Source of the DNA: Adlercreutzia hattorii | Lineage (GTDB): Bacteria; Actinomycetota; Coriobacteriia; Coriobacteriales; Eggerthellaceae | NCBI RefSeq assembly: GCF_011405655.1 | Contig: NZ_AP022829.1 | Location: 729,001 to 793,000 of the forward strand | Reading direction: 5' to 3' | Length of the DNA: 64,000 bases | In this document: piece by piece, positions 1-64,000 of the stretch | Layout: the number at the start of each line of letters is the position of its first letter | How positions within the stretch are numbered: the stretch's first letter is position 1 | Translations under genes and position numbers: made by a program | The notes under the pieces: model-generated | The model's database searches: none | What the model was told of the DNA's origin: nothing | Seen by the model: only the letters and a program-made list of their open reading frames with translations

Positions 1-2
1 GG

Positions 3-1118
3 ATGCGCGCTGCCACGACGGTGATCAGCGGCTTCGAGGGCATTGTGAACGCCCTGCTCTCGGAGGGCGTCACCAACTCCGAGGTCGTTTTCGAGCGCAT
101 CAGGGGCCAGGGCTACGAGGGCGGCAGGACCACCGTGAAGAACTATATCGCCGCGCATGCCGACCTGGTTCCCTCGAAGAGGAGGCTCGCGGGCGCCGAC
201 CCGCAGGCGAGCCGCGGCAGGAGATTCTCCACATCGCCCGGCGAGTCCTACCAGATGGACTGGGGATTCGTCGATGTCGAGGACTGGACCGGAGGCATGT
301 TCAGAATCGCGTGCTTCGCGATGGTGTGCCACCACTGCGGCACGTGCTACGTGGAGTTCTTCCCCAATGCGCGCCAGGAGAGCCTGTTCATCGGCATGAT
401 CCACGCGTTCGCGGTGATGGGGGTGCCAGAGTGCGTGCTGACCGACAACATGAAGTCGGTGGTGCTGCGGCGCGACATCGACGGCAGGCCCGTATGGCAG
501 GCCGACTACGCCGCGTTCATGTCGTGCGTCGGGTTCAAGACGAAGCTGTGCAAGCCCAGGCACCCGTTCACGAAGGGCAAGGTCGAGCGACTGATCAGGT
601 TCGTGAAGGGCAACTTCCTGGCAGGGAGGAGGTTCTGCAACGCCACCGACCTGAACGCCCAGGCTCTCGAATGGTGCGCAGCGCAATCCGGGCGCTACCG
701 CAGGGCGGTCGACTGTGTTCCGGCCGACGAGCACTCCGCAGCCTGCGCGCCCGCCGCGTCCGTGCTCGCGATGACCCACGAGCTGGCGCTCTACCTGTGC
801 CCCCGCCGACGCATCAGCTTCGACGGGTTCGTCAGCTACGAGGGCAGGCGCTTCGGCGTGCCGTACTGGTATCCGGGGAGGGAGTGCCGCGTCAACCGCG
901 ACGGGGAATGGCTGCACATCTACTCCGACGACCTCTCTCGCGAACTGGCGGCTCATCCCGTGACATGGGGCCGCAGGGACAGCTGCTGCGACGACCAGTA
1001 CGCCGACGTCCAGCCGGTCGAGCTGCCGACGGCCCCCGTGACGACCGTCATCGCCCGGCTGGAGCCTCCCAAGGGAAAGCCCGGGTTCGACAAGTTCGAC
1101 TTCGAGGGGAGGCTGTAG
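3..1118 (+). CDS. istA: IS21-family transposase IstA (5' partial)
   Basis: This is a DDE-type integrase/transposase of the IS21 family, which performs cut-and-paste insertion together with the IstB ATPase. The visible 371 residues begin in the helix-turn-helix part (GYEGGRTTVKNYI, about residues 38-50). The rve integrase core follows, with MDWGFVDVEDW near residue 85, VLTDNMKSV near 145 and a downstream KGKVERLIRFVKG containing the catalytic Glu near 195. IstA proteins are usually 400-500 aa, and the frame is open to the window edge, so the ATG at 3 is probably internal and the N-terminus is missing. The gene ends 2 nt before istB. Confidence 0.88.
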   Translation: MRAATTVISGFEGIVNALLSEGVTNSEVVFERIRGQGYEGGRTTVKNYIAAHADLVPSKRRLAGADPQASRGRRFSTSPGESYQMDWGFVDVEDWTGGMFRIACFAMVCHHCGTCYVEFFPNARQESLFIGMIHAFAVMGVPECVLTDNMKSVVLRRDIDGRPVWQADYAAFMSCVGFKTKLCKPRHPFTKGKVERLIRFVKGNFLAGRRFCNATDLNAQALEWCAAQSGRYRRAVDCVPADEHSAACAPAASVLAMTHELALYLCPRRRISFDGFVSYEGRRFGVPYWYPGRECRVNRDGEWLHIYSDDLSRELAAHPVTWGRRDSCCDDQYADVQPVELPTAPVTTVIARLEPPKGKPGFDKFDFEGRL

Positions 1119-1120
1119 CC

Positions 1121-1933
1121 ATGGGCGACACGGAAGATGCCGCGGCCGTCTACGATCGCGTGAGCGCCCGGGCGGCGTCGCTCGGAGTGGCGATAGCCCC
1201 GGAGGAGCTGGCCGAGCTGGCCGTGCGCCACAGCATGGGAGGCGGCGAGCTCGCGGCGCTCGACGCCGTGTTCTCCTATCTGGCGGACAAGCGTCACGAC
1301 CAGGTGATCGAGACGCTGCTCAAGCTCAGCAGGCTGCCGCAGAAGGCCCCCAAAACCTTCGCCGGCTTCGACTTCGACCGCATACGCGGCCGGGACGCGG
1401 GGGCGCTGCGCAAGCTGCCGGCGCTCGCGAACCTGCATGCGCGCAAGAACCTGGCGTTCATAGGGCCGGGCGGCATCGGAAAGACCCACCTGGCCCAGGC
1501 CTATGGCCGGGAGTGCTGCCTGAACGGCTACAAGACGTACTACCTGAAGGCCACGGAGCTGAGGGACAAACTGAGGAGGGCCGCCGATTCCGGCAGCGTC
1601 TCGCGAGCCGTCGCCGCGCTGGTGAAGCCGTCCTGCCTCATAGTCGACGAGGTGGGGCGGTGCACGTTCGACAAGGCGTGCACGGATCTCTTCTTCGATG
1701 TCGTCGACCGGCGCTACGAGAAGGACTGCGCCAATACGATGATATTGACCAGCAACACGCCCACGAACAACTGGGACGAGTTCTTCACCGGCGACGACAC
1801 CCTGCTCTGCACTCTCGACCGCCTGTTCGACCGTGCATCTGTGTTCGTGATGAAGGGCGCCAGCTTCCGCGGCGCTGAACTTGAGATCTTCTCAGTCGAG
1901 ACAACGCCGCTGGCAGTTAGGGCGACCGCATAA
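1121..1933 (+). CDS. istB: IS21-family helper ATPase IstB
   Basis: This AAA+ ATPase of the DnaC/IstB type assists IstA in target selection. It is 270 aa from the ATG at 1121, two bases after the istA stop. The frame is open further upstream, but that part only shadows istA. Visible motifs are Walker A GPGGIGKTHLA at about residues 112-122 and Walker B CLIVDEVGR near 172-180, followed by a sensor-like MILTSNTPTNNW. The length fits the family (about 250-270 aa), so the gene looks intact. Confidence 0.92.
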   Translation: MGDTEDAAAVYDRVSARAASLGVAIAPEELAELAVRHSMGGGELAALDAVFSYLADKRHDQVIETLLKLSRLPQKAPKTFAGFDFDRIRGRDAGALRKLPALANLHARKNLAFIGPGGIGKTHLAQAYGRECCLNGYKTYYLKATELRDKLRRAADSGSVSRAVAALVKPSCLIVDEVGRCTFDKACTDLFFDVVDRRYEKDCANTMILTSNTPTNNWDEFFTGDDTLLCTLDRLFDRASVFVMKGASFRGAELEIFSVETTPLAVRATA

Positions 1934-2010
1934 GGCAGCAGAAGGCAAAGGTAAATCGCAACTAGAATCACTGGCGTATTGGCGAAATTAAATTGGCCGG
2001 GATTGGCGAT

Positions 2011-2847
2011 TTATCTCCGACTTGGGTGTGGCTGATTTAACCTGACTCCAATAACGTTGAGCTCATCCACTTCTTCGGTTGATATTCGCCTAAAAAAGAA
2101 ATTCTGCTGGCGCTCTTCGTGGAATATCAGGGCGGATGTTGCGCTAAGGGGAAGATAGAGCCAATCGGGATTTTCGGTTTCTTCGTCGGTCCAGCTTGCG
2201 GTGACGGGAAAAGATGATGTGATAAAGCTAGCGTTATCGGGTGCCCGCAAGAGGATCACGCTCATCTTGTTGAACTCTTCGACTAGTTTCATTGTGGAAG
2301 ATCGATCATTGAAGTTGAGCAGCTCGGCATGCTGGATACTCAGCTCAACGATACCTTGCAAATCGGACGAATAGCCATTTTTTCCCAATTCGAATAGATC
2401 GTTCGGAGAGAAGAAGCCCCGGGAAAGCAAATCACGCGTCAAAGACTCGGCAAGCTTTCTTCTTGTCTTGATCCACTTCGGATTGCGTACGATCAGGTTT
2501 GCGGTGAAGACTATCACGATAGAAAGATGCTCCCAGAGCGATTCCGATGAGGTGTCCGGTTTGTCGGGGTCGTATTCGGCGAGATGCTTTACGGAGAGCG
2601 CGAACGTGCTCTCCATTCGCGAAAGAGCAGCTTCAATTGCTCCCCATTCTATGAACTTTTGTTCCGGGGTATTCATTGAGGGGATTTCGTATAAGTTATT
2701 TTCGACGCAGATCTTTCTGGCGTTGCTTTTGAAGACAGCAGAGCTTTTGGCTTCTGATCTGCGCCTGCAAATCCATAAGTCCCCATTAGCCTTTGCGAAG
2801 TTTTTCAGATAGAACTGCGGGACAAAATGTTGTCTTTTGGCATGCAC
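2011..2847 (-). CDS. DUF4238 family protein
   Basis: The 278-aa product begins with the DUF4238 signature RQHFVPQFYLKNFA (residues 5-18). The family has no established biochemical activity but is frequently seen near defence genes. The start is GTG at 2847 with a strong ribosome binding site (aaaggagggg) just upstream. It is the last minus-strand gene of the island and follows the unknown gene at 2911-3546 by 63 nt, so it may belong to the same transcript as the CBASS genes. Base composition is lower in GC than the IS21 genes next to it. The function call is by family only. Confidence 0.8.
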   Translation of the reverse strand: MHAKRQHFVPQFYLKNFAKANGDLWICRRRSEAKSSAVFKSNARKICVENNLYEIPSMNTPEQKFIEWGAIEAALSRMESTFALSVKHLAEYDPDKPDTSSESLWEHLSIVIVFTANLIVRNPKWIKTRRKLAESLTRDLLSRGFFSPNDLFELGKNGYSSDLQGIVELSIQHAELLNFNDRSSTMKLVEEFNKMSVILLRAPDNASFITSSFPVTASWTDEETENPDWLYLPLSATSALIFHEERQQNFFFRRISTEEVDELNVIGVRLNQPHPSRR

Positions 2848-2910
2848 AGCCCCTCCTTTGAGATACTTGGGATGGTTTCTCGACCATGAAATATATCAGA
2901 CGCGAGATCG

Positions 2911-3546
2911 TTACCACAGGTCAATAATATGCCAAGTTCTGCCGATGTATTCGTCGCAGCAAGTCGCTTCGACCCTATGGATCCAGTAATTTTTTCCGCC
3001 AGAAAGACCTAAGGTCAGTTTGCTTTCGGATGCTACCGCTTTAAGACAAAGATGCTTGCTCGAGTCGCTTTTCACTATTACGCATCCGGCTTCATGGATA
3101 ATTGCATAGCCCTCATCGAACGGAAAGTTTGCCACGAGGTTCAAGTACTCCTCTGCATCACCGGTGTGGGTTGAAAGAGCAAGAGTCAATCGCATCAAGC
3201 AAGTTTGTAGATAACGCAACCGTTTTGCAGCATCAGCACGCATGGTCTTATCCCTTGCTGCTTTGGCGAGCTGCTGTTCAAGAATATTTATTTTCGTCCG
3301 ATAGCAGCTCTTAGTCTTTGCGGTTTTGTGCTCTCCAGCCGCACTGCTGTTTGCGCGAGAGTGCTGCTTGGTTATGGGGCTTCTATTCTTGGGGCTTTTG
3401 CCCTTCGAAGCTCTCTTTGCGTTTTCGGCTTGGGGATCGTATTCGAAATTGCCAGGATGCTCGAATCTCCCTCCCGCAGACATGCTGGATGCATCTCCGT
3501 ACCCAATGATGGGACCACTCCAGATGTCATGCCTATTCGGAGTCAT
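2911..3546 (-). CDS. hypothetical protein, island-encoded
   Basis: I do not recognise this 211-aa protein. Its first about 85 residues are charged, low in complexity and rich in Lys, Ser and Asn, suggesting a disordered region. A predicted helical stretch (about 85-125) follows, then a compact C-terminal part with several Cys, Trp and aromatic residues. The ATG at 3546 has an ideal ribosome binding site (aaaggag, 6-7 nt spacing), which supports it as real. Its start overlaps the 3' end of the 75-aa gene at 3533-3760 by 14 nt, so the two are probably translationally coupled. It lies downstream of the CD-NTase gene on the same strand and may be an accessory of the defence operon. Confidence 0.6.
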   Translation of the reverse strand: MTPNRHDIWSGPIIGYGDASSMSAGGRFEHPGNFEYDPQAENAKRASKGKSPKNRSPITKQHSRANSSAAGEHKTAKTKSCYRTKINILEQQLAKAARDKTMRADAAKRLRYLQTCLMRLTLALSTHTGDAEEYLNLVANFPFDEGYAIIHEAGCVIVKSDSSKHLCLKAVASESKLTLGLSGGKNYWIHRVEATCCDEYIGRTWHIIDLW

Positions 3547-3760
3547 TCGCTGCTCCTTTTCGCCTGTTTTGGTTCGTGACTGTGTTTCTTGAAATGCTTT
3601 CGTGCTTTTCTGGGGATCCTATTCTCGTTGTTTTCATCGGGCCCGATTTTCGCTTGCAGTATTCCTCGTAGCGCTTTGCCCTCTTCTTTTGTCTCTTATG
3701 CCACGCGGGAGAGGTTTCATATGCCCCCAGAGATCCACCCGTGATGCCTTTGTGCGTCAT
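3533..3760 (-). CDS. small basic hypothetical protein
   Basis: This 75-aa, strongly basic product (a cluster of Lys/Arg at residues 22-38) has no recognisable domain. It is kept because it has a plausible ribosome binding site (agaagg) before the ATG at 3760, is on the same strand as all neighbours, and overlaps the next gene by 14 nt. It is separated from the CD-NTase stop by 254 nt of AT-richer DNA in which I see no gene, and a promoter could lie there. It could still be a chance open frame. Confidence 0.42.
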   Translation of the reverse strand: MTHKGITGGSLGAYETSPAWHKRQKKRAKRYEEYCKRKSGPMKTTRIGSPEKHESISRNTVTNQNRRKGAANDSE

Positions 3761-4014
3761 GTACCTTCTTCATCCTTTAACTTGCTATCAGCAATCGGTC
3801 GGATACTCGATCCCTGTGGTGGGGATATCTCCCGTAATTTCTGCATCAAGGATCACCGTCTTCTCCGATCTCCGGATATTCATTGATGAGTCTGGGGTTC
3901 TTTCAGAGTTTCGGCTCGGTCATCGTGTATTACGACAACGTACAAGCGCTCGCTACAGATTTCATAAACACCGTGCTTTGTGCCTATAACCCAGAAAAGA
4001 AAGTTTGTTTTAAG

Positions 4015-5334
4015 TTATTCGGCCTTAATCGGAACATCGATTCGATCCCGAGCAACGCATTTCCTATTCTTCACAATATAGCATTCTACAAAATGAGGGC
4101 CCGAGAAATGTGTTCTCTCACGGTGCTTGGTCTTATTCGGACCTTTCTCAATCTGGCCCCTAATTTGATTCTTTCTATGAGCTATTTCTCCAACGTTTCT
4201 CACTTTCCAGTAGACGTCATAGGGCTTAGGCACTGTGCATTCAACTATCTCAAAATCAAGAGTTTTATCCTTGTGCAAAAAAACGCCTTCTGCAAGCATT
4301 TCCAATAACTTCCGTGGCCTCCATCCCTTTTGCGTAACACCGCAATCAATTTTTACGGAATACCTGATTTCCACAGGAAATTTGCTTTCAATGAACTCTT
4401 CTGTATCGGTGCTTCCATATTGCTCAGCCCACCGATTTTCTTGTGCTTGACTCTCGCTGCCAACAATGCACTCTTCGAAACGATTGCCGAGAAGGGCAAT
4501 TAATGCTTCTTCTTTTTCCAGTTCGTTTTTCGCGTTATTGAGCTTGTCGTATGCTTTCTTTGCTTTTCTCACAAAAGCCCCTCTACCTTTATTCTCTACA
4601 TGTTGCTTACTCCCTAAAGCTAACCAATAACTTTGCTCTGGATTCTCGGATTTCAGCTTAGAAAATATTTCTTGAAGCACGTTGTAATAATCCTCAAAAG
4701 CAACGTTTCCAAGCTCAATGTCGTCTCTATAGTTGTTGACAAGCGTATCGATCAGCAACCCACCAAAGCACAAACCTATATGTTCCTTCCAAATGCGCAG
4801 AGCGTTGCACGCCCTCGTAAAGTTTTCGCTCGTTTCAGCGTTAGCAATTTTGCAAGCATCTTGCTCGGGGGTTGGCTTTGTTGTTCTCCAAGAACCACCA
4901 TCATTCGTATCTGGGTACTTAAAACTTCCGTCGCTTTGCTCAAATGCTGGCACTAGGTCTATCGTATAGGGTTTGTTGGTGAACGATATTACAACCGCTT
5001 GACCATCGCCTTTGATGTCTGTATTGGGATACTTGCTCTTAAGAATCTTCTTCACGTCCTGAAGCAAAGCGCTTTGTCCATTCCCCTCGCGGTTGTCGTA
5101 ACGACTGTATTCTTCGCCGGGCAACTTGAACACAACATCAAGATCGCTGCATCCATCTACTGCCGTACCTCGGCCAACGGAACCAACTATCACTCGATTG
5201 GATTCTGCGTCGTTACTGTCATAGTAGTGTTGATTAAGCTTCTTTATTACTCCGCCGAGGTCGTCTTCATATTCAGTTACGTCCTTCATGTGAATATCGT
5301 CAAAGAACGCTTCGAATGTTTCTTTGTGATTCAT
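4015..5334 (-). CDS. CBASS CD-NTase with C-terminal AGS-C sensor domain
   Basis: This cGAS/DncV-like nucleotidyltransferase would make a cyclic nucleotide second messenger during phage infection. The 439 residues begin with the SMODS nucleotidyltransferase fold. The GS motif is at 51-52, the metal-binding acidic pair at D64/D66 (SDLDVVF) and the third Asp in TIDLVPAF (D126), so all catalytic positions are present. The C-terminal part (about 310-430, starting VEIRYSVKIDCG) matches the AGS-C sensor type found fused to CD-NTases. The gene lies 9 nt after the SLATT effector stop, forming a compact two-gene CBASS unit with no visible ubiquitin-like or HORMA/TRIP13 accessory (type I layout). The nucleotide product cannot be read from sequence. 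Confidence 0.85.
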   Translation of the reverse strand: MNHKETFEAFFDDIHMKDVTEYEDDLGGVIKKLNQHYYDSNDAESNRVIVGSVGRGTAVDGCSDLDVVFKLPGEEYSRYDNREGNGQSALLQDVKKILKSKYPNTDIKGDGQAVVISFTNKPYTIDLVPAFEQSDGSFKYPDTNDGGSWRTTKPTPEQDACKIANAETSENFTRACNALRIWKEHIGLCFGGLLIDTLVNNYRDDIELGNVAFEDYYNVLQEIFSKLKSENPEQSYWLALGSKQHVENKGRGAFVRKAKKAYDKLNNAKNELEKEEALIALLGNRFEECIVGSESQAQENRWAEQYGSTDTEEFIESKFPVEIRYSVKIDCGVTQKGWRPRKLLEMLAEGVFLHKDKTLDFEIVECTVPKPYDVYWKVRNVGEIAHRKNQIRGQIEKGPNKTKHRERTHFSGPHFVECYIVKNRKCVARDRIDVPIKAE

Positions 5335-5343
5335 GTGTTCTGC

Positions 5344-5877
5344 CTATTCTTCTTTTGACGCAATCGCTCCAAAGCATTCCCTGAATAGCTTTTCTTCGTT
5401 GTCGTTTATCGCACTTTCGGCTTTCTTTACTGCTTTGTCTGTTGTACGCGGCGCATGCTCGCATAACTGCACGTATCTACAACGAATGCAATCGATAGCA
5501 TCCTTATCAATGCGCTTTTTTGTTAATATCGAAGTCAAATCTTCACGAAGGCGGAGATAATCCTTGGCGTAAGACGAATGATCGCAAACAAGGACATCAA
5601 ATGGCTTAGCTTCTCTGTAGATAGCCACAAATGCTGCAATTAAAGCCAATGCGGTTGCTGAGATATTAAGCCATATGAAATCAACCCCTATACTGATGCC
5701 TGAGAGTACTGCTGTGATTGCGATGCACGCTATACTTGCTATTTGAAGCCTATTCCCATTGATTGAATAGATGTCGGCTTGTTCCTCATGGATCTTATGT
5801 GTCCATACAATATCGTTGTATAGCTTTTCGATACCTAGGTGGCCGCCTTCTTCGTTTAACGACATGCGATCTTCCAT
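5344..5877 (-). CDS. SLATT-domain two-TM effector protein
   Basis: This 177-aa membrane protein of the SLATT group (SMODS/SLOG-associated two-transmembrane) is an expected pore-forming CBASS effector that would depolarise or breach the membrane when triggered. An N-terminal amphipathic segment precedes two hydrophobic helices, at about residues 44-64 and 66-87, and a cytosolic helical tail with CIRCRYVQLCEHA follows. I chose the ATG at 5877 because it has a ribosome binding site (acggagga, spacing 7) overlapping the end of res. A TTG at 5898 would extend it by 7 residues. The start is 14 nt after the res stop and the stop is 9 nt before the CD-NTase start, so it is embedded in the type III restriction operon. 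Confidence 0.82.
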   Translation of the reverse strand: MEDRMSLNEEGGHLGIEKLYNDIVWTHKIHEEQADIYSINGNRLQIASIACIAITAVLSGISIGVDFIWLNISATALALIAAFVAIYREAKPFDVLVCDHSSYAKDYLRLREDLTSILTKKRIDKDAIDCIRCRYVQLCEHAPRTTDKAVKKAESAINDNEEKLFRECFGAIASKEE

Positions 5878-5891
5878 AAGCAAATCCTCCG

Positions 5892-8800
5892 TTACCAAAC
5901 GCTCGTTACCGCATATGTTGTTCGCACGCTGTAGGTCACACCATCATCCAGCGCAGCAAAATGCTTGCGGGCACAATCGATCTTTGCGGCCTCTCGCGGG
6001 CGTGTAGCTGGATCAATGTTGCCTCCGCCCTTGGTCTCCACAACGAAGAACACGCGCTTACCGCCGTACTCGTCCTCGGACACATAAGCCCAATCGGGAT
6101 TGTAGGAGCCAACCGGCGTGTCGATGGTGAAACTGTTTGGCAGCTTCGCGAACACCTTCACGTCCTCGGCCATGTCGAGGTCGTAGGCAAATGGGCGTTC
6201 AACAGTCGAAGAGTCGTACACGACATAGCTGTAGATGGACTTGTTGTGCTTAGGCTCGTAGGCATTCTGGCCAAGATAGGCGGTCAGATCCTCAACCTCG
6301 AGCACCTCCATGGTGTACCAGTCGCTCTCGGGGAGCTTCGTGTACTTGATCCCCTTGGAGAGCACCTCTAACTTCGCACGATCGATCTTAGCTGCAACTT
6401 GGGTGAGGAAGGTGGCAGGGTCGATCGCGAACTCATCGAAGCGGCTGCAGCCTTCAAGGATGCGCTTGATCGTGGAGCGCGTGAGACCCACCGCATCCTG
6501 CAACTCCCAGATTGGGTCGGGAAGATCATAGGCGCGGATCGCGGACGTCTTCACGATGGCGGTTCCGGTCATGGAAGTGTCGATGCCCGCTTCGTCAATG
6601 GAGAGATCGGCGCGCGAGCTGATGACTTCGACGGGGCGCACCTCGGGCATGTGAGAGATTCCCTCGATGGCTTTCTCGACGAGTTTGTCGGTATCGACCT
6701 CAAGCTCGTAGCGCGTGCGCTTACGAATCTTCTCCCATAGCTCCTGGAAGGCGGGCTCGTCGGTAACGTCCTTCTTGAGCTCCACCGTCACCTCGTTGCT
6801 CTTGTCCTTGATGACGAGCTTCTTTGCTTTGTTGGAGATAATGGCCTCTACCTGTTCCTTGACAGGCTCGAACTCAGGTGGCAGCTCTACGATGTGGTAC
6901 TCAACGGCGTGCTTGAGCTCGGGGGTTATCGCGCCTTTCTCGGTGACCATCCCAGTATCAAGGAAGTACTCGTAGAGAGCCTTCGACCCTTCGAAGCCGA
7001 GCATCTCCTCGTCGCCGTTTTCCTTCTCGACGATGATCTTGGTGAACGACTCCGGCGTGAGGATGCCGAACTTGTAGCCGTCCTTCTCGAACTCCTTTTG
7101 GAGCCCGCGCGCGAACTCGTCATACGATTCGTTGGCAATGACAGTGAGGACGTTCACGCTCGGATCGTGGCTGCGCTCGCCCTGCTGGTTCACACACAGA
7201 CGAAGACCGCGGCCGATCTTCTGACGCTTGGTGAACTCGTTTCCGCTGTCCACGAGCGTGCATATCTGGAAGATGTTCGGGTTGTCCCAGCCCTCTTTGA
7301 GCGCGGAGTGGCTGAAGATGAACGAGATGTCCTTCACGTCGTCCTTGCCGTCGGGAAAGCTGATCAGACGCTCCTTGGACTGCATGATGGCCTCGAAGGT
7401 GGAGGTGTCGGCAGCGGTCGTGCCGGAGGTGTCCTTCATCTTCCCCTTGCCGTCCATGGAAAAGTAGCCCTGATGCAGAGGAGCCGGATCTATGGGCAGC
7501 GGCACGCCCTTCTTCTCGTAACGCCGTCTCCACGAGCCGTGTCTCACCTCATCGGCATACTCCTCCTCGAATATGCGGGCGTACCCTCCCGCGCTCCAGG
7601 AGCCGTCGTCGTTGTAGACGCGGTACTTCTCCACTTTGTCGATGAAGAAGAGCGAGAGCACCTTGATGCCCAAGGGATATAGCTCCAGTTGCTTTTGCAG
7701 GTGGTCGATGATCGTGCGGCGGATCTGGGCGCGCTTCACGGCTTCGTCGGCCACATTGCCCACAGCCTCTCCGACTTCCAGGTACTCGCCGTTCTGGAAC
7801 TCAATGAACTCGTTTCCCTCTTGGGCAGAGATATTGGTGATTACCCAGCCGCCGCGCACGCCCTCGTAGTCGGGGTTCTCGTTGCTCTTCACGAACAGGT
7901 CGTTGCCGGTCGCGCATGTGACGGACTTCCGCTTCTGCCCACCCTTCTTGTCGCGCACGTCTATGGTAAGTTTCGCCTTGATGGAGCCGCCGTTTGCCTG
8001 CACGGAGTCCAGCTTCACGTAGCTTCCGTTCAGATCCTCGGCCGAGCGCACCGAGTCCACGCAGATTCCCTTCACCAGGTGCTGGTCGAAGGCGTCCACT
8101 GGCGTCAGGCGGTAGAGCATGTTGTAAGGCTCCTTGTGGGTGGCCGAATAGCGCAGCACGAAGAGCGGGTTCAGGCTCTTGATGGCGGCCTTCGCCTGCT
8201 TGGAGTTATCCACGCTCTGCGGCTCGTCGATTATGACGATAGGGTTGCACTCAGCCACGAGCTCGCGAGGGCTACGCCCGCCAATCAGCCGCTCGCTCCT
8301 GCGGTGGAACAGGTTGCCCTTGTTCTCCTCGCCGTCTTTGGAGAACTCCTTGTTGAAGGCCTGGATGTTGATGATCATGACCTCGATGGAGCTTGACAGC
8401 GCGAAGTTGCCGACCGCACCCATGCTCTTGGAATCGTAGACGAACACGTCGAGCGGCGTGCGATCGTAGAGCTCTTCGAAATGCGCTTTGGTGCTCTCGA
8501 AAGACTTGATCACGCCTTCGCGGATGGCCACGGAGGGCACCACGATGATGAACTTGGTGAGGCCGTATTTCTTGTGCAGCTCGTAGATCGAGCGGATGTA
8601 GACGTAGGTCTTGCCGGTGCCCGTCTCCATCTCGATGGTGAAGTCGCGGAGGTGTCCGTCCGTGAGCTCCTCGGTTCGGGCGAGGCAGTTCTCCTCCTGG
8701 ATGCCATGTAGGTTGTCAGCAAGCTGGCGAGGTGAGACGCGGATGCCGTTCGCGTGGCCGACCGCGAACGTTGCCTGCGCACCAAAGCTGGTGTTGCCAG

Positions 8801-8909
8801 AGAATTCGCGGGAAAGGAATTCCTGCCCTTGGAACAGGTTGACCACGGCGTCGATGGCTTGAACCTGATGACTCTGGTCGGATGCGTATCTGAATTGCAA
8901 ATCTGCCAT
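5892..8909 (-). CDS. res: type III restriction enzyme, Res subunit (SF2 helicase plus nuclease)
   Basis: This is the restriction subunit of a type III system. It translocates or slides on DNA using an SF2 helicase and cuts when two unmethylated sites are met. It is 1005 aa, a normal Res length. Walker A METGTGKTYV lies near residues 93-102 and the type III-specific motif II IIDEPQSV near 226. Motif VI-like KRQKIGRGLRL is near 565. A C-terminal PD-(D/E)XK nuclease spans about 935-965 (NPDWAYV, then VVETKGG). The ATG at 8909 follows the mod stop by 2 nt, so the two are cotranscribed and probably coupled. No frameshift or missing motif was seen. Confidence 0.93.
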   Translation of the reverse strand: MADLQFRYASDQSHQVQAIDAVVNLFQGQEFLSREFSGNTSFGAQATFAVGHANGIRVSPRQLADNLHGIQEENCLARTEELTDGHLRDFTIEMETGTGKTYVYIRSIYELHKKYGLTKFIIVVPSVAIREGVIKSFESTKAHFEELYDRTPLDVFVYDSKSMGAVGNFALSSSIEVMIINIQAFNKEFSKDGEENKGNLFHRRSERLIGGRSPRELVAECNPIVIIDEPQSVDNSKQAKAAIKSLNPLFVLRYSATHKEPYNMLYRLTPVDAFDQHLVKGICVDSVRSAEDLNGSYVKLDSVQANGGSIKAKLTIDVRDKKGGQKRKSVTCATGNDLFVKSNENPDYEGVRGGWVITNISAQEGNEFIEFQNGEYLEVGEAVGNVADEAVKRAQIRRTIIDHLQKQLELYPLGIKVLSLFFIDKVEKYRVYNDDGSWSAGGYARIFEEEYADEVRHGSWRRRYEKKGVPLPIDPAPLHQGYFSMDGKGKMKDTSGTTAADTSTFEAIMQSKERLISFPDGKDDVKDISFIFSHSALKEGWDNPNIFQICTLVDSGNEFTKRQKIGRGLRLCVNQQGERSHDPSVNVLTVIANESYDEFARGLQKEFEKDGYKFGILTPESFTKIIVEKENGDEEMLGFEGSKALYEYFLDTGMVTEKGAITPELKHAVEYHIVELPPEFEPVKEQVEAIISNKAKKLVIKDKSNEVTVELKKDVTDEPAFQELWEKIRKRTRYELEVDTDKLVEKAIEGISHMPEVRPVEVISSRADLSIDEAGIDTSMTGTAIVKTSAIRAYDLPDPIWELQDAVGLTRSTIKRILEGCSRFDEFAIDPATFLTQVAAKIDRAKLEVLSKGIKYTKLPESDWYTMEVLEVEDLTAYLGQNAYEPKHNKSIYSYVVYDSSTVERPFAYDLDMAEDVKVFAKLPNSFTIDTPVGSYNPDWAYVSEDEYGGKRVFFVVETKGGGNIDPATRPREAAKIDCARKHFAALDDGVTYSVRTTYAVTSVW

Positions 8910-8911
8910 GA

Positions 8912-10780
8912 CTACGCCGTCCTCAGCTCTATCTCGTAACCGAGCTTGTCGCCGACGCGCTTGAATATCTGCGCGGCGTTGAGCTTGATGGTGTCGGTGA
9001 GAACAGAATCAAGGAAGAACACGCGCTTGGGCTCAAGCGCGGCGATTGCTTCCAGCACCTCGACAGTGAGCCCGTCATTCATGCAGCAGATGAGCTCATC
9101 GGCAGCGATCGAGGTGACGGGGTACCCTGCAACCTCCGTCTTCTCTATGGGAAGCGACAGCTCAAGGCCCCATTTGAGCATCATCTCGAAGATGATGTCG
9201 TCATGGGTGCGACCGGGCTTGATGAGGTTGTCGACAAGTGCGCCGCCCTCCACCTGGTCGAAGTTGGAGCTGTCGAGCTTGAGCACACGAAAACCGATAT
9301 CCGGGAGGGGTTTTAACTCGCCGGTTAATGTAAGCTGTGCGTTAGATGCATCGACTTCAGTTGCGATGCGTTTTCCAATTCGCCTAATTCTTTCTTCGGC
9401 TATTTTACAAAGACTGTCAAAACCTAATTCCTCAGCTTTTTTGTTTCCAGCACAGTTTTCGGGCAGCTGAACGCAGATGCATTTTCGGGTTCCGCCATCA
9501 TTCAGATTCATTTGCATCAGTGCATCCATTGAGCTCGCGGATCCCGAGAAGAAATCCAAAAAGAGAGCTGACTTTTCTGGAATCATGTCGAATAGTTTTA
9601 TCAGAAACTTAGTTGGTTTTGGATAGGAGAATATCTTTGCATCGCCAAAAATATCCAGTATTTCATTTGTTCCATGCTGTGTGAAAACATCATCAATTAT
9701 TGATTGCAATTTGCCTCTTCGAACGGTGCCATCTTCGAGCTTGAGATACTGTTTTGTCTGAACACTCCATCCTCCATCAATGCTCCTCACAAATTCAATT
9801 TCATTGTTCTCTAAAGCTCTTTGAACGCGCTCCTTGCTCCACAGCCATTGGCGTTTTGGCCAAACGCTCGTTCCGTCTGGAGCTGTTATGGGAAATACAA
9901 GGTTTTCACGAGCATCAAGAGTCTTATTTGCCTCCAAAGGGTGAGTCCTGTAGGGCCCTCTTTTCTCGAAATTCAAATCAGTTTTTGTATAATACCTTTG
10001 AATAGACTCATCCGTTAAAGGAACAGTGATGTCATCAATTTCTGATAAGTCTTTTGCATATATCAACACATAGTCTTGAAGTGTTACTAAATACTTTTCT
10101 TTTGGTCCGCCTCCGTAGCGCTTCTTCCATATTATTGTGTCAATAAAATTTGGGGCACCAAATACCTCATCGCAGATGAAACGCAACGAATTCAATTCGT
10201 TGTCGTCAATTGAAATGGCAATGATCCCATCTTCAGAAAGTAGTTCTCGTGCAAGCCTCAGTCTTGGGTACATCATACTGAGCCAGTCGGAATGATAGCG
10301 CCCACTTGTATCTGCGTTGGATTGCCCGCTCAATCCAGCTTGCTTTTTGTAATTTTCAACCGAGTCCTGGAAGCTGTCCTTGTACACGAAGTCATGGCCG
10401 GTGTTGTAGGGAGGATCAATATAGATCATCTTCACCTTGCCGTGGTAGCCGCGTTGCAGGAGCTTCAGCACTTCAAGGTTATCGCCCTCGATATAAAGGT
10501 TCTCAGTGGTGCCCCAATCGACGCTTGCATCCTCATCGGGACGAAGGGTAGCAGTTGAAGGCATTTGCGCCTGACGAATGGCATCTGCTTTTCCAGGCCA
10601 GGTGAAGGCGTAGCGCTCCTGCCCTTCATCAACCTCGTCTCCCAGAATAAGCCGCAGTTTCTCGAAATCGATTGAGCCATCGCCTTCGACGGCAATCTCC
10701 GGAAACAGCGCCTTCAGCCGCTCAACGCGCTCAGCAACCAAATCTTTCGATTCCAAGTCCACTTTTTCGATATCACTCAC
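8912..10780 (-). CDS. mod: type III DNA methyltransferase (Mod subunit)
   Basis: This adenine-N6 DNA methyltransferase provides modification and target recognition for the Mod-Res complex. The 622 residues start at GTG (10780) with the ribosome binding site gaggag 6 nt upstream. Motif IV MIYIDPPYNTG (about 140-150) precedes motif I FLDFFSGSAS (about 405-414), the beta-class order expected for type III enzymes. The gene is a compositional mosaic: both ends are GC-rich like res, while about 9330-10290 is clearly AT-rich. That segment encodes the middle of the protein, including the target-recognition domain, which suggests exchange of specificity. An IS256-type element now sits about 50 bp upstream and separates mod from its former upstream partner. 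Confidence 0.93.
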   Translation of the reverse strand: MSDIEKVDLESKDLVAERVERLKALFPEIAVEGDGSIDFEKLRLILGDEVDEGQERYAFTWPGKADAIRQAQMPSTATLRPDEDASVDWGTTENLYIEGDNLEVLKLLQRGYHGKVKMIYIDPPYNTGHDFVYKDSFQDSVENYKKQAGLSGQSNADTSGRYHSDWLSMMYPRLRLARELLSEDGIIAISIDDNELNSLRFICDEVFGAPNFIDTIIWKKRYGGGPKEKYLVTLQDYVLIYAKDLSEIDDITVPLTDESIQRYYTKTDLNFEKRGPYRTHPLEANKTLDARENLVFPITAPDGTSVWPKRQWLWSKERVQRALENNEIEFVRSIDGGWSVQTKQYLKLEDGTVRRGKLQSIIDDVFTQHGTNEILDIFGDAKIFSYPKPTKFLIKLFDMIPEKSALFLDFFSGSASSMDALMQMNLNDGGTRKCICVQLPENCAGNKKAEELGFDSLCKIAEERIRRIGKRIATEVDASNAQLTLTGELKPLPDIGFRVLKLDSSNFDQVEGGALVDNLIKPGRTHDDIIFEMMLKWGLELSLPIEKTEVAGYPVTSIAADELICCMNDGLTVEVLEAIAALEPKRVFFLDSVLTDTIKLNAAQIFKRVGDKLGYEIELRTA

Positions 10781-10795
10781 TATGTACTCCTCAAT

Positions 10796-10829
10796 TTAAA
10801 GACCGAGTTTTTCAAAAAATACCCTGCTT
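10796..10829 (-). pseudogene. 3' tail of the disrupted GHKL-ATPase gene
   Basis: These bases encode the last codons of the ATPase gene. Read from the copy of the 8-bp target duplication (10822-10829), they give a VFFEKLGL-stop ending. They continue in frame from the 12343-13636 segment when the IS256-type element is removed. The restored stop (TAA, 10796-10798) lies 16 nt before the mod start, and its downstream bases include the mod ribosome binding site. Confidence 0.85.
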
Positions 10830-12350
10830 GATCGCGTCCCGAACGTTGGTGTAGCGGACGTTTCGCGTGCCGAATAGTCGCGGCACGAGAAACGGCCATC
10901 GCTAGAATCGTTTGTTGCGAAGTAAACCGATTCGAGAAAGGCGATGACCGCAATGGACACTTTAGCAGCAATCGGCGCCGACGCGCCCGAGATTCCCAGA
11001 TTCGACGACGGCATGGTCAACATCAACGAGCTCGTCAGGACCCTCGCCGAGGCGATCGTCAACGAGATCATGGACGCGCAGGCCGAGGACGCCTGCGCCG
11101 AGGGCAACCAGCGCAACGGCTACCGGGAGCGCCGGCTCCTCACCAGCGTCGGGCGCATCACGCTGCGCATCCCGAAGCTCAGGCGGGGGACCTACTTCCC
11201 CGAGGACCTCATCGAGCGCTACAGCCGAGTCGACCGCGCCGTGGTGGCCGCGGTGGCCGAGATGGTCACCAGCGGGGTGTCCACCCGCAAGGTGGAGAAG
11301 GTGGCCCGCGCGCTGGGGGTCGACCGCATGAGCGCCAGCCAGGTGTCCCGCATCTGCGAGTCCCTGGACGCCGCCGTGGCCGACCTGCGGGGGCGACCCC
11401 TCGGCGGCGCGCGCTTCCCCTATCTCTGGATAGACGCCACCTACCTCAAGTGCCGCGACGGCGGCCACGTCTCCAGCTGCGCCGTGGTCACCGCCATCGG
11501 GGCCGCCGACACCGGCCACCGGGTCCTCCTGGGCGTGGACTCCGCCGACACCGAGGACTACGCCTCGTGGCGGGCCTTCCTGCTCTCGCTGCGCGAGCGG
11601 GGCGTCGCCGGCGTGCGCTGCGTCACCTCGGACGCCCACGCGGGCCTGAGGCGCGCCATCGAGGAGGTGTTCCCCGGCGCGGCCTGGCAGCGCTGCGTCG
11701 TGCACCTGGAGCGCAACGTGTGCGCGCTGGCCCGCAACAGGCGCGAGCGGGCGCTCCTGGGCTCGGTGATGCGGGCGGTGTTCGCGGAGTCGGACCCCGC
11801 GCTCGTGCGCGAGCTCTACCACCTGGCGGTCGACGAGATCGGCGCGGTCAGCGCCGCGGCCGGCGCGCTTTTGGAGGAGGCCGAGGCCGACGCGCTGGCC
11901 TACCTGGACTTCCCGCCGGCGCACCACCGCAGGCTGCGCACCAACAACGTCCAGGAGAGGATGAACCGGGAGATCAAGCGCCGCGCCAACGTCGTCCAGG
12001 TGTTCCCATCCAGGAAGTCGCTGATCCGGCTCCTGGGCGCGGTGCTGTCCGAGATGGACGAGGACTGGGCGGCGCGGCGCTGGTTCACCGAGGAGTCGAT
12101 ATCGGAGGTCTTCGAGGACAGGCGCCGCTGGAGGCCCGGACGGCCGCCGGCGTACGAGGGCACCGCGGCGGAGCACGCCGCGCGCATCATCGCCGTGGTG
12201 ATGGCCGACGGGGGCGCCGTCAGGAAGGCGGCGTGATCCAATGGTGTAGAATAGCAGCGTTCTAGGGATGGTTCGATCTCCTCGGACGGCCTCCGGCCGC
12301 CCTCGCAGATCGAATCGCTACACCAACAATCGGGACACTACCCCCTGCTT
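10822..12350 (+). mobile_element. IS256-family insertion sequence with target duplications
   Basis: The element spans 10830-12342 (1513 bp). Its imperfect terminal inverted repeats are 10830-10856 and 12316-12342, matching at 22 of 27 positions, with the core gttggtgtagcg at the inner ends. It is flanked by a perfect 8-bp direct repeat, ccctgctt, at 10822-10829 and 12343-12350, the duplication size known for IS256-type elements. One plus-strand transposase gene fills it. It inserted within the final codons of the GHKL-ATPase gene. The coordinates include both target duplications. Confidence 0.9.
10944..12236 (+). CDS. IS256-family (mutator-type) transposase
   Basis: This 430-aa transposase belongs to the IS256/mutator family and catalyses DDE transposition. 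Family features in order are an N-terminal Asp/Glu-rich region with EGNQRNGYRERR (near residue 52) and a DNA-binding segment. Next come the catalytic core with WIDATYLKCR (first Asp near 163) and TSDAHAGLRRA (second Asp near 229), and the highly conserved ERMNREIKRR with the catalytic Glu (near 338). It is complete and therefore possibly active. It is transcribed against the defence operon. The first ATG (10944) is used, with an alternative ATG 3 codons later. Confidence 0.93.
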   Translation: MTAMDTLAAIGADAPEIPRFDDGMVNINELVRTLAEAIVNEIMDAQAEDACAEGNQRNGYRERRLLTSVGRITLRIPKLRRGTYFPEDLIERYSRVDRAVVAAVAEMVTSGVSTRKVEKVARALGVDRMSASQVSRICESLDAAVADLRGRPLGGARFPYLWIDATYLKCRDGGHVSSCAVVTAIGAADTGHRVLLGVDSADTEDYASWRAFLLSLRERGVAGVRCVTSDAHAGLRRAIEEVFPGAAWQRCVVHLERNVCALARNRRERALLGSVMRAVFAESDPALVRELYHLAVDEIGAVSAAAGALLEEAEADALAYLDFPPAHHRRLRTNNVQERMNREIKRRANVVQVFPSRKSLIRLLGAVLSEMDEDWAARRWFTEESISEVFEDRRRWRPGRPPAYEGTAAEHAARIIAVVMADGGAVRKAA

Positions 12351-13636
12351 CTCATCTTCGAATCGGCAAGGATCTTGTCATAGGGAAGCACTTCGATGCT
12401 GGCATTTAAATCATCAACATATACATGCCAACCAAGACCATCGGGCGTTTGTTTGAAATTTCGGCGCCGCATTATTTTTTCTAAAGACGCAGGAACATCG
12501 CAGACCGCATATAAGTAGATTCGTGTATTTTCATTTACCCTAATAGGGCGACCCGTTGCATCAATAGCATTACCTTCTTTGATTTTTTCTGCGTATTCTT
12601 GCAGCTGATCAATAGGGTTGTCTTTTCCATCGTAATTGTCACGCATGGGTCGTTTGAGCTCAAAAATCGATATCGACTCAAAAGTATGACCAGGTCCATC
12701 TTCGTCTGAAACAAGAACAGGGTGATCCAGAAGCAATAAATCCGGCCTCTTTTTGCCAGCGCTAGCGCCAAGTGAGATATCAGAAGCTAAATATTGGCTG
12801 TATGTAAGACGCTCATCAATCAACCAGAGGTTGTGAGCTTCGTAAGATACATCTTCAGAAGTGGCACGAACGGGAAAAATGAGTTCGTGAAGGAATTTTT
12901 CGAGTTCGTATTTTTCGTCTGGCCTCTTCTTTAAGCTGGCTTCGAATAATTGCAGTACTGCCTTTCGATGTGCAATGTATTCCGCAAGGGAGGCTTTGTT
13001 TATATCGACAAGTTTTCTCGTGCATTCAGCAAACTCGTGTTCGTAGTCTTCACTGGAAAGAGAGTTGTTGTTGATCTTAACCAATAGCTCATCGTTTTCC
13101 TTTGCAATATCCTTCTCCAGCTGACGTTTCGCATCATGGAGGCTGTCCTCGATATTGCTAACACTTGAACCAAATTTGATTCCTTCTATTGCTTGAGGCA
13201 AGTGCTTCATTAGCGGTTTATATTGAGGTGCTTCCTCAGTTATATATTTCCTTACTGCCTCTTCTCTTTCATTTACTGCTTCGTCAAAATAGTCTTTTAG
13301 GATGTCTTTTACACACTCCTCAACTTTCGAATCAATTTCTTTTCGACTCGGCTCAATGCTCTCAAACAGACTATTTTCTTCGACAAAAGAAAAAGAGAGT
13401 CGATTTGCATTAACTTTCATGTCGAGATACTCGCTCGTCAGGATTCCGATAAAGTAGAGCGAATGCTTTTGTTTTAGTAGAGAGCCTAGTCCGTTGAAAC
13501 TGCTATCTAGTTTCAACTCATCTACGCACCGATTGTTAGCACAGAACATCACCCGATTTGTTTTGTCTAGTTTTACTTTGCCTATATCATCTATAGGCAT
13601 TTCAAGACCGATTAGACTGAATGTATATCCAGCAAT
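12343..13636 (-). pseudogene. central/C-terminal part of disrupted GHKL-ATPase gene, with PD-(D/E)XK motif
   Basis: An open frame from ATG 13600 to a stop inside the IS256-type end (12338) would give a 420-aa product. The host frame, however, is open back to the IS1595-type junction at 13636 and continues the N-terminal fragment in frame. The region is mostly helical and charged (coiled-coil-like around residues 90-220 of this piece). Toward the C-terminus it has a PD-(D/E)XK-like pattern: RPDLLLLDHP, then about 20 residues later SIFELKRP. This suggests a nuclease domain fused to the ATPase. The last three codons before the stop derive from target duplication plus IS sequence and replace the native ending. 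AT-rich relative to the IS elements on both sides. Confidence 0.8.
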
Positions 13637-13659
13637 AATCCTCCTTTGCAGATTGTGGG

Positions 13660-14718
13660 CTAGGAGGAGGACTCCTCATCGTCTGAACTGGGCGACCTCG
13701 CGTAGAAGTCCCTGTATCGGAGCGTTTTCGGGTTGCGCATTGCCCGATCCAACACGAACGCCGCCTTTTCCATCTTGTCGCGGGGAGGGTTCATCATCAC
13801 CCAGAAGAGGTCGAGGTAGCCGCCGAGCCTGGTGCGGTCGAACCCCGTGTGGGAGTCGAGGAACAGGCGCAGCAGATAGCAGAGCCGGTTGACCGCGGCG
13901 AGCGGGTTCTCCGGGTCGGGCAGGCGCTTGATGAGCTTGGAGTTGTGCCGCTCGCTGCGCAGGCCCAGCTCGCGGACCAGGCGGTTGTGGCCGTTCTCCA
14001 TGTCGTGGACCAGCGTCGAGCCGCGCGCCACATGGCCCCCGAAGGCGGCGAGGGTGCGCGCGCCGCTGGTCTTGCCGAGCCCCTCGTCGGCGAACACCGA
14101 CGCCCCGCTCCCGTCGCAGCCGATGCCGATGCAGTGCTTCCCCTTGGAGAAGCCGCCCGGGACCTTGGAGCCGTCGGGCATCCTCGGCTGGTCCGCCAGC
14201 GGCAGCGGGTACATCATCTCGTCGATCTCCACCCGGCCGGCCAGGGCGGCGCCCTCCTGCACCCCCTCCAGCACCGCGAGCAGCTTGGCGAGCCAGTACG
14301 GCGGCGTGGTGGCCGACCTGCGGCCCGACCGGGCCGCGCCCGCCAGGCTGCCGTAGGAGAAGACCTCGAGGAGGAACTCCGTCCAGTCGGCGACGGGCAG
14401 CTTGCGGCCGTCGAAGACGGTGCCGGTGGCCGGGTTGAACGCGCGGCCGCAGGACAGGCAGCGCCACCGGCGCACGCCGTTGGCGTCGCGCCCGTTGCCC
14501 TCGATCGCCGGCGAGCCGCAGCGCGGGCACGCGTCGCGGTCGTAGCCGTTGAAGAAATCGGCCTCGCCGACCAGGCCGGCGCCCGCGTGGCGGTAGCGGT
14601 ACATGTCGCGGTGGCAGTCCCTGACGATCCTCTCGGCCGGGGACAGCTCGCCGTCGCCGGCGCCGTCCCACGGCGTGGCCGACGGCGCCGGGCGCCGCCG
14701 CTTCTCTTCTCCGCTCAT
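13660..14718 (-). CDS. IS1595-family (ISXO2-like) transposase with zinc ribbon
   Basis: This is a 352-aa transposase from the ATG at 14718. An in-frame upstream start at 14790 would add 24 residues that lie on the hairpin region. The N-terminal zinc ribbon has CPRCG near residue 64 and CLSCGRAFNP near 88. The ISXO2-type DDE core begins with VEIDEMMYPL (near 170) and continues with LVHDMENGHN (near 240). A C-terminal LFWVMMNPPRDKMEK segment follows. It looks complete. The strong hairpin directly before the start codon probably limits expression by read-through from the host operon. Confidence 0.85.
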   Translation of the reverse strand: MSGEEKRRRPAPSATPWDGAGDGELSPAERIVRDCHRDMYRYRHAGAGLVGEADFFNGYDRDACPRCGSPAIEGNGRDANGVRRWRCLSCGRAFNPATGTVFDGRKLPVADWTEFLLEVFSYGSLAGAARSGRRSATTPPYWLAKLLAVLEGVQEGAALAGRVEIDEMMYPLPLADQPRMPDGSKVPGGFSKGKHCIGIGCDGSGASVFADEGLGKTSGARTLAAFGGHVARGSTLVHDMENGHNRLVRELGLRSERHNSKLIKRLPDPENPLAAVNRLCYLLRLFLDSHTGFDRTRLGGYLDLFWVMMNPPRDKMEKAAFVLDRAMRNPKTLRYRDFYARSPSSDDEESSS

Positions 14719-14719
14719 G

Positions 14720-14767
14720 GTGGAAGTCCTCGCTGCCCGGAGGGACGGCGACGCCGAGGACTTCCAC
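14720..14767 (-). promoter_or_regulatory. perfect 13-bp hairpin just upstream of transposase start
   Basis: Arm 14720-14732 (gtggaagtcctcg) is exactly complementary to 14755-14767, with a 22-nt loop. The structure ends 2 nt before the transposase ATG (14718) and covers its likely ribosome binding site. I infer that in long read-through transcripts the site is hidden, which is a known way for IS elements to avoid activation by flanking promoters. Confidence 0.55.
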
Positions 14768-14887
14768 ATCGCAAGAGCATCGCCGTCCATCCGGGCGGTC
14801 TCGCGGATGGATGTTCTGTTGCCTGCGATTATAGGGCAACGCGCGCGGCGGCGGATGCGCTACCCACATTCTGCAAAGGAGGATTTT

Positions 14888-15591
14888 CCAGCAATTTCAA
14901 AACTTCGCGTCTCGCCTTTATCGCTAAACAGCTTCGCAAAAGCCTCGTTAAGATCAAGCTCCTTATCTCCATCGACAAATACAATTTGTGGGCAATCGTC
15001 GAGGAGGAAAAATGGAGCACAGTGATGGATTACGGCACCAGCAATTTCTTCAAACTCAATGGGCATGGATTTGGCGTATTCAGCTCGCAATCCGAATAGA
15101 TGCACGATGGTTCCTATCGATCCGGTAGGCTCTTCAACGCTATCATCATCTAAGGTGGATGCAGAAAGGTTGAAACGGAATTTGCGGCTGTATTTTTCAT
15201 CGCCTTCCAAATAATTGCTCTCTATATCTGCGTTTTGAAACACCTTTAGCCAGCAGAACCGACCCACGCCTTTGCCGCCCCTTGACGCTTTATATGTAGA
15301 ATCCGATTGAAGAAAAGACTCGAAGTTTGGTCCATTAAATCCAATACCGTTGTCACGAATGCAGAAACCGGAGACGGTTGCTGTAGGCAGATCATCAAGA
15401 GGAAGCTGTATGCCTCTCTCGATCTCAACAACTATTTTGCCACCACTGAAGCTTACGTCTTCTAGCCGCCGATCCTCTATTGCCTGAATAGAGTTTACGA
15501 TGCTCTCATACAAAGGAAATAAAACCTCACTTTGAGCAAGCTCGAAGTTACTTACTCTTCCGGCTAAATTGACCCCAAATTCCTTGGTCAT
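14888..15591 (-). pseudogene. N-terminal GHKL-ATPase part of disrupted gene
   Basis: This is the 5' part of a HATPase_c_3/MORC-like GHKL ATPase. Visible motifs are the N-box (ESIVNSIQAIED, about residue 30), G1 box (IRDNGIGF, about 78), G2 box (GGKGVGRF, about 105) and a G3-like GSIGTIVHLFG (about 170). The start is ATG 15591, in an ATGA overlap with the DUF4391 stop and well spaced from the ribosome binding site aaaggag. An ATG at 15597 is too close to it. Host coding is interrupted at 14888 by the IS1595-type element, and the present open frame runs 9 codons into the IS (stop at 14860). Joined with the other two pieces it gives about 671 codons in frame. As it stands, the ATPase domain is separated from its nuclease-like C-terminus. 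Confidence 0.85.
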
Positions 15592-16370
15592 CGGCATATC
15601 TCCTTTATCTCATCCATAACGCTTTCGCGTTGTCGCTCCAGTTTTCTCATCTCAACGCGAAGCTTCGTCGTATCCGCAAGCGTGGCGTCCTTCGACTTCT
15701 TCGCATCCTTCAATTCGTTAATCTTCGACGTTAGCGCATTCATCTCTTTCACGTGTCCCATAAGCAGGCCAGCGTCTGCATCTTTGCAAACTGGGTAGAA
15801 GCCAAGGACTTTCACGGAACGCGCCAGCAGAGTTCTGTCGCCCAAAGCAACCAGATAATCCAACAAGGTAGTTTGCGGAAGCGTCGCAAACGACAGGCGC
15901 TCCAAATAGGGCGCGTATTCAGGACTCTCCGCTTTGAACGGCCCGCTGGAGTAGATCTTCTCTGTCACGAAGGATCCGTGTTCCGCGAAGCTCTTGCGCC
16001 GCAGAGCGGCAGAGACTGCATTGCCTGAGTTCGCGAAACCCTCCGCAAGGATCACCGTAGGGTTCGGAAAGCAACCATGCACCATGCGCAGCGCCTCCGC
16101 TATCCCGGTCGTGGAATTCAGGCCGCACGTCAGGAAGATGACCGATTCGATGCCGTAGGCATCGTCCTTCACGGGCAGGATGCGGGAGTTCGACTTGTTC
16201 AGGCTCGCGAAGAACCGCACGTCGCGCACCTTGTCCAGAAGCTTGATGGACGTTGCTGATGCCTTGGCAAGCTTTGCCTGTTCAGCCAGCTGCGTCTTGG
16301 GGACGCGCCGCTCTCCCGCAAGCGCGCCATCCGGCAGCTTCAATATGTCGTTCCACGCAATCGTCTTCAC
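15588..16370 (-). CDS. DUF4391 domain protein
   Basis: The 260-aa protein has the DUF4391 layout. An N-terminal segment carries RRVPKTQLAEQ, a central alpha/beta part holds the conserved TCGLNSTTGIAEAL region, and a C-terminal coiled coil (about 205-255, MNALTSKINELKDAKKSKD onward) completes it. The biochemical role is not established. The family commonly sits between an SNF2-type helicase and a methyltransferase in defence loci, as here. The start is GTG at 16370, overlapping the helicase stop by 4 nt (GTGA). Its own stop overlaps the GHKL-ATPase start by 4 nt, so the three are tightly coupled and likely act together. Confidence 0.8.
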   Translation of the reverse strand: MKTIAWNDILKLPDGALAGERRVPKTQLAEQAKLAKASATSIKLLDKVRDVRFFASLNKSNSRILPVKDDAYGIESVIFLTCGLNSTTGIAEALRMVHGCFPNPTVILAEGFANSGNAVSAALRRKSFAEHGSFVTEKIYSSGPFKAESPEYAPYLERLSFATLPQTTLLDYLVALGDRTLLARSVKVLGFYPVCKDADAGLLMGHVKEMNALTSKINELKDAKKSKDATLADTTKLRVEMRKLERQRESVMDEIKEICR

Positions 16371-19300
16371 ATCAGCACCACGAAGCTCACGATGGAGTAA
16401 TCATCGAACCCGAGCACAGCGCCGCCGCCGACCTCTCCGACAGAGAAGAGCTGCTCGATTCCTTTGGCTTCCTGCACTCCCGTGATGTCTGAGACGGCGG
16501 TCTGGAGAAGTGCGTTCGCGTGCGCCATGTCGGTACCGTCTTTTGTCTTTCTGTTGAAGCGCTTGCAGAGGTCGTGCAGGGGCTGCGCCTCTCCATCACA
16601 GGTTGCCCTCATGATGTCGAGCGCCGCCTTGGGCTGCGTGTGCGGAGACATCACGCTGTCGTTCTCGGTGACGTATATAACATAGTAGGGAAACGTCGGA
16701 TTCGTGTCCTTGGGGTCGCGACTCTCGTCGTTCTGCTTCAGGCAGAAGACGATGCCGGGTTCCACGTCGTCTGCAAGCTCCGGCGGAATGGGCGTGACGG
16801 CGCAGAGCCCACATGGTGAGTTCTCCAGCAAGCCCGGATGATTCTGGACGTAGCGCTTCAGCTCCGCGCGGAAATCGTCGAATGCGAAGTCCGTGATGGA
16901 TATGCCTCCGGACATGTCCTCCAGGTTGAGCACTTCCTCCTGGAGCGCTTGGAGCTGCTGGCGGCGGTACTTCAGGTCGTTCATCTCGTCGTTGCGCTTT
17001 CCTTCGAGCACGTTCTCCTCGCCGGTCGCGCTGGCATCCAGCAGCGCCATGCGTCCCTTCACGCGCCCTTCCAGCTGGATGTACTCGTCGAGCTCGATAT
17101 CCGGCCAGAAGTTCACCAGCTGGATCGTCGTGTTGGTTGACCCTAGGCGGTCGATGCGCCCGAAGCGTTGGATGATGCGCACCGGATTCCAATGGATGTC
17201 GTAGTTGACCAGACAGTCGCAGTCCTGCAGGTTCTGGCCCTCGGAGATGCAATCCGTGGCGAAGAGGATGTCTATCTCGCCGAGCCGCCTGCGCGCGTCC
17301 GACAGTTCCTTCGACACAGGCGAGAAGTGCGCAAGAGCCGTGTCGAACGTGGTGCGCTTGACCTTAAGTGAATGAGTCCGAGCGACGTCGCCCGTCACCA
17401 TGGCGCATTCGAGCCCGAGTTCGTTTGCCAGCGGTTCGGCCAGCTGGTCATAGAGGTAATTCACCGTGTCGGCGAACGCGCTGAATACGAGGATTTTCCT
17501 GTTGCCGCCGTTGAAGGGGCTGGCGGCCTTTTGCTCGATGAGCTCGCGCAGGACGCGGAGCTTCTCATCGCGCTCGGGCGTGATCTCGCGGGCGTAGCCA
17601 AGCAACTGCTCAAGCACGCTTATATCGTAGTCGATGTCCTGGCCGAGCTTCAGCCGGTCGAGATCGGCGGGATCCACGTGCACCTTCGACGAAGCGCGGT
17701 ACTCCGCGAAATCGTCCTCGTCGTCGAACATGGCCGCGTCAATCTGCGCCATGTCACGCTGGGCGACCAGCCGCTCCGCCTTATCGAGCATCTGCTTGGT
17801 GGCGAGGTTGCCCTCGTAGATGCGCTCAAGCGAGATTCTGAACGCGTCGATGGAGCTCTCCAGGCGCTTGAGCAGGTTTACGCGCATGAGGTTGGCCACG
17901 GCCTGGGTGCGGTTGATCTGGCTGTCGAAGTCGCGACCCCATGTGTCGCCGTACATGTCCACGTACTTCTGCTGGCGTCCCGGCATGACGTAGGCGAGCT
18001 GCTGGTACTGCGCGAACGTGAGCGATGCGATCATGTCGTTCAGCTCGGCTATGGAGGGAAGCTCGCCTTTCGAGTCAATAGGCGGGTGGAGCGAGACGGG
18101 CTTGCGGCGCTCGGGGAACTTGGTATCGCCTGCCGTATAGTACTTGTCTATGTGCTTGCGGCTGCGTGCGATGGTGAGCACATCGAGCAGCTTGAAATAG
18201 TCGGCGTTCACGGCGTTCACGAACGACTGGGTGGTGCGCTCGGCGTCGTCGAGCTTGCTCCACTCCTGGAATCGCTGTTGCGCCCTGCGCGTCACGCTGT
18301 TGATGGAGGGGATGCCGTCCTCTGCCAGGTACTCGTCGTCGCCCTCGGTGATGATCTCTATCTGGTTGCGCAGGTCGAGCAGACGGTTGTTCACGGGAGT
18401 TGCCGACAACATGAGCACCTTCGTGCGGATGCCCGACTTGATGATGTCCTCCATCAGGCGGTCGTAGCGGCTTTTCTTGGTGGTGTCGGTCGGCTTGTTG
18501 CGGAAGTTGTGCGACTCGTCGATGACGATGAGGTCGTAGTTGCCCCAGCGAAGCGTCTCCAAGTTCACGTCTCCCGAATATCCGGTGTAGCGCGAAAGGT
18601 CGGTGTGATTGAGCACCGTGAAGCTCAGGCGGTCGTCTGCCAGCACGTTGCGCTCGTCGTTGTCCGCTGCGTAGAGCGTCCAGTTCTCGCGCAGGCGCTT
18701 GGGGGCGAGCACGAGGATGCGAGCGTTTCTCTCCTGGTAGTACTTCATGACGGCGAGCGCCTCGAAGGTCTTTCCAAGACCCACGCTGTCGGCGATGATG
18801 CAGCCCTTGTACTTCTCCAGCTTGTGAATGGCACCGACCACGGCGTCCTTCTGGAAGTCGTAGAGCTTGTTCCAGATGACCGAGTCCTCAAGCCGGAACT
18901 CCGGTTTTATGGGGTCGTCCTCGTCATCAGCCATAAAGTCCCTGAAAAGGTGATAGAGGGTGAGGAAGTAGATGTACTCGGGAGCATTGTCCTTATAGAG
19001 GGTCTGGACCTGCTCGGCTACCGCATCGGTCACTTCCTCCACCATGGCGGGGTTGTCCCACACGGAATCGAACATGGCCTTGAGGCCAGCAGCCTCGGTC
19101 TTGCCCTCATAGTGGCTCACACCCATCACAGTCTCGGGTCTGCGGTCATATCCGAGACCTTCCAAGGTGAAGTCGGCAGATGCCCCCATGAAGGCCTGCG
19201 CCTCGCCATTCGCGTTGTCTATGTGATAGGTGCCGCCCGGCTGGATGGCACCGCAATGCTTGGCGGACTTGAATGTCGCCTTCTCGCGGATCCACTCCGC

Positions 19301-19618
19301 GCACTCCATGGCAAGTGCGCGCTGGTTGAGGTTGTTGCGCAAGGTAAGCTCAAGTCCCGTTCCGCCTATGCCCTGTTCGCGCGAACGGCGCTTCAGCTCG
19401 AACTCCATGGGCTCCTTGGCATCCTGCATGCGCTTGACGAAGGTGGGCTCGCTGAACACGAAGCGAAGCTCTTCAACTTTGGAAAGGGCATCCTTCAGCT
19501 CGCCGTATGCGAACACCGTGAAATACGAGCTGATGATGGAGAGCTTCGCATCGTTGCCGATGGACTCTGCCAGAGCGTCACCGAGTCGCTCCTCTCCGAT
19601 GTTGCTCAGGAACTCCAT
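16367..19618 (-). CDS. PLD-like/SNF2-family helicase
   Basis: This 1083-aa protein combines an N-terminal phospholipase D-like domain (residues about 1-170) with an SNF2-type SF2 ATPase. The N-terminus (LSNIGEERLGDALAE...) fits the HKD-type fold, but I do not see a perfect HxK pair, so nuclease activity is uncertain. Motor motifs are Walker A DSVGLGKTFEAL (about 280), motif II LIVIDESHNFRN (about 362), motif III LMLSATPVNN (about 402), and the C-terminal helicase half with ILFATDCISEGQNLQ and RIIQRFGRIDRLGS (about 780-830). It is the first large gene of the operon, 2 nt after the RHH regulator, and would be a DNA translocase acting with the DUF4391, GHKL and methyltransferase partners. Confidence 0.9.
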   Translation of the reverse strand: MEFLSNIGEERLGDALAESIGNDAKLSIISSYFTVFAYGELKDALSKVEELRFVFSEPTFVKRMQDAKEPMEFELKRRSREQGIGGTGLELTLRNNLNQRALAMECAEWIREKATFKSAKHCGAIQPGGTYHIDNANGEAQAFMGASADFTLEGLGYDRRPETVMGVSHYEGKTEAAGLKAMFDSVWDNPAMVEEVTDAVAEQVQTLYKDNAPEYIYFLTLYHLFRDFMADDEDDPIKPEFRLEDSVIWNKLYDFQKDAVVGAIHKLEKYKGCIIADSVGLGKTFEALAVMKYYQERNARILVLAPKRLRENWTLYAADNDERNVLADDRLSFTVLNHTDLSRYTGYSGDVNLETLRWGNYDLIVIDESHNFRNKPTDTTKKSRYDRLMEDIIKSGIRTKVLMLSATPVNNRLLDLRNQIEIITEGDDEYLAEDGIPSINSVTRRAQQRFQEWSKLDDAERTTQSFVNAVNADYFKLLDVLTIARSRKHIDKYYTAGDTKFPERRKPVSLHPPIDSKGELPSIAELNDMIASLTFAQYQQLAYVMPGRQQKYVDMYGDTWGRDFDSQINRTQAVANLMRVNLLKRLESSIDAFRISLERIYEGNLATKQMLDKAERLVAQRDMAQIDAAMFDDEDDFAEYRASSKVHVDPADLDRLKLGQDIDYDISVLEQLLGYAREITPERDEKLRVLRELIEQKAASPFNGGNRKILVFSAFADTVNYLYDQLAEPLANELGLECAMVTGDVARTHSLKVKRTTFDTALAHFSPVSKELSDARRRLGEIDILFATDCISEGQNLQDCDCLVNYDIHWNPVRIIQRFGRIDRLGSTNTTIQLVNFWPDIELDEYIQLEGRVKGRMALLDASATGEENVLEGKRNDEMNDLKYRRQQLQALQEEVLNLEDMSGGISITDFAFDDFRAELKRYVQNHPGLLENSPCGLCAVTPIPPELADDVEPGIVFCLKQNDESRDPKDTNPTFPYYVIYVTENDSVMSPHTQPKAALDIMRATCDGEAQPLHDLCKRFNRKTKDGTDMAHANALLQTAVSDITGVQEAKGIEQLFSVGEVGGGAVLGFDDYSIVSFVVLM

Positions 19619-19620
19619 CG

Positions 19621-19824
19621 CTAGTCTTCCTTAACGAGCTCGTCGATCATGCACATGCGCGCGAAGGCACTGAAGCTTAGTCCTTTAAGCGTCGCCGCCT
19701 CGGCAGCGGCATCCTTGAGGTTGCTCGGTATGCGAATGGTGATGGCGGTTTGCTCGCCATCGACTAGGTATTCATGTTGCTTTGTCTTGCTCGCCCCTGA
19801 ATCTACTAGCTCTGTGAACTTCAT
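19621..19824 (-). CDS. ribbon-helix-helix (CopG/Arc-type) small DNA-binding protein
   Basis: This is a 67-aa protein from the ATG at 19824, chosen because gggagagg lies immediately upstream. A longer in-frame start at 19881 lacks this and would overlap the promoter. The C-terminal half has the ribbon-helix-helix pattern: a beta strand TAITIRIPSNL and then two helices KDAAAEAATLKG and SFSAFARMCMIDELV. It resembles antitoxins of the BrnA/CopG class, but the next gene is a helicase, not a small toxin. I therefore infer an autorepressor of the defence operon. It is the operon's first gene, 2 nt before the helicase ATG. Confidence 0.72.
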   Translation of the reverse strand: MKFTELVDSGASKTKQHEYLVDGEQTAITIRIPSNLKDAAAEAATLKGLSFSAFARMCMIDELVKED

Positions 19825-19907
19825 AGACCTCTCCCGAACGGTTCGTTTTGCAATACAAACGATTATAATATCTACAACCAATCCGAGTAATGATAAAGAG
19901 GACGAAC
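19825..19907. promoter_or_regulatory. divergent promoter/operator region of the defence operon
   Basis: This 83-bp AT-rich gap separates the RHH-helicase operon (minus) from the 344-aa gene (plus). A consensus TATAAT lies at 19864-19869 for the plus direction. In the minus direction a TTGTAG at 19877-19872 and TATTGC are spaced about 16 bp apart. An imperfect inverted repeat (cgttt at 19844-19848, aaacg at 19857-19861) lies between the start codons and is a candidate RHH operator. Confidence 0.5.
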
Positions 19908-20942
19908 ATGGCTGAATCGGACAAAGAAATCATTCCAAGAGCTAGCAACGAAATCGATCCATATGACTCGAACTATCCTGCTGCTCTTCTTGCAAAGAGC
20001 GTAGGCTCGTCTCTTGAAAAGGCCGATAGGGCAGCTGAGGCCATCATCGCTGCAGTATCCAAGGACGCCTCGCTTGTTGCTCAAACCGCCGAAGCCTTTA
20101 CGAAAGGCGTTCGGTACGTTGTCGACACGCCTGACGCAATGATCGACTCTTTGGAAAAAGGACGAATCAAGTTTACGCAAGAGAATAACGGCAAGATGTA
20201 TGCCCAAATTAGGGAAAGTAATGGGCATTACGGAGAGAAGGTTCCTATCAGGCGTGAGGAGTTTAGTCAGGGAATAGATCCCATCCAAATGGCAAACGCC
20301 ATGCAATTGCGCGCCCTTCAAACCCAAGTCAAGGAAATGCAAGATTGCATCACGCTGATAGACCTCAACGTCAGGGATGTTGTACGTGGTCAGCAAAACG
20401 ACAGGCTCGCGTTATATCAAAGCGGATTGGAGCTGTTCCTGGAGGCTAGAAACGTTTCAGATGATGCACTGAAAAGGCAGCTGACTTCACAGGCAATACG
20501 TGCTTTATCGGACGCCTCGTCGCAACTATCCCTGCAACTGCAGTCCGATGTGGAATGGCTTAGGAGCGAGTCGTACAAAGATGCAAAAGGTAAGAACAGA
20601 GAGCTTATTCTGAAGCGCATGGCTCAAATCAATCAAGGATTCGAGGGCATTCATCGGTCGTACATCCTCAGGGCGGCTATCTATGGAGAGACGGGCGAAT
20701 ATGCAGCTATGGTTAGCGCACTGGAAGGGTATTCGCGATTCATAGATTCCGCAATAGTCGCTAATGCGGGGTTCCTTGCCGAATGTGACCCGGTTGACAA
20801 CGGAACAGAGCGAGGTGTCTGGAGGCGGCGGGCGAAGTTGTCGTTGAATATGGGCGATCTGGCAAAGCAGCTGCGCAGCCAGGAAACCGTGCTCTATCTT
20901 ACTCAAGCTTCGGAAGAGGACTGCGATGAAAAAGAAGATTAG
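19908..20942 (+). CDS. hypothetical protein, divergent from defence operon
   Basis: I do not recognise this 344-aa protein. It is predicted mostly alpha-helical with no transmembrane segment, and has coiled-coil-prone stretches around residues 145-225 and a very acidic C-terminal end. The start is ATG 19908 with ribosome binding site gaggacg. An ATG at 19890 has none. It shares an upstream region with the RHH regulator and overlaps the zinc-ribbon gene by 17 nt, so the two form an operon. Composition is lower in GC than the core genome. A defence-related or regulatory role is suggested only by position. Confidence 0.65.
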   Translation: MAESDKEIIPRASNEIDPYDSNYPAALLAKSVGSSLEKADRAAEAIIAAVSKDASLVAQTAEAFTKGVRYVVDTPDAMIDSLEKGRIKFTQENNGKMYAQIRESNGHYGEKVPIRREEFSQGIDPIQMANAMQLRALQTQVKEMQDCITLIDLNVRDVVRGQQNDRLALYQSGLELFLEARNVSDDALKRQLTSQAIRALSDASSQLSLQLQSDVEWLRSESYKDAKGKNRELILKRMAQINQGFEGIHRSYILRAAIYGETGEYAAMVSALEGYSRFIDSAIVANAGFLAECDPVDNGTERGVWRRRAKLSLNMGDLAKQLRSQETVLYLTQASEEDCDEKED

Positions 20943-21252
20943 ACTGGGATGTCCCAACAAGGATTGCAAAAATTATAAGAAGAACGAGAAGTTCAAGAGT
21001 GCTGTTGCCGAGTGTCCGGAATGCGGATCGAAGCTGGTTCACATCTGCAAAAGCAAAAAGTGCAGAACAGTGGTTGATGGCGACGATGAGGCCTTTTGTG
21101 TGCTTTGCAAAGCGGAAAGAGAGGACAGGAAGGCCGCAGCAGGAAAAGGTGTCGCCATTGGAGGTGCTGGGCTGTTCGGCATTGGCGTAAAATACCGTCG
21201 TCAACTTCTCGGGGTCGTTAAAACGATACCTGAGTTGCTGCTTAAAAAATAA
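20926..21252 (+). CDS. zinc-ribbon protein with C-terminal hydrophobic segment
   Basis: The 108-aa product has three closely spaced Cys pairs. CPNKDC is at about 9-14, CPECG at 30-34, and then CKSKKC (41-46) and CVLC (58-61), suggesting two zinc ribbons. A Gly-rich hydrophobic stretch (GVAIGGAGLFGIGV, about 74-87) follows, possibly a membrane anchor, before a basic tail. The ATG at 20926 lies inside the end of the preceding gene, indicating translational coupling with the 344-aa unknown protein. No specific family can be named. Confidence 0.65.
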   Translation: MKKKIRLGCPNKDCKNYKKNEKFKSAVAECPECGSKLVHICKSKKCRTVVDGDDEAFCVLCKAEREDRKAAAGKGVAIGGAGLFGIGVKYRRQLLGVVKTIPELLLKK

Positions 21253-21429
21253 GCGCCCATATCTACTCATTGTGAAAACGGTTGTTCTAGGGATTTGCGC
21301 TGGGATAGTTTACGGGATCCAGTGCAAAAGTATCAATCCTAAATCGGACTCGCTTGCCTGATGAATGCGACTGCTGGTGCCTGGTATGGTGGAGGCCATC
21401 GAATAGTCGGCGCGAGAAAGAGGTGGCGC

Positions 21430-21936
21430 GTGGAATTCACATCGGCTAGTGCCAACAAGTACCTGCGGAGATTGCAGGACGAGAAGGATCGACTCCTGCG
21501 GGCCGAGCAGGAGGTGAGCACCTACGTGCTTGCGGAAGGGGAGGCAGCCGAGCCTCCTGCTTACGACTACGGGGCCGTGCGTGAGAAGGTCGCGCAGATC
21601 GACGGGCAGGCGCGGGCCATTCGCCACGCTCTGCACCGGTTCAACATGCAGACGGTTCTGCCCGAGCGAGGCATCACCATCGACGAGGCCCTTATCCTGC
21701 TCGCGCAGCTGTCGGGGCGTAAGGATCGCCTGAACTCGCTCGCTTCGCGGCAACCCCAGGAGCGACTGGGCAACCGGTACTTCGGCAGCAGCAACGGGCC
21801 CATCGAGTACCGATATGCGAACTATGACGTTGCCCAAGCGGAGGCGGACTACCGCGCCGTCGCGGACGAGATCGCTGCGCTGCAGCTTGAGTTGGACCTG
21901 GTCAACCAGACGGAGGTCTTCTCGATCGAGCTGTAA
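21430..21936 (+). CDS. hypothetical protein, helical
   Basis: I prefer the GTG at 21430 (168 aa), preceded by agaaagagg at good spacing. An ATG at 21361 would add 23 residues with unlikely composition. The sequence is strongly helical: a coiled coil at the N-terminus (YLRRLQDEKDRLLRAEQEV), a central Arg/His-rich helix, and a conserved-looking ITIDEALILLAQLSGRKDRL followed by a C-terminal helix. I cannot assign a function. It stands alone between the zinc-ribbon gene and the regulator locus. GC content is back to core level here, so this may be near the right edge of the island. Confidence 0.6.
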   Translation: MEFTSASANKYLRRLQDEKDRLLRAEQEVSTYVLAEGEAAEPPAYDYGAVREKVAQIDGQARAIRHALHRFNMQTVLPERGITIDEALILLAQLSGRKDRLNSLASRQPQERLGNRYFGSSNGPIEYRYANYDVAQAEADYRAVADEIAALQLELDLVNQTEVFSIEL

Positions 21937-22252
21937 GGACTCGCTTACTTTCCGGATCTGCGGCTTTTCCCCGCAAAGGATACTTTGGGACGTTGCGGTT
22001 TCGCGTTGGAGTTGTCGGGTAGTTTGTTGTCGGCAGTGCCATGCGGTTTGAGCGTTGGCATCTTGCTGGAAGATCTGGCTTCCACCCATTCCGCCGCAGA
22101 TCGAAAGCTTCGGGCGCCTCCGCGCGAGGCCGCCCGCGATGCCGAAGCACGGTCATAGGCGTCATTTCCTGCAAGCAGCTCGCAGAGGCCAGTGAGATCC
22201 TAGCCAAATTCGACCGCGTCGAGTTGCAGGGGCGGCCGAACCGCCCCTTGTT
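21937..22252. other. 316-bp region without a supportable gene
   Basis: This interval lies between the helical hypothetical gene (plus) and the end of the AlbA-type gene (minus). Short open frames exist on both strands. The plus-strand frame ending at 22256 has a protein-like last 35 codons (TVIGVISCKQLAEASEIL), which could be a decayed gene end, but there is no start signal or recognisable domain. Confidence 0.4.
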
Positions 22253-23773
22253 CTAGCGCAAGCGGTACCTTGTTCCGCGCGCCGAGCCTTCGGACGCGAT
22301 AATGCCCATGCCCAGCAATTCGGCAATAAGCCCTTTGGCCTTGGTTGGCCCGCAGTTTAACGCGGATTCCACATCTCTGCGTGTGAAACTTTCCTTTTCT
22401 CGGGCGACCTCTACGATTTTTGCGAGATCGTGGGAGAGGGCAAGTTGTGGAGCGGGCACGGATGGCTGGGCAGAGCTGGAAGAAGCCGGCGTGTGGTTTG
22501 TCTCGGAGGGAGAGCTATTGCTGGGTGCGTCGGTGTCAAAATAGAACGCAGACAGCTTCCCTGTGTAGACTTTTACCATTACGCGGTCTGGGTTGAAAAG
22601 CTCCTCGATTTCGGGCGGGGGAGCGCTTGCCGCTTTCGCAGCGTTGCTCATTACGTCGAATCCGCTTCCCATTCGCTCACAAGCGCTGATAAGCCCGAAC
22701 ATTCGCATCAGAGTCGGATTGCGCGCATCTGAAATTCCGCCCGCTCTCACCACATCGAGCGCTACGCGTGAATTGCCGGGATTGGCTATTTCGATTCGGT
22801 CAGAATATCTCAGAGCGACGATGCCTCTTCTTCCATAGTAGTCCGAATGAACGAGTGCGTTCGCGAGTGCCTCTCTTATTGCGGCGTGCATCTCGGTGTC
22901 TTCGATGCGCTGGAGATTGTTGTCGAGCGCAAACGGCTTCTTAAGGCCGCTTGTCAGTCGCGGTAGCGCTTCCGTCCAAAAATCGAAAAGGTTTCCCGTC
23001 CATGTTCCGTCTTGCGATGTGATGCGGTCTGCCCATCGGCGTTCTTGATCTGCTTCGCGATAGTCTAGGAAGTAGTTCGCATATTCCTTTGCGATTTCGT
23101 ACTCGAAACCGAACATGAGAAGACCGGCACGTGTTGGATGAAATTCTCCCTCTCCATTTGTTCGTCCAATGGCATTCAGCTTCACGAGGAACCCCTCATC
23201 ATCGAGCTTGAGCCACGGATGATTCGGTCGGGCAGCTGACACCACGGCTCGATATCGGCTTACCGTGTCCCACGAAAGAGCATCTAACGAGAACTCTTCA
23301 AGCACGGTGTCGTCGAGCGGCTCGTTGCTGGCATCGCGAATCATGGCAACGATTTCTTCGGATGAGCAGCGATAATCTCCCTCGCCATCTCGGCGGTAGG
23401 TTCCCTTTTCCCGATTGCCGCAGATGTAGATAGGTCTCAAATGACGGTTGGCGCGAGGAACTTGAATGCGGATAATGTCGCAGTCGTTAATTGTCTCAAT
23501 GGTGATCGAATCATCTGTGAGAATGTTGGCGCTGACTTTCGAGGGATTGTGCACTCCGTCCCAGAATTTCTTAACGAGCTGTTCAGGGTTCGGGACTCCG
23601 ACGTACTCTACCTCTCCTTTTGGGCCTTCTTCTGCGCCGAGGATGATCAGCCCGCCGTTGGTGTTCGCGAAAGCGGAATAGGTTTCCCAGATGCTCTCGG
23701 GCACACCGCCTTTGGCGCGTTTTGCTTCCAGCTGACCATTCTCGCGCAATGTCATCACGGTGCCATCTTTCAT
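22253..23773 (-). CDS. AlbA_2/Schlafen-type ATP-binding transcriptional regulator
   Basis: This 506-aa protein of the COG2865 type has an N-terminal AlbA_2 (Schlafen-like) nucleic-acid-binding domain with the signature EAKRAKGGVPESIWETYSAF followed by ANTNGGLIILGAEE (residues 14-49). A HATPase_c_4-like module occupies about 300-380 (IANPGNSR, then ERMGSGFD). A winged-helix segment forms the C-terminus (FTRRDVESALNCGPTKAK). A Ser/Pro-rich linker separates the last two. Family members regulate gene expression or act in stress and phage responses, but targets here are unknown. The ATG at 23773 has only a weak ribosome binding site. The 10-bp tandem repeats at 23811-23880 fall 38-107 bp upstream, in its promoter zone. 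Confidence 0.85.
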   Translation of the reverse strand: MKDGTVMTLRENGQLEAKRAKGGVPESIWETYSAFANTNGGLIILGAEEGPKGEVEYVGVPNPEQLVKKFWDGVHNPSKVSANILTDDSITIETINDCDIIRIQVPRANRHLRPIYICGNREKGTYRRDGEGDYRCSSEEIVAMIRDASNEPLDDTVLEEFSLDALSWDTVSRYRAVVSAARPNHPWLKLDDEGFLVKLNAIGRTNGEGEFHPTRAGLLMFGFEYEIAKEYANYFLDYREADQERRWADRITSQDGTWTGNLFDFWTEALPRLTSGLKKPFALDNNLQRIEDTEMHAAIREALANALVHSDYYGRRGIVALRYSDRIEIANPGNSRVALDVVRAGGISDARNPTLMRMFGLISACERMGSGFDVMSNAAKAASAPPPEIEELFNPDRVMVKVYTGKLSAFYFDTDAPSNSSPSETNHTPASSSSAQPSVPAPQLALSHDLAKIVEVAREKESFTRRDVESALNCGPTKAKGLIAELLGMGIIASEGSARGTRYRLR

Positions 23774-23810
23774 GTTGCCCCATCTCTTAGTTAAAGTTTC
23801 GATGGCATTA

Positions 23811-23880
23811 TCGGTCGTTATCGGTCGTTATCGGTCGTTATCGGTCGTTATCGGTCGTTATCGGTCGTTATCGGTCGTTA
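23811..23880. repeat. tandem array, seven copies of a 10-bp unit
   Basis: Seven perfect, uninterrupted copies of tcggtcgtta run from 23811 to 23880, with the first three bases of the next unit following. The last copy supplies the stop codon (TAA on the minus strand, 23878-23880) of the hypothetical gene upstream. The array occupies the region directly upstream of the AlbA-type regulator. No spacers are present, so it is not a CRISPR array. Confidence 0.97.
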
Positions 23881-24327
23881 TCGATTTGCTGGACGAGAGG
23901 CGCCCGCTTCCACCGCCGCTATCCTTCGGGCGGCGCGCAGTAGCTCGTAGTCGTGCTCGCTGCGGGAGGGGAGGGCGGAGGCGCGCACGGCTTCACGGCA
24001 GACGCCCATGAACGCGTCGGCCGCTTCGCAGAAGCCCGTTCGGGCGAACTCGCCGGTTCCGTGGGCGCACTTGAGGCCGTCGGCGTAGAGCGTCCACGCC
24101 CGGGGCTCGTGCTCGTCGCCTTCGCAAACCAGCTGGAGCACTCGCGGCTCGCCGTCATCGGCCAGTTCGGCTTCCAGACGTTCCACGCTGTAGCGCATCT
24201 GGTGGCCCAAGTTGGCCTTCCCCATGGCCGAAATGTGGCCCGTGGGCTCATCGAGGAGGTGCATCCTCGGCTGCTCGACGCTCAGGTTAAGGAATTCGCG
24301 CGCATCGCGCACAGAGACGTTGTCCAT
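23878..24327 (-). CDS. hypothetical protein between repeat arrays
   Basis: This is a 149-aa acidic, soluble product with no recognised domain. The ATG at 24327 has a clear ribosome binding site (aaaggagtcc). An in-frame extension to 24402 lacks one. Visible features are an N-terminal MDNVSVRDAREF, a central WTLYADGLKCAHGTGEF stretch and a C-terminal Arg/Ala helix. The stop codon is formed by the adjacent 10-bp repeat array, so changes in array length would not change the protein, only its 3' region. Its position upstream of the AlbA-type gene allows cotranscription across the repeats. Confidence 0.65.
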   Translation of the reverse strand: MDNVSVRDAREFLNLSVEQPRMHLLDEPTGHISAMGKANLGHQMRYSVERLEAELADDGEPRVLQLVCEGDEHEPRAWTLYADGLKCAHGTGEFARTGFCEAADAFMGVCREAVRASALPSRSEHDYELLRAARRIAAVEAGASRPANR

Positions 24328-24495
24328 GGCAGGACTCCTTTCATCGATGTTGGCGGGACCACCGTGCCGCGCGGCCGGTTGGTGCCGGGATCGTCGAGCC
24401 AACTCTCTACCCCGACTCTGGATAAAATGCGCCAGCGCTCTCGCTGACGGAAGTGCAGTCTAGCAGCAAAAGGATCAACTGCGCAAGGGGCGAAA

Positions 24496-24573
24496 TCGGT
24501 CGCTATCGGTCGCTATCGGTCGCTATCGGTCGCTATCGGTCGCTATCGGTCGCTATCGGTCGCTATCGGTCGC
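24496..24573. repeat. tandem array, 7.8 copies of a 10-bp unit
   Basis: Seven perfect copies of tcggtcgcta (24496-24565) are followed by an eight-base partial copy. The unit differs from the array at 23811-23880 by one base (c for t at position 8), so the two arrays have a common origin or bind the same factor. It lies 169-246 bp upstream of the 149-aa gene's start. Confidence 0.97.
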
Positions 24574-24615
24574 GCATGCGCTTCATTGTCTCCTTGATCG
24601 CGTGCGCTAAGGCTT

Positions 24616-24764
24616 GCTAAAGCAAATCAAGGACGCTAAAACAAATCAAGGACGCTAAAACAAATCAAGGACGCTAAAACAAATCAAGGACGCTAAAACA
24701 AATCAAGGACGCTAAAACAAATCAAGGACGCTAAAACAAATCAAGGACGCTAAAACAAATCAAG
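24616..24764. repeat. tandem array, 7.8 copies of a 19-bp unit
   Basis: The unit is gctaaaacaaatcaaggac. The first copy (24616-24634) has one substitution (g for a), six perfect copies follow (24635-24748), and a 16-base partial copy ends at 24764, ten bases before the amrS stop codon. The array is AT-rich in a GC-rich setting and has no spacers. The stretch 24328-24773 otherwise contains no gene. Confidence 0.97.
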
Positions 24765-24773
24765 CTGCCTCTC

Positions 24774-25676
24774 CTAGCAATTTCCTACGTAGACGTGCTT
24801 CAAATAGCGCCTCGCTACGTTGGCCAGGTGGTGTACGGTTTCGGGTGGGGTGGCGGGGCGGTCGGTAAGGCGGTGGCAGGGGAAGAAGCGGGTCAGGTGG
24901 TAGGGGGTCGACGGATCCAGCGAGGCGAGCCATTGGGCGGCCTCGGCGATTTCCTGGTCGCTGTCGTTCAGGCCGGGGATGACGAGCGTCGTTACTTCCA
25001 GGTGACAGCTGGGTGTGGCAGCCAGCACTTCTATGGTGTGCTTCACAGTTGCCAAGTCACCGCCGACGAGGTCGTAGAAGCTCTGGGTGAAGCCCTTCAG
25101 GTCGATGTTCGCGGCATCGATGAACGGTGCCACCTCGTGCAGCGGGCCGTCGTTCACGTAGCCGTTGGATACCAGCACGTTGACCAGGCCACGCTCGTGG
25201 GCGAGGTGCGCGGTGTCGCGGACGAACTCGAGGCCCACGAGCGGCTCGTTGTAGGTGAAGGCGAGCCCGATGTTGCCTTCGGTCACAAGCGATGCGGCCG
25301 CATCCACCAACTCGGCCGGTGCGATTTCGCGCCAGGGCACGTCGCGCTCGCCGGCGCAGGCGATGGAAGCGTTCTGGCAGAACGGGCAGCGCAGGTTGCA
25401 GCCGTAGGAACCTACGGAGAGCACCTTGCTTCCAGGGCGAAAGCGGGCCAGCGGCTTCTTCTCGATGGGATCCAGTGCCAGTGACGTGATGCGCCCGTAG
25501 TTGGCGTCCACCACCTCTCCACCCTCGGCGACGCGCGCACGGCAGAGCCCCGTTTGCCCCTCGACCAGGGCGCAGGCATGCGGGCAGATCGGGCACACGG
25601 CACGATCTGCCCCAAGATCGCGGGGCTCTTCCTTCGAAGAACCCTGCGCTGCAATTCTGCCTTCGGTATTTTCCAC
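24774..25676 (-). CDS. amrS: AmmeMemoRadiSam-system radical SAM enzyme
   Basis: This 300-aa radical SAM protein of the AmrS/PflA-activase-like family is defined by its CxxxCxxC cluster motif, GCNLRCPFCQ (near residue 83). An N-terminal Cys-rich segment (CPICPHACALVEGQTGLCRAR, about 27-47) precedes it, and a GNIGLAFTYNEP motif and the family-typical HLTRFFPCHRL lie near the C-terminus. The AmmeMemoRadiSam partners were not found next to it. I chose GTG 25676 with ribosome binding site aaagagg. The frame is open much further upstream, but that part is the antisense of the SDR gene. It is divergent from the SDR gene, with 114 bp between. Confidence 0.85.
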   Translation of the reverse strand: MENTEGRIAAQGSSKEEPRDLGADRAVCPICPHACALVEGQTGLCRARVAEGGEVVDANYGRITSLALDPIEKKPLARFRPGSKVLSVGSYGCNLRCPFCQNASIACAGERDVPWREIAPAELVDAAASLVTEGNIGLAFTYNEPLVGLEFVRDTAHLAHERGLVNVLVSNGYVNDGPLHEVAPFIDAANIDLKGFTQSFYDLVGGDLATVKHTIEVLAATPSCHLEVTTLVIPGLNDSDQEIAEAAQWLASLDPSTPYHLTRFFPCHRLTDRPATPPETVHHLANVARRYLKHVYVGNC

Positions 25677-25790
25677 GACGCCTCTTTTTCTCGCTCGCCT
25701 TGTTTGTGCGGCCTCTATGGTAGCGCAAAGGATGCCTACTGATAGAATTATCGTTGTTGGCTGGCATTCTCGCGTAGAAAGAAGACAAGC

Positions 25791-26591
25791 ATGGATCGTT
25801 TGAAGGACAAAGTCGCCATCGTCACCGGCTCCACCAGCGGCATCGGTTCGGGTATCGCGAAGATGTTCGGCGCCGAGGGCGCGCGCGTGGTGGTGTGCGG
25901 CCGCAACGAGGAGCGCGGCGCGGCCGTCGTGGACGCCATCGCCGAGGCGGGCGGCACCGCCTGGTTCCACAAGCTGGATATCACCCAGCCCGAAACGGTG
26001 GACGCGCTGTTCGCCGACACCAAGGAGAAGTGGGGCTCCATCGACGTGCTGGTGAACAACGCCGCCGGCATGGCGCTGAAGGACGGCCGTGTGGACGAGA
26101 TCTCCCTGGAGGACTGGGATGCCGTGTTCGCGAGTGACGTGCGCTCCACGTTCTACTGCACTAAGACCGTGCTGCCCTTCATGCAAGAGCAGGGCGCGGG
26201 CTCTATCATCAACATCGGCTCCATGGCCTCCTGCGGCGGCGATTTGGGCTCGACGGCCTACGCCTGCGCCAAGGCCGGTGTCGACATGCTGACCCAGTAC
26301 ACGGCGCTGCAGTACGGTAAGCAGAACATCCGCTGCAACTGCGTGCGCCCCGGCCTCATTGTCACGCCGCAGAACGAGGCGAAGGTGCCCCAGGCGCTGA
26401 AGGACATCTTCCTGGACAACATCGAGGTGGCCCGCTACGGCACGCCCGAGGACATCGCGGCCATGTGCGTCTACCTCGCCTCCGACGAGAGCTCGTACTT
26501 CACCGGCCAGGTGGTGACCGTCGACGGCGGCCTGAACTCCCACGTCTCCACCGTGGCCCAGTTCCGCGCCCTGGCCTCCCGCACCTGGTAG
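25791..26591 (+). CDS. short-chain dehydrogenase/reductase
   Basis: This 266-aa NAD(P)-dependent oxidoreductase has a classical SDR fold. The nucleotide-binding TGSTSGIG is at 12-19, NNAAG at 89-93, the catalytic Ser in GSMAS (143-147), and the active-site Y157-x-x-x-K161. A PGLIVT segment follows, and a C-terminal TVDGGLNSH. In gut Eggerthellaceae such enzymes include hydroxysteroid dehydrogenases acting on bile acids, but the substrate cannot be read here. It is a single gene with a ribosome binding site (agaaagaag) and its own intrinsic terminator, so it is likely monocistronic. Confidence 0.9.
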   Translation: MDRLKDKVAIVTGSTSGIGSGIAKMFGAEGARVVVCGRNEERGAAVVDAIAEAGGTAWFHKLDITQPETVDALFADTKEKWGSIDVLVNNAAGMALKDGRVDEISLEDWDAVFASDVRSTFYCTKTVLPFMQEQGAGSIINIGSMASCGGDLGSTAYACAKAGVDMLTQYTALQYGKQNIRCNCVRPGLIVTPQNEAKVPQALKDIFLDNIEVARYGTPEDIAAMCVYLASDESSYFTGQVVTVDGGLNSHVSTVAQFRALASRTW

Positions 26592-26634
26592 CAGAGCGAG
26601 CGGCAGCAGAGCAGCTGAGCGCATCCAGCGCCCG

Positions 26635-26665
26635 ACGGCCCCGCACCATATGCGGGGCCGTTTTT
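26635..26665 (+). terminator. intrinsic terminator after the SDR gene
   Basis: A perfect 11-bp GC-rich stem (26635-26645 with 26651-26661, loop ccata) is followed by a run of five T. It is 44 bp after the SDR stop. Confidence 0.9.
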
Positions 26666-26789
26666 CATGCGCCGAAGGGCGACTTTCTGCCGAACGCGGG
26701 TTCTGCATTGATGGGTGTTTTGGTCAGCGATAAAATGCGGCCTCGTGTCTTTCCGCCCGCGACGATCGAAGGAGCCGAGTTTTCCCGCC

Positions 26790-28496
26790 ATGCAGCAGCG
26801 CGACAAGTTGAAGCCCATCCTTTTCAGCATTATCAAGCATTCCAGCAAAGAAGAGCTGAAAGAGCAAATCCCTAAGGACATCGTGGCGGGCGTCGTGGTG
26901 GCCGTGGTGGCGCTGCCGCTTTCCATCGCGCTGGGCATCGCCTCGGGCGTCTCGCCGGAACAGGGCCTCTACACCGCCATCGTCGCCGGCTTCCTCATCG
27001 CGTTCCTCGGTGGCAGTCGCGTGCAGATCTCGGGTCCCACGGCGGCCTTCGCCACCATTGTGGCCGGCATTGTGGCCACCGATGGCATGGAGGGCCTCAT
27101 TGCTGCCACCATTATCGCGGGCATCCTGCTCGTTCTCATGGGTCTGTTCAAGCTGGGTGCCATCATCCGCTTCGTCCCCTTCACCATCACCACTGGGTTC
27201 ACGGCGGGTATCGCCGTCACGCTGACCATCGGCCAGCTGAAGGACTTCTTCGGCCTCACCTACCCGCCCGACACCGTTACGGTGGAGACGACCGAGAAGC
27301 TGGCTGCCCTCGTGGGTAATTTCTCCACGGTGAACTGGCAGGCGTGTTTGGTGGGCGTTGTCTGCCTGGCGATACTGTTCCTCTGGCCGCGCGTGACTGA
27401 GCGCGTGCCCAGCTCGCTTGTGGCTCTGCTTGCGGGCATCGCGCTGGTGAGCGGACTCGGCCTTGAGGTCAGCACCATCGGCGACCTCTACGTCATCGAC
27501 AGCGCCCTGCCCGCCTTCCGTATGCCCGAGCTTACCCTGGAGCTCTTCCGCGACCAGTTCGCCAACGGCGTCACCATCGCCATTCTGGCCGCCATCGAGT
27601 CGCTGCTCTCCTGCGTGGTGGCCGACTCCATGATCAGCGGCCATCACCGCGCCAACATGGAGCTGGTGGCCCAGGGCGTCGGCAACATCGCCTCGGTGCT
27701 CTTCGGCGGCATCCCCGCCACCGGCGCCATCGCGCGTACCGCCGCCAACGTGAAGGCCGGCGGCCGCACGCCCATTTCCGGCATGGTGCACGCGCTGGTG
27801 CTCGTCGCCGTGCTCGCTTTCCTCATGCCCTATGCGGCGCTCATTCCCATGCCTACCATCGCCGCTATTTTGCTGTACGTCGCCTACAACATGTCCGGCT
27901 GGCGCAACTTCGCGCATCTGTGCCAGACGGCGTCGAAGGGAGCCGTTGCCACGCTCGTACTCACCTTCGTGCTGACTATCGTGTTCGATCTGGTGGTGGC
28001 CATCGGGGTGGGCATGCTCATCACGGTGGTGCTGTTCATGAAGATGGTGAGCGAGGAGACCGAGGTCAAGGGCTGGAAGTACTACTGCGACGAGAATTCC
28101 GAGGTCACGCATTTGCGCGAGCTGCCGAAGAGTGTGCGCGTGTACGAGATCAACGGGCCGATGTTCTTCGGCATGACCGAGCGCATCGCCGACATCTCGG
28201 TGAAGGATTTCACCCGCTATCTGATTATCCGCATGCGCGGTGTTCCCTCGCTGGACGCCACGGGTATGAACGCGCTGGAGAACCTGTACGACTACTGCAA
28301 CTCCCATGGGGTGCGTCTCATCTTCTCGCATGTGAACGAGCAGCCGATGAAGACCATGCGGCGCGCCGGCTTCGTCGACCTGGTGGGAGAGGAGCACTTC
28401 CGCAGCTGCATCGACGACGCCATCGCCCATGCCCGCGAGCTTTTGGAAGCGGAGCAGGACGTGCGTCGGGCCTCGCGCGAGGCGAGGCGCTCGTAG
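26790..28496 (+). CDS. SulP-family anion transporter with STAS domain
   Basis: This 568-aa inner-membrane carrier of the SulP/SLC26 family carries sulfate, bicarbonate or another anion. The signature region PKDIVAGVVVAVVALPLSIA (about residues 29-48) opens the transmembrane domain, which has about 12-14 segments up to residue 440. A C-terminal STAS domain (about 450-555, containing MRGVPSLDATGMNALENL) completes it. I chose ATG 26790. An upstream ATG at 26715 would add an unlikely Arg/Pro-rich extension. The nearest Shine-Dalgarno (aaggag) is rather distant at about 15 nt. It is unlinked to cysteine genes here. A second, longer SulP gene is at 39936. Confidence 0.9.
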   Translation: MQQRDKLKPILFSIIKHSSKEELKEQIPKDIVAGVVVAVVALPLSIALGIASGVSPEQGLYTAIVAGFLIAFLGGSRVQISGPTAAFATIVAGIVATDGMEGLIAATIIAGILLVLMGLFKLGAIIRFVPFTITTGFTAGIAVTLTIGQLKDFFGLTYPPDTVTVETTEKLAALVGNFSTVNWQACLVGVVCLAILFLWPRVTERVPSSLVALLAGIALVSGLGLEVSTIGDLYVIDSALPAFRMPELTLELFRDQFANGVTIAILAAIESLLSCVVADSMISGHHRANMELVAQGVGNIASVLFGGIPATGAIARTAANVKAGGRTPISGMVHALVLVAVLAFLMPYAALIPMPTIAAILLYVAYNMSGWRNFAHLCQTASKGAVATLVLTFVLTIVFDLVVAIGVGMLITVVLFMKMVSEETEVKGWKYYCDENSEVTHLRELPKSVRVYEINGPMFFGMTERIADISVKDFTRYLIIRMRGVPSLDATGMNALENLYDYCNSHGVRLIFSHVNEQPMKTMRRAGFVDLVGEEHFRSCIDDAIAHARELLEAEQDVRRASREARRS

Positions 28497-28609
28497 CACT
28501 TGCGAGCTGAAAACCTGATGAAAACTTGCGGCTGATCTCCGCTGCGGGAAAGACATGGTTTAGCATGGGCACGCATCTTTTCTGGTGGCTCCAAAGAGAG
28601 AGGCTTCCC

Positions 28610-29338
28610 ATGAAATTCATCGTCACCGAGAACTACGAGGCTATGTCGCGTACGGCCGCGCGCGTGATAAGCGGCTACGTTTCCTCGCATCCTGATTGCG
28701 TGCTGGGTTTGGCCACGGGCTCGACCCCCATCGGCCTGTACCGCTGCCTGGTTGAGGATTGCGAGGCCGGCGCGTTGAGCTTCAAGGACGTGACCAGTTT
28801 CAACCTGGACGAGTACCGCGGGCTCGATCCGCAGCATGACCAGAGCTACCGCTACTTCATGGAGCACAACTTGTTCTCCCATGTTGATATCGACCCTGCT
28901 CGCACCCATGTGCCGGACGGCGCTTGCCCCGATGCCGACGCTGCGTGCGCCGCTTACGAGCAGGCCATCGCCGAGGCGGGCGGACTGGGCCTGCAGCTTC
29001 TGGGCCTGGGGCACAACGGCCACATCGGGTTCAACGAACCCGCGCCTGAGTTCCCCAAGGAGACGCACTGCGTGGCGTTGACGGAGAGCACCATCAACGC
29101 CAATTCTCGCCTGTTCGATTCTGCCGACGATGTGCCCCGCGAGGCGTACACCATGGGCATTGGCACCATTATGGCGGCCAAGGAAATCCTCGTGGTCGCA
29201 AACGGCGCCGACAAGGCCGACATCGTTCGCCGCGCCTTCTTCGGGCCGGTTACCCCCGAGGTGCCCGCTTCCATCTTGCAGTTCCATCCGAACGTCACGG
29301 TTGTAGTGGATAAGGAAGCCGCCGCGCTCTGCCAGTAG
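28610..29338 (+). CDS. nagB: glucosamine-6-phosphate deaminase
   Basis: This 242-aa cytosolic enzyme converts glucosamine 6-phosphate to fructose 6-phosphate and ammonia, feeding amino sugars into glycolysis. Family motifs are LGLATGSTPIGLYR (about 32-45), the TSFNLDEY segment (about 65-72, with the catalytic acid) and LLGLGHNGHIGFNEP (about 127-141). It is about 20 residues shorter than the E. coli enzyme, similar to other actinobacterial and Firmicute versions. The ATG at 28610 follows aaagagagagg. No nagA or PTS gene is adjacent, and it is followed by a strong hairpin. Confidence 0.93.
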   Translation: MKFIVTENYEAMSRTAARVISGYVSSHPDCVLGLATGSTPIGLYRCLVEDCEAGALSFKDVTSFNLDEYRGLDPQHDQSYRYFMEHNLFSHVDIDPARTHVPDGACPDADAACAAYEQAIAEAGGLGLQLLGLGHNGHIGFNEPAPEFPKETHCVALTESTINANSRLFDSADDVPREAYTMGIGTIMAAKEILVVANGADKADIVRRAFFGPVTPEVPASILQFHPNVTVVVDKEAAALCQ

Positions 29339-29353
29339 CGCAATGCAAACGCT

Positions 29354-29394
29354 CGTGCCGTCAGCGCTTCAAAAGGGGAAGTGCTGACGGCACG
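29354..29394 (+). terminator. 17-bp hairpin after nagB
   Basis: Arms 29354-29370 and 29378-29394 pair over 17 positions with one G-U pair and a 7-nt loop. It is 16 bp after the nagB stop and 41 bp from the end of the convergent tetR gene, so it can serve as a bidirectional stop although no T run follows. Confidence 0.75.
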
Positions 29395-29434
29395 CTTGTA
29401 GGTGCGGGTTCGTGACGGTGAGCAGCGCCTGCCG

Positions 29435-30163
29435 CTACAGGGGGCGGCCGCATCGCTTCTGCGCGAGCTGCGCGTGAAAAGTTGCATTGCCCTCGGGCCC
29501 TTCGAACATGGCATCGAGGGTGAGGCGAATGGCCGTATGGGCGTAGTTCCAAACGGGGTCGAGATTTTGGTCGGGGATGGATTGGTTGAGGTAGGAGAAG
29601 TACAGCCGAACGCGTCCCCAAAGCCCCGTGGCGTGATATTCCGCCAAAAACTCGTGGGTGGATGTCGATAGCTTGCGGCCCTCGCCGAGCATTATCTGGA
29701 TATCTGTCCTGAAAAGCGGTATGAACAGAAGCTCGACATAACGCGAGAAATCGATATAGCAAGCGAAGCCGAAGATTCGCCGATAGTATTCGCTCTGCTC
29801 ATTAAGCACGCCGCACACGGTGCGAAAGAAAGGCCCTTGATTGAGCTCTCCCTCGCGTCTGCCGTAAAACCGGGCATAGCAGGGAAGATCGGTGTACTTG
29901 TCGTGTAGCTCCTCGGCAGGGTAGTCAAGTTCGGCCTGATAGAACTTCCGATCTCGCAGTTTCTCAGCCAAGCGCGCCCGAAAGATCCAGATAACGAGGT
30001 CGGTCGTATTGTCGAAGTGGTTGTAAAAGGTTTTCCGATCGATTTCGAGTTTTTTCACCAGGGTGGTTACATCAATTCGCCGACGCGGATCGGGTTGCGC
30101 AACGACCAGTTCTATGAAACAGTCGGCGATGCTCTGCTTCGTCATCTCCGAGGCTTTTCCCAT
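29435..30163 (-). CDS. TetR/AcrR-family transcriptional regulator
   Basis: This is a 242-aa regulator with an N-terminal TetR helix-turn-helix (residues about 8-55, ending in VTTLVKKLEIDRKTFYNHFDN) and a long C-terminal ligand-binding region rich in aromatic residues. I chose ATG 30163. A TTG at 30184 would add seven residues. It is divergent from the FAD-dependent oxidoreductase/MFS cluster and probably controls it in response to an aromatic or lipophilic ligand. No palindromic operator can be proved, but candidates lie in the shared 350-bp upstream region. Confidence 0.85.
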   Translation of the reverse strand: MGKASEMTKQSIADCFIELVVAQPDPRRRIDVTTLVKKLEIDRKTFYNHFDNTTDLVIWIFRARLAEKLRDRKFYQAELDYPAEELHDKYTDLPCYARFYGRREGELNQGPFFRTVCGVLNEQSEYYRRIFGFACYIDFSRYVELLFIPLFRTDIQIMLGEGRKLSTSTHEFLAEYHATGLWGRVRLYFSYLNQSIPDQNLDPVWNYAHTAIRLTLDAMFEGPEGNATFHAQLAQKRCGRPL

Positions 30164-30513
30164 GACGTTCCAATCTGCTCGCAAAAGCTGACGAGGACGG
30201 CTCCTTGGTTGTGCTCAATTGGCGGAGGGCTGATCGAGCATATCGCCATTGCTTGCGGTACGAACCACACGTCAAGGCAAAACAGATCATAGCTTCGGTG
30301 AAATGAGATGTCTAGCCAGCGGGCGGCATCGTTCGGGGGAATTTCCCCACATTGGCAAATCTGTTCTGCTAAATGTCTACATAATTCGAAAAGTGTGATT
30401 CGTTTCTCTACGAAAAAGGGAATGCGGGCATTTATATGCGTGGGGGCTGCGTTCTATATTCACCTTGAGGGTCGGAAAAGCCGGCCCCGGGCTCCGGAAA
30501 AGGAGGAAAAGGT
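30164..30513. promoter_or_regulatory. divergent control region of the tetR / FAD-oxidoreductase pair
   Basis: This 350-bp non-coding stretch lies between two divergent genes. It contains a short palindrome ggggaa-t-ttcccc (30336-30348) and an imperfect ttcgt/acgaa inverted repeat near 30400-30415. A strong Shine-Dalgarno (aaaggagg) precedes the downstream ATG at 30514. These are candidate operator elements only. No other gene is seen here. Confidence 0.4.
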
Positions 30514-32094
30514 ATGAGCGGTGGAACATACGATTTCGTCGTAATGGGCGGTGGCCACAATGGCCTTCTCAGCTCGATCTACCTCGCGAAGGCGGGCTAC
30601 AAGGTCTGCGTTCTCGAGGCGCTCGACGAGTTCGGCGGTGGTACGCGATCAGGGGAGATTGCGCCCGGTTACATTGCCGATCAAGGGGGCATGGTGCACA
30701 ACCTCATTTCGCGTACGCCCATTGTGCGCGAGGATGAGTTGGAGCTGTTCTCGAAGTACGGCCTGGAGTACAAGTTCGTCGATTCGCTGTGCTGCTCGAT
30801 CTTTCCCAACGAAGAGCATCTGATTTTGTATTCCGACCTCGATAAGACTTGCGAGCAGATTGCGAAGTTCTCCGAGCGCGATGCCGAAACGTATCGTGAG
30901 TTCGTCAATTACTTCTTGAAGCTCTCCGGTGCGGCGGCCGCGGGCACTGCCGGAGCCATTCCTGCGTATGGTCCCATGATGAACGTGCTCGCCATGTCGC
31001 CCGAAGGGCGCGAGTTCATTCGTGTCATGAACTCCTCTGCGCAGCAGATCGTGGAAGAGTGGTTCGAGAGCGAGGAAGTGCGCGTCACGCTTACGCGCTG
31101 GTGCACCGAGATGATGATCGATCCGCGCCAGATCGGCACCGCTACGCTGCTGGCCTTCTGCGCGGCCCTGCACGCGCCGGGCAATCCGGGCGCCCCGTTC
31201 CCCGTTGGCGGCTGCGTCAACTTCGTGAACGCGCTCACCGCTTGCGCCCGCGACCATGGTGTCGACCTGTTCACCAATGAGTGGGTCAACGAGCTGGTTG
31301 TGGAAGACGGCGAAGTCAAGCGCGTTCGCACCAAGTGCGGCGATGAGTTCGTGGCAACGGAGGGCGTCATCTCCACCATCAACGTGCGCGACGTGTACGA
31401 CTGCTTGGGCGACGCTGCCCCTGCCCACGAGCGCGAGCATATCGCCAAGATCAAGAATGCCGATTTCGTGGCCCTGAACCAGGCCTTCGCTTTGTCGAAG
31501 ATTCCCGAGTTCAAGACGGGCGAGGCCGTGAAGGACTCGTTCTGCATCGAGTTCGCGCCCGACGAAGAGGAGTACCTGCGTACCTTCTCCGAGTACCTCC
31601 TGGGCGGCTTCAGCCCCAAGCTGCCGCTGATCACCATGCCCAGCCTGCGCGACCCGAGCCGTGCGCCCGAGGGCGGCTGCGTGGTGAACGTTTACAGCTA
31701 CGCTCCGTGGAACCTCGACGGCGATTGGCACAACTGGGAGACCAAGGGCCAAGAGCTGAAGGACGCCCTGTGGGAGTTCTTCAAGAGCCGCTGCACCAAC
31801 ATCACCGACGACGACCTGGTCGGCCGTTGGGGCTGCACCCCGCTCGAGTACACCGAGTGGAACCCGGCGTTCCGCGATGGCGACATCGGCCAGATCGGCA
31901 TGCAGCCCTCGCAGATGTACGACTTCCGTCCGCTGCCGGGCCGCGGCCACGACTATCATGGCGACATCGAGAACCTGTACTTCCTCGGCTGCAGCTCGCA
32001 TCCGGGCGGTGCCATCGCCGCAAGTGCGCGTTCGGGCATTCAGAAGGTGCTCGAGGACTACGGTGTCGATTTCCGCGACATTGTGAAGAAGTAA
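30514..32094 (+). CDS. phytoene-desaturase-like FAD-dependent oxidoreductase (PYROXD2-type)
   Basis: This 526-aa flavoprotein of the amine-oxidase/phytoene-desaturase superfamily has an N-terminal dinucleotide-binding motif, DFVVMGGGHNGLLSSIYLAKAG (split as DFVVMGGGHNG and LLSSIYLAKAG, residues 7-28). GGGTRSGE with the second FAD contact lies near 42, and the C-terminal LYFLGCSSHPGGAIAASARSG FAD segment near 490-510. It lacks a signal peptide, so it is cytosolic. The substrate is unknown. With the divergent TetR regulator, a small downstream protein and an MFS carrier it looks like an inducible uptake-and-oxidation unit for a hydrophobic compound such as a steroid, terpenoid or polyphenol (inference). 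Confidence 0.87.
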   Translation: MSGGTYDFVVMGGGHNGLLSSIYLAKAGYKVCVLEALDEFGGGTRSGEIAPGYIADQGGMVHNLISRTPIVREDELELFSKYGLEYKFVDSLCCSIFPNEEHLILYSDLDKTCEQIAKFSERDAETYREFVNYFLKLSGAAAAGTAGAIPAYGPMMNVLAMSPEGREFIRVMNSSAQQIVEEWFESEEVRVTLTRWCTEMMIDPRQIGTATLLAFCAALHAPGNPGAPFPVGGCVNFVNALTACARDHGVDLFTNEWVNELVVEDGEVKRVRTKCGDEFVATEGVISTINVRDVYDCLGDAAPAHEREHIAKIKNADFVALNQAFALSKIPEFKTGEAVKDSFCIEFAPDEEEYLRTFSEYLLGGFSPKLPLITMPSLRDPSRAPEGGCVVNVYSYAPWNLDGDWHNWETKGQELKDALWEFFKSRCTNITDDDLVGRWGCTPLEYTEWNPAFRDGDIGQIGMQPSQMYDFRPLPGRGHDYHGDIENLYFLGCSSHPGGAIAASARSGIQKVLEDYGVDFRDIVKK

Positions 32095-32113
32095 CGCGTC
32101 GAAGACGCTGATC

Positions 32114-32156
32114 GAGGGCGCCTTGCCGATAGGCGCGGCGCCCTCCCCATTTTTAT
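32114..32156 (+). terminator. intrinsic terminator inside the cluster
   Basis: A 9-bp stem (32114-32122 with 32137-32145), enclosing a small inner gcc-gata-ggc hairpin, is followed by ccccatttttatt. It lies between the FAD oxidoreductase and the small downstream gene and probably reduces, but need not abolish, read-through to the transporter. Confidence 0.8.
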
Positions 32157-32218
32157 TCCCCGGATTCGCTCGGCAGTCTTGCAATCAGTCGAATCCCTTA
32201 CAAACAAAGGAGAGAAGC

Positions 32219-32500
32219 ATGGCTGCAAAGCTGGTCAAACCGTCCATTATGGCTCGCACGGAGGATGGCAGCCCTGTTGTCGAGGTGTTTGCGTTCGAGT
32301 ACAAGGACGGAAAGCTCGTCATGGACTGCAAGGCTTTGGGGAGCATGCGCATGGATGTCATTATCGCGCCTGAGGATTTGGCAAAGGGCTGGAGCATTGT
32401 CAAGAAAGATCGCGGCGCCCTGATGCAGTTTGCCAAGCGCCTCCCCAAAGCGTTGCGTGCTCAGAAGAAAGAGAGCGGCCAGTCGGAGTCGGGCAAATAA
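32219..32500 (+). CDS. small conserved-looking hypothetical protein
   Basis: This is a 93-aa soluble protein with alternating beta-type segments (SPVVEVFAFEYKDGKLVMDCKAL) and a basic C-terminal tail. No family is recognised. The ATG at 32219 has the ribosome binding site aaaggagag. It sits between the FAD-dependent oxidoreductase and the MFS carrier, 54 bp before the latter, so it is probably part of the same functional unit, perhaps as an accessory to either enzyme or transporter. Confidence 0.7.
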   Translation: MAAKLVKPSIMARTEDGSPVVEVFAFEYKDGKLVMDCKALGSMRMDVIIAPEDLAKGWSIVKKDRGALMQFAKRLPKALRAQKKESGQSESGK

Positions 32501-32554
32501 CATTACTTGCCCGTCCGATTCGTGTCGGGCGGGCCGATACGAAGGAGGATGTCG

Positions 32555-33829
32555 ATGAGTACATCTCCCGGTAAGAAGAGTATCTTTCCCTACCTTGTTG
32601 TTGCAACGGGCATTATCTGCTGCTTTGGGCCGTGTTCTTTCGCCCTCAGCTGCGCTGGAATCTACTTTACCCCGGTAAGTGAGTCGCTCGGTGTCGGCCG
32701 AGGCGCTTTTGCCCTGTACCTCACCATTATGCTGGTCGTTACGGCCTTGGTTCTTCCCGTGCTGGGAAAGCTGACCGAGACGAAGGACTTGCGCTTGGTG
32801 CTTTCGGCGGGTGTTGCCTGCATTGGCGTGCCCCTTATTGCCATGTCGTTCTTCAATGCGGTGTGGCAGTTTTATGTGACGGGCGCGATCATGGGCATCG
32901 GTTTGGCTGAGATGCTCATTCTTACGGTGCCAACGCTGATCAATCGTTGGTTCCGGAAGAATGTGGGATTCTACATCGGCCTGTGCATGGCGTTCACGGG
33001 CATTGGTGGCGCAGTGTTCAACCTGGTGGGAGGCTATCTCATCGGTACGGGTCCCGAGGGTTGGAGAACAGGGTACCTCGTATTCGGCGTGCTCTGCTTG
33101 GTGATGGCCCTGCCGTTCACTTTGTTTGGTGTTCGCAGCCATCCTCAAGATGTGGGTCTTTTGCCCGTGGGCGCTGAAGAAGTGGCCGAGGCGGGTTCTA
33201 CCCAGGCCGCCGCTCCCAAGGGCATTCCGGCGGCTCGCGCCATGAAGACGTCGGCGTTCTTCGTTTTGGCCATCTTCACCGCGCTGGTGAACCTGGGCAT
33301 GAACTTCTACCAGTATCTGCCGTCGTACGTGTCTTCGTTGCAGCAGTTCCCCGATGTGGTGGCCATTGCCGCCACGGTTGCCTCGATGGCTATGCTCGGG
33401 CAGGCGGCAGGCAAGATCCTTATCGGTATCATCAACGATAAGATCAGCGTGCGTGGCGGCCTTTTCTTCGCCATGATCTGCGGGCTTGCCGGTTTGGGCG
33501 TGCTGCTGCTGTTCCCAGGCGTGTCGTTTGTGGTGCTTGCCGGCGGCTTTATGTTCGGCGTTTTCTACGCCAGCGGCACGGTGCTCACTCCGCTCATGAC
33601 GCGCACTATTTTTGGTACGCTTGAGTACTCGAGCATTTACTCGCGTGTTGCGATGGTCGGCTCCCTGTGCGGTGCGTTCGCCGTGACGTTCTGGGGCTTG
33701 CTGGTGGACTCCATCGGCTTCCAGTTCACGTTCATCGTGATGCTCGTCATCATCGCGTTGCTCATTGTGCTGGGTCTGCTGTCGCTTGCGGCGGGTCGCA
33801 AGCTGGTTCCCGAGATGGAGCAGTCTTAG
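32555..33829 (+). CDS. MFS transporter (oxalate/formate antiporter-like)
   Basis: This 424-aa major facilitator carrier has about 12 predicted helices in two halves of six, joined by a loop around residues 195-225 (VAEAGSTQAAAPKGIPAARA). The N-terminal region with CAGIYFTPVSESLG and repeated Gly/Ala-rich helices resembles the OFA subgroup. I chose the ATG at 32555 because gaaggagg ends 6 nt upstream. An ATG at 32549 is too close to it. As the last gene of the tetR-linked cluster it probably imports the substrate of the FAD oxidoreductase or exports its product. Confidence 0.88.
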   Translation: MSTSPGKKSIFPYLVVATGIICCFGPCSFALSCAGIYFTPVSESLGVGRGAFALYLTIMLVVTALVLPVLGKLTETKDLRLVLSAGVACIGVPLIAMSFFNAVWQFYVTGAIMGIGLAEMLILTVPTLINRWFRKNVGFYIGLCMAFTGIGGAVFNLVGGYLIGTGPEGWRTGYLVFGVLCLVMALPFTLFGVRSHPQDVGLLPVGAEEVAEAGSTQAAAPKGIPAARAMKTSAFFVLAIFTALVNLGMNFYQYLPSYVSSLQQFPDVVAIAATVASMAMLGQAAGKILIGIINDKISVRGGLFFAMICGLAGLGVLLLFPGVSFVVLAGGFMFGVFYASGTVLTPLMTRTIFGTLEYSSIYSRVAMVGSLCGAFAVTFWGLLVDSIGFQFTFIVMLVIIALLIVLGLLSLAAGRKLVPEMEQS

Positions 33830-33866
33830 GTCGAAATGCGCTGACCTGACATAATGCGGACGATGG

Positions 33867-33895
33867 GCCGCGCTCGGAGGGAGGCCGAGCGCGGC
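33867..33895 (+). terminator. hairpin terminator after the MFS gene
   Basis: A perfect 11-bp GC-rich stem (33867-33877 with 33885-33895) with a 7-nt loop lies 37 bp after the MFS stop. Only a weak T-containing tail follows. Confidence 0.7.
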
Positions 33896-34666
33896 TCGCT
33901 TGCGTTTCGCCCAAAGTCGTGCGGAATGGGGTCGGGCCGACATAACGCGGCCCGCTTGCGCTTTGTTCGAGTCTTACGAAATGAGGCCAGGCTGAAGGTT
34001 TTACGCCAAAATTTCCCGTTTCCACGGTGGTCTCGAGGCTTTGGACTGAGCGGAAATATCTGACCTGGGAAAACGCTGACATTGGAAGGGGCTTTGCACT
34101 TCTGAGGGACTTCAAAATGTGGAAAACGGGAAATTTCGGCGTTTTTTCGCCACGCGAACTTCCACCGCCGGCGTTTTCGGAGGGGGAAGTGCGACGCTCA
34201 AAAGCGATGTGCGGAAGAAGCTGAGAAGCATCGCGGTCTATGAGACCGATTGCGGAGACACCGCGTTGGAGAGCAATTGCAGCGAGGGGTTATTCTCCTC
34301 ATAAACGGAGATGAAAATGCTCCTGCAGGGAGAAGGTGCCTTGACTTTCCCATGGAACTTGAAGGATGCGATACGGTTCTTCTGGCTTGCGTCCGGTTGA
34401 TGATGGCCGACGATATGACGCACACGTCGGGTCCCGCGAAGCAAATCGATCACAGCAGATTGGACGGTCGCGACTGACGCGTACCACTGCTTCGCATATA
34501 GCTCATTTGGGTGATGCGGTTGGTGGGCGCTGATCGCTAAGATATCCCTAATGTGGTGCACGCTGCGCCTTTGAGGCGACGGGTTGTCCGAAATGGGGTC
34601 TTTCGGTAAAGGCCGTTGCGGGATGACGGACGAGCCTTCAAGGCGATAAACGAAACGGGAGATGCG
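33896..34666. repeat. gene-poor region with a long inverted repeat
   Basis: No supportable gene lies between the MFS and DUF454 genes. The clearest structure is an inverted repeat of about 22 bp. Arm 34004-34025 (cgccaaaatttcccgtttcc...) and arm 34119-34141 are complementary with two differences, separated by 93 nt. This could be a miniature transposable element or a structured RNA. From about 34240 to 34480 several frames stay open, but none has a start signal or a recognisable product. Confidence 0.5.
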
Positions 34667-35143
34667 ATGACGATCAAGCGCTATCTTTATGCGGGGCTGG
34701 GACTGCTGTTCCTGGGACTGGGGGCCATAGGCGTCATCATTCCTATTATTCCCACAACGCCGTTTCTGCTGCTGACCTCGTTTTTCTTCCTGCGCAGCTC
34801 CGAACGTCTGAACACGTGGTTCGAGGGAACCCGCATGTACAAGCGCTTCATCGCCAACTTCATGGAAACGCGCTCGCTCACACTGCGGGCCAAAATCCTG
34901 TGCGCTGCCCCCGGCGTGACCGCCATGCCGATGCTCGCGCTGGTGGTGCCGCAGTGGTGGCTGAAGGCCATCCTCATCGGACTGACCGTGTTCGAGATCT
35001 GGTACTTCATCGTCCGCATCGAAACGGTTTCGGTGGAAGAGGCCCGCGCCCGCGGCAAGGCCCGCGTCGCCGAGGCGAAGCGCGACCAGGCCGCCTCGGC
35101 CGCTTCCGCCGCCGAGGGTCTCGCCCTGGCGACCGAGGAGTAA
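34667..35143 (+). CDS. DUF454 (YbaN-like) inner-membrane protein
   Basis: This 158-aa membrane protein has the YbaN/DUF454 core: GLLFLGLGAIGVIIPIIPTTPF (positions about 11-32) followed by SFFFLRSSERLNTW, and a second hydrophobic hairpin near 85-115. A C-terminal Ala/Arg/Glu-rich helix is specific to this homologue. The start is ATG 34667 after a gggaga site. The first in-frame codons upstream are not protein-like. The function of the family is unknown. It is followed after 7 nt by a truncated glycosyltransferase gene, so the two were once probably cotranscribed. Confidence 0.85.
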   Translation: MTIKRYLYAGLGLLFLGLGAIGVIIPIIPTTPFLLLTSFFFLRSSERLNTWFEGTRMYKRFIANFMETRSLTLRAKILCAAPGVTAMPMLALVVPQWWLKAILIGLTVFEIWYFIVRIETVSVEEARARGKARVAEAKRDQAASAASAAEGLALATEE

Positions 35144-35150
35144 GGGCCTC

Positions 35151-35333
35151 ATGAGGATCGCGTTTGTGATGGACGATCTGAGCGTGCATTCCAACGGCAC
35201 GTCGGTGACGGCGGAGCGCTACGCCCTGGACTGGGCGCGCCGTTGGCCGTCTAATCCAACGCTTCTTGTCGCAGTGTCTACAGGTCGGTGGCAACAAGGC
35301 GGCCTGGGCTGCGGCTCCAACCCAATCGCCTAG
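35151..35333 (+). pseudogene. 5' remnant of a glycosyltransferase gene
   Basis: A start at 35151 gives MRIAFVMDDLSVHSNGTSV, the characteristic N-terminus of a GT4-type glycosyltransferase that normally continues for about 400 residues. Similarity seems to end after about 30 codons (near 35240). The frame then runs through unrelated sequence to a stop at 35333, and no later part of the enzyme is present before the ferritin-like gene at 35422. The gene has lost almost its whole length by deletion and is surely non-functional. Confidence 0.6.
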
Positions 35334-35421
35334 GATGGCCCACAGACCCTCGCGCTTGCCGCCGTGCTACCGCAGGCGTTGCAAGCACGGGCCTTTTAGA
35401 AGCTGCGAGAAAGGAACCGTC

Positions 35422-35715
35422 ATGGCCACAATTTCGAATCCGTTCGTGATGGAAGTGCCGCGCAAGCTGACTGACGAGGAGCTCGTCAACGCCATTCGCC
35501 AGGACATCATCGGGGAGCTTGAGGCTATCCACGAGTACGACGCCCACGTCCAGGCGACGGATAACGAGGATGCGAAGAAGGTGCTCTCCGACATCCGTGA
35601 CGAGGAGCGCGAGCATATGGGCGAGCTGCTGGAGCTTTTGGAGCGCCTGGCGCCCGACGAGAAGGCCCTGCACGACGAGGGCCGCGGCGAAGTGCGCGAG
35701 ATGCTGGACAAGTAG
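35422..35715 (+). CDS. EncFtn-like (encapsulated ferritin-type) iron protein
   Basis: This 97-aa two-helix ferritin-like protein has ferroxidase-type residues in GELEAIHEYDAH (E32, E34, H42) and RDEEREH (E61, E62, H65), matching the half-ferritin EncFtn pattern. Two monomers would together form the diiron site. EncFtn proteins usually sit inside an encapsulin shell, but no encapsulin gene and no obvious C-terminal cargo peptide are seen here. The ATG at 35422 has the site aaaggaacc. The role would be iron oxidation and storage or oxidative-stress protection. Confidence 0.8.
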   Translation: MATISNPFVMEVPRKLTDEELVNAIRQDIIGELEAIHEYDAHVQATDNEDAKKVLSDIRDEEREHMGELLELLERLAPDEKALHDEGRGEVREMLDK

Positions 35716-35771
35716 CGCGCCTGGAGCCGAGAACGGCCCGCCGCGATTGGCCTTGGGATATCGCGATCAGT

Positions 35772-36638
35772 CTATGAGAGCGCTGCCGGACGTATCGGTT
35801 CGGCAGCGCTCTTGTCGTTGGACGGGGCCGATATGGCCGCTGGGACGCCGGCACCGTCGGGCTCGCTTTCCGCCAGCTCGTTGCGCTCCACGGCCACGAG
35901 GGTCTGGGCCACCACGGCGTTGACGAGGGAGAGGCTGCCGCTATCCACATCCCCCGAGGAGCAGTCGATGGCCACCACCCCGTACAGGCGCCCCTTCATG
36001 CCGAGCGGCAGGTACTTCTCCGTCGCATCCCGCCAGCCCGGCTCGCCGTAGCCGGTGGGCGAGCGACGCTCGTAGCAGTCGCGGGCCGCCGCGCTGCCCG
36101 CGGCCGGCGGCTCCCCCAAGGTGATGGTCACCGGCCGCCTCAGCACCCGGGTCAGGAACTCCTGGGCGAAGCTGCAGGCCGCCTGCGGGGTGGAGCTCTC
36201 CAGCAGCCCGACGCTCAGCCGATTCAGCCGCCCCAGCGCGCAGGCCGTGCGCTCGGCCGCCTGCACCTGGCGGCTCATGCGGTGGGTTATCACGCCCATG
36301 ATGAGCGACACGACGAGGAAGATGGCGAGCGCCGCCACGTCGGTGCGGCTGAGCACCTTCAGCGTGAAGAGGGGCGCGGTGAACAGGAAGTCGTAGGAGA
36401 GCAGGTAGGCCACTCCCAGCGCGGCGCCCCACAGCCCCGAGTCGGTCTCCAGGCTGGCGATGAGCACGCCCAGCACGAAGACGGGGAAGGCCACAAGCGT
36501 GCTCACCCCCAAGAGCGAGAAGCCCCACACGGCGGCCAAGCCGGCCCCGTAGAGCAGGGCGAAAGCGACCAAGTTGCGCAGGACGCGCCGTGCCGAGAGG
36601 GAGCTTCTCAGCGGGAATCTGCAACTACTAGCGGCCAT
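35772..36638 (-). CDS. KdpD-like DUF4118 membrane sensor lacking a kinase domain
   Basis: The 288-aa protein has four hydrophobic segments (about residues 20-120) of the DUF4118 type found in KdpD. A short helix and a GAF-like domain (about 140-260, ending SLSLVNAVVAQTLVAVERNELAE) follow. The histidine-kinase dimerisation and ATPase domains that normally follow in KdpD are absent, as are the N-terminal KdpD and Usp domains. Its start overlaps the trkH stop by 11 nt, making it the last gene of the trk operon. I infer that it senses potassium or turgor and modulates the transporter directly. Confidence 0.82.
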   Translation of the reverse strand: MAASSCRFPLRSSLSARRVLRNLVAFALLYGAGLAAVWGFSLLGVSTLVAFPVFVLGVLIASLETDSGLWGAALGVAYLLSYDFLFTAPLFTLKVLSRTDVAALAIFLVVSLIMGVITHRMSRQVQAAERTACALGRLNRLSVGLLESSTPQAACSFAQEFLTRVLRRPVTITLGEPPAAGSAAARDCYERRSPTGYGEPGWRDATEKYLPLGMKGRLYGVVAIDCSSGDVDSGSLSLVNAVVAQTLVAVERNELAESEPDGAGVPAAISAPSNDKSAAEPIRPAALS

Positions 36639-38163
36639 GGCGAACCCCTTTCCGAATCATCGACGCCAAGGTGCCCACCCCCATGAACAGGGGGATGATC
36701 TCGAGACGGCCCAGAAGCATCCCGGCGCTCCCGATCAGCAGCGGCGCGGGGCCGCTTTCCGTACCGAGGAAGCCCGTGCCCACGCCGGTGCTGCCGAGGC
36801 ACGAGACGAAGTCGAACACCGCCTCCTGCAGGGTGGCCCCGCAGAGGATGAGCGCGAACGCACCGGCCGCGCACAGCAGCAGGTACAGCACCACGTAGGT
36901 CTGGGCCTCGGCCACGTCCACCTCGGTGAGCACCGACCGCTTCCCGAAACGGTTGATCTTGATGCTCGTCACGTGGCGCTTGTTACCGTAGCGCTCGTGC
37001 AAATCGTGGCCGAGCCCCAGCGAGGCGACGGCGACGCGGTAGAGCTTGATGCCGCCGGAGGTGGAGCGCGCCTCGGCCCCGACGAGCATGAGCAGGCCGA
37101 ACAGGAACAGGAGCGCCGGCCCCAGATCGGCAAAGGAGGGGATGGTCTGAAACCCCGTGGAGGTCAGGATCGACACGACCTGGAACGTGCCCTGCCGCAG
37201 CGCCTCGGCTCCGTCGCCGCTGACGCCCTGGCCTAGGAAGAAACCGGCCACCACCAGGGCCATGACGGCGATGGTGCCGAAGTACAGCGGCGTCTCGATA
37301 TGGGTGAGGAACGCCTTGAGCTTGCCGCGCAGCAGCAGGAACAGCAGAAGGAAGTTCGTGCCGCCGGCCACCATGAGCACGATGGTGATGGTCTCGATGA
37401 CCGGGCTGTTCCAATAGGCGATGCTCTCGCCGTGGGTGGCGAACCCGCCGGTGGGCACGGCGCACATGGAGATGTTGATGGCGTCGAAGGGGGTCATGCC
37501 GGCCGCCCAGTAGGCCACGGCGCCGGCGATGATGAGCCCGTTGTAGATGAGCAGGATCATGCGGGCGGTCTTGGCGGCGCTCGGCAGCAAGTGGTCGGTG
37601 TGGCCCTCGGCGTTGTACACGCCCAGGCCGCCGGTCTGGGTTACCACGCAGGTGAGGATGAGCACGAGCCCCACACCGCCGAGGTAGCAGGTGAGGCTGC
37701 GGTGGAACAGGAAGATGGCCGGGCAGGTGTCCACGTCCACCACGCTTAAGCCCGTGGTGGTCAGCCCGCTGGTGGACTCGAAGACGGCCTGGACGGGGGA
37801 GAGCAGCCCCGCGGCCACGTAGGGCAGCGCGTAGACGGCGATGGCGAGAACCCAGACCAGCACCGTGCACGCGGCGGCCTGCCCGCGGGTAAGGCGGGCG
37901 CCCGGGGCGGGGTCGGGCGAGGCGAAGTACACGAGGTAGCCCGCCATGGCCGCGCCGATCCCGGGGAAGATGAAGCACGGCGCGAGGGCCACCTCGTCGG
38001 GGTAGGCCGGCAGCACCGCCAGGGGTGCCAAGCCCGCCAGGCCGACGAACATGACGGCCACGCCCACATAGCGCGCGAGCAGGGGCCCGGGGCCGGAGCG
38101 CTCGCCGCCCGGCTCGCCCAGGGCGATGGCCGCCGCAAGGTTGTCGCCGCGCGTCTTTCCCAT
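36628..38163 (-). CDS. trkH: Trk-type potassium channel/transporter, membrane subunit
   Basis: This 511-aa potassium-translocating protein of the TrkH/KtrB superfamily contains the four pore-loop filters, each with the diagnostic Gly: STSGLTTTG (about 135), VPTGGFATHG (about 245), TSTGFQTIP (about 345) and GSTGVGTGF (about 455). It works with the cytosolic nucleotide-gated TrkA proteins encoded just upstream. The ATG at 38163 lies 5 nt after the second trkA stop. A longer open frame upstream only shadows trkA. Operon order is trkA1-trkA2-trkH-DUF4118. Confidence 0.93.
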   Translation of the reverse strand: MGKTRGDNLAAAIALGEPGGERSGPGPLLARYVGVAVMFVGLAGLAPLAVLPAYPDEVALAPCFIFPGIGAAMAGYLVYFASPDPAPGARLTRGQAAACTVLVWVLAIAVYALPYVAAGLLSPVQAVFESTSGLTTTGLSVVDVDTCPAIFLFHRSLTCYLGGVGLVLILTCVVTQTGGLGVYNAEGHTDHLLPSAAKTARMILLIYNGLIIAGAVAYWAAGMTPFDAINISMCAVPTGGFATHGESIAYWNSPVIETITIVLMVAGGTNFLLLFLLLRGKLKAFLTHIETPLYFGTIAVMALVVAGFFLGQGVSGDGAEALRQGTFQVVSILTSTGFQTIPSFADLGPALLFLFGLLMLVGAEARSTSGGIKLYRVAVASLGLGHDLHERYGNKRHVTSIKINRFGKRSVLTEVDVAEAQTYVVLYLLLCAAGAFALILCGATLQEAVFDFVSCLGSTGVGTGFLGTESGPAPLLIGSAGMLLGRLEIIPLFMGVGTLASMIRKGVRHGR

Positions 38164-38168
38164 GACGG

Positions 38169-38750
38169 TCACCGGCGCTCTTTTCCCAAGTGGTGCCACG
38201 AGCCCAGAATCGAGCGGAAGGGCGAGGGGGCACCGGGGTCTTCCTCGTCGTCGGCGGTGCCGTCGGCGCCGTCCCCTTCGCCGTTGCCGGCCTCGGCCGC
38301 AGCGGCGGCCGCCGCCGTGGCGGCCCGGGCCTTCGCGTCGGCGGGGTCGGGAAGCTCCAGGGCCCCGCGAATGGCCTGGGCCAAGGTGGCCGTGGCGCTG
38401 ATGGCGGCCGTGACACCCAGCTGGCGGAAGATGGCCGTGTTCTCGGGGTTGGACACGATGCACAGCTGGATGCGGATGCCGAGGAACTTCTTGGCCACCT
38501 GGCAGATGGCCAAATTGTCGGCGTCGAGGCCGGTGAGGGCCACGATGGCGTCGAACCCGGCGACGCCGGCCTCCTCGAGCACGGCCAGCTTCATGCCGTT
38601 GCCCCAGATCACCGTGCCGTCATGGCGGCTGGAGAGGTACTCGCAGAAGCGGCGGTCGTCGTTGATGGCCACGACGGTGTCGACGGTTTCAGCTAAGGCG
38701 CCCATCAGATAATCGGCCCGGGAGCGGCCGCCCACGATCACCACCCTCAT
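38169..38750 (-). CDS. trkA: TrkA-like potassium uptake regulator, second subunit
   Basis: This 193-aa RCK-type regulator has an N-terminal Rossmann fold: MRVVIVGGRSRADYL at the start and GNGMKLAVLEEAGVAGFDAIVALTG split over about 50-75. The first Gly-rich motif (GGRSRA) is degenerate compared with the GxGxxG of canonical TrkA, so nucleotide binding may be altered. An Ala/Glu/Asp-rich tail follows and no TrkA_C domain is visible. Its ATG overlaps the first trkA stop by 4 nt (ATGA), and it ends 5 nt before trkH. Confidence 0.85.
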   Translation of the reverse strand: MRVVIVGGRSRADYLMGALAETVDTVVAINDDRRFCEYLSSRHDGTVIWGNGMKLAVLEEAGVAGFDAIVALTGLDADNLAICQVAKKFLGIRIQLCIVSNPENTAIFRQLGVTAAISATATLAQAIRGALELPDPADAKARAATAAAAAAAEAGNGEGDGADGTADDEEDPGAPSPFRSILGSWHHLGKERR

Positions 38751-39178
38751 AGGTCGGCCTCCTTCCGCGTCAGCCCGGTGAGGCGGAAGAACTCGTCCTC
38801 GCAGATGCGATGGGGGCAGATGGGGGCGATGCCCATGTCGTCGAGGATGTCCGCCAAAGCGTCGTCGTCCACGAGGGGCAGCACGTGGGGCACGCCGAAG
38901 ATCTCGCTGGCCAGCTCGGCGATGAGCAGGTTGGAGGCGTCGTCGCCCGTGGCGGCCACCAGGTGGGTGGCCCGGCGCACGCCGCACTCCTCCAGCACCA
39001 GGGCGCTCTTGCCGTCGCCGGTGAGCGTCTCGCCGTCGAAATCGGGCCCCAGCCCGTCCAGGGCGTCCTCCTGCATGTCCACCACGATGACGTCGTGGCC
39101 GGCCGCCGAGAGCGCCTGGGCCACGGCGCACCCGAACAGGCTGCATCCGACCACGATAATGCGGGCCCTCTTCGCCAC
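38747..39178 (-). CDS. trkA: TrkA-N domain potassium uptake regulator, first subunit
   Basis: This 143-aa single-domain RCK/TrkA_N protein has the NAD(H)-binding motif VVGCSLFGCAVAQAL (about 9-23, a Cys-containing variant of GxGxxG), the acidic VDMQ at the end of strand 2, and GDGKSALVLEECGVRRATHL (halves near 54-73). It gates TrkH in response to nucleotides. The start is GTG 39178, preceded by an excellent aaggagg. It is the first gene of the trk operon. The two TrkA-like halves encoded by separate genes replace the fused double-domain TrkA of enterobacteria. Confidence 0.87.
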   Translation of the reverse strand: MAKRARIIVVGCSLFGCAVAQALSAAGHDVIVVDMQEDALDGLGPDFDGETLTGDGKSALVLEECGVRRATHLVAATGDDASNLLIAELASEIFGVPHVLPLVDDDALADILDDMGIAPICPHRICEDEFFRLTGLTRKEADL

Positions 39179-39341
39179 TGCTTATTCCTCCTTCGCGCAG
39201 GTCTTTTCACGGGAAAATGCTAATGATTGCAACGGCGGCGGAAGGCGAGAAGGGCGAACTGTCACCAAGCAGTGACGGGGCCGAGGACTGGGAGGGCGCC
39301 CGAATGGCGAGGTCGCGGTAGAGCCTATGAAACGGTAACGG

Positions 39342-39728
39342 ATGGCGGTCGGCCCGCGCCAGCCGGGGAACTGGTGGAACGAGCACGTGAACTGCGCCAT
39401 CGCCCTGTGGTGCGACGAGGCGACCTTCCGCGCCGTGCAGGCCTGCGCCGAGGACCGCCGCGCGCATACCGGCACCTACAACCTCATCACCTACAACTGC
39501 CTCACCTTCTGCGACGAGGCGCTGGCGGCCGGCGGCATCCACCTGCTCACGGAAAGCGGCCGCGAGCTGCACACCATCGTCCCCAAGGACGCCTTTAGGG
39601 ACGTGGGCCGGGTGGAGGGCGCCCATCCCTTCGAGGCGTGGAAGTACTGGTTCCCCCTCGGCGAGCCGCCGTCAAACGGCCTGCGCACCATCCAGGACGT
39701 CCCTGGTCGGGACAAGCCGTTGGAATAA
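39342..39728 (+). pseudogene. probable C-terminal fragment of a larger protein
   Basis: The 128-aa frame has protein-like features: a YNLITYNCLTFCDEAL motif reminiscent of Cys-centred NlpC/LRAT-like folds, and FEAWKYWFPLGEPPS. It begins abruptly after an in-frame stop (39336), without a ribosome binding site or typical N-terminus. I therefore think it is the end of a longer gene whose 5' part is gone. It could also be an expressed small protein. The family is not recognised. Confidence 0.4.
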
Positions 39729-39935
39729 GCGCTGCGATCTCGGCATTTATCTGGTACAATCTCGCCTTTCTGGAAGACGGGCGCCCCATGATGCGAGGAT
39801 TGCCGAAAGTCGGCGGAGAGGTGGCGTCGGGTGTTGGACGGCTGTGTGGGGTAAAAGGCCACGGACGGCGGCCGGACGAGGCACGCGAGCTGAGCGGGAA
39901 ACGGGAGACGAGAAGATAAAAAGTGAGGAGGGGCG

Positions 39936-42026
39936 ATGATCGTTGAGGCCATGAAGGGCTATCGAGCGGCCGATCTGCCGAAGGACGCCGTCGCGGGCCT
40001 GGTTATCGCCGCGCTTTCCATCCCCATTGCTATGGGCTATGCGGAGGTGGTGGGGCTGCCGGCCATCTATGGCCTGTGGGCCTCCATCGTGGCGCCGCTG
40101 GCCTTCGGGCTGCTCACCGGCACGCGGCGGGTGGTCTTCGGCATGGATTCGGCCGCGGCCGCCATGACCGCCTCGATGCTCGCCGCCGCCGGCATTGCGG
40201 CCCAGGGCCAGGACGCCATTGTCTCCGCCATGCCCCTGCTCACGCTTCTCACGGCGCTGTTCCTGCTGCTGCTCGGCTGGGCCGGTGCCGGTCGCCTGAT
40301 CCGCCGTATGCCGCTGCCGGTCATGCACGGGTTCATCTTCGGCATCGCGCTCACCGTGGTCATCGGCCAAGTGCCGCTGCTTCTGGGCACGACGGCCGAC
40401 ACCTCCGGCGCCATCGTGTCGAAGGTCGTCGCCATTGTCTCGTGCCTGCCGGGCGCCTCGTGGGCCTGCGCCGTGGTGTCGGCTCTCTGCATCGCTGGCA
40501 TGTATCTCCTGAAGCGCTTCTTCCCGAAAGTGCCCTCGGCCATCGTGGTGCTCGTCGCGGCCGCGCTTGTGTGCAACGGGCTGGCAGCGGCGGGGCTTCC
40601 CATCGTCTTCCTTCCGCAGGTATCGGGCACGCTGCCCCATATCGCGACCGTGCTGCCCGAGGGGCTCGACATCGTGGCACTGCTTCTGGCCGCCTTCGCC
40701 ATCGCGGTGGTGGTGTCGTTGGAATCTTTGCTGTGTGTCGAGGCGTTCTCGGCGGGCGATGTGCCCGCGCCGTCTCCCGACGGCGAGATGCGCACCTTCG
40801 GCCTGGCCAACGCGCTGGTGGGCCTCATCGGCTGCCCGCCGTGCTCGGCCTCCATGTCGCGCACGGCTGCGGGCATCGCCTCGGGCTCCCTCTCCCAGGT
40901 GGCCAGCGTGTTCTCGGCCCTCATTGTGGCCGTGGTCGCCTTCGCCGCCGGCTCGTTCATGGGCTTTCTGCCCCGCTGCGCCCTGTCGGCCATCGTCGTG
41001 GTGGCCCTGCTCGACATTGTCGACTTCGGGAAGATCACCACCTACGCTCTAAAGACGCGCCGGGAGTTCATGGTCTTCGCCGCCTCGGCGGCCCTCGTGG
41101 TGCTGCTCGGCGCCGTGGCGGGCATCCTGGGCGGTTTCATTCTGGCGCTCGCCCTGCGCGCCGGTCGAGAGAAGATCGACACCTCCGGCCCCGAGCTTTT
41201 GGGCGCGGTGCCCTACAAGCCCGACGATCTGCCGGCGAAGAAGGACATCGAGGTGGGCTACGCGCTCGGCATCGCGAAGCTCTCGGGCGATTTGTCCTTC
41301 ATGAACATCGCGAAGGCCCAGGAGGAGATAGAGGCCGCCGCTGCCGGCAACGAGGCTCTCATCCTGAAGCTGTCGAAGCTCGACACCATCGACACGACCG
41401 CCGCCGACAAGCTGGACGAGACGCTGGATTCCCTCATGGCGCGCGGCGTGCACGTGAAGCTCGTGCGGCCCATCAAGGAGACGAGCGACCACTATACCCG
41501 CTACGAGCTGCGCCGACTCATGCAGGACTTCAAGTTCTACCCGTCGGTGCGCACGGCCATGCACTCGCTGGCCGAAGAGTACGCGGCCGGTATGGAACCC
41601 CAGCGCCCCGACACCTGGCTCGCCGATGCGCCGGCGCCGCGCCGGTTGCGGAAAGTGGCGGCCGAGGCCTCCATCATCGACGGCGATCGTCCCGTGGTGG
41701 CCATCGCCGGCTTGCGCAACCACGCCGGCGACGTCGTGGACTCCGACGGCGCCCCCTTTCTGGAGGACATTCGCGGCAAGTTGTCGTTTCTGCAGTCCCG
41801 CCGCGCCTTCCAGTTCTCTGCCGACTATTTGGAAGGGGCCGCGCGCGGGCAGGCCGACGAAAACGGGCACTTCTTCTCGAAGCTGCTTTTGTGGGACGAG
41901 GTGACCGGCGAGGTGGTGCTCGACTACCGCGGCGGCGCCATGCGAATTTGCCGCGACGAGGCGGTGGCCGTGGCCCTCATGGAGCCCATCGACCGCACCA
42001 TCCGCGAGTTCGCCCTGGCGCAGTGA
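39936..42026 (+). CDS. SulP-family anion transporter with extended C-terminus
   Basis: This is a 696-aa SulP/SLC26 carrier. The transmembrane domain (about residues 15-410) begins with PKDAVAGLVIAALSIPIAMGYAE and contains GLLTGTRRVVFGMDSAAAAM. The STAS domain (about 440-545, with LKLSKLDTIDTTAADKL) follows, then about 130 further residues with no recognised domain, unusual for the family. The start is ATG 39936 after gaggaggg. It shares little direct similarity with the SulP protein at 26790 beyond family motifs, so substrates may differ. A plausible -10 (tacaat) lies near 39756. Confidence 0.9.
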   Translation: MIVEAMKGYRAADLPKDAVAGLVIAALSIPIAMGYAEVVGLPAIYGLWASIVAPLAFGLLTGTRRVVFGMDSAAAAMTASMLAAAGIAAQGQDAIVSAMPLLTLLTALFLLLLGWAGAGRLIRRMPLPVMHGFIFGIALTVVIGQVPLLLGTTADTSGAIVSKVVAIVSCLPGASWACAVVSALCIAGMYLLKRFFPKVPSAIVVLVAAALVCNGLAAAGLPIVFLPQVSGTLPHIATVLPEGLDIVALLLAAFAIAVVVSLESLLCVEAFSAGDVPAPSPDGEMRTFGLANALVGLIGCPPCSASMSRTAAGIASGSLSQVASVFSALIVAVVAFAAGSFMGFLPRCALSAIVVVALLDIVDFGKITTYALKTRREFMVFAASAALVVLLGAVAGILGGFILALALRAGREKIDTSGPELLGAVPYKPDDLPAKKDIEVGYALGIAKLSGDLSFMNIAKAQEEIEAAAAGNEALILKLSKLDTIDTTAADKLDETLDSLMARGVHVKLVRPIKETSDHYTRYELRRLMQDFKFYPSVRTAMHSLAEEYAAGMEPQRPDTWLADAPAPRRLRKVAAEASIIDGDRPVVAIAGLRNHAGDVVDSDGAPFLEDIRGKLSFLQSRRAFQFSADYLEGAARGQADENGHFFSKLLLWDEVTGEVVLDYRGGAMRICRDEAVAVALMEPIDRTIREFALAQ

Positions 42027-42097
42027 GCGTCGCGCTTAAGCGCCTGGCGCGTGGTGAGGGCGCTGTCGGGTGTGCGCTCTCTGGAGGGTGCTTCCGG

Positions 42098-42166
42098 CTA
42101 TTCCTCCAGCTCTCGCTCCAGCTGGCGACGGCGGTCGATGGCGCTGTGGAAGGTGGCGGCAAACAG
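42098..42166 (-). pseudogene. duplicated 3' end of the 187-aa membrane-protein gene
   Basis: Sixty-nine bases match the last 23 codons, including the stop, of the gene at 45620-46183, with about 8 mismatches (near 88% identity). They encode the same AIDRRRQLE-type ending in the same orientation. No upstream part of the gene is present. This is a truncated paralogous copy left by a duplication or recombination, just upstream of the luxR-type gene. Confidence 0.75.
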
Positions 42167-42261
42167 AATGCGCTCGCTCAGAAGTAATATCGATGCTGGG
42201 TTCGCGTGCCGTTTTCATTTCGGGTACACTGAAATGCGTCGCAAAGGGAAATGGAGTGGGA

Positions 42262-43659
42262 ATGCCGAAAAAGGGAAGATTGTTCGAAAAATCCGCAGAC
42301 GCATCAATGGTATTCGTGGTGTTGGCGTTGGCATTCGCCTGGTCGATCGATGCCGGAGCTCCCCTCGAAGGCTATGCCCCCTCGATACGCTTCGATTACC
42401 TGCTTTTGGGTTCCTGCTGTGCGCTTGCCGCCCTTATCCCTGGGGCTGTGCGAAAAATGACTTCTTCGGTATGCCCGCGAGGGTTGGTAATCTCGGGGTT
42501 TGCGGGGGTTTTGCTGTCAGTGGCGAGTACCTGGGGCGGTGCGATTCTGGCATATGCAGCTGCACTTTGCACGGTTGTCTTCCAAACTGTCGTGCTGTTG
42601 GGGTGTTTCGCCAGGCTCTCGCGACTGAAAATGACATTAGTGCTGCTGTGGCTCGCCTTTTGGCTTTGTGCGACGGGGGCTCTCATCGTCGTTATTGCCC
42701 TGCTGCCCTCTTCTCTCCATCAAATAATCGCCAACGGCGTGGCGACGGTGCTTATCGTCCTTTTCCTGCTTGCTTCCCGAAAGGGGTTTGTCGTTCCGGG
42801 GGATTTGCGGGGAGGTGACATTGACGATAGCGCTTCGCAACCTTTTTTGCCCGTGGGGCTGTTCGTGGTGCAGTTCGCCGTTCTTTTCGTGATCAAGGCA
42901 TGTGGGGTTATCGCTTCTCCGCACTTTGTCCTTGCATCGGGCCTGGGCTTCGCCATTGCGGCTCTGACGGTTGTCGCTTTCTCCCTCTTCGGAGGCAAGG
43001 TCATCAAACTGAAGGGATTGTATAACCTTTCGTTGCTTTGCGCCGAGCTGGCTCTTTTAGCTGCATCGCTGGGAGCGATGGGGTATCTGGCTGCCGGTGC
43101 TCTCAACGGAGTGGCCTACGCTTTCTTCGCAGTGTTCTGCTTTGCCGTTTACTGCGCCATCTGCCTGAGACATAGGCTCGATCCGATAAGAATTTTCGCC
43201 ATCGCCATCGCGTGCGAATGCTTCGCATCGATTGCCGGCATTCAGTTTTGCATGGTCGCGCGCGATGCTGGCATCGACCTGGGAACCATCCTCGTGTTCC
43301 TTTCGGCGCTGCTGGCGGTGACCTTCTTGTTCTTGTTCAGCGATGCCCAGTATCGCTCAGATTGGGGAACAAAACGCTCGCGACCTTCCGTTGATAGCGT
43401 GATCAAGTACTATTACACTTTGCCGGACGTGTGCACGGCTCTTGCGAAACAGTACGGATTATCGAAGCGGGAGGAAACGGTTCTTCAGCTGCTCGCGCAG
43501 AAAAAGACTGCTTCCGACATTGCGACCGAATTGTTCATTTCTATACCAACGGTCAAAACTCATACGCAGAGCATTTACCGGAAATTCGATATACACAGTC
43601 GGGCAGAGTTGCTTGCCCTCCTCGATGCCGAGATGCCCGTTTCCGAGGAGGCCGATTAG
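42262..43659 (+). CDS. LuxR-family regulator with 12-TM N-terminal domain
   Basis: The 465-aa protein has about twelve hydrophobic helices (residues about 12-380) and a C-terminal GerE/LuxR helix-turn-helix (about 400-460: LSKREETVLQLLAQKKTASDI, then FISIPTVKTHTQSIYRKF). This membrane-anchored LuxR type is abundant in Eggerthellaceae and usually sits beside a reductase it controls. The ATG at 42262 has the site ggagtggga. An upstream frame is open but not protein-like. It is convergent with the Tat flavoprotein gene at 43740, 80 bp away, with a shared terminator. I infer that it senses a small molecule at the membrane and activates that reductase. Confidence 0.87.
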   Translation: MPKKGRLFEKSADASMVFVVLALAFAWSIDAGAPLEGYAPSIRFDYLLLGSCCALAALIPGAVRKMTSSVCPRGLVISGFAGVLLSVASTWGGAILAYAAALCTVVFQTVVLLGCFARLSRLKMTLVLLWLAFWLCATGALIVVIALLPSSLHQIIANGVATVLIVLFLLASRKGFVVPGDLRGGDIDDSASQPFLPVGLFVVQFAVLFVIKACGVIASPHFVLASGLGFAIAALTVVAFSLFGGKVIKLKGLYNLSLLCAELALLAASLGAMGYLAAGALNGVAYAFFAVFCFAVYCAICLRHRLDPIRIFAIAIACECFASIAGIQFCMVARDAGIDLGTILVFLSALLAVTFLFLFSDAQYRSDWGTKRSRPSVDSVIKYYYTLPDVCTALAKQYGLSKREETVLQLLAQKKTASDIATELFISIPTVKTHTQSIYRKFDIHSRAELLALLDAEMPVSEEAD

Positions 43660-43679
43660 GCCATTCGTCAAGCGGGCAA

Positions 43680-43718
43680 GCGCGCCCCGCCCGGTGCCAT
43701 TGCCCGGGCGGGGCGCGC
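43680..43718. terminator. bidirectional 15-bp hairpin terminator
   Basis: Arms 43680-43694 and 43704-43718 are perfectly complementary and almost entirely G+C, with a 9-nt loop. The hairpin sits exactly between two convergent genes and can stop transcription from both sides. Confidence 0.82.
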
Positions 43719-43739
43719 TGCCTATGCGGGAAGGGCTCG

Positions 43740-45407
43740 CTAAAGGCCGAGGGCGTCGCAGGCGCTTTCGGCGCAAACGAATCCTGTTGTGCAGGCACCT
43801 CCTTGGCATGTTCCACCCATTAATCCATAGGGATAGTCGTTGAAGTACATTGAGCCGTTGTCCTGTCCGGCCGCATAGAGTCCCTCGACGATATCGCCAT
43901 CGGAATTGACGGCGCGGCACCAGTAATCGGTGCTGACGCCGCCGTTGGTGCCGTAGGCGCAGGCGACGATCTTCGCGGCATAGAAGGGGGCTTTCAGCAC
44001 GGGAGTTTTTTCTCCGGGCATGGTGCCGAAGGAGTCGGCGTCCGTCCCTGTGGCTGCGTGGTCGTTGTATTCGGCGATAGTGGTGGTGAAGGCGGTGGTA
44101 TCAATTCCCATTTGGGCCGCCAGACCCTCAAGGGTGTCGTCGACGAATACGGCAGGGCTGTTCTCGCACTCTTTCGCGAAATCTCCTTCGGAAATTCCAC
44201 TGCCGTAGTTGAAATCGCCGAATCCGCCATACGTTGCGACATGATCGGCGTCGAACACCGCAAAGGCGGCCTTTTGGCTCGATACTGCTGTGTTGAGCAT
44301 CGAAGTGTTGAGCTCTTCCAGTTTCGCTTCATTGTAGAACCGCACGCCGGCGTGGTTCACGAAGGGAAGTGGCTTGCCTGCGGGCAGGATGGCATCGGGC
44401 ATATCGACGCGCCAGGAGGGGCACCAGACGGTGAAGATAGTCAGTTGACTGTCCCATGCCGAGCCCTCGATGGTGGTGAGCCCATAATTGACCGTGGTGG
44501 GTGCGTGCCGAGCTGCGCCCGCAGCGAGAGCCATGTTGATGCCGTCGCCATCTTGGCCCTCGAAGCTCATGAATTTAATGCGCTCAGCGGGTACGCGCAG
44601 CCACTCCTTTCCCATATCCACGTTGCTCGCAAAGCCGCCTGTCGCCATGATGACCGATTTCGCGTTAATGCGAACAATGCCGTCGGCTTCCTGGGCGTAG
44701 ACGCCTTTGACGGTTCCGTTGTCGACAATGATGTTTACAGCGGGGGTTTCCAACCTGAAATCAAGATTGTCCAAGGTCTCTCCGTACTCCCATAAGGGCG
44801 TGAGAACTCCCGTGCCGATGTTCATCCAGTTGCCTTGAGCGTCAACAGGGCTGTAGTGGGGCTTTTTGGGGTTTCCGCTGTAAACCAGGCTGGCACCATG
44901 GGATACGGCCCAGTCAACAGCTTTGCCGCTAAAGTCGAAGTAGGTTTGGAAAGCCTCTGTTTTGGCCCCCCAGTTGTGCCAATCCATAAGGGCCGTATAA
45001 ATGCCGTTGAGATCGCTAGCCTCACCCGTGGCACGTTGCTGCTCTCCATCGAATGCGGTGAGGCCCTCGGTGATCGTGGAAGTTCCCCCTTTGGCAGTTG
45101 TCTTCTCGAGCCAAATAACATGGGCGCCGCGCTCTGCCGCCCTGATGGCGGCAAAAGTGCCGGCGCTTCCCGATCCTACGACGACCACGTCTGCGTCTTC
45201 GGTACGGACGATGTCCTTCTCGGTTACATCGAGCGTGCGCGCATAGGCCGGGTAGGTCGGGGTGATAACCTGATCGCTTCCCGTTTCTGCCGTAGGTGTG
45301 CCCGAACTGCTCTCGGTGGAAGAGCAGCCGACGAGTCCTAAAGCTGCAATGCCCGAAACGGCTGCGCCTCCAATCAAGAAGTTGCGACGTGTAACTGATT
45401 TCTCCAT
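43740..45407 (-). CDS. Tat-exported lipoprotein flavin reductase (fumarate-reductase-like FAD protein)
   Basis: This 555-aa FAD-binding_2 flavoprotein is of the flavocytochrome c/fumarate-reductase type. The signal peptide has a twin-arginine motif (TRRNFL, residues 6-11) and a lipobox-like LVGC (25-28), so it is exported folded and probably lipid-anchored. The FAD motif ADVVVVGSGSAGTFAA lies at about 73-88. The C-terminal YGLMGGTCQGGACTTG segment (about 529-544) is typical of gut Eggerthellaceae reductases that use organic electron acceptors such as cardiac glycosides, cinnamates or urocanate. There is no heme domain, so electrons must come from another membrane component. The acceptor is unknown. 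The ATG follows aaaggaggg. Confidence 0.88.
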   Translation of the reverse strand: MEKSVTRRNFLIGGAAVSGIAALGLVGCSSTESSSGTPTAETGSDQVITPTYPAYARTLDVTEKDIVRTEDADVVVVGSGSAGTFAAIRAAERGAHVIWLEKTTAKGGTSTITEGLTAFDGEQQRATGEASDLNGIYTALMDWHNWGAKTEAFQTYFDFSGKAVDWAVSHGASLVYSGNPKKPHYSPVDAQGNWMNIGTGVLTPLWEYGETLDNLDFRLETPAVNIIVDNGTVKGVYAQEADGIVRINAKSVIMATGGFASNVDMGKEWLRVPAERIKFMSFEGQDGDGINMALAAGAARHAPTTVNYGLTTIEGSAWDSQLTIFTVWCPSWRVDMPDAILPAGKPLPFVNHAGVRFYNEAKLEELNTSMLNTAVSSQKAAFAVFDADHVATYGGFGDFNYGSGISEGDFAKECENSPAVFVDDTLEGLAAQMGIDTTAFTTTIAEYNDHAATGTDADSFGTMPGEKTPVLKAPFYAAKIVACAYGTNGGVSTDYWCRAVNSDGDIVEGLYAAGQDNGSMYFNDYPYGLMGGTCQGGACTTGFVCAESACDALGL

Positions 45408-45619
45408 GATGCCCTCCTTTACGTGAATGCCTCGCGTCGGTGGATTCCTCGTTGGAACTGCCGACGTCTCGGTGCCATGATCGGAGAAACGAGAGAATCG
45501 CGGGCATTATGAATGGGATGAAAAGGCGTCGAAGAGGGATGAGAAAGGGGATGAAAAAGGTCGTTTGACCCGGTTAGGGGCTATTCGTCCACGTACAGCG
45601 CGGAACTGTTGCGTGGCGC

Positions 45620-46183
45620 TTATTCCTCCAGTTTGCGCTCCAGTTGGCGGCGGCGGTCGATGGCGCTGCGGAAGGTGGCGGCGAACAGTACGAACGCCAG
45701 AATGAACGCCAGGGTGAAGTACACGATGCCGATGGCGATGTCCCCGCCCCACATCACGTTCTCTATGCCGACGATCTGCACTTCCGCGAGAATGCGCATG
45801 GCTGTTGTGGTGATGCCCAGTCCGAGGCCGCACAGAAGGGCCACCAAGGCCACGTAGTCCCAAGGGATGCGATCCGATTGGGCGATGCGCGCGTGGGTGT
45901 CGAAGGCGCCGCTGCGCACTTGCAGGTAGGTGGAAATGAGCCCCGAGCCGAGAATCACAATGAGCAGGGCGGTATCCACGGGGAAGACCGATTGGCCCAA
46001 AGGCGTGAGCAGGGGATGGCCGGTCGTTTCGGCCACCTGGTTCAGCATGATGCCGTAGTACAGGCACAGCGCCGAGCCGATAATGAGAATGGTGTAGCCA
46101 ATGGCGGCGCAGCGGTTCGCCTCGGCCGCCAGGCGCTCGTCCTTCGGCCCCATGATTTCATTCCAGCGATCGATGATCTTCAT
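45620..46183 (-). CDS. four-TM membrane protein, partner of an XRE regulator
   Basis: This 187-aa membrane protein has an N-terminal cytosolic helix (MKIIDRWNEIMGPKDERLAAEA) and four hydrophobic segments (about 29-48, 68-88, 107-127, 137-162). A basic cytosolic tail (RRRQLERKLEE) ends it. The start is ATG 46183 after gaggaggttcc. It follows the XRE gene by 70 bp on the same strand, a common pairing of small regulator and membrane protein of unknown function. A truncated copy of its last 23 codons occurs at 42098-42166. Confidence 0.75.
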   Translation of the reverse strand: MKIIDRWNEIMGPKDERLAAEANRCAAIGYTILIIGSALCLYYGIMLNQVAETTGHPLLTPLGQSVFPVDTALLIVILGSGLISTYLQVRSGAFDTHARIAQSDRIPWDYVALVALLCGLGLGITTTAMRILAEVQIVGIENVMWGGDIAIGIVYFTLAFILAFVLFAATFRSAIDRRRQLERKLEE

Positions 46184-46253
46184 AACGGAACCTCCTCGTT
46201 CCAGGGTGGTGTCGTGACGGTAGGGTGGCTTCTGTTTCGAGCATGAGTTCTGC

Positions 46254-46466
46254 TCACGATGCGTCGTCGTCCCAAAACAAGTCATTCAGGGTGACTCCCA
46301 GAGTTTTGCAAATGGCGACGCACAACTTGAGGCTCGGGTTGTAGCGTCCCGCCTCGATAAGCCCGATGGTCTGTCGCGTGGCGCCCACGGCCTCGGCGAG
46401 ATCGCTCTGGGAAAGACCGCGCCGCGTGCGGGCAACTTTCATCCGCAGGTTCTTCTCTTCTCTCAC
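46254..46466 (-). CDS. XRE-family helix-turn-helix regulator
   Basis: This 70-aa Cro/CI-type regulator is almost entirely helix-turn-helix: LRMKVARTRRGLSQSDLAEAV, then GATRQTIGLIEAGRYNPSLKL (about residues 7-48), ending VTLNDLFWDDD. The GTG at 46466 is preferred because aaaggag lies 11 nt upstream. An ATG 8 codons later is an alternative. It heads a two-gene unit with the four-TM protein and is preceded by a well-formed promoter overlapped by two direct repeats, suggesting autorepression. Confidence 0.85.
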   Translation of the reverse strand: MREEKNLRMKVARTRRGLSQSDLAEAVGATRQTIGLIEAGRYNPSLKLCVAICKTLGVTLNDLFWDDDAS

Positions 46467-46549
46467 GAAGCGCCTCGCTCCTTTCTGGATATTTTCCGCC
46501 ACGTCGCGTTTGGGTGGCGTGCGCCCACGGCTCTCGCAGATTTCTAGAA

Positions 46550-46603
46550 ATGTAAAATATATCTTGCATTTGTAAAGTATATATTGCATTTCAGAGTTGT
46601 CAA
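46550..46603 (-). promoter_or_regulatory. promoter and repeated operator of the XRE gene
   Basis: On the minus strand TTGACA (46603-46598) and TATACT (46581-46576) are spaced 16 bp apart, close to consensus. Two direct repeats of 21 bp (46550-46570 and 46571-46591, 19 of 21 identical, core tgtaaa-tatat-ttgcattt) cover the -10 and the start-site region. They lie 84-125 bp upstream of the GTG and are strong candidates for the regulator's own binding sites. Confidence 0.7.
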
Positions 46604-46770
46604 GGGGGCATGTTGGTTCAGCGGAATGGGAATGGTCGGCGCGGGGAGGGTGTAGGGTACAATAGCTCCATCAGTTGAAATAGGCGGATGAGGGGCCCGT
46701 GAGCTGATGCCACGCTGGTGAACTCGATGGATGCCATCGAAGGGTAACGCGACCGAGAGAAAGGCTGGCT

Positions 46771-47211
46771 ATGGAATTGGTTGCGAAGCGGTTTAACGAA
46801 CTGAGTCTGGACGAGTACCACGAGCTTTTGAAGCTGCGTTGCGCGGTGTTTCTCGTGGAGCAGCAGAGTCCCTACCAGGAGGTGGACGATGCCGACAAGG
46901 AGGCCATCCACCTGTACTTCCGCAACGATGAGGGGGCGCTTGCCGCCTATGCGCGGGTGCTGCCGGCCGGCGTCACGCACCCGACGGCCTCCATCGGGCG
47001 CGTCATCGCCGTGGAGCGCGGATGCGGCATGGGTCGTCGCATTATGGAAGAGGCCATCCGCGTGGCCCAGCAGGAGCTGAACGCCGACGTCATCACTATC
47101 GAGGCCCAGGCCTACGCCCAGGGCTTCTACGAGAGGCTCGGTTTCGTGCGCACCTCCGACGAGTTCGACGACGGCGGCATCATGCACGTGGAGATGAAGC
47201 TCACACGCTAG
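46771..47211 (+). CDS. ElaA-type GNAT acetyltransferase
   Basis: This 146-aa GNAT N-acetyltransferase is of the ElaA group. It begins with the family-typical YHELLKLRCAVFLVEQQSPYQEVD (halves near 17-40). The acetyl-CoA-binding motif A is near 80-90 (GRVIAVERGCGMGRRIM, with a slightly altered Q/RxxGxG/A). QAYAQGFYERLGFVRTS follows near 111-127. Substrate unknown. The ATG at 46771 follows gagagaaagg. A -10-like tacaat lies near 46657. The stop codon is within a 33-bp sequence duplicated just downstream. Confidence 0.87.
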   Translation: MELVAKRFNELSLDEYHELLKLRCAVFLVEQQSPYQEVDDADKEAIHLYFRNDEGALAAYARVLPAGVTHPTASIGRVIAVERGCGMGRRIMEEAIRVAQQELNADVITIEAQAYAQGFYERLGFVRTSDEFDDGGIMHVEMKLTR

Positions 47212-47278
47212 CCTCGCGGTCGCACGGGATGCCGCAGAGCATTCGCGCTAGCCTCGCGGCCGCACGGGATGCCGCAGA
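47206..47278. repeat. short direct duplication at the ends of two convergent genes
   Basis: A 33-bp sequence (cgctagcctcgcggtcgcac...) at 47206-47238 recurs at 47246-47278 with one substitution in the core. The period is 40 bp. The first copy contains the ElaA stop codon and the second the stop of the convergent GyrI-like gene, so the 3' end of one gene appears to have been duplicated. Confidence 0.9.
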
Positions 47279-47892
47279 ACCGTTTTCAGCTTCTCGGGCG
47301 CGGTGCGGCGCGGATCCGACAGGTAAATCTCGTGGTGGTGGCGCCCCTCGGCCGTGTCCGACATATCGTTCGCGAGCCCCTGCTCGGCGACGAAGGCATC
47401 GAGCAGCGCCACCGTGGCCGGCTCGTCGTCGTAGGGGCCCAGATGCATGATCTGGGCGCACAGGCCCTCGTCGATGGTCAAAAGCTCGGCGGCTGTTGTG
47501 TCCAGCCCCTTCTTGCGCGCCGCCTCCGTCTGGGCCCAGGCGAATTCCTCGGGCGTCACGAAGTCGGGCAGGCGAATGGCCGCAATCCAGTGGAACGTCG
47601 CCTTGTTCGCGAAGTCGACGCCCTCCACGCCCGGCTGCCACCAGAAGCCCTCCAACGGGGGCACTACGAAATCGTAGTAGCCGTCGATGCGGTGGTCGCC
47701 CATTTTCGACATCTTGATGGTATAGGCGATGGCGTACAGCACGCCGACAGCCTCCTTGTAGGCGCCGCCCTCCACGTTGGGATCGCCCTCGCCGCGCACG
47801 GCCACAAAGGTCATCGGCGGCACGCTCACCAGTTCCGGCGTGCGTTTCGGCAAGTAGAACTCCTTGTATTCCTTCTTGAAATCGAACGCCAC
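47248..47892 (-). CDS. GyrI-like small-molecule-binding protein
   Basis: This 214-aa protein of the COG4832/GyrI-like (SHS2-type, Rob/BmrR C-terminal) family begins with FDFKKEYKEFYLPKRTPELVSVP split over residues 3-25. It then has the conserved FVAVRGEGDPN (29-39) and YPIKY-like AIAYTIKM (56-63). There is no DNA-binding domain, so it likely binds hydrophobic ligands or acts as a hydrolase of such, as some relatives do. The GTG at 47892 has the site aaggag. Its last codons lie in the 40-bp-period duplication. Confidence 0.82.
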   Translation of the reverse strand: MAFDFKKEYKEFYLPKRTPELVSVPPMTFVAVRGEGDPNVEGGAYKEAVGVLYAIAYTIKMSKMGDHRIDGYYDFVVPPLEGFWWQPGVEGVDFANKATFHWIAAIRLPDFVTPEEFAWAQTEAARKKGLDTTAAELLTIDEGLCAQIMHLGPYDDEPATVALLDAFVAEQGLANDMSDTAEGRHHHEIYLSDPRRTAPEKLKTVLRHPVRPRG

Positions 47893-48178
47893 GGAAGCTC
47901 CTTCCGATGTAAGGGTGAATTGGCGGATAGCGCTATGCTACCACAGGCTGCGGGTCGGATACTCGCCAAGGGCGTACGGCTTCGGCGCGCCTCGCATCTT
48001 CGCGTGTCGTTTGCGTCGACCTCCTCCGACGATCGAGGCGGCTGCTTAGGCGATCGCGTGGCGGCGTCCCTCCCATCGGCGCGATCGGCAACGGCCCCGT
48101 GCCAGCTTGCCGTTCGCAAGGCGTCTTCTGCCTTGCCTTTGCTACGGTGGGACGGAGCGTGAGAAAGGAGTTGCGAAC

Positions 48179-49144
48179 ATGTTACAGAGCGAACTGGACG
48201 GCAAGCGCGTGGTGGTGGCCCTGGGTGGTAATGCCTTGGGGGAGACGCCGGGCGAGCAGCTGAAGCTTTTGGAAAACACGTCGAAGAATCTGGCCCACAT
48301 GGTGAAGGAGGGCATCAACGTCGTGGTGACCCATGGCAACGGCCCGCAGGTCGGCATCATCGACGAGGCGTTCGAAGTGGCGTCGAAGGACAAGGATGCC
48401 CAGGTGCCGCCCATGCCGCTCTCCGATTGCAACGCCATGAGCCAGGGATACATCGGGGCCCAGCTCTCCTGCACGCTGCGCAACGAGTTTCGCCGGCAGG
48501 ACATCATGCGCGAGGTGGCCAACGTGCCGACCCATGTGGTGGTCGACGCCGACGACCCCGCTTTCAAGGATTACGAGAAGCCCATCGGCGCCTTCATGAC
48601 CGAGACCGAGGCCCGCGTCTTCGCGAAGGCCACGGGATACCAGGTGCGCGAGGACTCCGGTCGCGGCTGGCGGCGCGTGGTGCCGAGCCCCGTGCCCCAG
48701 GACATCGTGGAGCTGGAGACCGTCCGCGATCTCATGGAAGACGGCTGCGTGGTGATCGCGGCCGGGGGCGGCGGAATTCCCGTCACGGTGCGCGACGGCG
48801 TGCATACCGCCGTGGACGCCATCGTGGACAAAGACCTCACGAGTGCGATTCTCGCCTGGCGCGTGCGGGCCGACATCCTCGTCATCCTGACGGCGGTGGA
48901 GAAGGTCTACCTCGATTTCGGGAAGCCGACGCAGAAGGCCCTCGACGCCATGGCCGTCTCCGAGGCCCGCGCCTACATGGAGCAGGGACAGTTCGCGCCC
49001 GGTTCCATGCTGCCGAAGGTGCAGGCCTGCGTGAAGTTCGTGGAGGCGCACCCGGGCGGCCGCGCCGTCATCACTTCGCTCGACCACGCCGCCGCCGGCC
49101 TGCGCGGCGAAACCGGCACGCTTATCGTGGCTGACGAGAAGTAG
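48179..49144 (+). CDS. arcC: carbamate kinase
   Basis: This 321-aa amino-acid-kinase-fold enzyme transfers phosphate from carbamoyl phosphate to ADP, giving ATP, CO2 and ammonia, the last step of the arginine deiminase pathway. Motifs are VVALGGNALG (10-19), THGNGPQVG (about 51-59), IAAGGGGIPV (about 195-204) and VDKDLTSA (about 219-226). The length is standard. The ATG at 48179 follows gaaaggag. Neither arcA nor arcB is adjacent, so the pathway, if present, is dispersed, or carbamoyl phosphate comes from another source. Confidence 0.94.
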   Translation: MLQSELDGKRVVVALGGNALGETPGEQLKLLENTSKNLAHMVKEGINVVVTHGNGPQVGIIDEAFEVASKDKDAQVPPMPLSDCNAMSQGYIGAQLSCTLRNEFRRQDIMREVANVPTHVVVDADDPAFKDYEKPIGAFMTETEARVFAKATGYQVREDSGRGWRRVVPSPVPQDIVELETVRDLMEDGCVVIAAGGGGIPVTVRDGVHTAVDAIVDKDLTSAILAWRVRADILVILTAVEKVYLDFGKPTQKALDAMAVSEARAYMEQGQFAPGSMLPKVQACVKFVEAHPGGRAVITSLDHAAAGLRGETGTLIVADEK

Positions 49145-49147
49145 CGG

Positions 49148-50851
49148 CTACTTCTCCGTCTTCCATACCTCGGCGTAGTCGGCCAGCATGGCCGAGAGGC
49201 GCTGGCCGATGGCGATGTAGTCGTCGGCGTTCAGGTTCGCCAGCGATACGCGCACCGACCATTCTGGGGCGTCGAAGCCGTGGCCGTCCATGAGCACGAC
49301 GCCGGTGTCCTGGGCGAGTCGCACCACGATGTCCAGCGAGTCGTAGTTTTCCTTCAGCCACGCGAAGAAGTCGGCACCGTACAGGCGCGTGGCCCAGATA
49401 CTCAAGTCGATCACCGAGTAGTAGCCGGCGCGCTCGGGGTCGGGCTCAAGCGTCCAGCCGAGGCTCTTCCACAGAAGGCCCAGACGGTGTTGCACGAGCT
49501 GCTGCATCTTCGTGCGGTATGCGTCGTGATCGTCCAGCAGGCAGTACAGCGCGAACAGCGACATCATCACCTGCTGGGGCGTGCCGAGTCCCGCCGTGCC
49601 GTTTAGGGCCACGAGCCGCGAGTCGGCCACCATGCGGTCGGTGAACTTCACCTTCTCTATATGGTCGGTGAGGCACGCGTAGCGGTTCGCGAGCGCCCGC
49701 TTCTTGTCGTCGGGCAGCTTCGCGATGAGGTCGTCGAACACGTTGTTCTGCGCCGTGGCAATGACGGCCAGCCGCCAGCCGGTGGCGCCGAAGTACTTCG
49801 AGAACGAGTACACGCAGGCGGTGTTGTAGGGCAGATCGTCCAGAAGCGACCGGTAGTGGGGAACGAAGGTGCCGTAGACGTCATCACTGATGATGATGAG
49901 GTCGGGCCGCTCGTTCTTCACGAGGCTGACGAGCTTGGCCCGCGAGGCATCGTCCAAGGCCACCGACGGCGGGTTGGACGGGTTCACGAGACACAACAGC
50001 TTAATGGACGGGTCGCGTAGTTTCTCCAGCTCGCTGTCGGGGTACTGCCAAGTGTGCAGCCCGTCCGCATCGATGGTGTTCGCCTGGATGTAGGTGACGT
50101 CCAGGTCGTAGTCGTTCAGGGTGGGGATGTTCAGATACGGCGTGAAAATGGGGGTCATGAGCGCGATGCGGTCGCCCGGGTTCACGAGGAAGTTGCACTT
50201 CAGGCTGTAGAACAGGTAGCACATGGCCGCCGTGCCGCCCTCGGTGGCGAACAGGTCGTAGGGGGTCGCGGGCGCGTGGCCGTCGTCCAGGGCCTTCACC
50301 AGGTAACGGTTGACGATCTCTTGGGTGTAGCGCAGGATGCGGTCGGGCATGGGGTACTCGTCCCCGGCGATGCCGCCGGTCCACTCGTGGACGAGCTCGT
50401 CGCCGGCCAGGCCCTCGGCATCCAGGTAGTCCCAGGCGCGCTTGAGGAACTGCGCGGGCTTCTCGCGCCCGTGCTCGTCAAGGAAGGCGAGGAAACGCGC
50501 GGCGGCGCCCTCGGCGGCGGGCATGCCCGCCAGGTCGAAGTCCGGCTCGTCCATGGTGCGGCGCGCCTCTTCCATGGCAAAGGCGCCCAGCAGGAAGAAG
50601 GCCTCGCGGGGCAGCGTGGTTATCCAGTTCGGGTTGCCGCGCCCGGCGTTCAGCAGGGTGCGCGTGGTGCCCTCATCGCCCTTCTTGGCCATCTTCACCA
50701 GGAGGTTTTTCACCTCGAAGGGCGACATGGCCCCGAGGGATTCCTCGAAGGCGCGATCGTCGTTGGCCTTGATGCCGGCCTCGATGGCGGCGGGGGAGTC
50801 GGTGGCAGCGGTGCCGGCACCGTGGGAAGTCGAAGGGGTGGAAGTGCTCAT
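49148..50851 (-). CDS. aspD: aspartate 4-decarboxylase / aspartate aminotransferase
   Basis: This 567-aa PLP enzyme of fold type I converts L-aspartate to L-alanine and CO2. The aminotransferase core contains NPSNPPSVAL (about 297-306), IISDDVYGTF (about 327-336) and the PLP lysine in YSFSKYFGATGWR (about 358-370). The long N-terminal segment (VKNLLVKMAKKGDEGTTRTLLNAGRGNPNW) is typical of the bifunctional AspD. With an aspartate/alanine exchanger it would generate proton motive force, but no AspT is visible. An APC permease lies three genes away. The stop is 3 bp from the arcC stop on the opposite strand, so the genes are convergent. The ATG at 50851 follows gaaagga. Confidence 0.92.
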   Translation of the reverse strand: MSTSTPSTSHGAGTAATDSPAAIEAGIKANDDRAFEESLGAMSPFEVKNLLVKMAKKGDEGTTRTLLNAGRGNPNWITTLPREAFFLLGAFAMEEARRTMDEPDFDLAGMPAAEGAAARFLAFLDEHGREKPAQFLKRAWDYLDAEGLAGDELVHEWTGGIAGDEYPMPDRILRYTQEIVNRYLVKALDDGHAPATPYDLFATEGGTAAMCYLFYSLKCNFLVNPGDRIALMTPIFTPYLNIPTLNDYDLDVTYIQANTIDADGLHTWQYPDSELEKLRDPSIKLLCLVNPSNPPSVALDDASRAKLVSLVKNERPDLIIISDDVYGTFVPHYRSLLDDLPYNTACVYSFSKYFGATGWRLAVIATAQNNVFDDLIAKLPDDKKRALANRYACLTDHIEKVKFTDRMVADSRLVALNGTAGLGTPQQVMMSLFALYCLLDDHDAYRTKMQQLVQHRLGLLWKSLGWTLEPDPERAGYYSVIDLSIWATRLYGADFFAWLKENYDSLDIVVRLAQDTGVVLMDGHGFDAPEWSVRVSLANLNADDYIAIGQRLSAMLADYAEVWKTEK

Positions 50852-51007
50852 GGGGCGTCCTTTCTCGCGTTGGCCCCATTGTGCCGCGCGCGAGCGCAGA
50901 TGCCCCTCGCGTGCCGTCACCTGTAAGGAAAGTGAGAACCTCGAAGGTTCGTTTTGGCGCAGCCGCTTAAATTGCGCGCAGCCGCTCGTTCAGCCGCACG
51001 CAGTCGG

Positions 51008-51361
51008 TTACTTCCACAGAAGCGAGGCACTCTCGTCGCGCTCGAGGCATAAATCGCGCAGCTGCTCCAATTCCTCCTTGTAGTCGGCGGGATCATCCGA
51101 CTCGTCGCGGTAATCGAGCTCTTCCAGCACTTCCACCTGGAAGTTCTCCTCACCGTAGCGCCGCCAAAGCTCCAGCAGATGCCGGTTGGGATGGTAATCC
51201 GAGTTCAACTTGAACGTGACGCCGTTGGTGTCGCCGGGGATGTTGCGCGATGCCAGAAGGAAGCTCTCTCCCGTAGGCGCGCAGCGAAACGACAGCACGC
51301 CCATAGGCGGCCGACTGGTGCGATACGCTTCTTTCAGTTCGCGTTTGCGCTGGTTGTTCAT
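51008..51361 (-). CDS. GIY-YIG nuclease-family-like small protein
   Basis: The 117-aa protein begins NNQRKRELKEAYRTSRPPMG and continues GVLSFRCAPTGESFL, then FKLNSDYHPNRHLLELWRRYG (halves near 51-71). This matches short proteins annotated as GIY-YIG family in Firmicutes and actinobacteria. The canonical GIY and YIG triplets are not obvious, so nuclease activity is doubtful. The ATG at 51361 follows ggaggcatcg. It is a single gene between aspD (minus) and the rhodanese gene (plus). Confidence 0.62.
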   Translation of the reverse strand: MNNQRKRELKEAYRTSRPPMGVLSFRCAPTGESFLLASRNIPGDTNGVTFKLNSDYHPNRHLLELWRRYGEENFQVEVLEELDYRDESDDPADYKEELEQLRDLCLERDESASLLWK

Positions 51362-51474
51362 CGATGCCTCCTGTCCGTTGAAATTTAGTGATCGAGAGTG
51401 CGCGCGAATAGGCGGGAACGCAGAGTATCATAAGCGGCAGCAAGCAAAAATAACTTCACAAGGAGGATGCAGCG

Positions 51475-51795
51475 ATGGGACTGATGGATTTTCTGAAACC
51501 GGCCGATATCAACGCCGGCGTGGAGGAGTTCCGCGCGACGCCCGGCGCGCGACTGATCGATGTGCGCACGGCGGGGGAATACGCGGGCGGCCACATTCCC
51601 GGCGCGGTGAACGTGCCGCTGCAGCAGATCGGCGCCATCGCGAGCGAGGTGCCCGACAAGAGCACGCCGCTGTTCGTGTACTGCATGAGCGGGGCGCGCA
51701 GCCAGCAGGCGGTCGGCGCCCTCAAGCAGATGGGCTACACCGACGCGCGCAACATCGGCGGCATCGGCAGCTGGCGCGGAGACGTAGAACGCTAG
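51475..51795 (+). CDS. single-domain rhodanese-like sulfurtransferase
   Basis: This 106-aa rhodanese domain has the substrate pocket loop beginning with the catalytic Cys in VYCMSGARSQQA (Cys near residue 65). It also has the usual IDVRTAGEYAGGHIPGAVNVPL (about 28-49). It would transfer sulfane sulfur in sulfur trafficking or detoxification. There is no signal peptide, so it is cytosolic. The ATG at 51475 follows aaggagg. It stands 130 bp before apt on the same strand. Confidence 0.92.
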   Translation: MGLMDFLKPADINAGVEEFRATPGARLIDVRTAGEYAGGHIPGAVNVPLQQIGAIASEVPDKSTPLFVYCMSGARSQQAVGALKQMGYTDARNIGGIGSWRGDVER

Positions 51796-51924
51796 GGCCA
51801 TCGCTCGGCTTACGGCCCCCACAGGAGAGGACCGCGACGGTTACAGTGAAGCTTCGAAGTTGGCCGAAACCTCGCCAGGCGAGTGCGTCTCAGCGAAAAT
51901 AGGCGGTGCGAGAAAGGATGCCCC

Positions 51925-52452
51925 ATGCGCCCCTATGAGGAATTAATCGTCGACATTCCGAACTATCCGAAGCCCGGGGTCGTGTTCAAAGACCTCACGC
52001 CGGCCTTCGCTGACGCCGACGCCTTCGCCGCCATGGTAGACGATCTGGCGGCCCATTTCGCCGATCACGGCATTACCAAGGTGGTGGGCGCCGAGGCCCG
52101 CGGGTTCATCGTGGGCGCGGCCGTGGCGCTGCGGCTGGGAGCCGGGTTCGTTCCCTGTCGCAAGCCGGGCAAGCTGCCGCGCACGGTGCTGCGCGAGTCC
52201 TATGCGCTGGAATACGGCACCGACGTGCTGGAAATTCACGCCGACGCGCTCACCTCCGACGATGTGGTGCTCATCGTGGACGATCTGGTGGCCACGGGCG
52301 GCACCACGACGGCCATGGTGCGTCTCGTTCGCGCAAGCGGCGCCCGCCTCGTCGGCTTCGGGTTTGTCGTGGAGCTCGCCTTCCTCGACCCTCGTGCCGT
52401 TATCGCCGCCGAGACCGACGCCGAGGTATTCTCGCTCGTTGCCGTTGATTAG
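51925..52452 (+). CDS. apt: adenine phosphoribosyltransferase
   Basis: This 175-aa purine-salvage enzyme joins adenine and PRPP to give AMP. It has the N-terminal family signature IPNYPKPGVVFKDLTPAF (about 11-28), the base-specificity loop EARGFIVG (about 55-62), the flexible loop with KLPRTVLRESYALEYGTD, and the PRPP motif VLIVDDLVATGGTTTAM (about 114-130). The ATG at 51925 follows agaaagga. The length and all key motifs are normal. Confidence 0.95.
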   Translation: MRPYEELIVDIPNYPKPGVVFKDLTPAFADADAFAAMVDDLAAHFADHGITKVVGAEARGFIVGAAVALRLGAGFVPCRKPGKLPRTVLRESYALEYGTDVLEIHADALTSDDVVLIVDDLVATGGTTTAMVRLVRASGARLVGFGFVVELAFLDPRAVIAAETDAEVFSLVAVD

Positions 52453-52503
52453 ACAGCTAGGGCGCGGCCCCCGGAGGCAGCTACGGCGCAGCGTCTGGCA
52501 GAT

Positions 52504-52536
52504 GATAGGAAGAGCGAGAGAGCCGCTCTTCCTATC
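52504..52536. terminator. 13-bp hairpin between apt and the permease gene
   Basis: Arms 52504-52516 and 52524-52536 are perfectly complementary with a 7-nt loop. The structure overlaps the stop codon of the convergent permease gene (52532-52534) and can act for both genes. No T run follows on either strand. Confidence 0.7.
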
Positions 52537-54172
52537 CCAAAAACAACAGGTTCATCAGCACGTTGAGGGCGAACAGTCCTACGATGATGAGCGCGAACAG
52601 GCCGATGCGGCGGGTGTCGCCCACCGCGAGACCGGTTTTCGGGTCGATCGGGTGCGCCGAGGGGTTCTCCATGGTAAGGCCGCCATAGACCTTCTTGAAG
52701 ATGACGTAGGCGACAACGCCCGAGACGAGGAACGCCACGGTGGCGAAGAAGTTCGCGACGGGGTTCAAGCACAGGGTGAACGTGGCGATGCCGAAAGCCA
52801 GCGCCGAGTACAAGCGCACGCCCACCTTGCCGCCGCCGATGACGAACATGTCGGCGGGGCGATCCTGCACAGGGTACATTTTCCGCAGCTTCAAGACGAT
52901 GAAACCGAGGAACATGTAGCGCGCCAAGATGAAGATGATGTTCATCTCGATGATGGTGGTGAAGTCGAACTGCGAGAAGATAAGCGATGAGACGGCAATG
53001 GTGAGCACGCCGATGTAGGGGCTGCGACCTGCGCGATCGACTTTGCGGATGAAGCGAGGGAACAGGTTGTCCTCAGAGAGCACCCAGAAGCTGCGCGATC
53101 CGCTCGCCAGATACGTGTTATAGATCGTGCACTGGCTCATAATGGCGATAACAAGGAACAGCACGACGCCGGAGTGCCCAAGCACCGTCGAGAAGATCGT
53201 GCCGTAGCCCAGCACGTCGGAAGAGAAGCCGCCGTCGATGCCCCATTGGGTCCAAGAGCCGGCCGGGTAGGCCGCAAGGCAGGCGAGGGTGGGCAGCACG
53301 TAAGACAAGGCGATGAGCGGCAGCGCGATGCGGAAGCCCTTTGCCACATTGCGGGACGAGTCCTCGTATTCGCCGGACATGGCGGCAATGCACTCGTAGC
53401 CGCAGTACATCCAGATACCGATGGAAAGCGAGTCCACCAAACAGCTCATAGGGGCCTCGGGGTTGGCAAGGATGGGGTCGAAGGGGTTGGTCTGCCAGTT
53501 GACGAGGCCGAACACGACGGCCATGCCGAACACGAGGATGATGAGCACCGAGAAAAACGAGCTGATGCGCTCGACTTCCACAAGTCCCACCAGGTTGATG
53601 ACGGTGAAGCTCGCCACGACGAGCAGCTTCACGCCGAAGGTGCCGGCATCGTCCAGCGAGAGCAGCTGCGAGGTGTAGCCACCGACCATGGCGATGTAGG
53701 CGCCCGATGAGATGTAGGTGTCCATGGAGGTCCACCAGCCGGCCTGAAAGCCCCAGAATTCCCCGAAGGTCTCCTTGGCCCAGGCGTAGATGCCGCCCTC
53801 GCGCGGCAGAATGGCGTTGGCCTCGGCAACGAGGCGACTGATGGGGCGCGCCCAAACGAAGGGCAGCACGATCAGAATGATAAGAGTGAGGCCCGGGCCG
53901 GCGGAGGGAATGATCTCCTCGATGCCGAAGGCACCGGCCGATACCAGGCAGAAGAGCATAAACGCAATGCCAAGAGCGCTGATTTTGCTCTTGCGGAGGT
54001 TGCCGACGGTTCCATCAGGAGAAGCCGGCGGGAAGAAGTCTTCGCTGCCCGGAGGGAGCGCATCTTTGGCAGACAAGCTCAAACCACCCCAATCGTTGTA
54101 TGAGAAATGCGACAAGGACGAAGTGTAGCCCATCGGGGGTGGTTTAGCGAGGGATGTTTCGTGCATGCGCAC
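52532..54172 (-). CDS. APC-superfamily amino acid permease
   Basis: This amino acid/polyamine/organocation transporter is about 546 aa if GTG 54172 is used. Other starts (ATG 54166, ATG 54133) are possible and none has a good Shine-Dalgarno. A hydrophilic N-terminal region of about 60 residues precedes TM1 (ISALGIAFMLFCLVSAGAFG), which carries the family's Gly-rich substrate loop. TM6-like GIWMYCGYECIAAMSGE follows near 255, and about 12 helices are seen in all. A substrate cannot be read. Linkage to aspD suggests an acidic amino acid or alanine, as inference. It is convergent with apt. Confidence 0.87.
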   Translation of the reverse strand: MRMHETSLAKPPPMGYTSSLSHFSYNDWGGLSLSAKDALPPGSEDFFPPASPDGTVGNLRKSKISALGIAFMLFCLVSAGAFGIEEIIPSAGPGLTLIILIVLPFVWARPISRLVAEANAILPREGGIYAWAKETFGEFWGFQAGWWTSMDTYISSGAYIAMVGGYTSQLLSLDDAGTFGVKLLVVASFTVINLVGLVEVERISSFFSVLIILVFGMAVVFGLVNWQTNPFDPILANPEAPMSCLVDSLSIGIWMYCGYECIAAMSGEYEDSSRNVAKGFRIALPLIALSYVLPTLACLAAYPAGSWTQWGIDGGFSSDVLGYGTIFSTVLGHSGVVLFLVIAIMSQCTIYNTYLASGSRSFWVLSEDNLFPRFIRKVDRAGRSPYIGVLTIAVSSLIFSQFDFTTIIEMNIIFILARYMFLGFIVLKLRKMYPVQDRPADMFVIGGGKVGVRLYSALAFGIATFTLCLNPVANFFATVAFLVSGVVAYVIFKKVYGGLTMENPSAHPIDPKTGLAVGDTRRIGLFALIIVGLFALNVLMNLLFLG

Positions 54173-54301
54173 AAACGGCCGCCCCGCGGTGACGACGGCT
54201 CTTCGCGCGAAGCAATCGGCGTCTTGGCGCCCCTGGGGCGGCGTTGCAGTGCCGGCTTCAATTGCCCGAGTAGGGGCTCATCGAAGCCGGCGTGCGGGCA
54301 G

Positions 54302-56212
54302 CTAGAGCAAGGTGCGCAAAAGCGCGATGCGTTCGCGCAGGCACGCTCCCTCGTCGGTGTCGGCCACCGTGCGGGGCATGTCGTAGGCGGCAAGCACGCG
54401 GCGCTCGGCATGGATGTCGGCGGTACCCTCCACGGCGGCGTCGCGGGAGATGAGCGGCTCGTTGGCATCGAGGAACAGCCCCTCAGCGTTCGAAACGAGC
54501 GTAAAGCCCGCCAGTCCCGTCGTCTTCTGGTAGGCCGCCGAGAAGCCGCCATCGATGCAGAGCACCCGCCCGCCCGCCTTCACGGGGTCCTCGCCGTCCT
54601 TCACCTTCACCGGCACGTGCCCGCAGATGATGCGCGAGGTGGCCGGATCCATGCCGAAGTCGCGGAAGATGCCGTCGACGACCGCTTCGTCATCGAGCAG
54701 CGAGTAGAACGGGTTCTTCACTTCTTTGCGGGCCGCTTTGTCGGCGATGAGGTACAGCTCGAAGGTGGCCATCTTGCTCTTGGCGAACAGGGGCGAGCCA
54801 GGGCCGAGCCACAGGTACCACAGCATGTCGAGCCCGCGCTTGCGCTCGGCCTCGTCGGTGGCCGAGAACGCCGCGCGCACCGAGGCGTCCACCATGTCGT
54901 AGAGGGCGCGACCCCGGTAGGTCTTGCCGAACAGGGTCACTTCCAGAAGCGATCCGTCGTCGGCCAGGGGCACGCAGGCGTGCAGCATGAGGTTGCCGTT
55001 CTCGATCTTGTACAGGCTGCCCCGATCCAGGAAAAAGCGCATGTGGCGCTGCAGGCGCTCGCTGCCGGTGAACGCGGCGCACAGCTGCTCGATGACAGCG
55101 GCCTCGTCCTCGGTGAGGCGGTAGGGGTCGTCCCAGTCGACGGTGGGGAAGGTTGTGTCCAGCAGCTCGTACTCGACGCCGTCCACGACGACCGTTCCGC
55201 GCTTACGGTCGATCAGGTGCAGAAGGTTGCGATCGTCCAGGCCGAACGAGGGGTTCTCGGCGATAAGTGCCGCCTCCACCTTGAACTGGATAACGGCCAT
55301 GGCCTTCTGGACCTTCTCGGTGAGGCGCGTCTCGGCCTCGGAAAGCCCCGGATTGCCCTTCAGGGCAAAGGCGGCGCAGGGGTCGTTCGCGTAGGCGTCG
55401 GCGGCGAAGGTGGCCAAGGGGCGCAGGTTGATGCCGTAAGCGTCCTCCAGAATGGACAGGTTGCCGTAGCGGGCGCAGATGCGCACAACGTTGGCCACGC
55501 TGCCGGGGCTGCCGGCAGCGGCGCCCATCCACAGGATGTCGTGGTTGCCCCACTGCACATCGACGTTGGGGTAGGAGAGGAGCTCGTCCATGATGAGCTG
55601 GGGCGCCGGCCCGCGGTCGTACACGTCGCCGATGAGGTGCAGCTGGTCGACGACGAGGTGCTGGATGAGAGCGCCCAGCACCTCCAGGAGGGCCGGGCCC
55701 TCGCCGGAGGCGACGAGGCTTTCGATGATCGCCTCGCGATAGGGCTGTCGGGCCGGCGTGCTGCGCCCGGCGACGAGCTCCTCAGCGATGGCGAGGTCGT
55801 CAGGCAGAAGCGCGCGCACTTCGTCGATGGTGCGGTCGCCGGCGGCCCGACGAGCGATTTTGGCCAGGCGCGCGGCGGCTTCGGCAAGCCATGCGTCGGC
55901 GTCTTCGACGTGCCCCAAAGCGTAAGCGCAATGTTCGGCAGGATAGCAGGCGAGTGCGAGCAGCGCGGCTTTCTCGTCGTCGTTCAGCGTGCTGCCGAAA
56001 ACGTCCTCGATGAGCGCGCGCACCGCGCCTGAGCCACCGCGCAGCACATGGGAGAAGGCGTTGTACTCGCCGTGGATGTCCGAGGCGAACAGCTCGGTTG
56101 AGCGCGGTAGCGTAAGGCGCCCCTCCAGCTCCGCGATTTCCGCCGCCACGTCGGCTCGTGTCGGGTACAGCTCGGAAAGTGCCTCCGTGTACGCCCACCC
56201 GCTTGCTTCCAT
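54302..56212 (-). CDS. fbp: fructose-1,6-bisphosphatase class III
   Basis: This 636-aa gluconeogenic phosphatase of the Firmicute-type class III belongs to the metallophosphoesterase superfamily. Metal-binding motifs are SDIHGEYNAF (about 43-52), GDVYDRGPAP (about 196-205) and WGNHDILWMGAAAGS (about 221-235). A large C-terminal extension includes ICGHVPVKVKDGEDPVKAGG (halves near 540-560). The size matches the family (about 640-670 aa). The ATG at 56212 follows aaggaggcg. It is a single gene. Confidence 0.95.
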   Translation of the reverse strand: MEASGWAYTEALSELYPTRADVAAEIAELEGRLTLPRSTELFASDIHGEYNAFSHVLRGGSGAVRALIEDVFGSTLNDDEKAALLALACYPAEHCAYALGHVEDADAWLAEAAARLAKIARRAAGDRTIDEVRALLPDDLAIAEELVAGRSTPARQPYREAIIESLVASGEGPALLEVLGALIQHLVVDQLHLIGDVYDRGPAPQLIMDELLSYPNVDVQWGNHDILWMGAAAGSPGSVANVVRICARYGNLSILEDAYGINLRPLATFAADAYANDPCAAFALKGNPGLSEAETRLTEKVQKAMAVIQFKVEAALIAENPSFGLDDRNLLHLIDRKRGTVVVDGVEYELLDTTFPTVDWDDPYRLTEDEAAVIEQLCAAFTGSERLQRHMRFFLDRGSLYKIENGNLMLHACVPLADDGSLLEVTLFGKTYRGRALYDMVDASVRAAFSATDEAERKRGLDMLWYLWLGPGSPLFAKSKMATFELYLIADKAARKEVKNPFYSLLDDEAVVDGIFRDFGMDPATSRIICGHVPVKVKDGEDPVKAGGRVLCIDGGFSAAYQKTTGLAGFTLVSNAEGLFLDANEPLISRDAAVEGTADIHAERRVLAAYDMPRTVADTDEGACLRERIALLRTLL

Positions 56213-56344
56213 AAACGCCTCCTTGCGTCCGTGCCCCGCGTCAGTTGCATCGCCCTATTGTATCTGCTTGGGCGTGCCTGTGCAGCGCGGGCGCGCAAAA
56301 TTGGCGCTTCGGAATGCGAGAGGGCGGGCGAGTCGCATTGCTGC

Positions 56345-56995
56345 CTAGTACTTCTCCCAGAGCTTCAGCTCCAGGTAGGAGGCGGTCACGCAGGCGGCGA
56401 AGCCGACGATGATGAGGGCGAAGGCGACGTTGGCCGCCTTGGGGGAGAGCCGCGAGAAGCCCTCGCAGACGAGCGGGAAGATGACCCATACATATATCAT
56501 GGCCACCAGTCCGATGAAGAAGTCGTTCACGAGCCACGCCTGGCCGAACACGTTGCCTGGCAGTTGGGAGTTGTCCCAGAAGGGGTATTCGCCGGTCGTG
56601 GGATCGGGCTGGTTGATGAGCCAGCCCATGACCAGCTCCAGCACCATGGCCGCGAGAATAGCAATGACGAGCGATTCCAGAAACGCGCCCCACAGCGTTT
56701 TGCGGTGCAGGATCAGCCGCTCCTTCAAAGGCTCGATGAGCAGCGTCATGAACACCGCGCCGAAGCCGTAGACCCAGTAGGGGTGATACCACGGGTCGGT
56801 CCATACGGCGTAGTCGTCGGCCACAATGCCGAAGAGGCGGTCCATAAGCCAGCAGTAGGGCATCTCGAGCCAATGCCCCAAGATGCAGCACAGGCAGAAG
56901 CAGACGATAAGCGCGCGCCAGAAATCCCACGTGCGCGGCGCGAAGTAGCCTATCTCGTCTTTCTCGGTCAGTTTATGTATCCTGAGAAACGCCAT
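56345..56995 (-). CDS. CmpB-like putative ABC-transporter permease (PF06541)
   Basis: This is a 216-aa polytopic membrane protein with about five to six hydrophobic segments. The family-typical CCILGHWLEMPYCWLMDRLFG (halves near 36-56) and DPWYHPYWVYGFGAV are present. No ABC ATPase is next to it, and the transporter annotation of the family is weak. The ATG at 56995 is preferred, downstream of a cgaaggag site that is rather far away. A longer upstream frame has no protein character. Confidence 0.72.
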   Translation of the reverse strand: MAFLRIHKLTEKDEIGYFAPRTWDFWRALIVCFCLCCILGHWLEMPYCWLMDRLFGIVADDYAVWTDPWYHPYWVYGFGAVFMTLLIEPLKERLILHRKTLWGAFLESLVIAILAAMVLELVMGWLINQPDPTTGEYPFWDNSQLPGNVFGQAWLVNDFFIGLVAMIYVWVIFPLVCEGFSRLSPKAANVAFALIIVGFAACVTASYLELKLWEKY

Positions 56996-57184
56996 GGCTG
57001 CTTCTTCTCTTCGGCTCCTTCGACCCCTTCGGACGGTCGATAGCTCAAGGGTACTCCCTGAAACGCCCGCGCGACGCCGCGATCGCCTTCCATCGTTCAG
57101 CTTTTGACTCAACGTTGCTTGCCTGTTGCCGAACGGGCTTTCTGGAATTTGCTACACTGAGAACATCCGTGGAAGGGAGGATGT

Positions 57185-58228
57185 ATGCGCGTTGTGTATC
57201 GGGAAGACCAGCAGCAGCGGGAGCACGAGGTGCTCTCCGAGGAGGCCGCCTTCGCCGACGGCACCGAGGGGCGCCGCTCCTCCAGCGAGCCTGACGCGCT
57301 GCGCACCGACTACCAGCGCGATCGCGACAAGATCTTGCACTCGAAATCGTTTCGGCGGCTTTCCCACAAGACCCAGGTGTTCCTCGCTTCCGAGGGCGAT
57401 CACTTCCGCACGCGGCTCACGCACACGTTGGAAGTGGCGCAGATTGCCCGCACCATCACGCGGGCGCTCGGGCTGAACGAGGATCTGACCGAGGCCATCT
57501 CGCTCGGCCACGATCTGGGCCACACCCCCTTCGGACATACCGGCGAGGCGGCGCTGGCCGCGTGCCTCGCGCGCCATAAGGGGCTCGCGCCCGGCACGCC
57601 CGAGGCCGCGGCGCTCTACCGCCACAACGAGCAGTCGGTGCGCGTGGTGGAGCGCATCGAGAACGGCGGCGCGGGTCTGAACCTCACTTTCGAGGTGCGC
57701 GACGGCATCTTGAACCATACGGGCGACCTGCAGGCCGAAACCTGCGAGGGCCGCATCGTGGGCACCGCCGATCGCATTGCGTACGTGAACCACGACATCG
57801 ACGACGCCATCCGTGCAGGGATTCTGCGCGAGGCCGATCTGCCGGATACGACCCATCGGGTGCTCGGCGCCAACCACTCGGCCCGCATCGAGACGCTGGT
57901 CACCGACATGGTGCGCACCTCGGCAGAGACGGGGGGTATCGCCATGAGCCCCGAGGTGTGGGACGCCATGATGGAGCTGCGGGCGTTTCTGTTCGAAAAC
58001 GTGTACACGGCGCCTTCGGTCATGGCCGAGGTGGAGAAGGCGAAGCACTTGCTGGCGGATCTGTTCGACTACTACGCCGCGCATATCGACGAGGTGCCCG
58101 AGGACTACCGCGCCATCTCCGAGGGCGACGATCTGCGTGCCGTCACCGACTACATCGCCGGCATGACCGATCGCTACGCCACCGCCACCTACCAGCGCCT
58201 GTTCATCCCCCACGCCCTTTCGTATTAG
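57185..58228 (+). CDS. dgt: deoxyguanosinetriphosphate triphosphohydrolase-like protein
   Basis: This 347-aa HD-superfamily hydrolase is of the dGTPase/SAMHD1-like group that removes triphosphate from dNTPs. It begins with the signature DYQRDRDKILHSKSFRRL (about 39-56) and SHKTQVF. The metal site is formed by LTHTLEV (His near 79), LGHDLGHTPFGHTGE (HD near 109) and the later YVNHDIDDA (Asp near 203). Length fits the shorter type-2 proteins. The ATG at 57185 has the site gggagg. Besides nucleotide balance, such enzymes can limit phage replication, but its position gives no hint of that. Confidence 0.92.
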   Translation: MRVVYREDQQQREHEVLSEEAAFADGTEGRRSSSEPDALRTDYQRDRDKILHSKSFRRLSHKTQVFLASEGDHFRTRLTHTLEVAQIARTITRALGLNEDLTEAISLGHDLGHTPFGHTGEAALAACLARHKGLAPGTPEAAALYRHNEQSVRVVERIENGGAGLNLTFEVRDGILNHTGDLQAETCEGRIVGTADRIAYVNHDIDDAIRAGILREADLPDTTHRVLGANHSARIETLVTDMVRTSAETGGIAMSPEVWDAMMELRAFLFENVYTAPSVMAEVEKAKHLLADLFDYYAAHIDEVPEDYRAISEGDDLRAVTDYIAGMTDRYATATYQRLFIPHALSY

Positions 58229-58446
58229 AGAAGGCGGCGGCCCTTCTTCAGCTGGTACAGCTCGTAGGGGCGCGTGACGGCGCCGAGGCGGCAGGCGCGG
58301 AAGCACATCCCGCAATGGCGGCAAAGCGTCTGGTCGATGACGGGCACGGGGCTCGCCGTCGTAAGGGCCCCGTGGGGGCACACTTTCTGGCAGGCTCCGC
58401 AGCGACAGCACAGGTGGTTGTCTATGACGTAGTAGGTCTGGCGCAC
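58225..58446 (-). CDS. 2[4Fe-4S] ferredoxin
   Basis: This 73-aa bacterial ferredoxin has two complete cluster-binding motifs, CCRCGACQKVCP (about 13-24) and CRHCGMCFRACR (about 43-54). The second ends in R rather than P. It is a small electron carrier in the cytosol. The GTG at 58446 follows gaaggagag. An ATG-initiated upstream extension lacks support. Its stop overlaps the dgt stop by 4 nt on the opposite strand, so the genes are tail to tail. Confidence 0.88.
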   Translation of the reverse strand: MRQTYYVIDNHLCCRCGACQKVCPHGALTTASPVPVIDQTLCRHCGMCFRACRLGAVTRPYELYQLKKGRRLL

Positions 58447-58675
58447 CGTCTCTCCTTCGCTCCTCGTTGCGGCTGTCGTCGGCCGGCCCCGAATCGTGTT
58501 GGCGTCATGTCGCGGATCCTCTTTCGGCGTCGATGCCAGTGTAGCAGGTCGCGGGGCTCTATCTCTACAGGGCAACAACGCATGAAGGCTGATGCCATTG
58601 TATCGATGGCGGTACGCTATGCTTGTTCCGCGACGGCGTCAAGAAGCCGTCGAGAAAGTTGGAAAGGAAGCAGCG

Positions 58676-59470
58676 ATGGAAAATCCCGTGGTCGCAGGCG
58701 TGCTCGTGGCGCTCATCGTGCCGTTTCTGGGGAACACCCTGGGGGCGGCGCTCGTGTTCCTCATGCGCCATGGCATGTCCGAGCGCTTCACCAAGGCGCT
58801 TTTGGGCTTCGCCGCCGGCGTCATGATCGCCGCCAGCGTGTGGAGCCTCATCACGCCGGCGCTGGAGGCGGCCGAGGGAGGGCCCGTGCCGGCGTGGGCG
58901 CCGGCTGCCGTGGGCTTTCTCGGCGGCATGCTGCTGCTTTTGGCCATCGACCACTTCACGCCGCATCTGCACGTGGGCTCCGACGAGCCGGAGGGGCCCG
59001 TCACCACGTTGAAGAAGCCCACGATGATGTTGTTCGCCCTGGCCATCCACAACCTGCCCGAGGGCATGGCCGTGGGCGTGGTGCTGGCGGGCTTTCTGGC
59101 GGGGGATCCCACCATCACGCTTGCCTCGGTGGTGGCGCTCTCCCTCGGCATCGCCATCCAGAACGTGCCGGAGGGCGCCGTGGTGTCGCTGCCGTTGACG
59201 GCCAACGGCATGTCGCGGCCCAAGGCGTTTCTCGCCGGCACGTTGTGCGGGGCCGTGGAGCCGGTGGGCGCCGTGCTCATGGTGGCCATCACGGGGCTCG
59301 TGACCCCGCTTCTGCCCTACGTGTTGGCCTTCGCCGCCGGCGCCATGATGTACGTGGTCACCGAGGAGCTCATCCCCCAGACCCAGCAGGGCCGCCACAC
59401 CAACATCGGCACCATCGGCGTCGCCTTCGGCTTCGTGCTCATGATGGTGCTCGATGTGGCGCTGGGGTAG
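58676..59470 (+). CDS. ZIP-family metal transporter
   Basis: This 264-aa divalent-cation transporter (zinc or iron uptake type) has eight predicted helices. TM4 has HNLPEGMAVG (about 122-131) and TM5 has QNVPEGAVVS (about 162-171), which form the binuclear metal site. In TM5 the first His of the usual HNxPEG is Gln, as in many GufA-type members. A His-containing loop (HFTPHLHVGSDEPEG) lies between TM3 and TM4. The ATG at 58676 has the site ggaaagg. It is a single gene, and no metal regulator is adjacent. Confidence 0.9.
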   Translation: MENPVVAGVLVALIVPFLGNTLGAALVFLMRHGMSERFTKALLGFAAGVMIAASVWSLITPALEAAEGGPVPAWAPAAVGFLGGMLLLLAIDHFTPHLHVGSDEPEGPVTTLKKPTMMLFALAIHNLPEGMAVGVVLAGFLAGDPTITLASVVALSLGIAIQNVPEGAVVSLPLTANGMSRPKAFLAGTLCGAVEPVGAVLMVAITGLVTPLLPYVLAFAAGAMMYVVTEELIPQTQQGRHTNIGTIGVAFGFVLMMVLDVALG

Positions 59471-59488
59471 GGGAGGTTGCGGACGCTT

Positions 59489-61186
59489 CTAACAGGCGTC
59501 GGCGCCGCAGGGGGTGGCGCGTTCGATGAGGCGCGCATCGCCCGTGACGATGTCATAGAAGCGCAGGCCCCCGGCCAAATGGCTCACGCCGGCAAACCCG
59601 TGGCCCGCCAACATGCGGGCGGCCACGTAGCTGCGCAGGCCGCTTTGGCAGACGAGGCGCACGGGCAGCGCGGGATCCAGCTCGTTTAAGCGCTCGCGCA
59701 GTTCGTCTAAGGGGATGTTGCGGAAACCGGGCAGGGCGCCGCGCTCGAACTCGGCGGGCGTGCGGATGTCGATGAGCTGCACCGACCCGTCGCGCGGCAG
59801 CTTCGCCACCTCGTCCCAGCGGTACTGGGACACCAGTCCCAAGGCGAGGTTCTCCACCATGAAGCCGGCCATGTTCACCGGGTCTTTCGCGGAGGAGTAG
59901 GGCGGTGCGTAGGCGAGGTCGAGGTCCTTGAGCTGGATCGCGGAAAGCCCCGCGAAAATGGCCGTGGCCAGAACGTCGATGCGCTTGTCGACGCCCTCGT
60001 AGCCGATGGCCTGGGCGCCGAGCAGGCGGTACGTCTCGCGCTCGAACACCACTTTCAGCGTCATGACCTTGCCGCCGGGGTAGTAGCCGGCGTGGCTCAT
60101 GGGGGAGAGCACCACGGCGTCGTGCGCGATGCCGGCGCGCTCGCAGGCGGCCTCGGAGAGCCCGGTGGCGGCGGCCGTCAGGTCGAACACCTTGATGACG
60201 GACGTGCCCTGGGCGCCGGCGAAGCGGCTGTCGAGCCCGCAGATGGCGTCGGCTGCTACGCGCCCCTGCTTGTTTGCCGGCCCGGCGAGCGAGATGAGCG
60301 CGTCGTCGCCGGTGACGAGGTGGCTCACCTGCACGGCGTCGCCTACGGCGTAGATGTCCTCGACGCCGGTCTCCATGCGGTCGTTCACGACGATGCTGCC
60401 CTTGATGCCCGTTTGAAGCCCCGCCGCATCCGCAAGGGCCGTATCGGGCGTGACGCCGATGGCGAGCACCACCATGTCGGCGCGCAGCGGCTCTTCGCCG
60501 GCCAGGAGCACGTCGACGCCGCCATCGCGCTCCTCGAAGCCCTCCACGGAGCGCCCCAGCGCCAGACGCACCCCGTGGGCGCGCATCTCCTGGTGGATGA
60601 GGGCGGCCATGTCGGCGTCGAAGGGGCTCATGAGGTGGCGCGGCCGCTGCACGATGGTCACGTCCAGCCCCAGCTCGCGCAGGTTCTCGGCCACTTCCAG
60701 GCCGATGAACCCGCCGCCGCACACCACGGCCGAGCGCGGGCCCTCCGCATCGATGAAGTCCTTCATCGCGAAGGTGTCCTCGACGGTGCGCAGGGTGAAA
60801 AGCCGGTCGAGCCCCGTGCCGGGAAGCTTCGGCTGGGTGGGTCGCGCGCCGGGCGAGAGGATGAGCTTGTCGTAGGGCTCCTCGAACACCTCGCCGGTAT
60901 CCAGGTTGCGCACGGTCACCACATGGCGCTTTGCGTCGACGGCCTCCACCTCGTGGCGGGTGCGCATATCCACGTTGAAGCGGGCGCGGAAGCTCTCGGG
61001 GGTCTGCAGGGTGAGGGCGCTCTTATCGGCGATGGTGCCCCCGATGTAGTAGGGCAGCCCGCAGTTGGCGTAAGAGATGTAGCCGGACCGCTCGAAGACG
61101 ACGATCTCGGCGCTCTCGTCCAGCCGCCGCAATCGGGCCGCCGCAGTGGCCCCGCCGGCCACGCCTCCTACGATGACTACTTTCAT
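59489..61186 (-). CDS. CoA-disulfide reductase with C-terminal rhodanese domain
   Basis: This 565-aa flavoprotein of the CoADR-RHD/NADH-oxidase family has the FAD motif VVIVGGVAGGATAAARLRR (2-20) and the single redox-active Cys in SYANCGLPYYIGG (Cys43). An NAD(P)H-binding VVCGGGFIGLEVAENL lies near 155-170 and a C-terminal rhodanese domain (about 470-560) has its own active Cys in RLVCQSGLRSY. Such enzymes reduce CoA persulfide or polysulfide and take part in sulfur metabolism and redox defence. The ATG at 61186 follows gaagggag. A longer frame upstream is not supported. Confidence 0.93.
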   Translation of the reverse strand: MKVVIVGGVAGGATAAARLRRLDESAEIVVFERSGYISYANCGLPYYIGGTIADKSALTLQTPESFRARFNVDMRTRHEVEAVDAKRHVVTVRNLDTGEVFEEPYDKLILSPGARPTQPKLPGTGLDRLFTLRTVEDTFAMKDFIDAEGPRSAVVCGGGFIGLEVAENLRELGLDVTIVQRPRHLMSPFDADMAALIHQEMRAHGVRLALGRSVEGFEERDGGVDVLLAGEEPLRADMVVLAIGVTPDTALADAAGLQTGIKGSIVVNDRMETGVEDIYAVGDAVQVSHLVTGDDALISLAGPANKQGRVAADAICGLDSRFAGAQGTSVIKVFDLTAAATGLSEAACERAGIAHDAVVLSPMSHAGYYPGGKVMTLKVVFERETYRLLGAQAIGYEGVDKRIDVLATAIFAGLSAIQLKDLDLAYAPPYSSAKDPVNMAGFMVENLALGLVSQYRWDEVAKLPRDGSVQLIDIRTPAEFERGALPGFRNIPLDELRERLNELDPALPVRLVCQSGLRSYVAARMLAGHGFAGVSHLAGGLRFYDIVTGDARLIERATPCGADAC

Positions 61187-61283
61187 GGAAGCTCCCTTCT
61201 CGCGATTTCTCCTGCCCGTAGCATAGCAGAGCCTCGTCCCCGCCGAAACCAGCTCGTAGTCCTTGCTGCCAAAGTCCATGCCA

Positions 61284-62156
61284 CTAGCGGGCCTCACGTT
61301 GAAGGCGCGGGACGGCGAAGGCCTCGAAGGCGGCGAGCGCCGGGGAGGGGCGCCCGGGCGGCGCGGCGATGCCGATCTCCACGATGCGCGCCGGCGCCAG
61401 GGGCACCACGGCCACCTCGGCCTCGGCGGTGCGGGCGTAGATGTCGTTCATGAGGGCGATGCCGAGCCCCGCCTCCACCAGCGCGAAGGCGGCGGAGGTG
61501 TCGTGGACGGCGTAGGCGGCCCGCGGGCGGATGCCGGCGGTGGCTAGGGTGCGCGAGTTGTCGCAGTCCTCGCCGGGGTACAGCTCGACGAACGGCTCGT
61601 CGAGCAGACGCTCGATGGGGAAGGCGTCGGCTTTGGCCAGCGGGTGGTCTGGCGGCAGCACGGCCACCATGGCGTCGTGGGACAGCGGCGTCCAGCGGCA
61701 GTCGATCTCGCGGCGGCTCATAAGCGAGAAGTCGATGGCGCGCTGCGCCATGCCGGCCGCCAAGGTGGAGCTGTTCGCGTGCTCGATGCGCACCTGGATG
61801 CCGGGGTGCTCGGCGCTGAAGGCGGCAATGGTGGAGGCTAGGGCGCGGTAGAGCGGTCGGTAGGCGCTGCCCACGGTGAGCGTGCCTGCCTCCAGGCCGC
61901 GCACGGCGGCGGCCTCGTCGCGGCAGGCCCGTCCCAGGGAGGCTAGCTCGGCGAAGCGGGGGCGCAGCGCCTCGCACTCGGGGGTGGGGGTCACGCCGCC
62001 CTTGCCGCGGACGAGCAGGGGCAGCCCCAGCTCCGCCTCCAACGAGGCCACCAGCCGGCTGACGCCCGAGGGCGTGTAGCCGAGCGCCTCGGCGGCGCCG
62101 GAGAGGCTGCCCTGGTCGATGGCGGTCAGAAGCACGGTGCATTTCTCGGTGTCCAC
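61284..62156 (-). CDS. LysR-family transcriptional regulator
   Basis: This 290-aa regulator has an N-terminal winged helix (LTAIDQGSLSGAAEALGYTPS onward, residues about 10-60, ending in ELGLPLLVRGKGG) and a periplasmic-binding-protein-like effector domain (about 88-285). I chose GTG 62156 after ggaggccggc. It is divergent from the EamA transporter gene, with 112 bp between, and most likely controls it and itself in response to the transported compound. Confidence 0.9.
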   Translation of the reverse strand: MDTEKCTVLLTAIDQGSLSGAAEALGYTPSGVSRLVASLEAELGLPLLVRGKGGVTPTPECEALRPRFAELASLGRACRDEAAAVRGLEAGTLTVGSAYRPLYRALASTIAAFSAEHPGIQVRIEHANSSTLAAGMAQRAIDFSLMSRREIDCRWTPLSHDAMVAVLPPDHPLAKADAFPIERLLDEPFVELYPGEDCDNSRTLATAGIRPRAAYAVHDTSAAFALVEAGLGIALMNDIYARTAEAEVAVVPLAPARIVEIGIAAPPGRPSPALAAFEAFAVPRLQREAR

Positions 62157-62268
62157 GCCGGCCTCCTTCTTTGCGTAATACTCATAGCAGAGGTGATGTA
62201 TTCGCGCTTTTCGCAATGATACAGGGGCGCTACCCTGATGGCAAGCGGTTCCGGCGAAAGGGGTTCCC

Positions 62269-63198
62269 ATGACAGTGCGGCAGGCGGAGATGCTTCTGGC
62301 GGCGATCATCGCCGCGCGGGCCACCTCGTTCATGTTCAGCAAGATCCTCGTGGGGACCATGGCCCCCTTCAACATCCTCGCCGTGCGGTTCCTCATCGCC
62401 GCGGGGCTGCTGATCGTCTTGTTCCATCGGCGCCTGCTGAAGCTGGACCGGCGAACGCTCGGCTGCGGGGCGGCCATGGGAGGCGTGTTCTTCGCCAGCA
62501 TGGCCCTGGAAATGCACGCTCTCACCGGGGCATCTTCGTCGACGGTCTCCTTCTTGGAGAACACGGCCATCGTGCTCGTGCCGATGGCGGCGGCCCTTAT
62601 GGCCCGGCGCCGGCCGGCGGCGCCCGTGGCTGCGGCCTGCACCGTGGCCATGATCGGCGTGGGGCTGCTCACCGCGGGCGGCGGGCCGGGCGGCGATACG
62701 GTGCCCGGCGTCCTTTTCGGGCTGGGGTCGGGAGCGGCCTATAGCGCGGCCATCTTGACGACGGCGCGGCTCTCCCAGGAGGGCGACCCGCTTACCCTCG
62801 GCATCGTGCAGGTGGCCACCATGGGCCTTCTGGCCCTGGGCGCCTCCCTCGTCTTCGAGGCGCCGGTGCTGCCGACGGCCCCTGCGGAATGGGGCAGCCT
62901 GGCCGCGCTCATCGTCGTGTGCACCGGCTTCGGCTTCACGCTGCAGCCCGTTGCCCAAAGCCGCCTGTCCGCCGATGTCGCGGGCCTGCTGTGCGCCCTG
63001 TCGCCGTTTGTGGCCGCGGTGCTGGGGGCGGTGTTTCTGGGCGAAGCGGTCACGCCGTGCCGTCTGGCCGGCATGGCCCTGATTGCGGTCGCGATGCTCG
63101 TCGCCAGCCTGCCGCGCGGCCTCACCCCGCGCGGCCTCACCCCGCGCGCCATCGGGCAGCGCCTGCGCCGGCCGCGCCCCTCCCGGGCCGTGCGGTAG
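62269..63198 (+). CDS. EamA/DMT-superfamily transporter
   Basis: This 309-aa drug/metabolite exporter has ten predicted helices in two EamA repeats (about 5-135 and 150-285). The C-terminal cytosolic tail is very Arg-rich and contains a tandem RGLTP duplication (encoded by two copies of cgcggcctcacccc near 63115-63144). The ATG at 62269 follows aaagggg. The divergent LysR gene is its probable regulator. Substrate unknown. The 216 bp after it hold a GC-rich hairpin (63363-63380) but no gene. Confidence 0.88.
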   Translation: MTVRQAEMLLAAIIAARATSFMFSKILVGTMAPFNILAVRFLIAAGLLIVLFHRRLLKLDRRTLGCGAAMGGVFFASMALEMHALTGASSSTVSFLENTAIVLVPMAAALMARRRPAAPVAAACTVAMIGVGLLTAGGGPGGDTVPGVLFGLGSGAAYSAAILTTARLSQEGDPLTLGIVQVATMGLLALGASLVFEAPVLPTAPAEWGSLAALIVVCTGFGFTLQPVAQSRLSADVAGLLCALSPFVAAVLGAVFLGEAVTPCRLAGMALIAVAMLVASLPRGLTPRGLTPRAIGQRLRRPRPSRAVR

Positions 63199-63414
63199 CC
63201 GAGGGCATCTTCCGGAGGCGCTCCAGCGCACCTCTGCCAGCGCGGTCGGCGGCCCAGTTCACAGCTGGGCGACGGTTGGGCGCGGGCCGGGTGACAACGG
63301 GGCGCTCCCGAGGGGGAACGGCGCGGCGGGCCTTAGGCTCGTCGATGGCGCCGTTCGCCCTGCCGCCCCCGTTGGGGGCGGGGGCGCGGTCCGTTCACGA
63401 CAAAGGAGTCCATC

Positions 63415-64000
63415 ATGGCAGAAACCAGCCCCTCCTTCACCGTCACCATGAACGACGGGAAGAGCACACAACCGGAACAGCCCGTCCCCGAGCCGGCTAG
63501 CAAGCAGCTCACCTGGACTGACGGCAAGCAGACCGTCAAGTACACCGCCACTGCCGAGATGCTGCCGCTGCATACCGACGACGGCACGCTCATCGGGCAC
63601 ATGTTCGCTCTCTCCTACGTAAGCGATGCGGCCGACAAGTCCGATCGCCCCGTCACCTTCTGCTGGAACGGCGGCCCGGGCGGCTCGTCGGCCATGGTGA
63701 ACATCGGCGGCTTGGGCCCGCGCCGCGTGCCCATCAGCTCCATCAAGCAGCTGCCCTGTCCGACGGCGCCTGAGGACAATCCCTACTCGCTTCTGCCCAC
63801 GACCGATCTGGTGTATCTGGACGCCATGGGCACCGGCTACTCCAAGGTGGCCGAGGGCTACGACCCCAAGAAGGTGTGGGGCGTCGACGGCGACGCGGAC
63901 GCCTTCATGCGCGGCATCGCCCAGTGGCTCACCACCCACGAGCGCTGGAACGCGCCCTTGTACCTGTATGGCGAGTCCTACGGCACCATGCGCAACTCGG
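63415..64000 (+). CDS. S10-family serine carboxypeptidase (3' partial)
   Basis: The frame from ATG 63415 is open to the window end (195 codons seen). After a polar Pro/Glu/Lys-rich N-terminus without a signal peptide come the S10 signatures. These are FCWNGGPGGSSAM (about 83-95, oxyanion hole), YLDAMGTGYSKVAEG (about 138-152) and the catalytic serine motif YGESYGT (about 186-192). The Asp and His of the triad lie beyond the window. A strong site, aaaggag, precedes the start. S10 peptidases of this bacterial group remove C-terminal residues. The lack of a visible export signal suggests a cytosolic enzyme or non-classical export. Confidence 0.88.
   Translation, partial: MAETSPSFTVTMNDGKSTQPEQPVPEPASKQLTWTDGKQTVKYTATAEMLPLHTDDGTLIGHMFALSYVSDAADKSDRPVTFCWNGGPGGSSAMVNIGGLGPRRVPISSIKQLPCPTAPEDNPYSLLPTTDLVYLDAMGTGYSKVAEGYDPKKVWGVDGDADAFMRGIAQWLTTHERWNAPLYLYGESYGTMRNS

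Follow-up and report, generated by a model that had tools for sequence, protein, structure and literature searches.

Different nearest relatives for the centre and the ends of a type III mod gene in Adlercreutzia hattorii

The mod gene of a type III restriction-modification system in Adlercreutzia hattorii is very probably a mosaic, in which a central module of other kin, bearing the target-recognition domain (TRD), sits between ends like those of mods from its own order and from Bifidobacterium. The middle of the gene forms a block of low GC3, its synonymous divergence from the closest relative differs from that of the ends, and its kinship is reversed with respect to theirs. The gene was analysed within a window of 64,000 nucleotides, to whose first letter all positions refer.

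The mod gene and its surroundings

The mod gene (8912–10780, minus strand) is an open frame of 622 codons encoding 622 aa, with a GTG start and, as judged by eye, a GGAG upstream of it. Matches to Pfam N6_N4_Mtase (8.5e-26) and PADLOC MTase_III (6.6e-182), together with a predicted structure (mean pLDDT 83.8), identify the product as the modification subunit of a type III system, a beta-class amino-methyltransferase. The Mod fold of the predicted model aligns with EcoP15I Mod (4zcf_A) at Z 38.0 over 501 residues with an rmsd of 2.8, and 6k0w_C is a second structural match at Z 38.4. The catalytic DPPY motif IV (aa 122–125; 10406–10417, minus strand) lies just outside the low-GC3 block described below, while the DFFSGS stretch (aa 409–414; 9539–9556, minus strand), which we take to be motif I, lies inside it. 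DPPY stands before the TRD and motif I after it, and nine of these residues (D122, P123, P124, Y125, D409, F410, F411, G413 and S414) are invariant across 28 aligned mods including that of A. hattorii.

For EcoP15I Mod, the part of the structural account drawn on here (PMC4490356) gives an N-terminal domain at residues 14–60, a methyltransferase domain at 62–262 and 390–516, a TRD at 263–384 and a C-terminal domain at 539–644 that contacts Res. The A. hattorii protein resembles it in fold and in the order DPPY, TRD, motif I, C-terminal domain, but differs in having only 28% identity in the structural alignment and a different TRD. By alignment with EcoP15I, the TRD proper probably occupies about aa 257–355 (minus strand) and the C-terminal domain, which is GC-rich and outside the block, probably about aa 506–622 (8915–9265, minus strand). 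The central specificity region with other kin than the ends is taken below as aa 206–400 (9581–10165, minus strand).

The res gene (5892–8909, minus strand; 1005 aa) begins two bases after mod and encodes the restriction subunit with ResIII helicase and endonuclease domains (Pfam ResIII 3.9e-16 and RE_endonuc 8.2e-34; PADLOC REase_III 9.1e-291). The mod gene was found in 0 of 8 further genomes from the same genus. The gene also has none of the simple sequence repeats that switch phasevarion mods on and off, no tandem repeat scoring at least 30 being found in 8800–10960.

Directly after res, at 4015–5898, lie genes for a SMODS/AGS-C nucleotidyltransferase and a SLATT_4 protein with two TM segments, a CBASS-like pair. 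On the other side, about 50 bp upstream of the mod start, there is an IS256-type element (10836–12336) with a Transposase_mut ORF (10944–12236) and 21-bp inverted repeats, flanked, by eye, by an 8-base target duplication. Beyond it, 12338–15597 holds two AT-rich minus-strand ORFs of 245 aa and 420 aa, split by an element with 23-bp inverted repeats (13637–13659 and 14863–14885); the two ORFs are possibly parts of a single gene, situated between DUF4391 and mod, that is absent from this place in Ellagibacter. Neither ORF has a Pfam match, and the 420-aa ORF has a weak match to SduA (DUF4263; E 0.00045). A DUF4391 protein and an HKD/SNF2-type helicase follow upstream at 15588–19618. The order helicase, DUF4391, mod and DEAD/DEAH gene recurs on a Providencia plasmid (L194), and on a Phaeobacter plasmid (L193) with an extra gene before the final DEAD/DEAH gene.

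Kinship of the centre and the ends

The ends of the A. hattorii mod resemble those of seven mods of its own order (L003, L004, L007, L102, L103, L111 and L112) and two of Bifidobacterium (L025 and L026), with identities to these nine of 0.64–0.74 over aa 1–165 and 0.59–0.64 over aa 490–621. The centre (aa 206–400) is only 0.23–0.30 identical to the same nine. Its own kin, at 0.55–0.59, are mods from Negativicutes (L027), Thalassolituus (L024), Thalassovita (L023) and Phycisphaerales (L050) and two enterobacterial plasmid mods, and the ends of these centre-kin mods are only 0.36–0.53 and 0.22–0.40 identical to those of A. hattorii. Five triplet scans placed the block from aa 187–217 to aa 381–454 with gains of 40.2–72.8, against a permutation maximum of 12.7 (100 permutations each). 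In AU tests on the end data, grouping the A. hattorii mod with the TRD set was rejected (p 8e-10), a set which in any case does not form a single clade on the flank tree, even when the A. hattorii mod is left out, and grouping it with the flank set was not rejected (p 0.35). On the TRD data, grouping with the flank set was rejected marginally (p 0.046, with long branches), and joining A. hattorii to the TRD set gave a likelihood lower by 13.0 that was not rejected (p 0.115). The centre and the ends thus have different nearest relatives, the tree test being strong on the end data and marginal on the TRD data; triplets and AU-test groups were picked after the identity table of ends and centre was known.

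The swapped target-recognition domain proposed in a preliminary description, made from the sequence alone, is supported by this reversal of kinship, with which the triplets agree. That account had set the block as the specificity region between DPPY and the C-terminal part. The TRD does lie inside, but the exchanged stretch extends beyond it, to the remainder of the methyltransferase core up to the C-terminal domain.

The one close relative of the gene is found in Ellagibacter isourolithinifaciens DSM 104140 (L022, G028), which belongs to the same family, the Eggerthellaceae. The pieces of its mod are 93% and 87% identical to that of A. hattorii, and the two genes share similar ends, the same TRD class (89% identical over aa 206–400) and an AT-rich centre; they differ in that the Ellagibacter gene is interrupted by insertion sequences and the block is near synonymous saturation between them. 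Synonymous differences rise from 77 of 224 codons (0.34) outside to 172 of 293 (0.59) inside aa 140–489 (Fisher p 5e-8), and divergence is therefore not uniform along mod. The block with the edges first proposed, 10290 and 9330, tests at p 1.8e-7; when left free, the change points settle at aa 156 and 498, with a gain of 19.2 that none of 300 permutations reached. The preliminary description had named divergence uniform along the gene, lacking breakpoints near these edges, as the outcome that would speak against a swap; this is not what we observed. Synonymous differences in the neighbouring genes number 183 of 852 (helicase), 65 of 217 (DUF4391) and 251 of 934 (res) codons. The block-to-end synonymous ratio is about 1.7–1.8. 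Unless the block has a faster synonymous rate, the two blocks therefore parted before the ends did, or a distant allele of the same class took the place of one of them.

The Ellagibacter mod (L022 4446–6000 and 6991–7114; L137) is broken at aa 274/275 by an IS110-type element and cut at aa 604 by an end resembling the IS256-type element of A. hattorii. Its aa 601–622 and res lie on another contig, the res frame being open over 1000 matched codons.

Among homologues, exchange is directly visible: the ends of three pairs (L016/L105, L075/L140 and L081/L066) are at least 0.96 identical, with centres at 0.27, 0.50 and 0.39, respectively. The exchanged stretch in these pairs runs from aa 185–191 to aa 431–461, and in all six genes its GC3 lies below that of the ends. 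Nine pairs were run; in the six others, whose ends are more diverged or partly shared, the edges fell at aa 102–220 and 456–587. Over 9180 mod pairs, end identity and TRD identity are correlated at 0.16, and the TRD is less than 0.35 identical in 468 of the 578 pairs whose ends are more than 0.6 identical.

Two genomes, G104 and G127, have mod split after the TRD (aa 398/406), the pieces being 3.4 and 6.2 kb apart (L132 4856–10102 in G104; G127:C2 70440–78502), and a frame of these 446 aa is also present in G609. The insert in the G104 gene (L132) carries an EF-G-like ORF, presumably tetracycline-resistance-like, and a DUF4368 ORF.

A donor was sought with the TRD (226 aa) as query. The best long match besides the genome itself was 35% among 296 genomes of the phylum; among 297 genomes of the order, Ellagibacter matched at 88–89% and the next long match was 37% (in both lists the conserved start also gave short matches, at up to 55%). 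Viral contigs gave 12 pattern matches, none of them a relative, the best of the 10 matches listed from 27 phage records was 32%, and the best from 443 plasmid records was 60.4%. The searches thus found no recent donor, and, Ellagibacter aside, the closest TRD found is 60% identical. Plasmid mods of Klebsiella pneumoniae (pKSB2_6C_1) and Enterobacter cloacae (p53EVA-3), L191 and L192, share the TRD class of A. hattorii, with 60.4% identity over 217 aa and 59% over aa 206–400, but differ from its mod at the ends, which are only 36% (aa 1–165) and 22% (aa 490–621) identical.

Low GC3 in the centre of mod and across the family

In 300-base windows, GC is 0.56 at 9050–9349, 0.37–0.43 within 9350–10249 and 0.51–0.54 at 10250–10699; the sampled A. 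hattorii genome stands at 0.62. GC3 is 0.58 over aa 1–165, 0.37 over aa 185–480 and 0.77 over aa 490–621, and 0.80 in the adjacent res. Of the earlier statement that both ends are GC-rich like res, the C-terminal half therefore stands, and the N-terminal end is intermediate. Maximum-likelihood change points with three levels delimit a block at aa 141–498 (9287–10360, minus strand) with GC3 of 0.37 inside and 0.61 and 0.80 outside, and a two-level fit, with the same start at aa 141 (about 10360), puts its right edge at aa 485, position 9326. A middle of about 950 bp with lower GC and different codon use, as originally described, is confirmed by these fits, and the edges then given, 10290 and 9330, are close to the fitted ones. 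The drop persists after amino-acid normalisation (−0.31). By the alignment with EcoP15I, the block begins within the first half of the methyltransferase domain, continues through the TRD and the motif I-bearing second half, and stops near the C-terminal domain.

As a control we took 129 mechanical ORFs of at least 400 aa from 400 kb of sampled A. hattorii sequence. Of these, none matched or exceeded the likelihood gain of mod (31.4) for an internal low-GC3 block, and 1 showed an internal GC3 drop as deep. Two more ORFs in the window have weaker low-GC3 blocks, at 24774–26708 and 61284–62672 (gains 21.9 and 20.4); they encode a radical-SAM protein and a LysR-type regulator and are not restriction-modification genes.

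Homologues were gathered by patterns and searches from the A. hattorii query, with the best 80 of 560 confirmed in genome contigs. Of 174 loci besides that of A. hattorii (numbered up to L175), L021 and L137 had no match at 1e-10 and 172 were kept; with A. hattorii these made 173 sequences, from which 20 were removed for length or N, 2 for an in-frame stop and 15 as duplicates. The remaining 136 are the A. hattorii mod, 76 from genome contigs, 31 from genome searches and 28 from viral contigs. Since the homologues are related to one another, TRD classes were counted too, 82 with that of A. hattorii. GC3 is lower in the middle than at the ends in 134 of 135 homologous mods raw and in 132 of 135 after amino-acid normalisation, and the TRD classes agree (81 of 82). 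The normalised valley is present in 57 of 57 homologues with flank GC3 above 0.6 (59 such homologues in the raw count, the flank mean being taken differently). It deepens with host GC3, is present in 28 of 28 at flank GC3 0.3–0.45 and is nearly gone below 0.3 (6 of 9 negative). Strong low-GC3 blocks, with median edges at aa 177 and 447, occur in 80 of 135 homologues and strong high blocks in 0 of 135. The AT-rich centre had itself been read as a sign of a swap; because the valley is common to 132 of 135 homologues, low GC is not evidence of a swap, and we dropped it as proof. No report of a low-GC3 TRD across the family was found in the open-access literature searched.

The valley is missing from Res at the 78 loci holding enough of res, with 38 of 78 negative and a mean of −0.004. 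At these loci GC3 lies below that of Res in the TRD in 76 of 78, in the N end in 46 and in the C end in 43, and the slope of GC3 on Res is 0.54 for the TRD vs 0.88 and 0.93 for the mod ends; within TRD classes the slope of TRD GC3 on the host is 0.35. Low conservation is not supported as the cause of the valley: Res windows of at most 0.35 identity to those of A. hattorii keep a GC3 of 0.69–0.76 (30 GC-rich loci), and mod aa 501–600, which are not highly conserved, keep 0.75–0.79.

Explanations and significance

In the explanation we prefer, the central module starts somewhere in aa 141–217 and stops somewhere in aa 381–498, and homologous recombination in the conserved stretches that flank it is the probable route of exchange. 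Such an exchange would alter the sequence that is methylated and restricted, while the interface with Res would be kept, as the DPPY end and the C-terminal domain, Res-binding by comparison with the EcoP15I structure, would stay in place. The low GC3 of the module may reflect a pool of TRDs that circulates separately and has this composition. Counting against a mosaic, there is no change of class between A. hattorii and Ellagibacter, and their GC3 blocks start apart, at about aa 141 and about aa 214. Also counted against it are the marginal tree test on the TRD data, the absence of a donor in the searches, the generality of the valley and the lack of the gene in the 8 further genomes of the genus. 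Our confidence is slightly lowered by the difference in block start, and by the naming of triplets and tree groups after the identity table.

Without any exchange, the TRD region might simply sit at a low-GC3 equilibrium of its own, through weak codon selection, mRNA selection or less biased gene conversion than at the ends, with TRD sequences merely diverging fast. The near-universal valley fits such an equilibrium (132 of 135 homologues, 81 of 82 classes), as do the 80 strong low blocks against no strong high ones and the counts of 28 of 28 at flank GC3 0.3–0.45 and 6 of 9 below 0.3. We nevertheless consider it unlikely, as it does not account for the closer match of the TRD to other backbones than to related ones, or for the excess synonymous divergence of the block when other same-class pairs mostly have none, and TRD GC3 tracks the host only in part (0.54 vs 0.88 and 0.93; 0.35 within classes). 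The AT-rich centre could also serve regulation, for instance as a promoter of res inside mod, and such res promoters are known in EcoP1-type systems. However, promoter-like sites in 8800–10950 number 3 (2 on the strand of the gene) vs 2.2 (sd 1.5) expected, and the block consists of open, conserved coding sequence over about 1 kb, which makes this reading extremely improbable.

The excess divergence from Ellagibacter might instead reflect a faster synonymous rate in a codon-unbiased stretch, in which case the pair would be no evidence of recombination. Block GC3 is indeed low in both genes (0.35 and 0.35). In a two-state model of GC3 relaxation with a shared rate, a common equilibrium is better by 6 log units and requires an ancestral GC3 of 0.06, but once the block is given its own rate both compositional models fit equally. 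On the other side, synonymous differences amount to just 12 of 36 in a low-GC3 stretch outside the block, aa 47–86 (GC3 0.47 and 0.50), though this is one window only. The 22 homologue pairs sharing a block class have a median block-to-end ratio of 1.02, though most are near synonymous saturation and several share members. Three of the 22 have a ratio of at least 1.75, with ends at 0.10–0.11 and blocks at 0.50–0.53, and look like exchanges. We therefore give a faster rate about as little credence as an equilibrium without exchange, and regard the mosaic as much the better account.

Type III mod TRDs in general may form a gene pool that moves between backbones and phyla so often that it never takes on the synonymous composition of its hosts, a reading we hold tentatively and put slightly short of an even chance. 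It rests on a centre GC3 that is lower than in the ends for 132 of 135 homologues and lower than in Res for 76 of 78 loci, with a little over half the slope of the ends on the host. The partial slope favours a circulating pool, whereas the valley at flank GC3 0.3–0.45 and the lack of strong GC-rich centres call for either an AT-biased pool or an intrinsic pull.

Domain exchange in type III mods, to which the preliminary description had appealed, is documented in Neisseria. In the part of the modA study drawn on here (Gawthorne et al. 2012, PMC3311624), modA of Neisseria and Haemophilus influenzae has a variable DNA recognition domain between conserved 5' and 3' parts, some of these domains having been taken en bloc from unrelated species, and that of modA12 has 28% GC vs 40% and 40%, which was read as further evidence of horizontal transfer. 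As far as that part goes, the A. hattorii mod is like modA in its conserved ends and its variable, low-GC recognition domain. It is unlike modA in having no phase-variation repeats, a GC-rich host (0.62) and matched TRDs in other phyla, and in being represented by a single genome of its species. It very probably belongs to the mod alleles made by TRD exchange, of the modA type, a kind already published.

For a type III system of the Eggerthellaceae, module exchange is hereby documented and the exchanged unit mapped, leaving the ends with DPPY and the Res-binding domain in place. The analysis also carries a caution for the family, as low GC in the specificity domain is near-constant among mods and can therefore neither date nor prove a swap. 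If the TRDs do form a pool, low GC would be its lasting mark, not that of a recent event, and mod would offer a natural example of a gene whose two parts evolve under different effective hosts.
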